Below are positions 1 to 64,000 of a stretch of 64,000 nucleotides of DNA, one piece after another (the first letter of the stretch is position 1; the number at the start of each line of letters is the position of its first letter). The notes under the pieces are model-generated. The model was not told the DNA's origin. It was given only the letters and a program-made list of their open reading frames with translations, and did no database searches. This stretch comes from Chaenocephalus aceratus. Its lineage: Eukaryota; Chordata; Actinopteri; Perciformes; Channichthyidae. The stretch lies in assembly GCA_023974075.1 (NCBI GenBank), contig JAMFTG010000587.1:1-64000 (forward strand), read 5' to 3'. The position numbers were made by a program, and so were the translations under genes.

Positions 1-7746
<7,746 letters not shown>

Positions 7747-8380
7747 GTGTTGAACGGCTCCTCTGTTGAACATGCTCTACATGTGTGTGCGCCAAAATCA
7801 ACAAGTGGAGAAGAAGTACGGAGGGAGACACTGGGAAACAGGAAGTACGATTTATCTCGATCGAGCCCTCTCCTTGGAGCTGTCAAACTCCCGCCATCAG
7901 CAGAATGTCCTTTTAAGTGCCAGAAAATAAGAGAAGGATCCGCCTGAGAACCGTGAAGATGTTTGTGTCTCTACTGTAAAATAGGTCAGGTTTGTTTTAT
8001 TCATTTGTTTACAGGCAGATTTTGTCTGTGATTGAGCACTTATATAAAAATAGGATTTCAAACCCTGCTCACATGAGTTGAAAATGAATGAAAATATGTT
8101 TTCAGGTGTCATTTATTTGGCCTTTTCTGTTTTTTCCATGTGCCATTTTAGTTTTATTTATTCATCAATTCTACTTCCAGGATAATTTCAATACCATACA
8201 TGCATGTGATAGACTTTAAGAAATGTAATACATCGCAACTTCATTTACATTTTCCCGCATTATTTGTTGTATTCTTGCGCCCTGTTTCACGCAGGAAAAA
8301 GGACATGAGGGATTAGTTTGTGAAAGATAGTTTTTGATGAAAGCTGGTTAAGAGCAGTTGAATAAAGGCTTTTGTGTAAT
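7747..8380 (+). other. lcmt1: lcmt1 3' UTR with poly(A) signal AATAAA at 8361-8366
   Basis: Sequence after the lcmt1 stop codon has no coding potential and runs to a canonical AATAAA at 8361-8366 followed by a T/G-rich stretch. This would give a 3' UTR of roughly 630 nt. Assignment rests on position and the hexamer only. Confidence 0.6.
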
Positions 8381-9964
8381 GCTGTTTCCGTCCATTTATT
8401 TATTATTATAAACAATTATTACTGATTATCTGCAGTGGAAGGGACAAACTGACGTCATTATAAAAGCTGTATGAATGTTAAAGTCTTTATAGTCATACTG
8501 TGTGAACTATAAAATAAATTGTATTATAAGGCCATTACTTCATGGAAGAATCCATCTTTATATTCAGCTCGGATTTCAAAACCGCCTCAATTGATATGTC
8601 TATTAACAGATTAAATCACTCATATGGCAAAGGTTTGCTTGCAATCAGACTCCTAAAACTTTATTGATATCTGTGGAAAACGTGAATAACATTAGTCGCT
8701 GCAATATAAATATTCGTTAACAGATAAGAGAAATTACTATGTAGGTCAAATGTATGTGAAACATGTAAGTAAACATTTGTAATATACCACAATATAGCAA
8801 CATTAAAAAGTAAAAATCTGTATAACGGTGTAGAAATTATGCTGAAATGTGATAAACGGTATAGAAATACATATTTTGAAGCAATAGTAAAATTATCATC
8901 TGAATCTGCAGTTTTCTTTTGGTCAAAAGAGCTTTGTAGCATTATTCAGACGAGTTTTAGTTCATCAGTCGAAAATGTATTGCATTTGTCTATCTATGCT
9001 AACGCTGCTAACTCGATGGGTAAAATGTTTGCTAACATGTGAAATGTAATTGTTGGTACTTTACTTGACTTTTTCCTTCTTTATACCTCAACTCCACTGC
9101 TGTTATTTTATGTTACTTTTAAAGTATCAATATAACATATGAGTTGACTCAGAGTTGCCAACTTTGGGTACCTGGCTGGAGTGAGATTTTGATATCATGG
9201 GTTTAATTACACATATGCGCACTAAATGACTGCTATCGTGTCAGTAGCGGGACCTTAGCATATATATATATATACAATATATACAAATACACAATATTGG
9301 ACACAGACTATAAAGGGCACAACGTTTCATTCACTAATGAAAGTCAAACACATGTTTGTTTCCACTGTTTTATTGTGTGCATAGGCCTGTCGCGATAAGC
9401 AATTAATTTACTTATCGTACGATAAATAAAAATGAACTCGATACATTGCCATTTACATGAGGATGTGATTAGCAGTTTGAAAGGATGTACTTGAATTATT
9501 ATTATATATTATCATTATGTCAGTGGTCTAAAATTGTCATACAACGGTGCCGACAATATTATCGTTTATCGCAATAATTTCCGGGAAATGTATCCAACAA
9601 AATTAATTATCGTGAGAGGCCTATACATGAAACACACAAACAAATCTACAGACTTACTCCTAACTGCCAAATATATTAATTAACACACTCTCACTCTCAT
9701 ATACTCGTTGACTCTATTTTGGCCTAGTAGAACAATAAGCAGCATTTCTACTGGATCTTAGATCTGCGCATGCGCAATACGGGTCGGGGATTGACCAACT
9801 GGCTCCCACTGCTCCCCAGGCGTGTGACACGCCAGATGCGTGAGAGTTGGCAACCCTGGTTAACTGATCAATTAGGATGTTTAGCTTCTTTATTTAGCTA
9901 ACCAGCAGTAATTAACATGAGCATTTAGTTTTCTGACAGAAACTTGTTTTGGTTGACTCCCACC
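8381..9964. other. Intergenic, AT-rich, with one short MITE (9381-9625)
   Basis: No gene is seen. At 9381-9625 a short element starts ataggcctgtcgcgataa and ends ttatcgtgagaggcctat, i.e. inverted termini (aggcctgtcgcgata against the complement of tatcgtgagaggcct). The interior has TTATCG-rich motifs typical of a teleost MITE. The remainder is unassigned AT-rich DNA with a small (TA)n run at about 9260. Confidence 0.6.
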
Positions 9965-11495
9965 CAGTGGCGTAACAAGGTTGTGATTGGCCCCGGTGCA
10001 AATTTTTTTTTGGGCCCCCCCAACTCAGCGTTGTCTCTCGCTCTCTCTCTACTTTCAAAATCTATTTAAAACTCATAACAAACAAAATTCCCAAAGTTGT
10101 CTTGAAATTAAATAAACGAAACGAAAAATATAGCCTACTTATGCAAACAACATACAGTAAAACGGAGCATTATTTATTTCTACTTGAATGTCGCACTGCA
10201 CCTGCTTTGCCATTATGTAGATTATCTCATTTTGAACAGCTGGACTCAAGTATTTCACAGAACCTTGTGGTCGCTCAACAAGTTCTTTCAGAACCGGATC
10301 GTAACATGCTAAAAGTTCTATCATACTGAGAAAGTTTCCACTGTTGGGCTGTCCAAGAATCTCCCTATGTCCTCTAAAAGCCAAGTTACAAGTGGCCAGA
10401 GTGATTGTAATGTTGACAATACGCTCAAGTACCTGTCTCCAGTAATTAGCAGCATTCCTCTCCATGTTTGCATCGATTCTCCCGTTTTTCTTCCACTGTT
10501 CATATATGACACACGCTCCGACATGGACCTGAGATTGTGCATGTGAGTCAATCCTCGCAGACAACGCATGTCCACGCATCACTGTAGAACGGTGCACCTC
10601 GGTCTGCGAACAGCCAGCACGGCTCACAATAGGCACAGTCCAGGGTGGGGGAGTAACACAGCCATGTCTGTGGCAGTTTGATACCTGCTCTGGTAGTGGT
10701 GGTGTAATACATCTCGGAGAAACACCTGTTTCCTTGATGTGTGTCTCTGGGGAATGGGCCGATAGGCCTACATGGACCGGTTGCTATAATATAGCCTTTG
10801 ATCTTGGCGTCGGGGGTCTCAATAGCGCCATAGAGTCCCCTATCGGTTGGGGGCGGGGCCCTTGCGGGAACTGTAGGACCACCGCCGGGCACAGCCAAAT
10901 CCATCCTCTCCTCCTGGCTCATGGATGGAGAAGAAGGTCGCACAGCCACGGATACAGCTTCACTTGTGGAGCTAGATGATGGTGAGGCAGGTGAGCTATC
11001 GTTAGCCTCCGGCTGTCGCTGCACGTCAACATTACCAACGTTAGCGTTCGATTTCAAGGACGATGTATGACAAAAAAAACTGTCTAATTTTGTCTGTTTA
11101 GCCTTTACATCTCCTTGTTCTCTCTTGTCCTTTCTCTTTTGAGCGCCGCTCTTGTGTTTTGGTTTGCTGTACATTATAAATGCAAGCTATTCAATTTGTT
11201 ATAATTCTGCCGATCTTGCTGCTGCTATAGCTGTGTAGTACATATAACTTTTGATGTTGATTAAACGGTTCGCTCGTCACGCAAGGTATCACGTGACATG
11301 AAAGGGAGCAAGGTCATTGGACAGACAAATTAAAAATTAATTTAGGTTGCTAGGTTACTTTGAAGAATGCGTGAACCAGTCAATGCCATTGGGGCCCCAA
11401 AATAAAATGTATGAAAAAAAAAATGGGATGGGACCCTGGGCAGCTGTGGGCCCCGGTGCAATGCACCGGCTGCACCGTCGATAGTTACGCCACTG
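9965..11495 (-). mobile_element. hAT-type element with 8-bp target duplication
   Basis: Inverted ends CAGTGGCGTAAC... (left) and the complement of CAGTGGCGTAACTATC (right) are flanked by a perfect 8-bp duplication CTCCCACC (9957-9964 and 11496-11503). Both subterminal regions contain a GGCCCCGGTGCA block. The minus strand encodes the N-terminal half of a TTF-finger hAT transposase. Confidence 0.92.
10139..11174 (-). pseudogene. hAT transposase, TTF-type zinc finger (ZMYM1-like), truncated and frameshifted
   Basis: The first part (11174-10548, minus) has a basic N-terminus (SKPKHKSGAQKRKDKREQG), a Ser/Pro-rich linker, and then a TTF-type zinc-finger region (LPQTWLCYSP, CAYCEPCWLF). A frame change near 10550-10640 leads to a second part (10636-10139) with the segment that follows TTF fingers in DUF4371 proteins (IYEQWKKNGRID, WRQVLERIVNITITLA, REILGQPNSGNFLSMIELLA). 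The catalytic core and C-terminal dimerisation domain are absent. In intact members this protein moves the element; here it is dead. Confidence 0.8.
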
Positions 11496-11503
11496 CTCCC
11501 ACC

Positions 11504-14311
11504 GCTAGCTGTTTTCCCTAAAAACTGAAAGCATTTGATTTTTCCTGACACATTGTTCTGTTAACGTTGTTAAGAGTGGTGGGGGCGGGGAGGGAGCGGA
11601 TCGACAGCTTGAGCAGCTGTCAACTCAACATTGTAAATAACCAACCAAAAACGATCGCCGGTTCATCTTGTTTTTGGCGTGAGAATAGTTTGGGCAGCGT
11701 GAGAGCGTGAGATTGAGAGTGAAAGCGTGTGTCACACGCAGGGGCGTCGCCTGGACCTGGAAACATTCGGGGCTTAGTCCACAGTGGCGGCGCTACAGTC
11801 GAATTTTCTACTGCAAGGCTCCCCACACGCACATACACAATTGCGCCATTTGGTGTCACAAACGTGTGTCTGCATTAGCTTTGTTACGGCAATGGATTGT
11901 GGGAGATTCTCATAGCACGTGAGGATCTCTTGAGGGTAAGGTGCATGTATTATCTCGGTGGACAAAATGTATGTTTTTATTTTACAAGGACAATAACGTG
12001 TCTGTTTAGTTCAATGTTAATTGTTTAATGCTCACAGTCACAGCTAAATGGTTTTTGTGTGAAAAACATGTTCTGAGTGATCTGTTGCCGAGGGGACACT
12101 ACACCGGAGTTACATAAGCAGAGATAAAGTGCTATTTTGGGGGGAACTCACCTCCTCTGGGGTCCCCCAGGAAGATTTTTTTTAAATATTGAAGCTAAAA
12201 GCATCAATCTTTTGCACTTTGAGAGCAACATTAAGAGATATGGATACATCTCTCAACACCCATATGTCAACAAAAGTAAAAATCAAAGAATCAGAAACGG
12301 GTTTATTATTTAAAAACACTTCATTTTCCAATCAAATCATAAACTATGTCAAATTATTAGAAGTTGTTAGTAATCAGATTAAACAGAAAAAGGGATGGAA
12401 GGAGGAAATAATAATCCCTCATCCCTTGCTGCTTCCCTCATCCCTTGCTGCTTCCCTCATCCCTTGCTGTTTGCGGTTGAAATGATCTCTTTTGCTGGCC
12501 AAACATGCTGGATGGAAAGCAGTGATGTCTCACTTGCCTTGGCCCTGTATCTGCAGTCCCTAAATCAGTCATGTTACCCATTGACTCTTGTCTGTTCTGG
12601 TGTTCCTGTTCATTGTTGTCTCCATTGTCGTTCTTGTCTGTTGTATCTCCTTCTTGTGTGTCCCTTTCTCCTGTTCCCCTTTCTTCATCCTCTACTCTGT
12701 TTGGCTCATCTGTGAGGACTGTGTAGGTAAACACAAACAAGTATGTAAGTCAATCAGTTTCCAGCTCTGTCAAATAAATGAATTTCAATATACACACATT
12801 TGTCTTCATTAAAATGAGTGTCACCACACTGTCACAAAATGTAATACTAACCAATTGAAAATAGTTAAATTTACATTGGAAACCTCTTGTAGATATCACT
12901 ATTAAGAGTAGTTATCTGCCAATAGGACAGAATCATTCCTATACAAATGCAGTTTGAGTAATTCACTTAATATATTCACTTAATACTCTAATATAGTCAT
13001 TTTCACTTAATACTCTAATATAGTAATCTTTCTGCATTCAACACTAAGGAAAGCTGTACAATTTGACATGATAATGAGGAAAAAAGGCCTCCGACAATGC
13101 AGATCATTTTTTGATCATATCAATTCTAAGATGGGGGTCAAGGCTTAATATTTGGGAGCATAGTGTCCCTTGAGCCCTTTCAGGAGCCCCACTGGATTAG
13201 CTTTGATCTGAAATATTTGTATAAAAAAACTTGTTAGCTGGCTGTCCATCTCATAATGTATTGTTCAAATAGAAACTAGCTGTCAATAGGAAATATCAAT
13301 CAGAAGAATTATAATTTCATGCAAAAATCTGTACATTTAAATTCAGGTGTTGTTATGGCAACGTCAGTGGCCAAACAGCCACATTTACTGCTGAAAATAT
13401 GTTCAAACATGCTGTGACACGCAGTGGCAACTATGCCACCATTTCAGCTGACTTTTCCTCAGAAATACCGTCACATAACATCCATATATTTCAGTGCTAG
13501 GTTGATGCTTAGCTAAACTAACTATGAAACACTTTAACTGGCAGGACTCAGGATCAACTGTTTACTGTAAGGTAGCTTCTAGCTTCATGTCGAACACTGA
13601 CAGTAAGTCAACATTTCCCAGAGAGCTTTCGTTGAAATCACCCGGTAACGCTAAAAAACACAACATTTAGATTGTATGACAAAGTGTTTATTTAATATAT
13701 CTGGCTAGCTATAGCTACTTGCTAACGGTTTAGCTTACCCGCGCGATTCAAACTAACGTCAACGTAGCTATAATTTATGCTTTGCTTACATGTTGACATA
13801 ACTTGTAAGTTTACTGACATTTACATACCTTGTTCACCTGGCTCAGGTGGTGGCTCTGGGGTTGTTGTGTGAGCCACCACTTGAGAATTGCCGTCTGTTT
13901 TATTAAAAAAATGTCTAATGTCCATCTTCTTCAGAAACTCAGCATCCGCGGCTGACAGTTTAAAGTTTAAACACTGTCACAGAGGGTACGTACCTGTCAG
14001 CCAATAAAACACGTTTATTTCCATGCAAATCTCTGATTGGTCTGGTGGCTCTGTTGCATTCACTGAACACGGGAAATTACAATTCTGCCGTCCTCTAGGT
14101 AAAGTACGGTTAATGTATTATATTATTGAGGGAGAATTTGTCCGGGGCTAAAGAAAAAACATCCGGGGCTGCATGAGAGTAACTCCAGTAGCCTGTTGTG
14201 CTAATTTGGCTAGCCGGTCGGATATGTTTGCTAATAGGCTATACGCTATAGCCTATTAGTACTTCACTTGATAATTTCCCTTTTATGCTAAAACTCCATC
14301 AACTTTACTAC
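11504..14311 (-). mobile_element. Degenerate hAT relic with intron-containing transposase remains
   Basis: A CAGGGGCGTCGCC-type terminus at about 11739 and a matching 'ccggggcta' zone at 14140-14165 suggest one old element. On the minus strand an exon at 13925-13829 starts MDIRHFFNKTDGNSQ and ends at a GTATGT donor. The next exon begins at 12718 after a TACACAG acceptor and continues in phase (LTDEPNRVEDEERG ... DLGTADTG ... MFGQQKRSFQPQ). That start and the 'FG.(K/Q)RSF' motif are typical of TTF-finger hAT transposases. The reading ends in three copies of a 21-bp repeat (about 12415-12470). The rest is non-coding as far as I can see. Confidence 0.55.
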
Positions 14312-15603
14312 ATTTATTTGATATTACATTGCATTTAGCTGACGCTTTTATCCAAAGCGATTTACAATAAGTGCATTCGACCAAGAAGATACAAACTTGA
14401 AGAAAACAGAATCATATAAGTACATCAGGTTTCATAGAGCCAAAACATTTCAAGTGCTACTCAACTGGCTTCAGATAAGCCAGTCCTTTATTAGTATATA
14501 AGTGCTTTGTTAGTAATTCTATCGCTCGAAGTGGAGTCGAAAGAGATGAGTTTTCAGTCTGCGCCGGAAGATGTGTAAGCTTTCTGCTGTCCTGATTTCA
14601 ATGGGGAGCTCATTCCACCATTTTGGAGCTAGGATAGTAATCCGACGTGTTTTTGCTGATGGGAACTTGGGTCCCCCTCGCAGTGCAGGTGCAGCGAGTC
14701 GTTTGGCCGATGCGGAGTGCACGTGCTGGGGTGTACAGTTTAACCATGTCCTGGATGTAGGAAGGGCCAGATCCATTCACAGCATGGTACGTAAGTACCA
14801 GTGTCTTGAAGTGGATTCTAGCAGTTACTGGAAGCCAGTGAAGGGAGCGGAGGAGCGGCGTGGTGTGGGAACATTTTGGAAGGTTGAAGACCAGACGAGC
14901 CGCTGCATTCTGGATGAGCTGCAGAGGTTGGATGTCACATGCAGATAGACCAGCCAGGAGGGAATTGCAGTAGTCTAGGCGTGAGATGACGAGAGCCTGG
15001 ACCAGAACCTGCCTTGCTTTCTGGGTCAGCTGGGGACGCATCCTCCTGATGTTGTAAAGAGTGTATCTGCAGCAGCGGGTTGTAGCAGCGATGTTTGCAG
15101 TGAAGGACAGTTTGTTATCTAGGGTCACACCCAGATTCCTTGCAGTCTGAGTCGGGGAAACAATAGAGGTGCCGATGTTGATTGTTAGGTCAAGAGTAGG
15201 ACAATCTTTTCCCGGAAGGAAAAGCAGTTCAGTCTTGTCAAGGTTGAGCTTGAGGTGGTGAGCAGACATCCACTGAGAGATGTTCGCTAGACAAGCAGAG
15301 ATGCGTGCGACGACCTGGGTCTCTGAGCGGGGAAAGGAAATAATTAATTGGGTGTCGTCAGCGTAGCAGTGGTATGAAAAACCATGCGGGCTAATGACTG
15401 ATCCGAGCGAGTTTGTGTACAGGGAGAAGAGGAGGGGACCAAGAACAGAGCCCTGAGGGACCCCTGTAGTTAATTGACAAGGGTCGGACTCAGACCCTCT
15501 CCAAGTTACCCTGTAGGTGCGGTCTTTGAGGTATGAGGTGAGGAGGAAAAGTGCAGAGCCTGAAACTCCAAGTTCTTGGAGAGTGTGAAGGAAGGAGGAT
15601 CTG
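14312..15603 (-). pseudogene. L2-like LINE, reverse transcriptase 3' half
   Basis: Minus-strand frame 15632-14610 encodes RT palm and thumb: TGVPQGSVLGPLLF (motif B), CYADDTQLI (catalytic YADD), LKLNLDKTELLF, ARNLGVTLDN, RLDYCNSLL, LQLIQNAAARL, LHWLPV. The terminal segment continues in another frame (14776-14519: KWWNELPIEIR ... FRRRLKTHLF) after a frameshift. Downstream at 14320-14370 lies a 3' tail (complement of agcgtcagctaaatg) typical of teleost L2-type LINEs. The 5' continuation is displaced to 17026-17140 by the insertion at 15604-17025. Confidence 0.88.
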
Positions 15604-17025
15604 TATAGGCTCAGAACAGTCTCATAATACACACATGCGCACAGAAGGATTCACACTTGTATTTCATGATCCGCAAAAGGATTCACACTTGTATTTCCGG
15701 ATCCACACTTGTGTTTTTCAATGCACACACAGATGTATTCCGTTTCATATAGGCTACATGTAAATAAAATCCAAATACAGAAAAAAGTTTTACATATGTA
15801 TTTTTGATCCTCACATATTTGTTTTCCGTTTAAATCCTCTACACCTGCAAACACAAACAGCTTTCTGTGCACGGATCGCTGTGCATTCGTGTGTGGGTTT
15901 TTTGAGACTCTCCTGACGGTCAGCCGATTCGTACTTGTAATTATTTCTATCTATAGTCAATCAGATGTCTCCTCAATTCTAAGCCAATCACATGAGCACG
16001 CCCCCACGAGGGTAGATTTCTTGCGTTCATGACGTAACGCTTCATGTACGCATTTTGCGCAGTCCGGAGCTGACAGGTCCATGGAGCCTAATCTCAGGAC
16101 ACCCTCCACTCTCAGTACAGCGCCACTTTCCGAACAGGAAATGCACGCAAATACGAGCCTTTATATTATTAAGGTACAGCGCCACTTTCCAAACCATTGA
16201 TGAATGCTTGTGTACACAAAAACGGCAGGCAAAACCGTTTTAAATGTGTGTTTCCTGTATGGCGAATACAGCTGCTTTATTTATGTCTGTATGAAGTTGT
16301 TGTGAGTGTGGAGGGAGCAGCTACAGGTTAGCTTAGCCTATTCGATCAGTGCACTATGAAGCCAGTGCTAGACAGTGACCTGTTAACGGGAGGGGGAGCC
16401 CCGCCGGTCATTATCGGCCGATATTCACTCTTAATAGTTTGATCGGTGCTCTCTATAAAGGCCGATCAGGAGAGCTGGATCTGATCGATATAGACATAAA
16501 CGCGAGTGAAGTATAACCGGACGCGAGAGAGAGATCAGATCAGCTGCTGAGTCTGACGGAGACACGCTGCTCTGCATGATCACCTGATGCTCCGCCCTCT
16601 GTTTAGCGAGCTGACCGGACTGCGCAAAATGCGTATATTATGAAGTCATCTTACCCTCGTGGGGGCGCGCTCATGTGATTGGCTTAGAATGAAGGAGACA
16701 TCTGATTGGCTATAGATAGAAAAAATTACAAGTACGAATCGGCTGACCGTCAGGGGAGTCTCAAAAAACCCACACACGAATGCAAAGCGATCCGTGCACA
16801 GAAAGCTGTTTGTGTTTGCAGGTTCAGGGGATTTAAACGGGAAACTAATAAGTGAGGATCAAAAATACATATGTACAACTTTTTTCTGTATTTGGATTTT
16901 ATTTACATGTATATGAAACGGAATACATTTGTGTGTGCATTGAAAAACACAAGTATGGATCCGGAAATACAAGTTTGAATCCTTCTGTGTGCATGTGTGT
17001 ATTATGAGACTGTTCTGAGCCCATA
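15604..17025. mobile_element. 1.42-kb long-inverted-repeat element inserted in the LINE
   Basis: The outer ends are TATAGGCTCAGAACAGTCTC (left) and, inverted at the right, TATGGGCTCAGAACAGTCTC. The inverted similarity continues inward for about 450 bp per arm (for example acacaaacagctttctgtgc at left against gcacagaaagctgtttgtgt at right). GATCTG occurs just outside both ends (15598-15603 and 17026-17031), a 6-bp target duplication that splits the LINE RT frame between motif A and the next block. No coding region is seen. I cannot name the superfamily; foldback-like. Confidence 0.85.
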
Positions 17026-17140
17026 GATCTGATGGTTCACCGTGTCGAATGCAGCAGACAGGTCCAAAAGGATGATGACAGAGGAGAGGGAGGCTGCTTT
17101 TGCAGTGTGCAGTTCCTCAGAGACAGCAAGGAGATTATCG
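17026..17140 (-). pseudogene. L2-like LINE, displaced RT motif A segment
   Basis: The minus strand reads LSSVIILLDLSAAFDTVNHQ, the RT motif A (catalytic Asp in LDLSAAFDT), which belongs directly upstream of the RT fragment at 15603. It is truncated on its other side at about 17140, where an unrelated repeat (attatcgataccgattatcg) begins. Confidence 0.85.
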
Positions 17141-17558
17141 ATACCGATTATCGGTATCGGCCTTTTTTTATCAAATTGCCGATAAAACTTTGGCTCTGAT
17201 GCGGCCGTTTCTCTGGCTGCAGTCACCACTCTGTGTACACGAGCAATGTCCCGCCCACAGCATTATCTGATAGGCTATTACTGAAGATTTTCAGGGCGGG
17301 AGCCAGCCAGAGAGGCGGGACCTACTCAGATTACAGGCAGGTGCGAAAGAACACAGACACAGACTAAAGCAAGCAGCAGTGCTGAGCGGCAGAGCCATAC
17401 ATGTGTTAAACCGAAGTTCAATAAACATCCCTATCCTCTATGCTGAAGTTGCAAAAACACCACGATCTTATGATCCAATTCTATCAGTTTCCCAGTTACA
17501 CAGGGACGCGGAAGTCAGTCAGAGTTGGGGGTGCATGCAGCGTCTCGCAGCGGAGTAA
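17141..17558. other. Repeat-derived intergenic DNA
   Basis: This stretch starts with a palindromic 'attatcgataccgattatcggtatcgg' zone typical of a teleost repeat end. No gene or second terminus could be identified. Confidence 0.4.
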
Positions 17559-18133
17559 CGGCCCCTACACACGGCGGCGTGCGTTGCCGCTTCAACGCTT
17601 CTGCCCATTCACTTTGAATGGGGTGACGTCACGATTCGCCGAACTGCATTGTGGGAGCAAAGCGTAGCTTCTCTCACGGTGCTCGCTGCAAAAGTAGAGC
17701 AATGTTCTACTTTTGCCGCCTCGACGGAGGCGTCAGCCAATCAAATCCCTCGTATGAAAATCTGACAGTACAAGCACTAGCCAATCAAACCGCATGTATG
17801 TTGGGAGAGCCAGGTACTCTATGACCAGTCCCTCTTTACATACAGGGATACAAACCGGAGGAGCCAGGTATGGGGGGAGGTGGCAGAGACAGTGGGTGAA
17901 ACTGGTAGGTTTTCGCTTGTTTGGGGAGTTTATATCCAGTGTACTTCGTTTGAATGGACAGCTAGCAAGCATAGACAGTATATTTAGCCAGCATGGATGT
18001 AGCATGAATGCTTTGCATGTCTGGGCGGGACATTCATGTGATTGGTTGTTGGTCGCGTTGCTCGCGTTGACTCCCCAAGCTCAAGACACGCCCACCGCCA
18101 AGCGGCAACGCACGCCGCCGTGTGTAGGGGCCA
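17559..18133. mobile_element. PIF/Harbinger-type MITE, first of a pair
   Basis: The inverted termini are nearly perfect over about 30 bp: CGGCCCCTACACACGGCGGC at left against the complement TGGCCCCTACACACGGCGGC at right. TAA lies at both borders (17556-17558 and 18134-18136), the target duplication of PIF/Harbinger elements. No coding capacity. Confidence 0.85.
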
Positions 18134-18136
18134 TAA

Positions 18137-18481
18137 CGGCCGTCCACACTACAGCTTCGACAGCTTCAAAAACGGTTTCCAACGCGTCTGCCCATTCACT
18201 TTGAATGGGGTGACGTCACTTTTCGCCGAACTGCATTGTGGGAAGCAGAGCGGAGCTTTCCTGGCGTTTCAGGCTGCAAAAGTTGAGCAATGTTCAACTT
18301 TTGAAGCTTCTGAAGCTTTCGGTGGAAGCGTCAGCCAATCAAATCATATGCCAGTACAAGCTCTAGCCAATCAAACCGCTGCTTGTGTGTCAGGGGCGGG
18401 AGATTCATGTGAGTGGTTGTTGGTCGAGCTTCAGACACGCCCAGCTCCAAGCTCTTTTGAAGCCGTAGTGTGGACGGGCCG
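18137..18481. mobile_element. PIF/Harbinger-type MITE, second of a pair
   Basis: Termini CGGCCGTCCACACTACAGC and the complement CGGCCCGTCCACACTACGGC, bounded by TAA at 18134-18136 (shared with the preceding MITE) and 18482-18484. Its interior is related to the first MITE (both carry gcccattcactttgaatggg and gaactgcattgtggga), so the two belong to sister subfamilies. Confidence 0.85.
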
Positions 18482-18484
18482 TAA

Positions 18485-19232
18485 CTGTGGTACGGAGGGG
18501 GGGGAGGGGCTGCGAGTGGAGCCTCGCAGTTTTTCAGGTTGATATGTGAAGCTCATTAGCTAGCCAACATGTATCTAGCAAATGTTTAGCAAAATATTAG
18601 AAGTGAGGCTACTCGACTAACGTTAGGTCTACTCAGCGCCATATAGATAGAAGAGTTACGACAACGGAAGTCCAAAAACGGTTATCGTCACGTGGTTCAT
18701 GTAGACGAGGATCGTTCCCTGGAAGTTCATGGCGGGCAATGTGAATGCATTGATAACAGGAGATAGAACTACGATTTTTGGTAATTATTAGTGAATAAAG
18801 GTTTTGATTTGCAATATTTATACAACAAATCGATATGTGTATGTATTTACATCAATATGTTTTAAAAAATAAAATAGAATTTGCTAATATTAAGTGATAA
18901 TATTAGGATTAGTGTGAACAACTAGTTTACATGTTACTAACAGTGCCTTGGTTAAAGAGCCTGTTGCTGTTTATTTATAGCTTTGAATTCTTTCAAACCA
19001 ATATTATCTTCTTAAACTTGTATGGTAGTCAGGAGCATCACTTTCTAATGTTTATTGATATATTTAGAGGGAGGGGATCTAAAGTAATGCTTTAAAATTC
19101 AGATTAGATTCATTCCTACCATTTTCTTAAATTCATGGTATGTAATCCCATGGTAATTCAGGACACAAGTTATCTAAATGACTAATGTCATCTTTATGGC
19201 TTTCAGAAAGGACAGGTGACTATCAAAGGACT
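18485..19232. other. Intergenic, no gene seen
   Basis: AT-rich unassigned sequence between the MITE pair and the microsatellite; no open frame of note and no recognisable element ends. Confidence 0.4.
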
Positions 19233-19352
<120 letters not shown>

Positions 19353-19487
19353 TTAAATGTGTTGTTTTAGGAACATCCATTGCAAATACATGGGATTCAA
19401 TAAACATTGAATAGCATATCATGCAGTTTGTCGGTGCCTTTTCCTCCGTGTTGTCCTGGTTTGCTGTGCTGCCTCCTGGTCGCCACC

Positions 19488-19636
19488 ATGGTTTGCTGTG
19501 CTGCCTGGGGATGCTCAAATCGCTCCGAGAAAGGAGTACGAATGTACGGCTTCCCCACTGACACAGAGCGGAGGAAAAAATGGTTGGCTCAAGTCAGCAG
19601 GAGCAATTTCACGACCAACAGCAACAAAATATGTGA
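19488..19636 (+). pseudogene. Orphan THAP-domain segment
   Basis: The frame from ATG 19488 reads MVCCAAWGCSNRSEKGVR, then MYGFPTDTERRKKWLAQV and ending NKICD. This matches a C2CH THAP zinc finger: a C-x4-C-type first pair at the N-terminus, the FP and W positions, and the third Cys. The expected following 'HF' histidine is not reached; the frame runs into unrelated sequence. THAP fingers bind DNA in transposases of P and Kolobok type and in host factors. No continuing gene is seen, so I call it a remnant exon. Confidence 0.65.
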
Positions 19637-20560
19637 TGTAATTATATACAAACACTTTGCACTTTTTCACAAAACGAAAACCACACCATTGGGAAAGCTT
19701 AATGTTTTGTTTAATACAAAAAAACAGGGAAAGGCTTGAAAAACACAGAGAGTTGAGACTCAGGGTGCAGGGTGAGGGTCTCAGTGCAGGTATTCAGGCT
19801 CCATTGAATCCCCCTCTGGTTCTTGTGCTGAAAGAGGGAGTAAAATATGAGTTAACTGAAGCATTAGGATGTTTTGTATCTAAAGCACTTTGAATTGCCT
19901 TGTGTTGAAAGGTGCTATATAAATAAACTTGCCTTGCCTTGCCTTGCCTTTTATATTAAGCTAAACAGCAGTACTTAACATTAGTGCCACCAACATCAAA
20001 GAAATGAACACTTATCAATTATTATTAAGAAATGTGACTTTCTGCCTAATTAGAACTTTTTATTTTTAGTTCTGTTATCCTGATACTTTTGTGGGGTTAT
20101 TTTACTTGTTGTAACACAGTATTTGTATACTGTATACTTTTTTTTATTTTATTGTATTGTTAAACGGCACACAAGGAATGAAATATCGGTAAAACTATAA
20201 TATTTTAAATAAAAAACAACTAATCAGAGAATAGATTACAATTGTAATTTATAAAGGAAAAATAAAATGATGATCAGTTAATAGGATCAGTATTTATTAT
20301 AATCAGATATCTGAGGTATTACTATTTATACCCTAGTATAAACTCAGAATAACCTTAGTATAGTCTGGTCATATCATCTTGAAGGTGACAACAGATTATG
20401 AGTTTATAGCTTTTTCCCACTGCCCTAAAAGTGGCAACAAAAATATTTTTTTATAGGTTTAACATAAAAAATACACAATCCTCGTGTATTAAAATGATTG
20501 TACTGATAGAGAACTAAAATATGTGGTACCCCTTAAACTTAACTATGAGCTTCTCCTGAT
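19637..20560. other. LINE-type tail, then AT-rich intergenic DNA
   Basis: At about 19890-19955 there is a LINE/SINE-like 3' tail (gtgctatataaataaacttg) ending in a short (CCTTG)n run. The rest up to the aqp8 upstream region is AT-rich and unassigned. Confidence 0.5.
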
Positions 20561-20572
20561 TGCTCTTGGGAT

Positions 20573-20578
20573 TATAAA
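20573..20578 (+). promoter_or_regulatory. Candidate TATA box of first aqp8 gene
   Basis: TATAAA lies 145 nt upstream of the aqp8 start codon. A second AT motif (cttataag) is at 20651-20658. Position only; no other element supports the choice. Confidence 0.3.
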
Positions 20579-20722
20579 CAATTGCAGGAAGGGAAAGAGA
20601 AAACAAAAGTGGGGATGTGCGTAGGTCTTTTATGAATCATCCTCAGAATGGCTTATAAGTGTCCTTCATCAGTGTGAGCTGTGAGTGACACAGGACAGGT
20701 AAAGACATCATTTGTATTCAGT

Positions 20723-23700
20723 ATGTCGGGCACAGAAAACAAGGCTGAGATTTTCACCATAACTGAGATGGTGGAACCTCCAGCTGAAAGGGAAACCATG
20801 AGGACGAGCATGTTCGAGCAGTATGCGCAGCCGTGCCTGGCCGAGCTGTACGGGACGACCCTGTTTGTGTTTGTGGGGTGTGCGTCTGTGATGGGGAACA
20901 TTGGACAATTCGGGGTCCTGCAGGCTGCTATGGCTCATGGCATGGCACTGGCTGTGCTCATCATGCTGTTTGGGGAAATTAGGTAAAGATATTGTGTTTT
21001 CTAAAGCGGACTGATCATTTATTGTCTTAGAAATGTCTTAAAATCTTGTGTAGAGACAACATGAATACTTTTGTGAGATAATATTACCTTTTTGGTATGG
21101 TTTTCTGTCACATATTGACAAAGTAAGGATTACTTAAAATTAACTCATTAAGTTGGTTTCTCAGCAGACTGATTATTTCTTGTCTTTTAAATGTCTTAAA
21201 ACAGTTGTAGAGCCAACATACATTTACACGGTTGTTCATTTGCTTTAAAATGTCAGTAAATAATACGCTTGATAAAGTTTCTATTGTTATCTGTCACAGA
21301 CAATGTTGTGTACAAATAAACCCTGCAGCTGTTAGCTGTTATACAACTGATAGATAAGGGTAATTATTTTTTATCTCAATGAACTGATTTAAAGATAATT
21401 TGCCTTAACATGTAGTTCACAGAGAATATTAAGTAGATTACTTACGATTTTTATGATTTGTCACACACAGACACATTTCAATAGATAGATTATTATTCAT
21501 AAATATCATTTTGATTCAAAGAATGACCTTACCTTTTTACCCCATGTGTGCTAGATAAGGTTCATTGGTATCAGTTCATAACGTTATTCCAGAGATAACA
21601 GAGCAACGTTTATTGTGTTTTTGCAGCGGCGGGCACTTTAACCCTGTGGTGTCTGTGAGTGTGTACCTGTGTGGAGGGATGAAGGTCGCCCTGCTGCTGC
21701 CGTACATCCTCGCCCAGATGTTAGGAGGCATGTTGGGGGCGGCTTTAACCAGGGTGAGGAACACTAGGGAAGCCAAATTCTGCCCCAAAAAAGTGAAACA
21801 AATAGATGAAAGGTTTGTTATAATGAAAATATAAATACTCAAGGTAAGTCACGAAGTTGACATAACTTCTGCAGTCAAAAGCATTTAACATATTTAGTCA
21901 AATATACAAGATAATAAGCAAGTATTCCGTCATTTTAACTTATTAAATTGCATTATTGACGTAATATCTCTTAAGATTATATTTTTAAAATAATTATATG
22001 ATTTTATATTGCATAATTTTTAACCGTCAGATTGTTTAAGTATCTCAACTAGGACAAAGTAGGTCCATAATGTATTAAAATATTAGATGAATTAATACTT
22101 TCTCATGATTTGAACTAAGTAACGTGAAAGTATGTAATCAAATCTCAAAATATTGACCTAGTATTTCAAGATTTTGTCCTAAAATATCAGAATTTTGACG
22201 AAATAAGTTACATTTTTTACTTAAAATCTTCCAATTTTGACTTACTAAGCTAAACGTTTTTGATGTATCTTATAATGATAATTAAGGCATTTTATGACAA
22301 AAAAAGAATACGAAACAACTGATATCCTTAGCACCCTTTAATCCTGGTCTTGATTTTGTGCTATCTCAGTTTAGAGTAAAAACAAAAGGTGAAAATAAAT
22401 GAGAACTATTCTCTTCAGTCTATTTTATGATGGATAATTGTATCATGCAGGGATATTATATATAAATGTGTCCTTCTTTCAGGGCGTATTTCCCGATAAC
22501 ATTTATAATGCTTCCTTCGGAGGATCCTTTCTCGTGGGCCCGACCGCAGATCTGGCTAAAATCACTCTGGCCGAGGTGATAATGACGTTGTTCCTCACGT
22601 TGGCGGCCTGCATGGGGGCCGTCAACAAGAAGACCAGCTCCCCAGTGGCTGCGTTCTGCATCGGCCTCACTGTGAGCGCAAACATATTAGCGGGGGTAAG
22701 ATCATCCACAATCCTGCACAACATTATCCATCCACAGATCACAACCAGAGGGGGAATTACTGTATGTTGAATGCTGAGGCCATGACAGCCACAAATACAT
22801 TTAATTAGCTGTCCAGTTAGATTTTCTGCAAGTTTAATTATGGAGGAAACAATTGTCACATTTCCAAGAGTACATTTGTACATTTCCAAGACATTTGCGG
22901 AGATTGATGCAGTAAATGTAAGACCCTGTACAAAAAAAAACACATGGATTTTCACGATTAAAGTCACATATTAAAATGAAAAGAACTTGAAAAATAGTGG
23001 TCATCGGATCCCATTCCTTTACTTGGTTGGATCAACCTCAACAAACTCATACATTTAACATTTTAATCTTAAATAATATCCATGTTTAATATATATCTTT
23101 ATTCTTCCTAAATGCTCCAATCTACCATGATGAGATTCTGGTGGAGTTATAATAGACCTGCCTTCAGTCGGCTTAACCATACATAAAGGTCTAAACATAT
23201 TTGAATCAGCATTAAAAAAACATATCTGTTATTTAAAATACTCCCGCTCATAAATAATATACAGAGGGCATGAATACCGTGTCCTTGAAGTCACCTGCAG
23301 CCCTAAACCCTACACACACGTATTTATTACCATTATCAGTTATAAGAGAGAAGACAAGGTTCGTTATTGACTTGTTGTATAACCTTGAAAGGCCTGTTTA
23401 ATATTTAATCCAATCCTAACATAAATAAATAAATATTGTAATCTGCAGCAAAACTCTGTGAAGAACTCTATTAAACCACATAGCATTATTTTTGTATTTG
23501 AGTTGCCACTGATACTTCTAAATGTTAAAGGTCACCTATTATGCAAAATCCTCTTCTTCATGTCTCTTCTACATCAACATGTGTCCCCTCTTCTTCATGT
23601 CTCTTCTACATCAACATGTGTCCCCTCTTCTTCATGTCTCTTCTACATCAACATGTGTCCCCTCTTCTTCATGTCTCTTCTACATCAACATGTGTCCCCT

Positions 23701-26700
23701 CTTCTTCATGTCTCTTCTATCAACATGTGTCCCCTCTTCTTCATGTCTCTTCTACATCAACATGTGTCCCCTCTTCTTCATGTCTCTTCTTCATGTCTCT
23801 TCTACATCAACATGTGTCCTCTCTTCTTCATGTCTCTTCTACATCAACATGTGTCCCCTCTTCTTCATGTCTCTTCTACATCAACATCTGTCCCCTCTTC
23901 TTCATGTCTCTTCTACATCAACATGTGTCCCCTCTTCTTCATGTCTCTTCTACATCAACATGTGTCCCCTCTTCTTCATGTCTCTTCTACATCAACATGT
24001 GTCCCCTCTTCTTCATGTCTCTTCTACATCAACATCTGTCCCCTCTTCTTCATGTCTCTTCTACATCAACATGTGTCCCCTCTTCTTCATGTCTCTTCTA
24101 CATCAACATGTGTCCCCTCTTCTTCATGTCTCTTCTACATCAGCATGTGTCCCCTCTTCTCCATGTCTCTTCTACATCAACATGTGTCCCCTCTTCTTCA
24201 TGTCTCTTCTACATCAACATGTGTCCCCTCTGTGGAAAGAGACTCTGAAAGTTTCAGGAAAAAAGATTCTCTCTCTTTTTGTCCTGTGATGTCATAACGA
24301 TGTGTTGGCTTGAGTAACCATTAGCCAATCAGCAACCAAGGTACCCCCCCCCCCCCCCCCCCCTATCACCTGAATCTCCTCCTAGAGCACCATTGAGTTT
24401 TTTGTAACCAAATCACTCTTAGAATAGCGTGGGGAGGGGTTCCTTATTTCATCTAAAGTAACAGACAGAGAATCAGCACTTTGGAAACAGGGCTGAAACA
24501 GAGGGGATTATGGGTAATGCTGCAATGATCTGTTTGGTGTTTGGAGCCAAACACTTCAGAGACATGTTTGTATATATCTGACACCTATGATATATTGATG
24601 AGAAACAGTGTAATAGGGGACCTTAAAGCAAACTGTTGAGCTATATTCCTCCAGCTGTGTTGCAGTGTCAGTTATTGTCTGTTGTTTCAGAGGCCAGCTG
24701 TCTGGAGCCTGCATGAACCCGGCCCGAGCCTTCGGTCCTGCAGTGGTTACAGGCCGGTGGGGCTTTCACTGGATCTTCTGGGCAGGACCCTTATGTGGAG
24801 CGCTGATCACCGTCACCTTAGTCAGGTTTGTAGAGACAACAAATACTACTGCACCTGTTTGTTTGATATCTTTAAAAAAAAGTTTGATTAAAAAAACTAC
24901 AAAGATACTCGAATTGCCCGTAAAAAAACACTTAAATAACGACAAAAACACACAAGATGACTGCAATTGATGTATCATTTTCAGTCTTGGGCTGTTTCTC
25001 AATGTCGAGTATACCTGCTGCAGAGCCACTGTTTCAAGTATACTGAAGGACTGTTTAAATGCATGTTAAATGCCCAGCATTCGGCGCCACTCGATGACGT
25101 AGTATACTTGAAATAGTGGCTCTGGCCTTGGTGTCTGATGTCTGTGCCCATCGTTCATCTGTGTCCACCAAAAGATTTCCAGCCAAATGAGACCTGGGCA
25201 AGCACCTGCATAAAAACACGACCTGGTGAGAAGACAAAAACATAGTGTTGTTTAAAAGTACAATGTTTGTTTGTTATATAACGAACGTACGTGCGTTTAA
25301 TAGGTATATTACCCAAGTAAACATTAAAATAGGTCAATATTGATTTCTGGTTTCACATAAACATGAAATGCTTCTTCGTAAAAGTCCCAAGTTAGTTTGA
25401 CATATCTATCCTCCCCATAATCCATTTTTATATCAGACATTGTCGCACTTAACACTTTGTCACCTGCCTTCTTAAGGCCCTGCACATCCTGGCTCACATT
25501 TACGTTCCAAACTAACTATGATGCTTCCCTTACAGGAGGTTTAAGTAAAGAAACGGGACATGATATCCGTCTGGTGCAGTAGTTTGATATTGTTACTATT
25601 CAACAGGGTCTTAATATATTTTACTTAAAGGTGTCCTGTGGAGTTTTCGGCAACTAGAGGTGCTACAGCGCTATGTCTGTACATGAGAGTGACATTTTGG
25701 GCGGCACATTGGTTCACATCCTGCTTTTCCAGTGATGCACTCGCATTTAAAACAAGTGTAGCAATGTGTTAAAATCAAGCAGTATTTCACATGTGTTTGG
25801 CAGTGAGGGCTATTTTCCCACACTTGTTGTATCAAATATCCATTCAGGTTAATGTGAAATGCAAATTACACAATTTTTGTTGAGTTAAATATAAATAGTG
25901 ACACCTTATGTTCCATGTATATGCTTCACGTGATGCTGAAAGGTCATGAAAGTGTCTTGTTCAGATAGACAGGAGTATATAGATAAGAGGCTGGATTAAA
26001 CCTGACAGCCCCATAGTTGATCTTGATTACACAATACACTTACAGTAGTAAGGAGTTTATAACATCCCTCCTTTTCCACTGGACTTCAGTCTCACCTAAC
26101 ACAGAGACAAACATGGACCTCCTGTGGATCCACCCACAGAGCTTTAGTACAGTCTGACCTTCTAAACCTACCCACCTTTATAAATGTAGTCAAGCTTTAA
26201 CTAACTTTTAAATATTCATTTTAACCCTGGACGGGTGATGAGACGATGGGCACAGACATGTACTGTAAAAGACACTAAGACTGAAATTGGTGCAACAATT
26301 GCAGTCATTTTGTGGTTATTTTAATGTTTTTTTGAGGGCAATTTTAGTATCTGTGTAGTCTCTTTTTTAGTTTATTATATCACTGCCTTTCTGTATTTGC
26401 ACAAATGATGTCCCCCGGATAACTTGCAACCGTGCAGTCACACATTTCTGCAGGTGGTAGAGATCAAAATGAAGGTCGTGGGTAAAAAGGGGATCATTTA
26501 TGGCACTGGTAACCGATTTGCTTAATTTTAAGGGCATTTAAAGTGTCTTTGTTGGCAACTCGTATCGTTTTGTGGCTGTTTTAAGTCCTGTTGTGGGTAT
26601 TTTATATTTTGGCTTTCTGCCTAATTGTCACTGCACAGATGTTGTCATCTCATTGTCTTTGCAATCAAGCAAGATGCAGTCACACATTTTTGTAGTCAAA

Positions 26701-27133
26701 ATGAAGGCCACGTTTGTAGATGTGGTCCGAGCAAGAGGGCCAAAAGGGGGAATAGGTAGTGGGATATCAGCAATTAGCCCCCCATAGACACACTTCACAT
26801 CCTGTGTCTTTAGTTGTGTGTGTCTTTTTGGTTGTTTTTGCATGATTTTGTAGTAGTTTTTCTTCCTTCTGTGGACATTTGTTTGCCATTGGTCATCATA
26901 TTGTACCTTTGTGAGCATGTTGAGTCTCTGTGGAGTCATTTAGCATCTTATTGTGGTTTGGTGTGTTTTTGTATGGCACGTTTTCTCTGCCAGATTGGCC
27001 ATTCAGTAAATGATCCATGTTCATAACAAAATAAATAATTCTCAGTGTTGTTGTGAATGACCAATAATTGCTTGTATCACTCTTTTGCAGGTTGCTGCTT
27101 GGTGACCAGGTGACCCGAGTTTGGTTGAAGTAA
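20723..27133 (+). CDS. aqp8: Aquaporin-8 (first tandem copy)
   Basis: Aqp8 is a membrane channel conducting water, ammonia and peroxide. Exons: 20723-20982 ([11 protein letters not shown] ... GEI), 21627-21753 ([18 protein letters not shown] ... AALTR), 22483-22695 (GVFPDN ... NILAG), 24691-24825 ([18 protein letters not shown] ... TLVR) and 27091-27133 ([13 protein letters not shown], stop). All introns are GT-AG. Six membrane segments and two pore loops are present; loop B is NPV instead of NPA, loop E is NPARAF with the usual preceding Cys. The His of the selectivity filter (MAHGMAL) and the Arg after NPA are kept. Oddity: exon 3 ends in phase 0 (GCG GGG before gtaaga) while exon 4 needs a 2-nt overhang; one G too many in the run at 22692-22696 would shift the frame. 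A TTAA element occupies intron 3. Start: first ATG giving the family N-terminus. Confidence 0.9.
23529..24622. mobile_element. TTAA-flanked element with 37-bp array (copy 2), aqp8 intron 3
   Basis: Bounded by TTAA at 23525-23528 and 24623-24626, with AGGTCACCTATTATGC at the left and the complement of AGGTCCCCTATTAC at the right. Orientation is opposite to the lcmt1 copy. It holds about 18 units of the same 37-bp repeat (23555-24235) with a few internal deletions, then the shared unique arm, including a run of over 20 C at about 24343-24363. The right end lies 64 bp before the exon 4 acceptor of aqp8. Confidence 0.85.
23555..24235. repeat. 37-bp minisatellite, about 18 units
   Basis: Same unit as at 2722-4128 in reverse complement, but far more homogeneous (nearly all units carry catcaacatgtgtcccctc). 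Three plus-strand frames are open for the same reason as in copy 1 and are not genes. Confidence 0.95.
25021..25124. repeat. Small inverted repeat in aqp8 intron 4
   Basis: 24-bp arms with one mismatch: cagagccactgtttcaagta at 25021 and its complement ending tagtggctctg at 25124, separated by about 56 bp. It resembles a short hairpin MITE. Confidence 0.65.
25125..27090 (+). other. Remainder of aqp8 intron 4
   Basis: No exon or identifiable element is seen. Short open frames have no family resemblance. Ends at the acceptor tcttttgcag. Confidence 0.55.
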
Positions 27134-27330
27134 AAGTGTAATTTATTGAAGAGGAAGACAAAGGACATTCTGTTCAACCTTATTAACATCTTATTTAAAC
27201 CTGGATTTTCACACACAATTAATTAATTGACTGTAATATATTTAAATTTGTCAGCAAAATGTGAGCAAATGTATTTGTCCTTGAACTGTTGGCTCTGACT
27301 GAATGACATGCAATAAAGTGTTTGATGATG
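27134..27330 (+). other. aqp8: 3' UTR of first aqp8 gene, poly(A) signal at 27312-27317
   Basis: AATAAA (in gcaataaagtg) lies about 180 nt after the stop codon, giving a compact 3' UTR. Confidence 0.65.
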
Positions 27331-28790
27331 ATTGTGATCCGATAGCTTGTCCTCACTCAGACTTCACAGGCGCGATGAAAGCTGGAAAACGTCCCGGGAT
27401 ATTTGATAATAAACTTCATACAAATGATCCCACTTTCTGTTATCTATTAACAGTCTTTTTATACTCAAGTTTGGGTCAAAGTCCTCCATGGAAAACCATT
27501 CTTTGATAGCGTGATTACTGAAAATACAGTACATGGACTAGACTTGACTGTAATAAATCTAGATTAATCATAAACTGGTGCCCTCAGATCAACTGAATCA
27601 CCATGGAATAAAAAGCTTTTAAAAATCAATACATTTCAAAACTTATGATAAAGATAGATCATTTACATTTTGCATACCGCACCCTTTATATCTATTTGTA
27701 GGTGCAGGGATGTAACAATCACATATAGAAACGGAAAAGTTTTGTTTTCTTACCACTTCCAGTTCCTTCGACAAAAAAGCAATTCAATCTCTCCATAGGG
27801 TTTTGGAAAATAGCTGGAAATAAGGTCTGTGGGTGAGACACATTGAAGAGACGGATCACGTTTTGTTCTACGACATTAAATCCATCAGCAGTGACCCCGC
27901 TGGTGATTTTGGAAGAGTTGACGTGTCTGAAAAACGATGGTTGTTAACAAGTGGCTGAATAGGACTACAGCACCTTGGTTGCTGATTGGCTAATGGCTAC
28001 ACAAGCCAAAACATCGTTATGACATCATAAAGTGGCCAAAATCTGATCAGCTCGTTTTCAGACAGGTTTTTATAGAAATGGATCAAAAAGAGAGAACATT
28101 TTTGTTCCTGAAACTTTCAGAGTCTCTTTCCACAGAGGAGGGGACACATGTTGATGTAGAAGAGGGGACACATGTTGATGTAGAAGAGACATGAAGAAGA
28201 GGGGACACATGTTGATGTAGAAGAGACTGTCGGTGCGTTGTTGTTTAGCTTCACCAACTTAATGTTTAACAAAGATTAAATCTGTTAAGTGTCTCTAGCT
28301 ATAGCGCTTTGATAAATGTAGTGGAATGGAAAATCCAAACATTTCCCTCTGATTTGTAATGCTGTATAGACTAGGAGAGATATGCAAGTTTATCTGATCT
28401 TTAAGTAAATTAAATGTATTGGTGAATGAATGTACTTGAGGCAAGATTATGGAGTGCACAAAGGCATTGACCCATATTGCTTAGTGTGAAGTCTAATTTA
28501 CACTTATATCTTATCTACAGTATATAGGCCCCTATTACTCTTTTTATACCTGCATCCAACATGATGACGATGCAACATGCCACCTTTATGACCCCACTGG
28601 CCCAAGTTGACTTTGAAACAGGCTGTGTCTTGTTTTGAACCTTCCCACCTGTGGACTGGATCACCTGGCCTGGTGTTAAAGTACTTATTTGGGGCGGGGA
28701 TTGCACTAATACTACGAATCTTGAAACTACTAACACCTTTGATGTTGTATAACCCATGATGCAATGCAATCCCAGTGTGTGCCAGATGCA
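27331..28790. other. Region between the two aqp8 genes
   Basis: About 1.5 kb between the poly(A) signal of the first aqp8 and the TATA box of the second. It contains the truncated 37-bp-repeat element at 27971-28228; otherwise no gene or element could be identified. Confidence 0.5.
27971..28228. mobile_element. Truncated copy 3 of the TTAA/37-bp element
   Basis: The unique arm (ccttggttgctgattggcta ... ttcagagtctctttccacag) matches 2560-2722 and is followed by only two to three 37-bp units, one with an internal deletion. Neither TTAA border nor outer terminus remains. Confidence 0.85.
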
Positions 28791-28796
28791 TATAAA
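28791..28796 (+). promoter_or_regulatory. TATA box of second aqp8 gene
   Basis: TATAAA in gatgcatataaacacc, 65 nt upstream of the start codon, so transcription would begin near 28820 with a short leader. Confidence 0.55.
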
Positions 28797-28860
28797 CACC
28801 TCGACTTAGTCTGCAGGCTGGGCCAGGTGCAAGAGTCTTTTAGAAATACAACGAGCAGCA

Positions 28861-31800
28861 ATGGGAGAGAAAATGGAAATGGAGGACACAGACTGCACTC
28901 TGATGGAGAAGGGGAAGAAGCCAACAGCGCCCAAACCTCCAAACAAATACGAGACTCTGTTCCAGCCTTGCCTCGCCGAGATCATCGGGACCATGTTCTT
29001 TGTTTTTGTGGGCTGTGTGTCCGTCATTGAGAACGTTCCGGCGGCTGGACGCCTGCAGCCGGCCCTCGTGCACGGACTGGCTGTGGCTGTGATGGTAGCG
29101 GTCATGGATAACATCAGGTAAAGGTGTCAAGACTAGTAATAACCAGAGATGGCAAAAGTACACCGATCCTTTACTCAAGTAGAAGTACAGATACTCGTGT
29201 TTAAAAATACTCTGGTAAAAGTAGAAGTACTGACTACACTTCTGTACTCAAGTAAAAGCAAAGAAGTATGGGCACCAAAATGTACTTAAGTAAAAAGTAC
29301 CCATAACTTTGTGTACTTGGGCAAAACACTTCACCCTAAGGTGCTGTATTCACTGTTTCATGTCTGATATGTGTATTATCAGAATCAGAAGACCTTGATT
29401 AGTCCCACCGAGGGGAAAACGCTTTGAGATGGCAATAAGTCAGATGCTTTTGGACGAGTCATATATTTTGAGGAAATGAACATTTCTGTGCTGCTTCTCC
29501 TTCTCTAGTGGCTCCCATTTCAACCCTCCCTTCACCATTGCCATCTACCTGTGTGGAGGCATGAAGCTGATGATGGTGGGGCCGTACCTGGCCAGCCAGC
29601 TGATTGGAGGAGTGCTGGGAGCGGGAATGGCCAAGGTCAGTTGAAAGTTAATCAACTTATAAAGGTGAAATACTCTGAAACAACTCTGTCTTCTACTTAA
29701 TGATGTTCCCTTTCATCCGAAATGCTTCGAGGAAACTGCTTTTTTTTCTAAGGATTGATTTATAGATTGAAACAAAAACGACTTGATCTTTTTTGTTGAA
29801 CCTCATGGTTTGCTTTAAAACGTGTCCTTTGAAACATTTTCATTGAAATGACACAGGTTATGCAAACAACACTTTCCCTTAGTTTCTTCTACTTTGGGCA
29901 TCTTAAAGCTTCAATATGTCTTTTGCTGGTAGGTATTAAGCTTATTAATATCAATTTATTTGACAATGCGGTTTTTTTTGTGGGTGTAAAATGTTCTAAG
30001 ATATTGGGCTCTTAAAAATGTCATGAAAGTGGACTGTGACACGGATATGCACACAAGACTTTACCTTATATTTTATACTTTGGGCATTTAAAGTCTTCCA
30101 TATGTTTCTGCTGGGAGCTTTTTAGCTGGTTAATATAAAGATGTTACTCCTTGTCTGTTTGGATTACACTGCATATGTGTTTTCCCTAAAAGCTTAAGGG
30201 GAAATGTAACATGGGAATGCACTTTTTAAAAGACCAGGCTGTCTGAAAGGATGCATGTTTGAGCACACTGAAAAGCCAACTAAAGAAATCGTGAATCTTC
30301 TCTCCCAGATGATGGTCCCTGCAGACCGTTACCTCAACGCCACAGGAGCAGCGTTTGACATCCTGAAGTCGGATAGCCAGCTAACCGGAGCCATCTTTGG
30401 GGAGGTGGCCATGACCTGCCTGATCACAATGGTGGTGCTGCTGGTGGCTGTCAACCAGAAGACCAAAACCCCACTGGCCCCCTTCCTGGTGGGCTCCACC
30501 GTCATCATCAATGTGCTGGCAGGGTGAGATAAGAGGGCGATGACCAAAACATGTGTTAGCAGTTTATTGAGACACCGTGTTAATTATTCATGTGTGATAG
30601 TTATCAGCTCCTTGTCGGTTGCCACTTTCTAAGTTTATGATCCAACTTTACAGCGTGCAGGGAGGAGCCCACTGATAATAATTGGCATTTAATTCAAACT
30701 GAATAAAAGCGTCCCCAAAATGAAATTACTTTAATTACTAAAAGTGGCAGACATTGACATTTATACGTTTCTCAAGCACTCAAGTTGTAGTAGTGAGCTC
30801 TCTTCATAATTAAATCAGTATTGTTTTTACAAATTTCCCTCACAAGTTATTTCAAAATAAGGGTAATTCAAAATTTGAATTATTATTTGAACATAATTAC
30901 TAAAATAATGACATTTCTCAATCAATTGGAAAATACTTGAATCGACACTGGCAGAATCTGAATTAAATGCAAGTCAATAGCTAAATTAATTTAGCTTCCT
31001 GTTGTTATCCAATTTTTTTAATGTAATATATCTGAAAGTATGAAATTCCATCTCTGGCTGTATTTACTAATATGACCAATACATTTTTTAGATAACCACA
31101 TTATCATGAATTAAACAATGGTGATTAAACGTTATATAATTTCTGCTGCTACAGTCATAAGAAATGTTTAGGTTTGAACAAATTAAGCAACTGGCATTAA
31201 TAACACATATTGTTTCTGTCCTGTGGGTTGCAGGGGCGATGTTTCGGGGACGTGTCTGAACCCGGCCCGAGCGTTTGGTCCGGCTGTGATGGCAAACTAT
31301 TGGGTTTACCACTGGGTTTACTGGGTGGGACCGATCGGAGGAGGCCTGGTGGCCGCCGCTCTGCTCAGGTGAGAGAAGCGGCTTGATACAATAACATAAT
31401 TCAATTAATAAATAATACTTCATAAGTTAGTTTTTTTTTGTTTTAAAGTCTGCTTAGTTGCTAGATTAGTGTTCAAAGAGTTGTACTTTTAGGTTAAAGC
31501 ACTGGTGATGTAACTGTACAAAATGCATTATTATTATTAATATTAATATAATCATTATAATTATTATATAGTATTATTTAGTATTTATGTTTGTATTTAA
31601 TAATAAAACGTATTTTTATTAAATAAATAAGTAATCAAACTATAATTATTATTATTATTATTTTGACTATTTATTTATTTATTTTATAATAATAATAAAT
31701 CATTATTAATGTCATTATTTGTTACTAGTATTTGTATTGATATTATTTATTATTATTTTCTTTAGTTATTCGTGCATTTGACTATTTATTTTATTATATT

Positions 31801-31912
31801 TGAATTGTTATTATAAAGTGTGTTATTCAAATTATTATAACTCATGGTGCCTCTCTTCTGTTTCAGGCTCATTCTGGGTGACAGTAAGTTAAGAGTGGTT
31901 ATGAAAACATAA
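28861..31912 (+). CDS. aqp8: Aquaporin-8 (second tandem copy)
   Basis: Same five-exon structure as the upstream paralogue: 28861-29117 ([12 protein letters not shown] ... MDNI), 29509-29635 ([18 protein letters not shown] ... AGMAK), 30309-30523 ([10 protein letters not shown] ... INVLAG), 31234-31368 ([18 protein letters not shown] ... AALLR), 31867-31912 ([14 protein letters not shown], stop). Junction phases 2, 0, 2, 2 all join correctly, and every intron is GT-AG. Loop B is NPP, loop E is NPARAF with the preceding Cys two residues before the Asn; the filter His is in LVHGLAV. The cytosolic N-terminus (about 35 residues, acidic then Lys/Pro-rich) differs fully from the first copy, suggesting different trafficking or regulation (inference). 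Poly(A) signal at 32019. Confidence 0.93.
29144..29310. mobile_element. Teleost hAT-type MITE fragment in aqp8 intron 1
   Basis: Starts cagagatggcaaaagtacac and continues with repeated 'actcaagtagaagtac' and 'acttaagtaaaaagtac' blocks, a pattern common in fish introns. The second terminus is not clear. Confidence 0.5.
31520..31800. repeat. AT-rich ATT/TAAT simple repeat in aqp8 intron 4
   Basis: Near-continuous tattatta/ataataat low-complexity DNA between exons 4 and 5 of the second aqp8. Confidence 0.9.
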
Positions 31913-32018
31913 CAGCATCTATTGTGTGTGTATTGCAGCAGGTGATGATAAACCTGCAAACCCTGTCCCTTCCTTCTGTGTCAAACTGTATGAGTTGAAA
32001 ACCATGTGGATTTTATGA

Positions 32019-32024
32019 AATAAA
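32019..32024 (+). terminator. aqp8: Poly(A) signal of second aqp8
   Basis: AATAAA about 107 nt after the stop codon, facing the globin poly(A) signal on the other strand roughly 105 bp away: the two genes are convergent. Confidence 0.7.
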
Positions 32025-32128
32025 GAACAAAACATGTAGCTGCTCTCTTCATTTATTCTCTTGCAAGAAATAAAGTATTGTATGAATTAAAAGACACATT
32101 TCAGAAGCAAATTTTGAGCGGCATGCAG

Positions 32129-32134
32129 TTTATT
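32129..32134 (-). terminator. Poly(A) signal of the alpha-globin remnant
   Basis: AATAAA on the minus strand (tttatt on +), 63 nt after the globin stop; normal spacing for a globin 3' UTR. Confidence 0.75.
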
Positions 32135-32461
32135 CTCTAATTGTTCACAATGAGTGAAAGGATGGCCTGCATGTGGCATTTCCCTCCGCGTGCAGTTTAG
32201 CGGTATCTGTCAGCGAGAGACAGGGCCACTGCAGAGAGGAATTTATCCAGGAGACGTGGGCCTCGGGGGTGAACTCCGTCGGGAACATGGTGGTGATCAC
32301 CACCAGGATGCAGTGGTTCAGGATCTGCAGGGAAACAATTGAAAAGCAAATTGAAAAAAAATCATAAAACCACATTTAATTTCACTGTAACAGAAGAGTT
32401 GTTATTTTTTACTTCATTCCCGTGTCGCTGAAAATCATGCTGAATGCAACAGCAGCACACA
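32129..32461 (-). pseudogene. hba: Alpha-globin remnant: exon 3, 3' UTR and 3' end of intron 2
   Basis: On the minus strand an acceptor (tttccctgcag, ending at 32325) precedes exon 3 from 32324: ILNHCILVVITTMFP, then TEFTPEAHVS, then in the next frame DKFLSAVALSLADRYR and a stop at 32199-32197. Alpha-globin exon 3 should be 129 nt; here it is 128, with one base missing in the codon between Ser and Asp (tcctgg at about 32247). This breaks the frame and removes the conserved C-terminal Tyr-Arg. The 3' UTR is about 60 nt with AATAAA at 32134-32129. Upstream only about 136 bp of intron 2 remain; from 32462 the sequence is the repeated tRNA-cluster unit. Exons 1 and 2 are absent, so no haemoglobin chain can be made. 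The residues resemble notothenioid adult alpha chains. Confidence 0.9.
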
Positions 32462-32728
32462 TTGTGTGTATAAACAAGATTTTGTTAATCTAGATGTATC
32501 TGATGCCCACTGGTAGATATCTATATAAAGAACGGTATTTGAGAAAATCATAATTTATAGAGGTTGGGTGTTCCTAAAAGCACCTATTTCACTTTCTAGT
32601 GACAAATTGAAGCCTAAACGAAAGACTCTCTAGTCTAGAGCATAGGAAAAATATTTGGTTATAATAACAGAAACATTTAGAAAATTCAAGAGTAATGGCT
32701 ATTGTTTTTGATATTGTTGCCATTTTGT

Positions 32729-32822
32729 GCTCCAGTGGTGCATTCGGTCAGCGCGCGGTACTTATAAGACAGTAACCTGCAGAGTGATGCCGAGGTTGTG
32801 AGTTCAAGCCTCACCTGGAGCA
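32729..32822 (+). tRNA. tRNA-Ile (TAT), intron-containing
   Basis: GCTCCAG acceptor 5' arm pairs with CTGGAGC at the 3' end; the T-arm GTGAG..CTCAC with TTCAAGC is intact. Anticodon loop CTTATAA carries TAT followed by an intron of about 20 nt, as usual for this isoacceptor. The D-arm reads gtgcattcgg where sister copies have gcgcaatcgg, so this copy may be impaired. Confidence 0.85.
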
Positions 32823-33069
32823 GAGAAGTTTAGCTTTTCTAGTCATCTGCACGCAACATGAAAGTTTAAAAAGGTGTTGGGGCTGCCGGATTCGGCACCC
32901 CCACTTTAACTTGGTCCTAGATAGTCGTACTGTCACCAAAATCAGACTGGTGTTTGCTGTTCACCTTTAGTTTGTGCACACAGAAACATTTGACTCTGGG
33001 CTCAGCAGGTGAGAACCTAAAGAGGGGCTCCACATGAGGCAGACCAGGTGTTGGTGCACACGTAAGATA

Positions 33070-33141
33070 GGCGCTGTAGCTTAGTGGTAAAGCGCCTGTC
33101 TCGTAAACAGGAGATCCTGGGTCCAAATCCCAGCAGTGCCT
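33070..33141 (+). tRNA. tRNA-Thr (CGT), recombinant with a Thr(TGT) gene
   Basis: GGCGCTG pairs with CAGTGCC; anticodon stem CCTGT/ACAGG encloses CTCGTAA. The upstream flank (gtgcacacgtaa) is that of other Thr(CGT) genes, while the T-loop (gtccaaat) and downstream flank (tctttgttccagaaaacat) match the Thr(TGT) gene at 40120. It thus looks like a CGT/TGT crossover product. Confidence 0.88.
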
Positions 33142-33484
33142 CTTTGTTCCAGAAAACATCTCTTGAAATCTGTGCTACATTCACCTCAGAAGTAAGGGTT
33201 TTAGTTTGGGAGGAGAAACGGCCATTCCCAATGTGATTGATGAACCCTCGCAGATGATCTGATGTCACCTGGTAAATACCTGCGAGTGCAAGATCTCAAA
33301 AGTATAAATACAATGAGACAGCACTTTGTGACACATCCTATTACTTTGATGACGAATGTTAAATACAGAAGTGGATTTGGGACTTTTTATATTATATATT
33401 ATTTGCAGCCTGATAATAATTTTTTTGTGGAAGAATGAAAGGAAACAGCTGAGCCCATAACTGAGACGAACACCTTCTGAAAGT

Positions 33485-33557
33485 GGTGCTGTGGCTTAGT
33501 TGGTAAAGCGCCTGTCTAGTAAACAGGAGATCCTGGGTCCAAATCCCAGCAGTGCCT
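33485..33557 (+). tRNA. tRNA-Thr (AGT)
   Basis: GGTGCTG/CAGTGCC acceptor stem with two G-T pairs; anticodon loop CTAGTAA. Intact D-arm (gcttagttggtaaagc) and T-arm. 73 nt. Confidence 0.9.
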
Positions 33558-33729
33558 CTTTGTTACAGAGAGCATCTTTTAAGATAAACCTCTCATCGTT
33601 CCCATGTTCAATTACATGGAACAGTAAATGTTTGGTATAGTTTGTGCTTCAAAATGGCTTGGATTAAGGTTTAAAGTTGACTGTTATCCACCTCTGAAGT
33701 AATGGATGGATTAGTTTGTGTGTATAAAG

Positions 33730-34431
33730 TTATTGTACTTGGCCCGAAGAATCTACGAAACAAATTATCTAAAGATATACTAACTATGGATGGCATTAAT
33801 TTGGCCTCCAGTGAGACTATAAGGAATCTTGGCGTTATATTTGATCAGGATTTATCCTTTAACGCCCACATAAAATCAATATCAAGGACCGCCTACTTCC
33901 ATCTACGTAACATTGCAAAAATCAGGCATATCTTGCCTCAAAACGATGCAGAGAAACTAGTCCATGCATTTGTTACTTCCAGGCTGGATTATTGTAACTC
34001 TTTATTATCAGGGAGTACCAAGAAGTCAGTCAAGTGGCTTCAGCTGATTCAAAATGCTGCGGCTCGTGTACTAACCAGAGTTAGGAAAAGGGACCACATT
34101 ACTCCTGTTCTGGCTGCCTTACACTGGCTCCCTATAGAACACAGGATAGAATTTAAAATTCTTCTTCTCGCCTATAAAGCCCTTAATGGGCAGGCGCCAT
34201 CTTACCTTAAAGAACTCATTATACCCTACTGTCCTACTAGGGCATTGCGTTCCAAGAATGCAGGGTTGTTGGTTGTTCCTAGAGTATCTAAAAGTACAAT
34301 GGGAGCCAGAGCCTTTTCTTATCAAGCTCCACATTTGTGGAATCAGCTTCCAGTTTGTGTTCGGGCGGCAGACACCCTATCCGTTTTTAAGAGTGCGCTT
34401 AAGACCTTCCTTTTTGATAAAGCTTATAGTT
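33730..34431 (+). pseudogene. LINE RT C-terminal fragment, tandem copy 1
   Basis: Open frame up to 34442 with the post-catalytic RT region of an L2/Rex-like LINE: ETIRNLGVIFDQDLSFNAHI, RLDYCNSLLSG, LQLIQNAAARVL, HWLPIEHRIEFKILLL, LWNQLPVCVR. The catalytic YADD part is missing (5'-truncated insertion). It lacks the LINE 3' tail because a 728-bp tandem duplication begins at 34432. Confidence 0.85.
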
Positions 34432-34762
34432 GGATGGATTAGTTTGTGTGTATAAAGTTATTCTACTTGGCCCGAAGAATCTACGAAACAAATTATCTAA
34501 AGATATACTAACTATGGATGGCATTAATTTGGCCTCCAGTGAGACTATAAGGAATCTTGGTGTTATATTTGATCAGGATTTATCCTTTAACGCCCACATA
34601 AAATCAATTTCAAGGACCGCCTACTTCCATCTACGTAACATTGCAAAAATCAGGCATATCTTGCCTCAAAACGATGCAGAGAAACTAGTCCATGCATTTG
34701 TTACTTCTAGGCTGGATTATTATAACTCTTTATTATCAGGGAGTACCAAGAAGTCAGTCAAG
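34432..34762 (+). pseudogene. LINE RT fragment, tandem copy 2, first part
   Basis: Repeats 33704-34034 with a few substitutions, including the short host spacer ggatggattagtttgtgtgt before the LINE. Interrupted at SKKSVK-equivalent position by the insertion at 34763; resumes at 38741. Confidence 0.88.
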
Positions 34763-35115
34763 TAGAACGCCACTCACTCGCTAACCTCTATGATTCTAAA
34801 ATCCCCTTTGAAGAGAAAGGACGCTGGCGCTGATTGTTCGCCGCTTTTCCGCCTCTGCTACCCTCTTTCACACCAGCTATCATTTTGGAAGTTACCTTGG
34901 ACTTTTTGTAAGTTACTTTGGACTTTTTGTAAGTTACTTTGGACTTCTGCCTCTGCTGCTGTCTGTAACTGGCTGCCCTCACCCATCAAAGTGCCGGGTG
35001 GCTATTTGCTATCTGCTACATCACCTACCTCCTGTCTGTCCCCATCGCACACAACATCCTTGGACTCTCTCTGCCTCCTGCATCTGTTCCGTCCCGCTGT
35101 TCACGTCCTCCTCCC

Positions 35116-36477
35116 ATGTCGTGGATTTTCCTCGTCTCCACGGGAATCATCTACCTCTGTGCAGCTAGCCTGCTAGCCGCGGTCGCCGCTAACCCACTGC
35201 GTCCAGCCTTTCCGCCTGTCATCATGCTGAAATACACCGTCTCACAGCTTCTGTCACTTAATAAATCCTCCATCCCGTTATCCACCTCAGTCATCAGACA
35301 TCTTGGACTCCTCCGTCGACCCCGCTACATCCACCGAAGCACTCGTCGCAGTTTCGTTTACTCTCAGCACGGACAACAATCCATACCATCCATCTGCTCT
35401 ACCCAACACACTGTCGCACACCTGAGGCGTCATCAGAGCGCACCTCCTACTGTTCCTCTTACACTGCACGGAATACCCGGACCGGATTCCACTCCCCTCC
35501 GCCTCCCAACACAACCTGCTCCCCCACATTCCCAGCTCCACAGAATACCCGGAGCGGATTCCACTCCCCTCCGCCTCCCAATACGCATAACAAACCAGTT
35601 TTCCCTACCACCATGCCCCCCACCTCTGCTCCACCACCACCCCCCTTCTCCTCCCCACCCCCGTGTTGCTAACCTGGATAACCTCATACCTCTCCACCCT
35701 GCCACCACCCCTCCAATCCCCCACCTGACCAACTTCGCCCTCCTCAACATCCGGTCACTTACCAACAAAACCCACATCCTTCACGAACAAATTCTGGACA
35801 AATCGATTGACTTCCTTCTGCTCACTGAAACCTGGCAACAACCCAACGACTTCTTCTCCCTCAACCAAACATCACCTCCTGGTTTTAATTACATCACGAA
35901 ACCCCGCCCCTCACGCCGTGGTGGTGGGCTGGCTGTCATCCACAACCAGAACATCCGGATTACAGAACTCACCCTCCCCTCAGTACCATCCTTTGAATTC
36001 CTCGCCTTCAAAGCCCCTCCCTCACTGACAGTTATCCTCATCTACCGGCCCCCCAAACCGGACCACTCCTTCCTCTCTGATCTCACTGAACTCCTCATCA
36101 TTGCTTCATCCCTCTCCCCACGTCTGTTACTCCTTGGTGACTTCAACATCCACTCCCCCACCTGCAAACATGCCTCTGAACTTTCCTCCCTTCTGGACAA
36201 CTTCTCACTTACCCAACATGTCACCTTCCCCACCCATGATAAAGGACACATCCTTGACCTTGTCTGCTCCACCAACCTCCCAGTACTCGACCTCCACCCC
36301 TGCCCCTTTCCCCTCTCTGACCACAAACTTATACAGTTCGCCATCACCTCCCCTGTCCGCTACCCCCCCCCCCTTCCAGGAACATCTCCTTCCGTAACCA
36401 CGCTCTGTCGATCCCCAGCACCTATCCCACCTGCTATCCTCTACTCTCCCCCTGGACTCGAACCTCAGCACACCTGA
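35116..36477 (+). pseudogene. LINE endonuclease ORF part
   Basis: 453 codons. Residues from about 205 form an AP-like endonuclease: FALLNIRSLTNK (motif I), LLLTETWQ (catalytic Glu), RRGGGLAVI, VILIYRPP, LLLLGDFNIHSP (catalytic Asp/Asn), DLVCSTN, LSDHKLIQF (catalytic Asp-His). This nicks target DNA for target-primed reverse transcription. The stop at 36475 interrupts the frame before the RT domain; an intact ORF would continue into it. Confidence 0.88.
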
Positions 36478-38542
36478 TGACCTACTCAATCACCTCAACT
36501 CCACCCTTCTCACCTCCCTCAACAGCCTGGCCCCCCTCAAAAGGAAAACTGTCACCTTTACAACCTCGTCTCCCTGGTTCACCCCTGCACTCCGTAGAAT
36601 GAAACAAACCGGCCGTCAGCTTGAACGCTTAACAAAAAAAATCATCCCTCACAGTTCACCACCAATCCTACAAACTTCATCTCACCACCTACAGAGATGC
36701 CCTCACTGCCGCAAAATCAGCTTACCTCTCCAACATCTTCACCGACCCCTCCCGCAACCCCAGGACCCTCTTCTCCACCGTCAACAAGCTCCTCAAACCC
36801 CGTGCCGACACCCTCACTTCCTCCACTTCCACCTTATGCAGTTCATTCCTCCAGTTTTTCTCGGACAAAATCACTGCCATTAATCACTCCCTATCTGCTT
36901 CTCCAATCTCTCCCTCCTTCTCCCCTGACCTCCCGACTCCCCCTCCCCACGGCCGCCTCTCCCAGTTCACTCTGGTCTCCCCCTCTGAAATTCTCAATCT
37001 GATCAGCTCCTCCAAACCCACTACCTGCTCCCTTGACCCTCTTCCCACCCCTCTACTGAAGTCCTGCCTCCCCGTCCTCTGCCCCTACCTTGTCAACCTC
37101 TTCAACTCCTCCCTGTCCCAAGGAACCGTTCCCTCTGCCTTTAAAACTGCTGCTGTCACTCCCATCCTCAAAAAACCCGGTCTGGATCCCTCATCCCTCA
37201 GTAACTACCGCCCCATCTCCAACCTCCCCTTTCTCTCCAAAACAATAGAACGCATCATCTCCAAACAACTTCACCGCCATCTTCAATCAAATCACCTCTT
37301 CGAACCCCTTCAGTCTGGTTTTCGTCCCCATGACAGCACAGAAACGGCACTCGTCAAGGTCCTCAATGACCTCCTCACCTCTGCTGACACCGGTTCCCTC
37401 AACATCCTCATCCTCCTCGACCTGAGTGCAGCCTTTGATACCGTGAGCCACAACATCCTGCTCACCCGACTCCAAGACATCGGTATCGAAGGTACTGCGC
37501 TCAGGTGGCTCCAGTCATATCTCTCCAGTCATATCTCTCCGACAGATCCCACTTCATCTCCCTCGATAATCACTCCTCTGCCACCGCTACAGTCACCCAA
37601 GGTGTTCCCCAAGGCTCAGTACTCGGCCCCCTCCTCTTCATCATCTACATCCTCCCCCTTGGTCAGATTCTCCGCCACTACAACCTGGACTTCCACTGCT
37701 ACGCCGATGACACTCAAATCTACCTCAGCACCAAATCCCTCCATAACCCCCCCATCACCCACATTGAATCCTATCTGACTGACTTGAAATCCTGGATGCA
37801 AAAAAACTTTCTTAAACTCAACAGCAATAAAACTGAACTCCTCCTCATCGGCTCCAAATCCACCCTCAGTAAAAACCCCAACCTCACACTGACCATCGAT
37901 GGCACCCCTGTTTCCCCCTCAACCCAGGCACGCAACCTCGGGGTTATATTCGATCCCACCCTCTCCCTTGACTCCCACATCCGCCAAGTTGTCAAAATCT
38001 CATTTTTCCATCTCCGCAACATTGCCAAAATCCGTCCCTATCTCACCCGCCCCGCAGCTGAGCGACTCATTCACGCCTTCATCTCCTCCCGCCTCGACTA
38101 CTGTAACTCCCTCCTATACGGCATCAGCTCCACCTCCCTCAGTAGACTCCAGCGTGTTCAGAACGCAGCCGCCAGACTTCTCACCCACACTAAATCATGG
38201 CACCATATCACCCCGGTCCTCAAAGAACTACACTGGCTTCCCGTTACTCACCGCATCAACTACAAACTCCTGGTCCTTACCTATAAAGCCCTCCACCATC
38301 TGGCCCCCCCGTACCTCACTGACCTTCTCATCCCCTACCATCCTCCCCGGACCCTCAGATCCACCTCGGCCGGCCTGCTTTCCACCCCCATTGGCAATCT
38401 CCGGAGCTTTGGAGACAGAGCCTTCTCTGTGGCCGCCCCAAAGCTCTGGAACTCCCTCCCCCAAGACCTCCGTGAGTCCGAGTCCCTCACTCTGTTCCAG
38501 TCCCGCCTCAAAACCCATCTTTTCACCTCTCTCTATCCGTAA
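36478..38542 (+). pseudogene. LINE reverse transcriptase part
   Basis: Pieces in changing frames: about 37140-37510 encode the early RT blocks (TPILKKPGLDP, NYRPISNLPFLSK, LLDLSAAFDTVSHNILLTRL, motif A). After a 14-bp tandem duplication at about 37510-37537 the frame 37505-38542 continues: TQGVPQGSVLGPLLFIIYI (motif B), CYADDTQIY (catalytic), FLKLNSNKTELLLIG, RLDYCNSLLYG, HWLPVTHRINYK, LWNSLPQDLR, ending FQSRLKTHLFTSLYP. Most of the RT is conserved; the inactivating lesions are few, so the insertion is fairly young. Confidence 0.88.
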
Positions 38543-38740
38543 AACACCCCCCCACTCATTTTCGACCTCCTCCTGACTGCCACTGTGTTTTGTTTTGTTG
38601 TTTTTGTTGTTTTTCTTAGTCTGTTGTCTACCTGCCCCAGTCTATCTACCCCCCCCCCCCCCCCCCCCCCCCCCCTCATATTGTAAAGCGTCTTTGGGTA
38701 CTATAAAAGCGCTATATAAATCCAATATATTATTATTATT

Positions 38741-39478
38741 AAGGGGCTTCAGCTGATTCAAAATGCTGCGGCTCGTGTACTAACCAGAGTTAGGAAAAGG
38801 GACCACATTACTCCTGTTCTGGCTGCCTTACACTGGCTCCCTATAGAACACAGGATAGAATTTAAAATTCTTCTTCTCGCCTATAAAGCCCTTAATGGGC
38901 AGGCGCCATCTTACCTTAAATAACTCATTATACCCTACTGTCCTACTAGGGCATTGCGTTCCAAGAATGCAGGGTTGTTGGTTGTTCCTAGAATCTTTAA
39001 AAGTACAATGGGAGCCAGAGCCTTTTCTTATCAAGCTCCACATTTGTGGAATCAGCTTCCAGTTTGTGTTCGGGCGGCAGACACCCTATCCGTTTTTAAG
39101 AGTGCGCTTAAGACCTTCCTTTTTGATAAAGCTTATAGTTAGGACTGATTAGATTCAGCCCCTAGTTTTGCTGATATAGGCTTAGTCTGTCGGGGGACAT
39201 CTTACTTCTTCCTTCTCTCTGTCTATACCTGTGTACTCTCATGTTCCGATTAACCCAGCTTGCCCACATGTCTTTCTTGTTGGTGTCTATATACGCTGGG
39301 ATCCGGAGTCATGGATGATCCTGCGGTCCTGTGTCCTGGATCGCGAGCGCTGGATCTTGAGTCGGGGCTTTGGTCCTGGATCATCGGTCCTGGATGGATA
39401 TCCTCGTGGATTCATCTTCCTATTATACACACATGCATTTCCAAACATTTGGACTACCTATGTTGCAAATGTATTATG
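38741..39478 (+). pseudogene. LINE RT fragment, tandem copy 2, second part and 3' tail
   Basis: Continues copy 2 (LQLIQNAAARVL ... FDKAYS) with one in-frame stop where copy 1 has Lys (cttaaataactc), then a 3' region to about 39478 that directly truncates the tRNA-Ile of unit B. Confidence 0.85.
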
Positions 39479-39548
39479 GCGCGGTACTTATAAGACAGTG
39501 ACCTGCAGAGTGATGCCGAGGTTGTGAGTTCAAGCCTCACCTGGAGCA
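39479..39548 (+). pseudogene. 5'-truncated tRNA-Ile (TAT)
   Basis: Begins at gcgcggtacttataag: the acceptor 5' strand and most of the D-arm are missing and replaced by LINE 3' sequence. Anticodon, intron, T-arm and 3' acceptor strand (CTGGAGCA) remain. Confidence 0.85.
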
Positions 39549-39794
39549 GGGAATTTTAGCTTTCTAGTCATCTGCACGCAACATGAAAGTTTAAAAAGGT
39601 GTTGGTGCTGCCGGATTCGGCACCCCCACTTTAACTTTGTCCTAGATAGTCGTACTGTCACCAAAATCAGACTGGTGTTTGCTGTTCACCTGTAGTTTGT
39701 GCACACAGAAATATTTGACTCTGGGCTCAGCAGGTGAGAAACTAAAGAGGGGCTCCACATGAGGCAGACCAGGTGTTGGTGCACAGGTAACATA

Positions 39795-39866
39795 GGCGCT
39801 GTGGCTTAGTAGTAAAGCGCCTGTCTCGTAAACAGGAGATCCTGGGTTCAAATCCCAGCAGTGCCT
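39795..39866 (+). tRNA. tRNA-Thr (CGT)
   Basis: GGCGCTG/CAGTGCC acceptor; loop CTCGTAA; T-loop gttcaaat. D-loop reads ttagtagtaaagc (tag for tgg in sister copies), so the GG of the D-loop is altered and function may be reduced. Confidence 0.85.
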
Positions 39867-40119
39867 CTTTGATACAGAGAATATCTCTACATTACTGAAT
39901 GCAATTTGCAATGTCGACCAAAAAAGGTTAGTTTCACATCCCACCACAGTCCACACAATCACCTCCAACATTGCGCAGGTAAAAGTGCACTCTGGATCAT
40001 TCTTTTAAACAAAGTCTCTTTATATTCAGCGTTACTCACCTAACATCATTGTGTGGATCTGCAGGCTTTAAAAAGTGAGTGAAATCAACTTCCTTTTAAC
40101 AAAAAACATTTGCAAAGTA

Positions 40120-40192
40120 GGCGCTGTAGCTTAGCGGTCAAAACGCCTGTCTTGTAAACAGGAGATCCTGGGTCCAAATCCCAGCAGTGCCT
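40120..40192 (+). tRNA. tRNA-Thr (TGT)
   Basis: GGCGCTG/CAGTGCC; loop CTTGTAA. The D-arm 3' side reads caaaacgcc where the copy at 57191 has caaagcgcc, weakening the stem. Confidence 0.85.
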
Positions 40193-40537
40193 CTTTGTTC
40201 CAGAAAACATCTCTTGAAATCTGTGCTACATTCACCTCAGAAGTAAGGGTTTTAGTTTGGGAGGAGAAACGGCCATTCCCAATGTGATTGATGAACCCTC
40301 GCAGATGATCTGATGTCACCTGGTAAATACCTGCGAGTGCAAGATCTCAAAAGTATAAATACAATGAGACAGCACTTTGTGACACATCCTATTACCTTGA
40401 TGACGAATGTTAAATACAGAAGTGGATTTGGGACTTTTTATATTATATATATTATTTGCAGCCTGATAATAATTTTTTTGTGGAAGAATGAAAGGAAACA
40501 GCTGAGCCCATAACTGAGAAGAACAACTTCTGAAAAT

Positions 40538-40609
40538 GGTGCTGTGGCTTAACGGTAAAGCGCCTGTCTAGTAAACAGGAGATCCTGGGTCCAAATCCCA
40601 GCAGTGCCT
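40538..40609 (+). tRNA. tRNA-Thr (AGT)
   Basis: Loop CTAGTAA, acceptor GGTGCTG/CAGTGCC. D-loop ttaacggtaaagc is one base shorter than the copy at 33485. Downstream flank matches that copy for about 160 bp. Confidence 0.87.
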
Positions 40610-41033
40610 CTTTGTTACAGAGAGCATCTTTTAAGATAAACCTCTCATCGTTCCCATGTTCAATTACATGGAACAGTAAATGTTTGGTATAGTTTGTGCT
40701 TCAAAATGGCTTGGATTAAGGTTTAAAGTTGACTGTTATCCACCTCTGAAGTAATGGATGGATTAGTTTGTGTGTATAAACTCGATTTTGTTATCTAGAT
40801 TTATCTGATGCCCACTGGTAAATATCTATATAAAGAACGATATTTGAGAATATCATAATTTATAGAGGTTGGGTGTTCCTAAAAGCACCCATTTCACTTT
40901 CTAGTGACAAAGTAAAGCCTCAACGAAAGACTCTCTAGTCTAGAGCATAGGAGAGTGTTTGGTTATAATAACAGACACATTTAGAAAATTCAAGAGTAAT
41001 GGCCTATTGTTTTTGATATTATTGCCATTTTGT

Positions 41034-41127
41034 GCTCCAGTGGCGCAATCGGTCAGCGCGCGGTACTTATAAGACAGTGACCTGCAGAGTGATGCCGAGG
41101 TTGTGAGTTCAAGCCTCACCTGGAGCA
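41034..41127 (+). tRNA. tRNA-Ile (TAT), intron-containing
   Basis: The best-preserved Ile copy: GCTCCAG/CTGGAGC, D-arm gcgcaatcggtcagcgc, anticodon TAT with an intron of about 20 nt, intact T-arm. 94 nt unspliced. Confidence 0.93.
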
Positions 41128-41351
41128 GGGAATTTGAGCTTTTCTAGTCATCTGCACGCAACATGAAAGTTTAAAAAGGTGTTGGTGCTGCCGGATTCGG
41201 CACCCCCACTTTAACTTGGTCCTAGATAGTCGTACTGTCACCAAAATAAGACTGATGTTTGCTGTTCATCTGTAGTTTGTGCACACAGAAACATTTGACT
41301 CTGGGCTCAGCAGGTGAGAAACTAAAGAGGGGCTTCCACATGAGGCAGACC

Positions 41352-41421
41352 AGGTGTTGGTGCACACGTAACAAAGGTGTTGGTGCACACGTAACATAGG
41401 TGCTGGTGCACACGTAACTTA
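41352..41421. repeat. Short tandem repeat upstream of tRNA-Thr
   Basis: Three units of about 23 bp (ggtgttggtgcacacgtaac). Other Thr(CGT) copies have a single unit in the same place. Confidence 0.85.
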
Positions 41422-41493
41422 GGTGCTGTGGCTTAGTGGTAAAGCGCCTGTCTCGTAAACAGGAGATCCTGGGTTCAAATCCCAGCAGTGCCT
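41422..41493 (+). tRNA. tRNA-Thr (CGT)
   Basis: GGTGCTG/CAGTGCC, loop CTCGTAA, T-loop gttcaaat; all arms intact. Downstream 200 bp (to about 41700) match 57591-57800, where a further Thr gene follows; here that next gene is replaced by repeat DNA. Confidence 0.9.
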
Positions 41494-41699
41494 CTTTGAT
41501 ACAGAGATTATCTCCAAATTACAAGACTACCCAAGAAGTTAGTTTCACATCCCACCACAAAAGTGGCCTCTTCAATGTTCTTTCAAACAAAGTTATGTTT
41601 ATATTCAGAGTTACTCACCCAAACTCATTGTGAGGATGTATAGGGTTTAAAAAAGAGTCAAATCAATTTCCTTTTAGCAAAAAAACTGTTGCAAAGCTG

Positions 41700-42480
41700 A
41701 GTGTTTTTGATCTAGTACTTTTTTAGTGGGAATGCTGTTTACAGCATTCCAACTAACTGTTCTTCTACGGACACACATTCAAGCCCCCAGTGTTCATGTA
41801 TCATTTCAATCTAAATTCTTCACTTTCTTCTTACACATTTCATTTCAATCTAAATTACTCACTTTCTTCTTACACATTTCATTTTAATCTAAATGATTCA
41901 CTTTCTTCTTACACATTACATTTCAGCATAGCAGTTTAGCGTCAGCTTTTCAGCATAAAGCATTCCCACTAGCAATTTCTTCAGGAATTGCATTCTCTAG
42001 TTATTTAGTTGGAATGCTGTTAACAGCATTCCAACTAACTGTTCTTCTACGGACGCATTTTTATTATTATTATTCCGCCGGTATTTTGGCCCTCTTCTTC
42101 TCCCGCATTGAACATCGCAGAAACTCCGTTCAAACATCAAAACGGTCAGCTCGGTCGGGAATCGATGGCTATTACTTTTCTCATTCATAACTTTCATAAT
42201 TCAAGAGATACATCCCATAATACATCAAATCTTTAACATTGAAGTCAATGGGGGAAATCTTCAGACTTCAACAAATCTTCATGCGATTCAACTGCTAACT
42301 GTTCATTCATACTTTCAATCAGAAACCTCATTCCAACTTTAACATGTTACAAATCTTTCTGACATTATTCGTGTAAAACAACTTTTAAATCTGATTCTTA
42401 CTTTTAGAGATATTAACATTTGTTCAGACCTTGTTTTAGAGGTTTTATTCACATTTTAACATTAACTAGAGTGCGTGATG
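41700..42480. repeat. Palindrome-bearing repeat with 39-bp tandem array
   Basis: A 34-bp near-palindrome at 41723-41756 and a perfect 34-bp palindrome at 42005-42038 (TTAGTTGGAATGCTGTT plus its complement) bracket the stretch; both are followed by the same ctgttcttctacggac. Between them about three units of 39 bp (catttcaatctaaattctt, cactttcttcttacacattt) run at 41802-41925. Family unknown. Confidence 0.75.
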
Positions 42481-43830
42481 TCACAGCTAGAGTGGAGGAC
42501 ATCTTGAAATTTGCCTTCATATAGTTTTTTAAAACTGCCATAATTCCCAAACCCTACATTCCTGAGTAATGTAATGGCGCGTTTCCAGTGCAGCGCGGAG
42601 CTCGCTATGCTGCGTTCATACCGGACGCGATGCAAATATTCGCTTCGCTCTCAACGCTCCTATCGCATCGCTCTAGTCGCTCGAGTTTCACCGCAGCTGC
42701 CAGCTGTGCTCGCATCATTCAAACAAGACGCGCTGGCCCGGGAGCTACAACTACAACAACATGAACATATTTGACCGTGATTAAATTGTAATACACGTTT
42801 CTAAATGATGCCGACGTAACAACATACTGATTAGTACAAACCATGAATTAATGCTTTGACAAGTCTGCAGACAGACGGCAGGCGAAAAACCTTTTAGAAT
42901 GCTTGTTTCCTGAATGGAGCTTGGCTAAGCTAACGCTATATATGCTCCGACCGTCCACACTCACAACAACGGCCTACAGACATAAATAAACCAGCGACTG
43001 TATTCTCCATGACACAGACAGTCTGTGGTTTGTACTTGTTTAACTTTTGTCTAGTTTCTGAACAGATCGTATCTGTCCCCGGCTGTTTGAAGAGCAAGCA
43101 TGGGAAACAAAAGACAGCATTTACCTGTTTGCATCCAGCTAGCCATGTGAGAAGCCTTGTTGATACGTTTTGTCTTTTTCACGAGCTTGCTGTGATATAT
43201 ACAAATCGGGTTGGTCCGGTCTAAGGTCTTTAAGTATCAATTTATCTCCCAAACTTCTCCTTTCAAAAGGATTGGAGAGTAGCTCTTGGGCGGACTGAGG
43301 TTCCGGCGACTCCACCTGCACACCATTCTCATCCAAATACTGCGTCACCTTGGTCACTCACGAGTCTAAAAAACAACTCACGGCAACGCACGTAAGCAAC
43401 ATGGGCGCCAATGTGAGCGCCCACGTGACCAAAATATTTGACGGCGCTGATTGGCTGAAATTATGTTTCAGCGGCACAGTTTACTATTGAGACTTTTGCA
43501 ACGTGCTGGTTGCTGCTGTTTGGCTCGGGGGCTCTGCCCGGTAATGATAAACTAATACCATGGGCAAGGCCAGGCAGGAAACAGGTGACTTATCAGTAAC
43601 TTTAGACATCGTAACACAATTTTAAACAAGATTGTATTGTAGATTATACATTTTTGTGATACCAATTGTATGATATTTACCTCGTTCATTAAAAATTAAA
43701 ATATAAAATATATATATTTTTTAAATATATATATATATATATATATTTTATTTTGTATCTGGCAAGAGGTGGGGCGGCGCCCCTAGCGCCCCTATGGGCC
43801 GGCCGCCACTGCTCTTGAGGACATGAAGTG
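42481..43830 (-). mobile_element. hAT relic fragment with transposase exon
   Basis: The sequence at 43772-43812 ends ggccggccgccactg, the complement of a CAGTGGCGGCCGG-type hAT terminus. The minus-strand frame 43357-43139 (MTKVTQYLDENGVQV ... LRPDQPDLYIS ... QQAREKDKTYQQGF) resembles the segment before the TTF finger in hAT transposases. Between them lie (TA)n DNA (43690-43750). The other terminus was not found; 42870-43010 shares motifs with the interior of the long-inverted-repeat element. Confidence 0.5.
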
Positions 43831-46640
43831 ACAAAAACTTTCAACATTCCTCCATTGAAGCCCATTGTAATCTCAGGCAGATATTTCCTCAGGGTAGCAG
43901 CCGCACACCTTTAGTTAAACTGCCAAAAAGGCCACATTATTAACCCGAAAGTACACAAAAATTACACTTCAGATACTCAACTTCCTTGACATGCTTCACG
44001 TTTTGAAATTTCACAGATATCTGTTACGGTTCTTCCACAAAACGTTCACATGTAAGAGGTTCATCTCTCATTCAGAACAATGCAAACCTCTGATCTCTAA
44101 CACGTGTCATGGAACACAATGATGTTATCACTCCAACTGACAAGTTCAAGGCTGTTTCTGCATGTCAGTCCTTATGCATGAAGGTGTTTTCGATAATGGA
44201 TCCTGACCACTCACATTTGTACACTGTGGAGTTAAACAAATTATATTATTAAACAAATATATAACATAAATACAAAAAATACTCTAATTTAGTCTCTTTT
44301 CCAGCGCTCTTCATCTGTAACTTTAGCATTTCTGAGTGTCCTTGAACGCATCAATAATAGCAGATGCGTCACACCAAGCCCGGGAGATTTATTCTGCTCT
44401 GACTTCTGATTTCTGCTAGGTAAGTTTCAGTTTAAAGTGTCAAATGAACTCTTTTAAAAAATATAACACACCGTTTGAGTTTGTTCATAGACTGTTTACT
44501 GGCGTGACAACTGATATTTATTTACACATTAAAGGATACAGCTTAGCAGCGTATCCAGTCTTAGCCCGTTAGCATTGTGCTAACAGCTAGCATCGTTGCG
44601 TTAGCCCCATAGGTTAACCCGTTAGCATTGCGCTAACGGGCTAACGCTGTTAGGCTGCTAGCTAAGTTCATCTCTCCCTAAACAGTCTCCCTAAAGTGTC
44701 AAATTAACTCTTTTTCAAAGTATAACACACCGTTTGAGTTGCGCTAAAGTGCCAAGCTTGTCATGTTGTTTATAGCAGCTAACTGCAGTTAGCTGTTAGA
44801 CTACTCCTGTTTAGTTACCAAAGGATGCTAACAGCCAGTTATTAATGCTAACTTCAGCCTTTAATTAAACATGTGATTCTTGTGCTGCAGTGCTTGTGGT
44901 GTAGTGGTACTTGTGGGTTATCTGTTGCCACTGTTGTGTTTTTTTGCATACTTTCTAAATATGCTAAATGAATCTTTGGGACCTGTATTAACAGCTACGA
45001 ACAAGCAGTGATGTTAAAGGACCCATTGCATGCTTTTCCGGTTATTACCCGGGCCGTCTCCTTTTGTGTTATGAAGGTGTCCATGCATGGAAACAGTCTG
45101 CAAAGTCAAAACCCCTCAAAGTACACCCTGTAGGGCAGGGGTCTTCAACTAAAATTCAACGAGGTCCAGTTAGAGAAAATCTCCCCATGCAAAGGTCCGG
45201 AACATCAAAATGTCTAACTTGCTTCATGAATTAGTGTGATATTGAAGTGACCTGTAGCTTTAACAACGTCTGCATGTAATCAACAACTGACTGCCAATCA
45301 AATAAAGAAAGTACAATTCAAAAACAACATTATTTATTGTCAATTAACATTGAACTATACAGATATACAGTACATACTGTGGATATGTGTAATGTTCCTC
45401 TCGGGCTGCATTTACAAATAAAATAGAGAAAATAAATAAAATAGCTTTTGAAAATATGTGCATCTTAAAAGTGCTTAATTTTAGATAAATAAAATAAAGT
45501 GTAGCAGCAGCTTGAGTGTCCCTTTTTCTTTGTTAACCGTTTCACGTCATGACTTAACAGTTTCAGACGATTATAGAACAATATCAGTCTTTACACATCA
45601 TAACAATTGAATAGTTTTAAAGTTTCTCTTTCTTTCCCTCTTATATTGCAGTCCCTCACTCAGCTCGAGCTTGTCCCGCCAGGAGTTTGTAAATCTGGGC
45701 TGAAATGGAGTCAGGGCTATTCTCATACACATGCAGGTGCTCATTGGTTACAGTGATGCAAACACAGGTATGGTGAAAAAAGAGAGAACTATTCGATGCA
45801 GAAAAAACCCAGCGTAATATACCATCTGACAAAGGCCTGTGTTATAATGCTTCAATTAACTGCTATTCTTTATATTATACTCAGATCAATAGGAGACAGA
45901 GATGTTAAGTTAAAAATCAAGGGTTTTTATTATTTTTTACAACATCCTCCGAGGGTCGTACAAATTATTGAACTCAACCTCTGCTTAAAAAAACTAAAAT
46001 CACAGCCCATTCATTTCGCCTTTCTTTCATGCTGTGCAAAGAAAAAGCAACCTCTTAATCCAGATATCTCACCATGTAAGCATATTTTTCTTTTTAGATA
46101 TTTTACAAATCACTCCCCTTTTAAACTCTATTCTTGTTATTTTTAACAACTTTTTTGTTACTGTCATATAGTATTTTATACCTGTTTTTCATTTAGTCTC
46201 ATTAATAACTATATTGATCATATCAAGGTGTGCCTTAACCTCACTGAGCTGAGGTTATTTGAGCCTCTCAGGAGAGAGCTCTCTTCCACCTGGTTGTAGA
46301 AAAGCTCTTTAAATTCGTTAGCATAGCTAGCTAACCAGATGCTAATAACAACAGATCGACACTGTGCTTACAACTAAAGACACAGCCACGCAAACACTGT
46401 GGCATGTGTACGGCTCCTTATGGTATTGCAATATTTTAAGGGCTGGAGCATAGAGCGGCGTTCTGGTGCTCTCTGTCAGCACTCCTTTCAGGCGAGACAT
46501 ATACCACGTGAAGACCTATGGTGAAGACACGTTACGCTCGTGTTGTGTTCAAGGAACCTGTCCTTGGCCAGGAAAAACAGGTACTCGCTTGTTTAATTAT
46601 TTTTGCGGTCTAGATTTCTTCTTCTTTTTTAAGTGAGAAG
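43831..46640. other. Repeat-rich DNA without a recognisable gene
   Basis: Two imperfect copies of a segment (aaagtgtcaaatgaactctt, then tataacacaccgtttgag) lie at about 44436 and 44695. At 45137 begins caggggtcttcaactaaaat, the usual left end of a hAT-type teleost repeat; its right end is not identified. Several gctaacgttagc-like motifs occur at 44560-44660. No supported coding region. Confidence 0.5.
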
Positions 46641-46740
46641 TTGTCCGTCAGTCGGACGGACGGACTGACGGACGGACTGACGGACGGACGGACTGACGGA
46701 CGGACTGACGGACGGACGGACTGACGGACGGACGGACTCT
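46641..46740. repeat. GGAC/TGAC simple repeat
   Basis: Alternating tetranucleotides gacggacggact in irregular tandem, about 100 bp. The Ser/Pro/Arg/Val-rich ORFs on the minus strand (for example VRPSVRPSVSPSV) are artefacts. Confidence 0.95.
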
Positions 46741-46938
46741 CCCCCCCCACCCCCAAAACGAAAACTCTTCGGTTCTCCACGAATTACACAAGTCACCCAA
46801 ATCAGCGTTAAAAAAGCGGGAGGCGCCGAAAAATCCCCAAATGTATTGATTATAGCTCCGGGTCCGTATAGGTCGGCGTCTGGGTCCGGATCCGGACCGC
46901 GGTCCTCCTGTTGCCGACCCTGCTGTAGGGAGTAAAAC

Positions 46939-49614
46939 CATAGACTGTATATATAAATGGACGTAGGCTCCGTGACGTCACCCATAGGATTCTGCAGAGT
47001 TGTCGTGAAGCCCTTAGTAGGCGGAGTCGGCCACTAACGGCTCAACAGTGACGTCAGAGTTCAACTCCAGCCTGCTCCAAATAAGGGAAAAGAGGCGGAG
47101 CCGAGGCGGGACCTGCTGCCACCGAGCTGGAAGTTCCAGAGCTAGCTGAAGCTACCAAGCTAAGCTAACATGCTCCCCATCTGCACGCTGCCGTCGCATT
47201 TTACCTTTCTAAGGTAAGCGGACATGAAACTATTCAGCAAAACTATAAATAATAATCTAAGTTATTGAGTTTTTAGCATAATACTTCAGAATCTTAAAAC
47301 CCCTTAACGTTTGTATGCAATTGTGCTACATTCAACACTGGAATCAAGCAAATATTAATGTTTGCATGACATTAGTTATTTATATTTTGATATCACTTAA
47401 CTATACGTTTAATACATTTAAGTCAAGCTAAGGTGCATGTGATGGTAGCTAGTTAGTGCTCTTACCTGTGAGGCCTCCTCCAAACAGCATAATAACCAGA
47501 CTGTATCATTCAAACTAAGTACCAGTTCTAGATCCTTGACTTTAGACAAACAATTCAAAAGACAAAATGTATTTAAAGACCAATCTTTATTTGAATGTGC
47601 CTCTTAACCTGATATATTAGTTATACAGCAATAGTATTGACAATCTAAAAAAACTGAGCAACTCAACAGTCAACTTTATGTTTCTTATTGTCTAAAGCAT
47701 TTATTATTTTCATTTTCCCCCTCTCATATTCAGTGTGGACGGATTGAGACAGCATGGTGTCCAGAGAGCAGCAGAGACTTCAGGGAGAAACCTCTGTGTG
47801 ATGGACGTCCTGTCTGTTGGTTTGGAGAGGACTGAGGGTCTTTCCTCTGCGAGGAGGACCAGGGCTGATGAAGGAGCCCATGCTAGGCAAAGCTGATACC
47901 AACTGCACAGGCCTAGTCTGTCACTTTATTTGACTAAATGTGTTTACTTATACATTTAATAGGTTTACACCATATGTGCTTTTTATTTAAAACATTTGAT
48001 TAACTTTTGGTTCACATTTCAATAAATTGTATTTGTATTTGCATTCCTTTTGTCCATTATTCTTACTGAAAATGTTAGATTACACATTCACATCTGACTG
48101 AAGATTGGCCCCATTTATTTGTGACGTTGCAAACTCTGCGGTACAAGGCACAAGCGATGTGAAGCTCATAAAGTGAGGCACATAGAAATAATCAGCTGAT
48201 GGAGTGTAGATGTGGAAATAGCTGCATTCGATCAGCTGACTGTTTTTACAATGAAAGTAGTTTCTTAGTGAATGTCCTGTACTGGTCTTAAAATCTCATA
48301 ACATCAGCTTTTAATGTTCCTCTTGGATGATCTTCTTGACCCTCAGAGAAGGAGAAAATGTCGTGTCTTTCAGGCATGTCCTTCCTTTCCTAACAAAAAT
48401 TACAGGAAACATAAAACATATTATTGCAAAACAAGTGTGTTATTTATGAAAGCGGTGTGTTTGTGTGTTTAGGGGCTGTAGATATAATTATTTTGTAATT
48501 GTAATGTGTTTTTTAAAAATGTTAACAGTGAGCAATCAGATTATGAATGAACAGTATGAAGTTCATCAACATTGAAATATATGTTATTATCAAAATAATA
48601 TTTAACTGTTACAAAATGTAGTGCAACTGTAGAAGCTTGCTCTGTTGTCTCACTGAAAGAATAACTTTTACCACGTTTTTTACAGACAATATTGAGAGAT
48701 AAATAGTAGCAGTTATCACTGTGTTAAATATATTTGCCTTCAATACATTACATTAAAAAGCTGACAAAGTCATATTGCTAAATATCTAAATGTAACTTTT
48801 TGCATGGAATAAACCCTCAACTTAACTTATGTGTAGGTGATCTAGTATTTAGTATTGTTTATTGGAATGTATATCAGTGTATTCAAGTCAATACTTCATT
48901 AATTTAAACCAATATCTTTCTTGATTCTTTGTACAGTATGAAAAAAGAGTCTTTGTACCTGAGCTGAAGTTCACTGCTGTGAGGAGTCCAGTTCTGTCTC
49001 TCACTCTCTGGTCCAGCCTGTCTGCATCACCTGGACACCTTAAACAAACAGATATATATATATATATATGTAAAATACCATGTGTACAAACAATATAACT
49101 GATTCTCTTCTGTTGAACATGTTGGATTGTGTATTGTCCGAGTCAGGGTCCTTTTTATTTGACTGTAACTTTGGAAGTTGTGTTACCAATGCTTACTGTT
49201 TATTTGATACCCATTTGGTAATGCAATTAATACAAACAATAAGGTTTGGGTTCGTTCTTCAGATGACTGTGACGTTAACTTGTAAGCTCGATAATGAACT
49301 CCAGCTCAACCAACCATATTGTAATATCTAAGTAATCATCTTGAAATATGACATTAATAATTGTAATATACACACGTCTTATTGTGAGGTTGATTTCACA
49401 TACACTACTTCGACATTAGCTTGTCTACATACTTGAGCTTAGCCAATTTAAATTAACCTTAGATGCATATAGTTCTACCTACATAATAAAATATCTCTAA
49501 GTTACAAGGATGTAACCTTATTTTATCAACCTCAAACAGAAGCCGTTTGTTCAACAGTATTATCCCACTTAACGCTTGTCTAATTCGTTTTAACCTTTAT
49601 ATATACAGTCTATG
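46939..49614. mobile_element. 2.7-kb region bounded by inverted CATAGACTGTATATATAAA
   Basis: CATAGACTGTATATATAAA at 46939-46957 recurs as its exact complement ending at 49614. The interior shows exon/intron-like pieces (a donor 'ctaaggtaagcgg' near 47210; a poly(A)-like aataaattg at about 48022) but no open frame with family resemblance. It may be one non-coding element or a pair of MITEs around other DNA. Confidence 0.5.
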
Positions 49615-50130
49615 ATTTTAACTTGGAGGCTACGATTAGCATCGTTAGCACCAATGTAGCTTACATGCTAACCCAAGCCTTACCATTCGTTACGTAGCTG
49701 ATTAAAATCATTAACACATAAATAAAGCACTCGAATTTCACTTACCGCATTCATGCACCATCTGTTTTAACCGCAGTGCGAGTCACAATAGTCCGATATA
49801 TAAGCATGAAGAACAAACAACCACGTCCGGCTACAAGTTGTGTTTCCTGGATGAGCTGAGCAGGCAGAGTCCCTGTAGCTAGCTTCACGGAGCAGCTAGC
49901 AGAGAGACAAGAAGCTAACAGCGCCAGGCACTTGACAGAGCCGTCACTCAATGTGACCACGCCCTAATTTATGCACACACTTTAAGACCTAATATAAATA
50001 AAAGGGTCGCGTTAGAAAACAATTCACTCACAGATCCATAATCATGAAGGTGGAATCTAACTATATCGATAATAAAAATGTATGGAGCCAGGGGTAGAAA
50101 CATGTTTTTTTCTGCTGTAAAATTGGGCAT
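49615..50130. other. Unassigned DNA before the Kolobok-like copies
   Basis: No gene seen. The end (about 50040-50130) probably belongs to the 5' part of the Kolobok-like element, since the tandem copy starts at 50131. Confidence 0.4.
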
Positions 50131-52793
50131 TTTAACATGGGGGTCAATGGAAATTGCTCCTTTCTGCAGCCATCGCCTATCGGCCAATATATGAACTGCA
50201 GTGTGTGGCACTTCCGTATTGGCGTCCCGGCTCTTCCCCAGCGTTTGCCGCTTGAGTAAAACTCTAACACAGAAAAGACCTCCCCCAAAACCCTCGTTGG
50301 AGATTTCTCAGTTTCCATTGTTTACTTCCTGCCCACGTGACGTAGCTGCACCGCGTGACGTCACTTCCTCTGCCAGCCGACCGACCGACCGTCGTAAAAC
50401 CTGCTTCTTTTCAAAGCTCTATCCAGTCATGTCGCGGAGGGTTGCCTGTCTTGTGTGGAGTAATCCACAATGTTTGCAGTACCGAAGGCAGAACCACGAC
50501 GAAGTCAGTGGTTGACATTCCTTTTTAACACTGTTCCAGCTGATTTACCAGCCGGTACTGTTGTGTGTGCGTGGCATTTCACGGACCAAAAACTTAAACA
50601 ACTTAACAATGTTTAGCTTCAGACTTGCAAAATTGATATTGGAGGACGATGCTGTTCCTACTTTGTTTGGACCAGCGGGAGATTCGGGTACACAACCTGT
50701 AAGTATTCATTGTGGTTTGTGTATTTATTCTGTTTAAAACAAACAATGTATCTACCACGACTGTGTAAATGCTATGCTATGCTAATGCTATGCTACCGAG
50801 GTAAACACGAGGGCTAACGAGCATTCCCAGACCTCAACACCGATGTTAGCACATGGCCTTACATGTATCTCATAGCAGGAGAATGTCTGCAAACACACAC
50901 GAGATACTCATAGACAGTATACTCCGGGTGATTTAACCGTACGGTCAGTAATTACAGCTGCCGTTCGTGTATTCTACCGAGCTACCATTAATAAGCTAAG
51001 CTAGAAGCTCTAACCTAGAGATGTTATGAAAAACATTGTTTTCATGCCAGCTACAATGAATGACCCGAACGTAGCAGACTAACTGTATAATATTGCAATT
51101 GTAAGATGTTCTTGCTAAGCCTAGACTAGTTGTTAAACTGCATATTAGGTTAGCATATTAGCTGGCAAGCTAACTGTGTTTATTACTGATAGATAATCAT
51201 AGCTGTAGAATTTCGTCTGCAAACACACACGAAGTACTCATAGACAGTATACTCTGGCTGATTTAATGTACGGTCAGTCGCCAAACATAATTACATTGAA
51301 GTTGGCGGTCCTAGCAGCTATGCTACTGAGCTACAAAGAGTTTGAAATATTACGCTACATGGGAAAAGGTAGCAGACTATCTGTAGAACATTGTAATTGT
51401 AAAAGTGTTGCTTTTATGAAATTGACTGTTTTCCTCGGATACAAAATTAATTTTATGAATACTATGTGTATCTTTCTTAGAGTACATCACAGCAGGAACA
51501 CAATACCCACCGCTCCAGTACAGTCGGATGTCAAACAGACCGTCCACAGACTGTTTGTGTGGGAACTCAGAGGGTTGAGACACGGTCTGTGGGAACACAG
51601 GACAGTGGAATGTAAAGTGTCCGCCATTTCTGTTGCTACACAGTTGGCCCGGGGAACACTGAAATCGGCACACGTGAGAAGCAAAGGTAGACTATAACAC
51701 TGACAAATCACAGATACATTACCTTGATTGTGCTTTTATTACATGTACAGCACTTGGGCTCGACCAAAAATCGTTTTTAAATGTGCTCTATAAATAAAAC
51801 CTTATTTGATATTATTGTATATCACAGAAATACTGTTATGTTGACTACAAGAAATACAGTGCTGTTTGTAGTTTGTAAATTTTTCATGAATTAATCTGTC
51901 AGATGTACACAAGTTGTTGGCCTTTTACAATGTATTAGTGTCTTATCTAATGTACATAGTATTTATGCACTTTTCCCTTTTTATTAACAGGCATCCAGGC
52001 CACGGTGTCTTTCAAAAGTGTTGGCACTAAAACTTCCACCTACACAGAAATCCCCTTGTCCTCTACACCAATAAAGGGCCCAGGATTGGGACCTCGCAAG
52101 AGACCTCGACTGGAGTTGGAGGAGGAACAAGCAGAGACGTCGACAGAATTTGAGGAGACTCTGGGTTCGAGTTACCACCCTGATGATACTGTAGAAGAAT
52201 GCGACGTATCGTAAGTTTGGTACATTTGGTACACATTACTATTACTGTTTTTCAGAGTTGAAATCTAAAACGTATTGTTATTTTTTTTTGTTACATTAGA
52301 CCACAGGCACAATCCATGCACCGTGACGTAAAGTACATTGTTTTTGAAAGCTGCCTCAGACAGCTGTTTGAAAAATGTCCGGTGTGTAAGACAGACTGTG
52401 ATGTCCAAACAAGAAAAGTGGGGACCTATGTGGCGTTCACACAGCGTTGTTCAAACTGCATTTACTTCAGAAAATGGGAGAGCCAGCCCGTCATCGGAAG
52501 TACCCCGGTTGGCAACTTGCAATTATCCGCTGCTACATACTTCACTGGGGGTTCTTTCTTCCAACTACGAAAGGTATTTTACCATCTCTAACATCTATAG
52601 CATATGAAAAATGACAGCAGTGGACTTTTTCAAAAACGTTTCCTTTTTTCTATTTATTCATAGATATGCAGAGCCATGCAGCTGGAGATCATCGGGTATG
52701 GGACCTTCAGGAGGCATGCTAAGAGTTACCTGGAGCCTGCTATTATCCACAAGTGGAACACTGATCAGCAGCAGAATTTCGATAATCTACAAT
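50131..52793 (+). pseudogene. Kolobok-like THAP transposase gene, tandem copy 1 (3'-truncated)
   Basis: Exon-like blocks with GT-AG borders: about 50430-50700 (THAP finger: MFAVPKAEPRRSQWLTFL ... TVVCAWHFTDQ, then DDAVPTLFGPAGDSGTQ), 51481-51686 (HRSSTV.CQTDRPQT), 51991-52210 (VSFKSVGTKTSTYTEIPL ... RKRPRLELEEEQ), 52300-52573 ([20 protein letters not shown] ... [16 protein letters not shown]), and about 52665-52793 ([20 protein letters not shown]). It ends where copy 2 starts, before the catalytic part. Small frame breaks occur in the first two blocks. Such THAP-plus-DDE genes are typical of Kolobok elements, but I see no clear TTAA ends. Confidence 0.7.
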
Positions 52794-55700
52794 TTTAACA
52801 TGGGGGTCAATGGAAATTGCTCCTTTCTGCAGCCATCGCCTATCGGCCAATATATGAACTGCAGTGTATGGCACTTCCGTATTGGCGTCCCGGCTCTTCC
52901 CCAGAGTTTGCCGCTTGAGTAAAACTCTAACACAGAAAAGACCTCCCCCAAAACCCTCGTTGGAGATTTCTCAGTTTCCATTGTTTACTTCCTGCCCGTG
53001 TGACGTAGCTGCACTGCGTGACGTCACTTCCTCTGCCAGCCGACCGACCGTCGTAAAACCTGCTTCTTTTCAAAGCTCTATCCAGTCATGTCGCGGAGGG
53101 TTGCCTGTCTTGTGTGGAGAAATCCACAATGTTTGCAGTACCGAAGGCAGAACCACGACGAAGTCAGTGGTTGACATTCCTTTTTACACTGTTCCAGCTG
53201 ATTTACCAGCCGGTACTGTTGTGTGTGTGTGGCATTCATGGACCAAAAGCTTTAAAAACTTAACAATGTTTAGGCTTCAGACTTGCAAAATTGATATTGA
53301 GGACGATGCTGTTCCTACTTTGTTTGGACCAGCGGGAGATTCGGGTACACAACCTGTAAGTTATTCATTGTGGTTTGTGTATTTATTCTGTTTAAAACAA
53401 ACAATGTATCTACCACGACTGTGTAAATGCTATGCTATGCTAATGCTATGCTACCGAGGTAAACACGAGGGCTAACGAGCATTCCCAGACCTCAACACCG
53501 ATGTTAGCACATGGCCTTACATGTATCTCATAGCAGGAGAATGTCTGCAAACACACACGAAATACTCATAGACAGTATACTCCGGGTGATTTAACCGTAC
53601 GGTCAGTAATTACAGCTGCCGTTCGTGTATTCTACCGAGCTACCATTAATAAGCTAAGCTAGAAGCTCTAACCTAGAGATGTTATGAAAAACATTGTTTT
53701 CATGCCAGCTACAATGAATGACCGAACGTAGCAGACTAACTGTATAATATTGCAATTGTAAGATGTTCTTGCTAAGCCTAGACTAGTTGTTAAACTGCAT
53801 ATTAGGTTAGCATATTAGCTGGCAAGCTAACTGTGTTTATTACTGATAGATAATCATAGCTGGAGAATTTCGTCTGCAAACACACACGAAGTACTCATAG
53901 ACAGTATACTCTGGCTGATTTAACGTACGGTCAGTCGCCAAACATAATTACATTGAAGTTGGCGGGTCCTAGCAGCTATGCTACTGAGCTACAAAGAGTT
54001 TGAAATATTACGCTACATGGAAAAGGTAGCAGACTATCTGTAGAACATTGTAATTGTAAAAGTGTTGCTTTTATTAAAATTGACTGTTTTCCTCGGATAC
54101 AAAATTAATTTTATGAATACTATGTGTATCTTTCTTTAGAGTACATCACAGCAGGAACACAATACCCACCGCTCCAGTACAGTCGGATGTCAAACAGACC
54201 GTCCACAGACTGTTTGTGTGGGAACTCAGAGGGTTGAGACACGGTCTGTGGGACACAGACAGTGGAATGTAAAGTGTCCGCCATTTCTGTTGCTACACAG
54301 TTGGCCCGGGGAAACACTGAAATCGGCAACACGTGAGAAGCAAAGGTAGACTATAACACTGACAAATCACAGATACATTACCTTGATTGTGCTTTTATTA
54401 CATGTACAGCACTTGGCTCGATCAAAAATCGTTTTTAAATGTGCTCTATAAATAAAACATTATTTGATATTATTGTATATCACAGAAAATACTGTTATGT
54501 TGACTACAAGAAATACAGTGCTGTTTGTAGTTTGTAAATTTTTTCATGAATTAATCTGTCAGATGTACACAAGTTGTTGGCCTTTTACAATGTATTAGTG
54601 TCTTATCTAATGTACATAGTATTTATGCACTTTTCCCTTTTTATGAACAGGCATCCAGGCCACGGTGTCTTTCAAAAGTGTTGGCACTAAAACTTCCACC
54701 CTACACAGAAATCCCCTTGTCCTCTACACCAATAAGGGCCCAGGATTGGACCTCGCAAGAGACCTCGACTGGAGTTGGAGGAGGAACAAGCAGAGACGTC
54801 GACAGAATTTGAGGAGACTCTGGGTTCGAGTACCACCCCTGATGATACTGTAGAAGAATGCGACGTATCTTAAGTTTGGTACATTTGGTAAACCATTACT
54901 ATTACTGTTTTTCAGAGTTGAAATCTAAAACGTATTGTTAATTTTCTTTTTGTTACATTAGACCACAGGCACAATCCACGCACCGTGACGTAAAGTACAT
55001 TGTTTTTGAAAGCTGCCTCAGACAGCTGTTTGAAAAATGTCCGGTGTGTAAGACAGACTGTGATGTCCAAACAAGAAAAGTGGGGACCTATGTGGCGTTC
55101 ACACAGCGTTGTTCAAACTGCAGTTACTTCAGAAAATGGGAGAGCCAGCCCGTCATCGGAAGTACCCCCGGTTGGCAACTTACAATTATCCGCTGCTACA
55201 TACTTCACTGGGGTTCCTTCTTCCAACTACGAAAGGGTATTTTACCATCTCTAACATCTATAGCATATGAAAATGACAGCAGTGGACTTTTTCAAAAACG
55301 TTTCCTTTTTTTCTATTTATTCATAGATATGCAGAGCCATGCAGCTGGAGATCATCGGGTATGGGACCTTCAGGAGGCATGCTAAGAGTTACCTGGAGCC
55401 TGCTATTATCCACAAGTGGAACACTGATCAGCAGCAGAATTTCGATAATCTACAACAACAGGGGGGAAAGGTCGCAGTTGCAGGACATATGAGAGCAGAC
55501 TCTCCAGGTAAGCAGAAAACAGACAAGACAGTCTAGTGCCAGAGTTACTGGTGTATATTACAATTCATCTACTTATCCATTGAAGTTCTGTTGAAAAGCC
55601 TTGAAACCTCCTGTATTATATTTTCTTCAGGAGACTCGGCTAAGTTCGGGAGCTACACACTCATGAACCTGGGAAGCAACACCATTTTGGACTTCCAGCT

Positions 55701-56697
55701 TGTTCAGGTGTGATTCTCTTTCTGGGTGCTATAATTTTAGGCTTGCTGGCTGTTGATGCATGCTTCTGTGTATTTATGCCCTATTTGTTATTCCCCAACA
55801 GAGCAATGAAGTAGGTGGTAGTTACCACATGGAAAAGGAGGGACTCAAAAGATGCCTAGATCATCTGGAGTCAAAGGATTTGGCGGTTGAGTAATGTGAC
55901 TGAACCGTCATCCGCAGATCCAGAAGTACCTGAGGGAACGCAACATCGAACAATTCTATGATGTGTGGCACTTTGAAAAAGGTATTTATCCCTATATGTT
56001 GTAATGGAAGAATACCAAATCAGAGGCACTGTCCTTTGTTAAGATATTACTTTGTTTTACTATGCAATTTATCCTGAGCTTCTAATCAGCAGCAGACATG
56101 ACATAATGTCGAATACATTCATTATATCTCCTACAATTTGGCCTGCCAGACCACTTGATCACAGCACTTTTTCTCATTGTAAATTACATTTCACTCACTA
56201 ATCCTAGGATAATGTGAGTACTCTTTAGAATGGGAATTTACAGTGATATGAATATGTATGGAGGTTTCCTGGCTATGAAATGTTTCAGACAGAAGGGTGT
56301 CGCACTGACAGGCAATTATCATATGGTTGATGATATATGAAGTGTGGAATTTCCACCACACCCTTGAATGTTGTCCATCACAGCACGTCATTTTCACACT
56401 ATGGCTTGAATATTAACTTGTGCATGTGCTTTTTTTTTAATCAGGTTTGTCCAAGAAACTTCTGAAACTTACTCAGAACAAGGACTGTGACACGAAGTTG
56501 AAGAGGTGGCTGCGCAGCATACAAAAACATGTCTAATGGTGTGCGACGAGCACAACCTCGGGGCCGGAGAAAGGTGGCAAGGTGGACGTCACTGGTCAAC
56601 CACCTACAAAACGTTCACGTGCATGATGACCCCTGTTCCCCAAGTGCACACATCCTGTAGGAGCCGCAAGCGATTGCAAATAAACCTTACCTAAAAG
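52794..56697 (+). pseudogene. Kolobok-like THAP transposase gene, tandem copy 2
   Basis: Repeats copy 1 from 50131 at a constant offset of about 2663 bp, then runs on: 55335-55507 ([20 protein letters not shown] ... VAVAGHMRADSPG; the Asp of RADSPG is a likely first catalytic Asp), 55632-55709 (GSYTLMNLGSNTILDFQLVQ), 55802-55895 (NEVGGSYHMEKEGLKRCLDH), then frame-shifted (the expected TDRHP-type second Asp region reads as atccgcagatccagaag), 55930-55980 (FYDVWHFEK) and 56445-56540 (LSKKLLKLTQNKDCDTKL). Stops and shifts after 55890 inactivate it. Function in intact relatives: DNA transposition; here none. Confidence 0.7.
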
Positions 56698-56858
56698 GTG
56701 GTAAGTTCAATATTTCACTTCCTTCATAAGATCAACAATATAGAATGTAAATATAACATTGTTGTTATGGCACATTTAGTGTTTGGTTATACTAACCGAT
56801 ACATTTAGAAAATTCAAGATTAATGGCTATTGTTTTTTTCATATTATTGACATTTTGT

Positions 56859-56953
56859 GCTCCAGTGGGGCAATCGGTCAGCGCGCGGGTACTTATAAGA
56901 TAGTAACCTGCAGAGTGATGCCGAGGTTGTGAGTTCAAGCCTCACCTGGAGCA
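56859..56953 (+). tRNA. tRNA-Ile (TAT), with 1-nt insertion
   Basis: Like the other Ile copies, but gcgcgcgggtac has one extra G between D-arm and anticodon arm, and ggggcaatc replaces ggcgcaatc in the D-arm. Possibly defective or a consensus error. Confidence 0.75.
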
Positions 56954-57190
56954 GAGAAGTTTTAACCTGCATTCAAAGGATATTATCTGGGTTACACTAC
57001 TTGGAATGAAGCAGACGGAAAGTGTTTTTCGGTGCTCATTGAGTCATTCATTAAATCTCACAGGCCAAATATTGATGAATGTGACAGAAGCCATATGCAT
57101 TGGACACACGGTAAATATGGTCATATTGCTTGGTTTGCTTTGGTTACAAAAAAGAATTCAGTAGAGGGAATGGAAATAAAACTATTGAGA

Positions 57191-57263
57191 GGTGCTGTAG
57201 CTTAGCGGTCAAAGCGCCTGTCTTGTAAACAGGAGATCCTGGGTCCAAATCCCAGCAGTGCCT
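57191..57263 (+). tRNA. tRNA-Thr (TGT)
   Basis: GGTGCTG/CAGTGCC, loop CTTGTAA, D-arm gcttagcggtcaaagc, T-arm intact. The best Thr(TGT) copy in the window. Confidence 0.92.
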
Positions 57264-57518
57264 CTTTGTTACAGAAAATATCTCTTGGATTAAGTGTGTT
57301 ATCCACCTCCAAATTAGGGGTTTGGTTTATTTTGGGCGTAAAACTATATTAGTGCATTCCCCATCTAATACTTGACCGTGACAGGATGCAACATACAGCT
57401 CAAAATATTGTTATTTTGGGACTTAATGAATAAAATATTTAACAGCCCGAAGAACATGTGGAGAGATAAAGAGAAACAATGGAATTTACAAAGTAAGGAG
57501 GTAGTAATTGTACAAAAA

Positions 57519-57590
57519 GGCGCTGTGGCTTAGTGGTAAAGCGCCTGTCTCGTAAACAGGAGATCCTTGGTTCAAATCCCAGCAGTGCCT
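57519..57590 (+). tRNA. tRNA-Thr (CGT)
   Basis: GGCGCTG/CAGTGCC, loop CTCGTAA. T-stem 5' side reads cttgg instead of ctggg, giving one mismatch with cccag. Confidence 0.87.
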
Positions 57591-57800
57591 CTTTGGTACA
57601 GAGATTATCTCCAAATTACAAGACTACCCAATAAGAAGTTAGTTTCACATCCCACCACAAAAGTGGCCTCTTCAATGTTCTTTCAAACAAAGTTACGTTT
57701 ATATTCAGAGTTACTCACCCAAACTCATTGTGAGGATGGATAGGGTTTAAAAAAGAGTCAAATCAATTTCCTTTTAGCAAAAAAACTGTTGCAAAGCTGA

Positions 57801-57863
57801 GGCGCTGTAGCTTAGCGGTCAAAAGCGCCTGTCTTGTAAACAGAAGATCCTGGGTTCAAATCT
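57801..57863 (+). pseudogene. tRNA-Thr (TGT) interrupted in the T-arm
   Basis: Intact from ggcgctgtagc through the anticodon arm (CTTGTAA) and internal promoter B box (ggttcaaatc), then replaced by the DIRS terminal sequence tagggttacgtattgtaacc. The 3' part of the tRNA is not found at the far end of the insertion. Confidence 0.88.
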
Positions 57864-57865
57864 AG

Positions 57866-58144
57866 GGTTACGTATTGTAACCCAGCTTCTATGAGTATAG
57901 GCGCAGCCCTCTAAGGCTATCGCTATTGGGTAAACCCCACTGCACGTGTGCAGCACTGACAGACTTATTCCACGCCCACCTACGACGTGGGCCCCACCTC
58001 CGGGCTCACTTCCGTATAAATAGGAAGTAGGCCCTACAATCCGCTCCCACAGCTTTTCTTCAGCTATTCGCGGCACCAGTGGGGCCCGAACCTGAGAGGG
58101 CTGCGCCTATACTCATAGAAGCTGGGTTACAATACGTAACCCTA
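57866..58144. repeat. DIRS 3' terminal block with 50-bp inverted arms
   Basis: agggttacgtattgtaaccc plus agcttctatgagtataggcg at the left is repeated as exact complement at 58094-58144. Each arm begins with its own small palindrome (gggttacgtattgtaaccc). The repeat ggcttcgccctctaaggcta at 58160 echoes gcagccctctaaggctatcg at 57905. Confidence 0.9.
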
Positions 58145-58514
58145 GGCCTATTTCGTATAAGGCTTCGCCCTCTAAGGCTATCGCTATTGGGTTAAGGGCG
58201 AAGCAGGATGTAGTCCACGCCCCACTGGTTCCGTCCGTTACCAGAAGCACAAAACACACCTACTCAGTTAATAACCCATGTCCATTTCGCCGTGCGTAAA
58301 TGGAGCATCACGTTTCCAGGGAATATAGAATTTCCAAAATGAATATTTCCCCATCAAGGAACGAAGGTAGGCTTACTCGGGCTACCTGTCGTTTAAAAAG
58401 TAGAGTTTTTAAGTCTTACTTGTTAAAAACGATCAAGAGAGGGGAGCAACGGCCGCTTTCTACATGCCGACAGGCAGGAGAGAGGCCTGCAATTTGAAAA
58501 TCCCCGATATTTCC

Positions 58515-59471
58515 TCAATCTGGCAGACTATTCAGTACTGAATGTGTCAGAGAGGAATGGGAGACATCCCTCAAATAAAAACGAATAAACGAACAGGGTG
58601 AAGACCAAGATGCAGCAGTGCACATGTCTTCCACTGTCATTCCTCCGAACAACGCCGTAGAAGTTGATATTCTCCTGGTGCTGTGCGCTTTAATGTTTTC
58701 CGGGGGATCCAACCCAGAGGAAACATACGCCTGTGACACCGCCTCACCCAGCCAGTGTGACAGGCGCTGTGCAGATAGAGGCTGCCCTACTGAGCGCTCT
58801 CTGAAAGGCACAAACAGACGCTGGGATTTGCGTAACGCAGCCGTGCGTGTAACATAGCATGCCAGCGCGCACGGGACAGAGGAGATGAGATGTGGCTTCT
58901 TCCTCTGATGTGTGAGGCGGAGGAAAGAAGCCCTCCAAAGTTATCACTCTCGATCTGAACGAGCTTGTGATCACCTTCGGCATAAACGCCGGGTTCGGGC
59001 GTAACACAGCTGAGCTGCCATCTCCTTGGATCTGGAGACATGAAGGAGCCACAGAGAGAGCAGACAAATCACTCACCCTTTTAGCTGACGTCAGAGCCAG
59101 GAGCAGCGCTACCTTGGCTGACAGAAACTTCAGGGGAACTTGATCCAGCGGTTCAAAAGGGGCTTTACCTAGTGCGCACAGCACTACAGCCAAATCCCAT
59201 TGAGGCGCTAAAGCGTGTGGATACCGGTCTGAGTCTCTGTACTCCTCGTAGGAAACGTTTTGTCAGCGGGTGAATAAACACCGTGCTGACCCCAAAACTC
59301 TACATGGCATGACGAGATGGCAGCCGCATACGTTTTTATCGTGCTATGGGCCAATTTCCTGTCCAGCAACAGCTGGAGGAATGACAGCACGAGAGGCAGG
59401 GGACACGCCACGGGGTCCACGCTTTTTCCTACACACCATCGTTGGAACGCCGTCCATTTGGTTGTGTACAA
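58515..59471 (-). pseudogene. DIRS tyrosine recombinase, frameshifted
   Basis: Three frames in order. 59471-59208: N-terminal core-binding domain (KWTAFQRWCVG, LAHSTIKTYAAAISSCH). 59193-58744: catalytic domain start with the first Arg (LLLALTSAKRVSDLSAL). 58811-58515: AHSTRRISTS (H-x-x-R) and SPCSFIRFYLRD with the nucleophile Tyr. The enzyme integrates a circular DNA copy without target duplication. Two frame changes (near 59200 and 58780) inactivate it as sequenced, though all five catalytic landmarks I can check remain. Confidence 0.87.
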
Positions 59472-59501
59472 CGCCCTGGTGGACGCGGCTCTGGATCCCC
59501 T

Positions 59502-60974
59502 CTAAGTGTTCCCGTTCAGGGGCCATGCCCACAAACGTTGGCCTAACACTGGGTGACCGCTGATTGCTCCCTCCACCTGGGAGGAGAGCATCCAGTCCCC
59601 TTGTCGAGGACCTCCTCTGGACATGAGATCTGCCCCTCTGTTCAGCTCGCCGGGAATATACACTGCTCTGATCGAGAGCATGTGTGTGCGCGCCCAGCAC
59701 AACAGCCGCCTGGCTGTGTCCAGCAGCTGCGCTGATCGTACACCTCCCTGACGATTTATGTAGGCTGCCGCCGTTTTGTTGTCTGTCCGAATCATCACAT
59801 GATGATTCCACAGCAACGGGGCAAAGTGCTGAATTACTCTCCATACGGCGAGTAATTTCAGCGCGTTTATATGAAGGGACATGTGCAGCGGCCACTGTCC
59901 CCCCACTGCCTGCGACATGCATGGTCCTCCCCACCCTGAGAGCGATGCGTCTGTAAACACCGAGGTGTGTGACGTCACTCTGCCGAGGGGAACCCCCACC
60001 GACAGGATGTGGGGATTTTTCCAGTAGGTCAGATCTAAACCTACGGATGGAGGAACGCACACCCTGCGTCTCCTCTGACGCACGGGGTCGATGCGCAGGC
60101 GAATGAACCACCTCTGAAGTCTCCTCATGTAAAGGAGACCCAGGGGGATCACCACGTGATCAGCTGACATCATGCCCAACAGCTGCATCACGGAAAGGGC
60201 TGTGACGCGCCTGAGGAGAGCTGTCAGATTCTCCACTCTCCGCTGTGAGAGTCGTGCTCTCATGCGGGCTGAGTTGAATTCCATTCCCAGATACATGATG
60301 ATCTGGGATGGAAGATGACAGCTCTTCTCCCAATTGATTATGAAACCCCGGCTTGACAGGTGAGATACGTGTAAAGCAGCTTCCTCTCTGGAGCGAGCCA
60401 GCAACAGCAGGTCGTCCAGATAAAATAACACTCTCATCCCTCCTCTGCGTAGCGGCTCCAGCGCCGTCTCCACACACTTTGAAAAAGTGCGTGGAGCCAG
60501 GGAATATCCGAACGGCAGTCGATTGAACTGGTACGATATTCCCTGGAATGAAAAACGCAGGAATTTTCTGTGTTTTGGGATGATGGTTATATGGAAGTAA
60601 GCATCCTTCAGGTCTGTGGAGGTGCACCAATCTCCCTGGTGAACACACTCCATTACCTGTTTGATTGTCAGCATGTGAAACGGTCTTTTCCGTATCACTC
60701 TGTTGAATGCTGACAGATCTAGGATGGGTCTCATCCCCCCGGCCTTTTTCGGGACAAGAAATAACGGGAGTAAAACCCCCGATTTTCTTCCCCCTGAGGA
60801 ACCCTGGAAATCGCACTTTTTACCAGGAGTTCCTGCAACTCCGTCTGGAGCGCCAGGCACTGTTCTTGGGATGACAGAAGTGTTTCCTGAATCCCATTGA
60901 ACTGCGGGGGGGGGCCGAGGATGGGTCTCATTCCCCCGCCCCTTCTCCTTCGGGACCAGCGGGAGTAAAAACAT
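59502..60974 (-). pseudogene. DIRS reverse transcriptase / RNase H
   Basis: 490 codons without an internal stop. RT: LFLVPKKAGGMRPILDLSAF, TSTDLKDAYFHITI (motif A Asp), RLPFGYSLAPRTFSK (motif B), RVLFYLDDLLLLA (YLDD). RNase H: VFTDASLSGWGG (first Asp), HINALKLLAVWRV where related proteins usually have Glu at the Lys position, and IRTDNKTAAAYINRQGG (second Asp). C-terminal LNRGADLMSRGG. The first 70 residues are a degenerate out-of-phase duplication of the next segment (about 235-bp direct repeat, 60780-61130). Open length suggests recent activity; the Glu-to-Lys change would harm RNase H (inference). Confidence 0.87.
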
Positions 60975-61125
60975 CTGATTTTCTTCCCTTTGAGGAACCC
61001 CGGGAAAAGGCTTTCTTTAACCAGAGTTCCTGCCGCTCTGCACGGAGCGCGAGACACTGTTCTTGGGATGACAGGACTTCCTGTATCCCGTAGAACTGCG
61101 GGGGGGAGAGGTGAATTGCAGAGAC
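60735..61125 (-). repeat. Direct duplication inside the DIRS RT 5' region
   Basis: Two copies of a segment of about 235 bp (each with ttttcttccc, gagttcctgc, cactgttcttgggatgacag and aactgcggggggg) lie head to tail. In the reading frame this repeats the residues just upstream of the RT. Confidence 0.8.
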
Positions 61126-61189
61126 TACCCTCTGCCCATCCGCCTCTCATCCATCTGTCCATCAGACATACTCGCCGCCACCCTGAGTA

Positions 61190-62830
61190 CCATACAGTAC
61201 TCTGATAGTGCCGGGTGTACATTCTCTGGATGTGCTGTGGTTGGTAACAAACCATGCCAGAGCCCTCCACATGCTGCATTCCACACCGGCTCTCAATATG
61301 TCGTCGTTTAGGAGAATACTCGTAAACTGCGCGTTCACACTCAACCCCACTAAGGGATGAGCGGAGGTGTGTGCAGTGCTGTCCACACGAGGCGTAATAA
61401 TGGCCCTCCGTGGGCTTATTACGACCGTGGGTAGGAGGTTGTCTGAGACAGAGGAAAATCCATGCTGCCTAAACCCAAAAAGTTTACGGTAGACGGACTT
61501 GAATAGCAAGCCCAGCTGTTTTATTAACCGATAAGTTAAAAACCCAGCCGGCTTAGGCAGCGAGCCATGCTGCCAAGTAACCAATAGGCTATTGGCAGCT
61601 GGCTTAAACCGGGGAGCCTTGCTGCATATTAACTTCCCTCTGTCCATCTAACCCACGCGCCGTCCTCAAGGCGCGAACCTGCTCTGGATGTGCTGTGGTT
61701 GTCATGGTGATGAGCCACGCCAGAGCCCTCCAGACATTGCATTTCACACAGGCTCTCCTTATGTCGCGTTTAGGAGAAGGCTCGTAAACCGGACATTTAA
61801 GGTGCGTTCACGCTCAAACACCCCTAAGGGATGAGCTGACGTGTGTGCAGTGCTGTCCACACTGTAATAATGGCACTCGTGGCTCATTACGACCGTGTGT
61901 AGGAGGTAGGTTTGGGACAGAGGAAAAAAATCCGAGCTGTCTAAAACCCAACAGGTTTTAAAGACAGCCGGTTATGCAGCGAGCCATGCTGCCTATAACC
62001 GACAGGTTAGGGGCAGCCGGCTTACCCGGTGGGCCTTGCTGCTTATTATTATCAATCTGTCCATCGAATACACGTGTCGCCACTCTGAGTAATACTCTGA
62101 GAGCGGTAGTGAGTACTCTGAGTGGTTTGGATGTGCTGTGGTTGTCATGGTGATGAGCCACTTCAGAGCCCTCGCCGCCGTTGCCCGTGAAGCAGCCCAA
62201 GAGGGGCCGGACCGAAAAAGGCTGCGAGGGGCCCTCCACACGCTGCATCTCACACCGGCTCTCATCCTGTCTCTGTTTCGGAGAAGGCTCGTAAACTGGA
62301 CATTGAGGCGCGTTCACGCTCAAACCCGCTGAGGGAATGAGCGGAGGTGTGTGCAGTGCTATTCACACAGTGCGTAATAACAGCCCTAGGCTCATTACGA
62401 CCGTGTGTAGTATAGGCACATCTGGGACAGAGTAAAAAAAACCCGTGCTGCCTATAACCGACAGGTTTAGGAGCATCAGGTTTAAACCGTCAAGCCCTGC
62501 TGTTAAGTAACCGGCTGGTTAATTACAGCTGGCTTGTGCCGCGAGCCCCGCTGCCGCGCTAACCAACAGGTTACAGCCGGCTCAAACGGCGAGCCCCGCT
62601 GTCTGTTTAACCTTACAGGTAACAACAGCTGGCTTATGCACCTCCCCACGCTGTATTACACAGCGGCTCTCCTCATGTCGCCATTTAGGAGCTTTTAAAA
62701 ACTCGTAAAACGGACATTGAGGTTCACGCTCAAACCTGCTTGAGGAAATGAGCGGCGGTGTGTATAGGAGGCACATCTGTGACATAGGAAACAAACCCGG
62801 GCTGTCTAATTAACCGACAGGTTTCAGGGC
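61190..62830 (-). repeat. About four degenerate tandem units of 440-455 bp in DIRS 5' part
   Basis: ggatgtgctgtggttg occurs near 61228, 61687 and 62127. Each is followed by ccctccacacgctgcat-like, ggagaaggctcgtaaac, gaggtgtgtgcagtgct, ttattacgaccgtg and tgctgcctataaccgacagg blocks. A shortened unit follows at 62640-62830. This is where gag would be expected; no long open frame remains. Confidence 0.8.
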
Positions 62831-63887
62831 ATGACATTAAGGATTTGGGAGATGGCCCTGTGGGCTATCTAAGCTAATTTACAGATGGCCCTGAGTCCAA
62901 TAGAGATGGCCCTGAAAAATGCGTGCGGACAAAATGACTCACGAAAGGTTTGGGGGACCTGCAGGTCTTAGATGCTGTCTGGTGCATTCTCTAGAATTAT
63001 AAAATGAACTACCACAATATTATATTGTACAATTTCAATTTTATTCTTAATTTCACTTCTTGTTTGTGTTTGCTGATTCAACGACTCAATGGCCCTCTGT
63101 CTGTCAGAAGGCCACTGACTGGGGTTGAAGATGGAACATTTTGAAGGGACACTCCCTTTCTGGAGATCTTGGAATCTTTTCTCCAGGTGCTTGATGAGCA
63201 CATCTGCAAACACATACAAAATGTCAAATTATAATCCCTGTCTCTGGACCACCATAAAAAAATCATTTATATCATAACAAATGTGAAATTATATTCCTGT
63301 CTCTGGACCACCATAACAAAATTATCTATTAAAACATGTTATGCCCATATTTACTTATGAAGAACATATTTACTTTTGAAGAAAAAATATTGAATATTTA
63401 CTTTGAAGAAAAATATTATTGGGCACATACCTATCACTTTGATTCTCTTTTTTCGGGGGGGGGGGGCCTGCAGCTCAGTCTTTCTCTTCTTTCCAGGTTG
63501 TTCACCTGCATTGGTGGACTAAGAAACATTGTAATACACTCTGACTTAAATTATTTGATCATTATGTATTCAGCATCAGAATCCGTAACAAACTGAAATT
63601 CCCGCGAAAATGTGGTTGCATTCGATTCATTGTCCAGGTAGTATTCAGTTGCGCCACTTATGTGACAGACAAGAATAGTCAACTCTAATGTCTAACACTT
63701 AATGTGGAGAAAGAGATGTCCTGGATGGGTTGATTGTGCGTTGATCTGTTGGTAATGCCTCGGGGTTCCGGTGGGCATGTAAACAAATGCATAATGCTGC
63801 GCTATACTTTGTGGCCTCACCCAGTTGCATAGCGACACTTATTGTTTAGGTGTCTTTTAATAAGCAGGTAGTCATATCATTAGCTAG
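62831..63887. other. Unassigned DNA right of the DIRS element
   Basis: gagatggccctg recurs three times at 62850-62920. On the minus strand 63205-63050 reads FADVLIKHLEKRFQDLQKGS and SIFNPSQWPSD with an acceptor-like tttgcag before it (63210), which could be one exon of a transposase-derived gene; not identifiable. A run of 12 G lies at 63456. Confidence 0.35.
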
Positions 63888-64000
63888 AACTAGCTGGATC
63901 TGATCGATATGGACATAAACGCGAGTGAAGTCTAATGTGACGGGAGAGAGAGATCACCTGCTGCTGCTGCTGCTGACGAGTCGACACGCAGCTCTGCATA
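63888..64000. mobile_element. Second copy of the long-inverted-repeat element, cut by window end
   Basis: agctggatctgatcgatatg, then gacataaacgcgagtgaagt and a gagagagagatca stretch match 16472-16580 inside the element at 15604-17025, with small differences including a CTG run (63958-63974). Confidence 0.8.

Follow-up and report, generated by a model that had tools for sequence, protein, structure and literature searches.

A 3' stub of alpha-globin beside aqp8 at the LA haemoglobin locus: a probable scar of icefish haemoglobin loss

Introduction

The 64-kb stretch of DNA analysed here, hereafter the window, leaves us in very little doubt that it comes from a white-blooded Antarctic icefish, almost certainly of the species Chaenocephalus aceratus, and represents its LA haemoglobin locus with a 5'-truncated alpha-globin remnant. 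The window holds an alpha-globin exon 3 that carries a frameshift, no other convincing globin piece, a neighbouring gene that matches C. aceratus, and a junction at which the remnant gives way to an array of tRNA genes. No evidence against reading the stub as an icefish remnant was found within the window. Such remnants are the classical evidence for how icefishes lost haemoglobin, and the window provides their sequence context on the aqp8 side.

Icefishes are described as the only vertebrates without functional haemoglobin (PMC7307600), and hba and hbb are absent from most of them (PMC7660546); these and the other papers are cited here from excerpts. For C. aceratus, the residual alpha-globin fragment has been placed in the LA cluster, with no trace of MN globins (PMC7307600), and three icefish genomes have one alpha-globin fragment at LA (PMC6884616). 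The sole haemoglobin remnant at icefish LA is described as the third exon of an alpha-globin, in a region that also carries transposon insertions (PMC10256766), and the icefish fragment is without the haem-binding region (PMC6861181).

Results

An alpha-globin exon 3 and its flanks

Sequence reading and tblastn both identify an alpha-globin exon 3 on the minus strand of the window (Table 1). It is matched at E<1e-3 by 120/120 alpha-type and 0/120 beta-type fetched globins, these 240 sequences being the best 120 of 1114 alpha-query matches and the best 120 of 941 beta-query matches. An approximate alpha-globin sequence of T. bernacchii, one of four globins used as additional queries, gave E = 2e-11 for 32333-32250, and human alpha-globin gave 1e-5. 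Exon 3 shares 23/25 and 14/17 residues with this approximate T. bernacchii sequence in the two reading frames described below. Among the 120 fetched alpha-type proteins listed, Notothenia neglecta (P0123) has the highest identity over exon 3, 34/42, and Lates (P0130), Centropristis (P0202), Artedidraco and Eleginops stand at 33/42; exon 3 alone is a weak species marker, which barely separates notothenioids from other fishes. When the PDB was searched, the best three of 118 matched sequences were the alpha chains of 1hbh, 3d1k and 1la6 (42-43 bits, top 43.1), which we take to be Trematomus haemoglobins, and human-derived alpha chains came next at 39.4 bits.

Table 1. Features of the globin stub and its two flanks, in window coordinates
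Feature	Position	Strand	Evidence
aqp8a.1	20723..27133	+	tblastn of P0002; five coding pieces
Second tandem aqp8 copy, aqp8a.2-like	28861..31912	+	tblastn of P0002; name by analogy
AATAAA 3' of second aqp8 copy	32019..32024; another at 32069-32074	+	pattern scan
Poly(A) signal AATAAA of alpha-globin remnant	32129..32134	-	pattern scan
Alpha-globin exon 3 with native TAA	32197..32324	-	tblastn, frame reading, PDB best matches 1hbh, 3d1k, 1la6
Presumed intron 2, 137 bp, acceptor at its 3' end	32325..32461	-	sequence reading
tRNA array unit abutting globin remnant: tRNA-Ile(TAT), tRNA-Thr(CGT), tRNA-Thr(AGT)	32462..33728	+	ARAGORN, Rfam, self-alignment
LINE pieces interrupting tRNA array	33703..39155	+	self-alignment, Pfam
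Rest of tRNA array (Thr CGT, TGT, AGT; Ile TAT; Thr CGT)	39795..41494	+	ARAGORN, Rfam

From its poly(A) signal to its junction with the tRNA array, the remnant spans 32129-32461. Exon 3 is preceded by an acceptor that looks intact, a pyrimidine-rich stretch followed by ctgcag (...tttccctgcag), and a pattern scan found a second minus-strand AATAAA at 32057-32052. The preliminary description had listed exon 3, its acceptor, the 3' UTR and the poly(A) signal beside aqp8, and all of these are present in the sequence. The 137 bp ahead of exon 3 are presumed to be intron 2, from their position and from the published remnants; their G+C content is 34.3%, and self-alignment of the window (matches of at least 80 bp at E<=1e-8) paired them with no other part of it.

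The 240 fetched globins produced 882 HSPs outside 32150-32470 when E values up to 10 were allowed, and none of these amounts to a convincing second globin piece anywhere in the 64-kb window. The absence of exons 1-2 from the locus, as previously described, is borne out over the full 64 kb with these 240 sequences and the four additional queries. The best of the 882 matches, at 43626-43573 (18 residues, E = 0.011, P0182), is short and isolated and was attributed to chance; among the ten best matches, seven more alpha-type queries hit the same place at E from 0.015 to 0.11. A match of one beta-type query at 15260-15141 (E = 0.016) was rejected, since it lies inside a reverse transcriptase ORF, and was also taken as chance. 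The earlier statement that the window contains no beta-globin holds, no beta-type match outside exon 3, of those listed, being better than E = 0.016.

A frameshift within exon 3

The codons of exon 3 form two runs in different frames: 25 codons, ILNHCILVVITTMFPTEFTPEAHVS (32324-32250), and then 17 codons, LDKFLSAVALSLADRYR, with TAA (32250-32200). The two runs overlap by one base at 32250, so that one base is missing relative to the normal 42 codons, a net -1 shift. The preliminary description had read NHCILVVITTMFP ... ADRYR as one exon; both parts do belong to exon 3, and it is the single reading frame that has to be given up. Read from its first codon, exon 3 departs from the globin frame after 25 codons, passes the native stop and ends in ...RPSFHSL. 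Because the site is a short C run (tctcctgg), the shift may be an artefact of assembly.

The stub is a dead pseudogene, being without exons 1-2, including the haem-binding part, and having a net -1 frameshift in exon 3. A living stub would be one expressed as a C-terminal alpha-globin fragment (Hb-alpha-3'f): in Champsocephalus gunnari a 3' alpha-globin fragment is proposed to be still made in vessels, on antibody staining of retinal vessels (PMC6861181), and the intact appearance of the acceptor and poly(A) signal would favour expression here as well. We nevertheless consider this highly improbable for the present locus, whose opening frame quits globin so early and overruns the native stop that no native C-terminus would result, and for which the window yielded no globin exon further upstream; the antibody, for its part, may have cross-reacted. 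If real, the frameshift makes a native alpha-globin C-terminus impossible from this locus in this fish, and it is relevant to the proposal that such a C-terminal fragment continues to be produced.

The aqp8 neighbours and the source species

Two aqp8 genes stand in tandem, and the stub lies tail to tail with them, its poly(A) signal standing about 55 to 105 bp from the two AATAAA on the aqp8 side. The coding pieces of aqp8a.1 are at 20723-20980, 21625-21753, about 22483-22695, about 24695-24830, and 27089-27130 plus stop; Pfam MIP (PF00230) is matched by the ORFs of three exons, that at 22438-22770 scoring under the curated cut-off. The second copy has open coding pieces near 28861-29115, 29495-29635, 30300-30524 and 31235-31369, and a last piece, all with approximate ends; Pfam MIP matches it at 28810-29121, and 30210-30527 has no Pfam match at E<=0.001. 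A 37-bp minisatellite occurs in three places of the window: 2721-4128 (about 38 copies), 23550-24231, between coding pieces of aqp8a.1, and 28134-28227, between the two aqp8 genes.

The assignment to the LA haemoglobin locus beside aqp8 is confirmed by this adjoining pair, on the combined evidence of tblastn, Pfam and identity. Of the 139 ORFs listed for the window, 20 were chosen for Pfam scans, which found neither rhbdf1b nor lcmt1; in the excerpted accounts of icefish genomes, rhbdf1b forms the far flank of the LA locus, and lcmt1 would be expected on the other side, past aqp8. The window shows the aqp8 side only, and to speak of the full genomic context of the deletion, as the preliminary description did, was too strong.

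The aqp8a.1 protein spliced from the window agrees with the C. aceratus hypothetical protein KUCAC02_027481 at every one of 245 aa (245/245, 100%). The splice compared is without the last 13 residues of P0002, and the last exon of aqp8a.1 also matches the C. aceratus protein. The next matches are T. bernacchii, which is red-blooded (93%), Eleginops maclovinus (79%) and Cottoperca gobio (69%); for this neighbour the best match is thus to C. aceratus and not to a fish with functional haemoglobin. The protein database was clustered at 90% identity, and because the P0002 cluster has eight members, which could include other icefishes, the species call rests on a 100% match to a representative. A sister icefish with a near-identical aqp8a.1 is possible; C. 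aceratus is the natural reading. To judge from this match, the source is almost certainly an icefish (Channichthyidae), C. aceratus. Asian noodlefish, another reported haemoglobin-poor group, were considered as a source and are disfavoured by the C. aceratus match.

The stub might otherwise belong to a red-blooded notothenioid in which the LA alpha-globin has degraded and the MN cluster still works, and there is some precedent in red-blooded cryonotothenioids, where one LA beta copy has repeatedly been lost or altered (PMC10256766). An aqp8a.1 identical to that of C. aceratus, against only 93% for that of T. bernacchii, makes such a source very unlikely. A weak point against it comes from the globin searches, in which no C. 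aceratus name appears in the best 120 of 1114 alpha or the best 120 of 941 beta matches, where only cluster representatives are named; a C. aceratus protein does occur in the protein database that gave these matches. The earlier interpretation as a scar of icefish haemoglobin loss is upheld by the aqp8a.1 identity over 245 aa and by the occurrence of the same remnant at LA in published icefish genomes.

A junction with a tRNA gene array

On the side where the globin gene is lost, the remnant ends at about 32462 and the sequence becomes an array of tRNA-Ile and tRNA-Thr genes with LINE pieces breaking it up. The tRNA genes of the abutting unit fall within 32728-33558, and self-alignment relates this unit to the rest of the array, 32462-33162 matching 40768-41514 (88.5%) and 33068-33728 matching 40118-40780 (98.0%). 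Two further tRNA-Thr genes were found by ARAGORN and Rfam at 57191-57591. The window as a whole has 10 tRNA genes according to ARAGORN and 11 according to Rfam (up to 72.4 bits), with the Thr anticodons CGT, AGT and TGT.

Among the LINE pieces are two tandem copies, the first at 33703-34445 and the second, which is split, at 34431-34763 and again at 38741-39155. Another LINE lies between the split halves, with Pfam matches to Exo_endo_phos (34969-36477) and RVT_1 (37439-38542). The ORF at 33681-34442 has no Pfam match, and we read this piece as a LINE 3' end.

Other repeats were recorded further along the window. Self-alignment revealed a 2.7-kb direct tandem duplication at 50129-55466, its copies (50129-52806 and 52792-55466) being 97.6% identical. 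On the minus strand, 58515-61016 presumably represents a DIRS-type retroelement; it includes a reverse transcriptase ORF (59502-61016) with Pfam RVT_1, and RT_RNaseH under the cut-off.

The globin junction coincides with a 14-nt motif, TTTGTGTGTATAAA, found with at most one mismatch at four sites in the window, 0.04 being expected, in a count to be read with the knowledge that the motif was chosen after viewing the alignment and that its four sites sit in related repeats and are not four independent events. The sites are 32461, at the globin junction (one mismatch), and 33715, 34443 and 40767, which are three segment ends of the array or LINE pieces. The motif marks the junction and does not prove a mechanism. 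One could imagine that the deletion behind haemoglobin loss at LA came about through a rearrangement that joined alpha-globin intron 2 to the tRNA-Ile/Thr array at TTTGTGTGTATAAA, and that a fragile, repeat-rich array was the cause of the loss and not mere filler; we regard this as an unlikely proposition. The tRNA-array junction would let one ask whether a single breakpoint is common to all icefishes, and what caused it.

Discussion

The arrangement is best explained by a deletion that would have taken the 5' portion of alpha-globin (exons 1-2 together with the greater part of intron 2) and, following the published account, the linked beta-globin as well. What stayed behind, tail to tail with aqp8, would be exon 3, the 3' UTR and a final 137 bp of intron 2; the missing side is now occupied by the tRNA genes and the LINE pieces that interrupt them. 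We infer that the gap was made by deletion rather than insertion, and proximity to the 3' end of aqp8 is presumably what has preserved the stub.

The finding of the stub is correct and already known. A 5'-truncated alpha-globin remnant of icefishes was reportedly described by Cocca in 1995 and by Zhao in 1998, and in the Zhao description it is said to comprise part of intron 2 followed by exon 3 and the 3' UTR. The tRNA junction and the exon 3 frameshift go beyond the earlier finding. Among the publications listed by literature searches, none was seen to describe a tRNA array, a breakpoint or a frameshift at this icefish locus, and we make no claim that these details are unpublished.

Comparison with the published icefish remnant (Kim 2019, PMC7307600; Bista 2023, PMC10256766), as excerpted, reveals the same part of the gene, the same position at LA beside aqp8, the same lack of beta-globin and, again, transposons in the gap. 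It differs in that this window has both a tRNA array at the junction and a frameshift in exon 3, whereas the excerpts of PMC7307600 and PMC10256766 contain nothing on tRNA genes or a breakpoint at icefish LA, and those of PMC7307600 nothing on a frameshift; older remnant papers may report either. The LA globin 'fossil' of Neopagetopsis ionah (Near 2006, via an excerpt of PMC7307600) is likewise a case of an icefish LA locus with a non-functional globin; unlike that 'fossil', this window keeps only exon 3.
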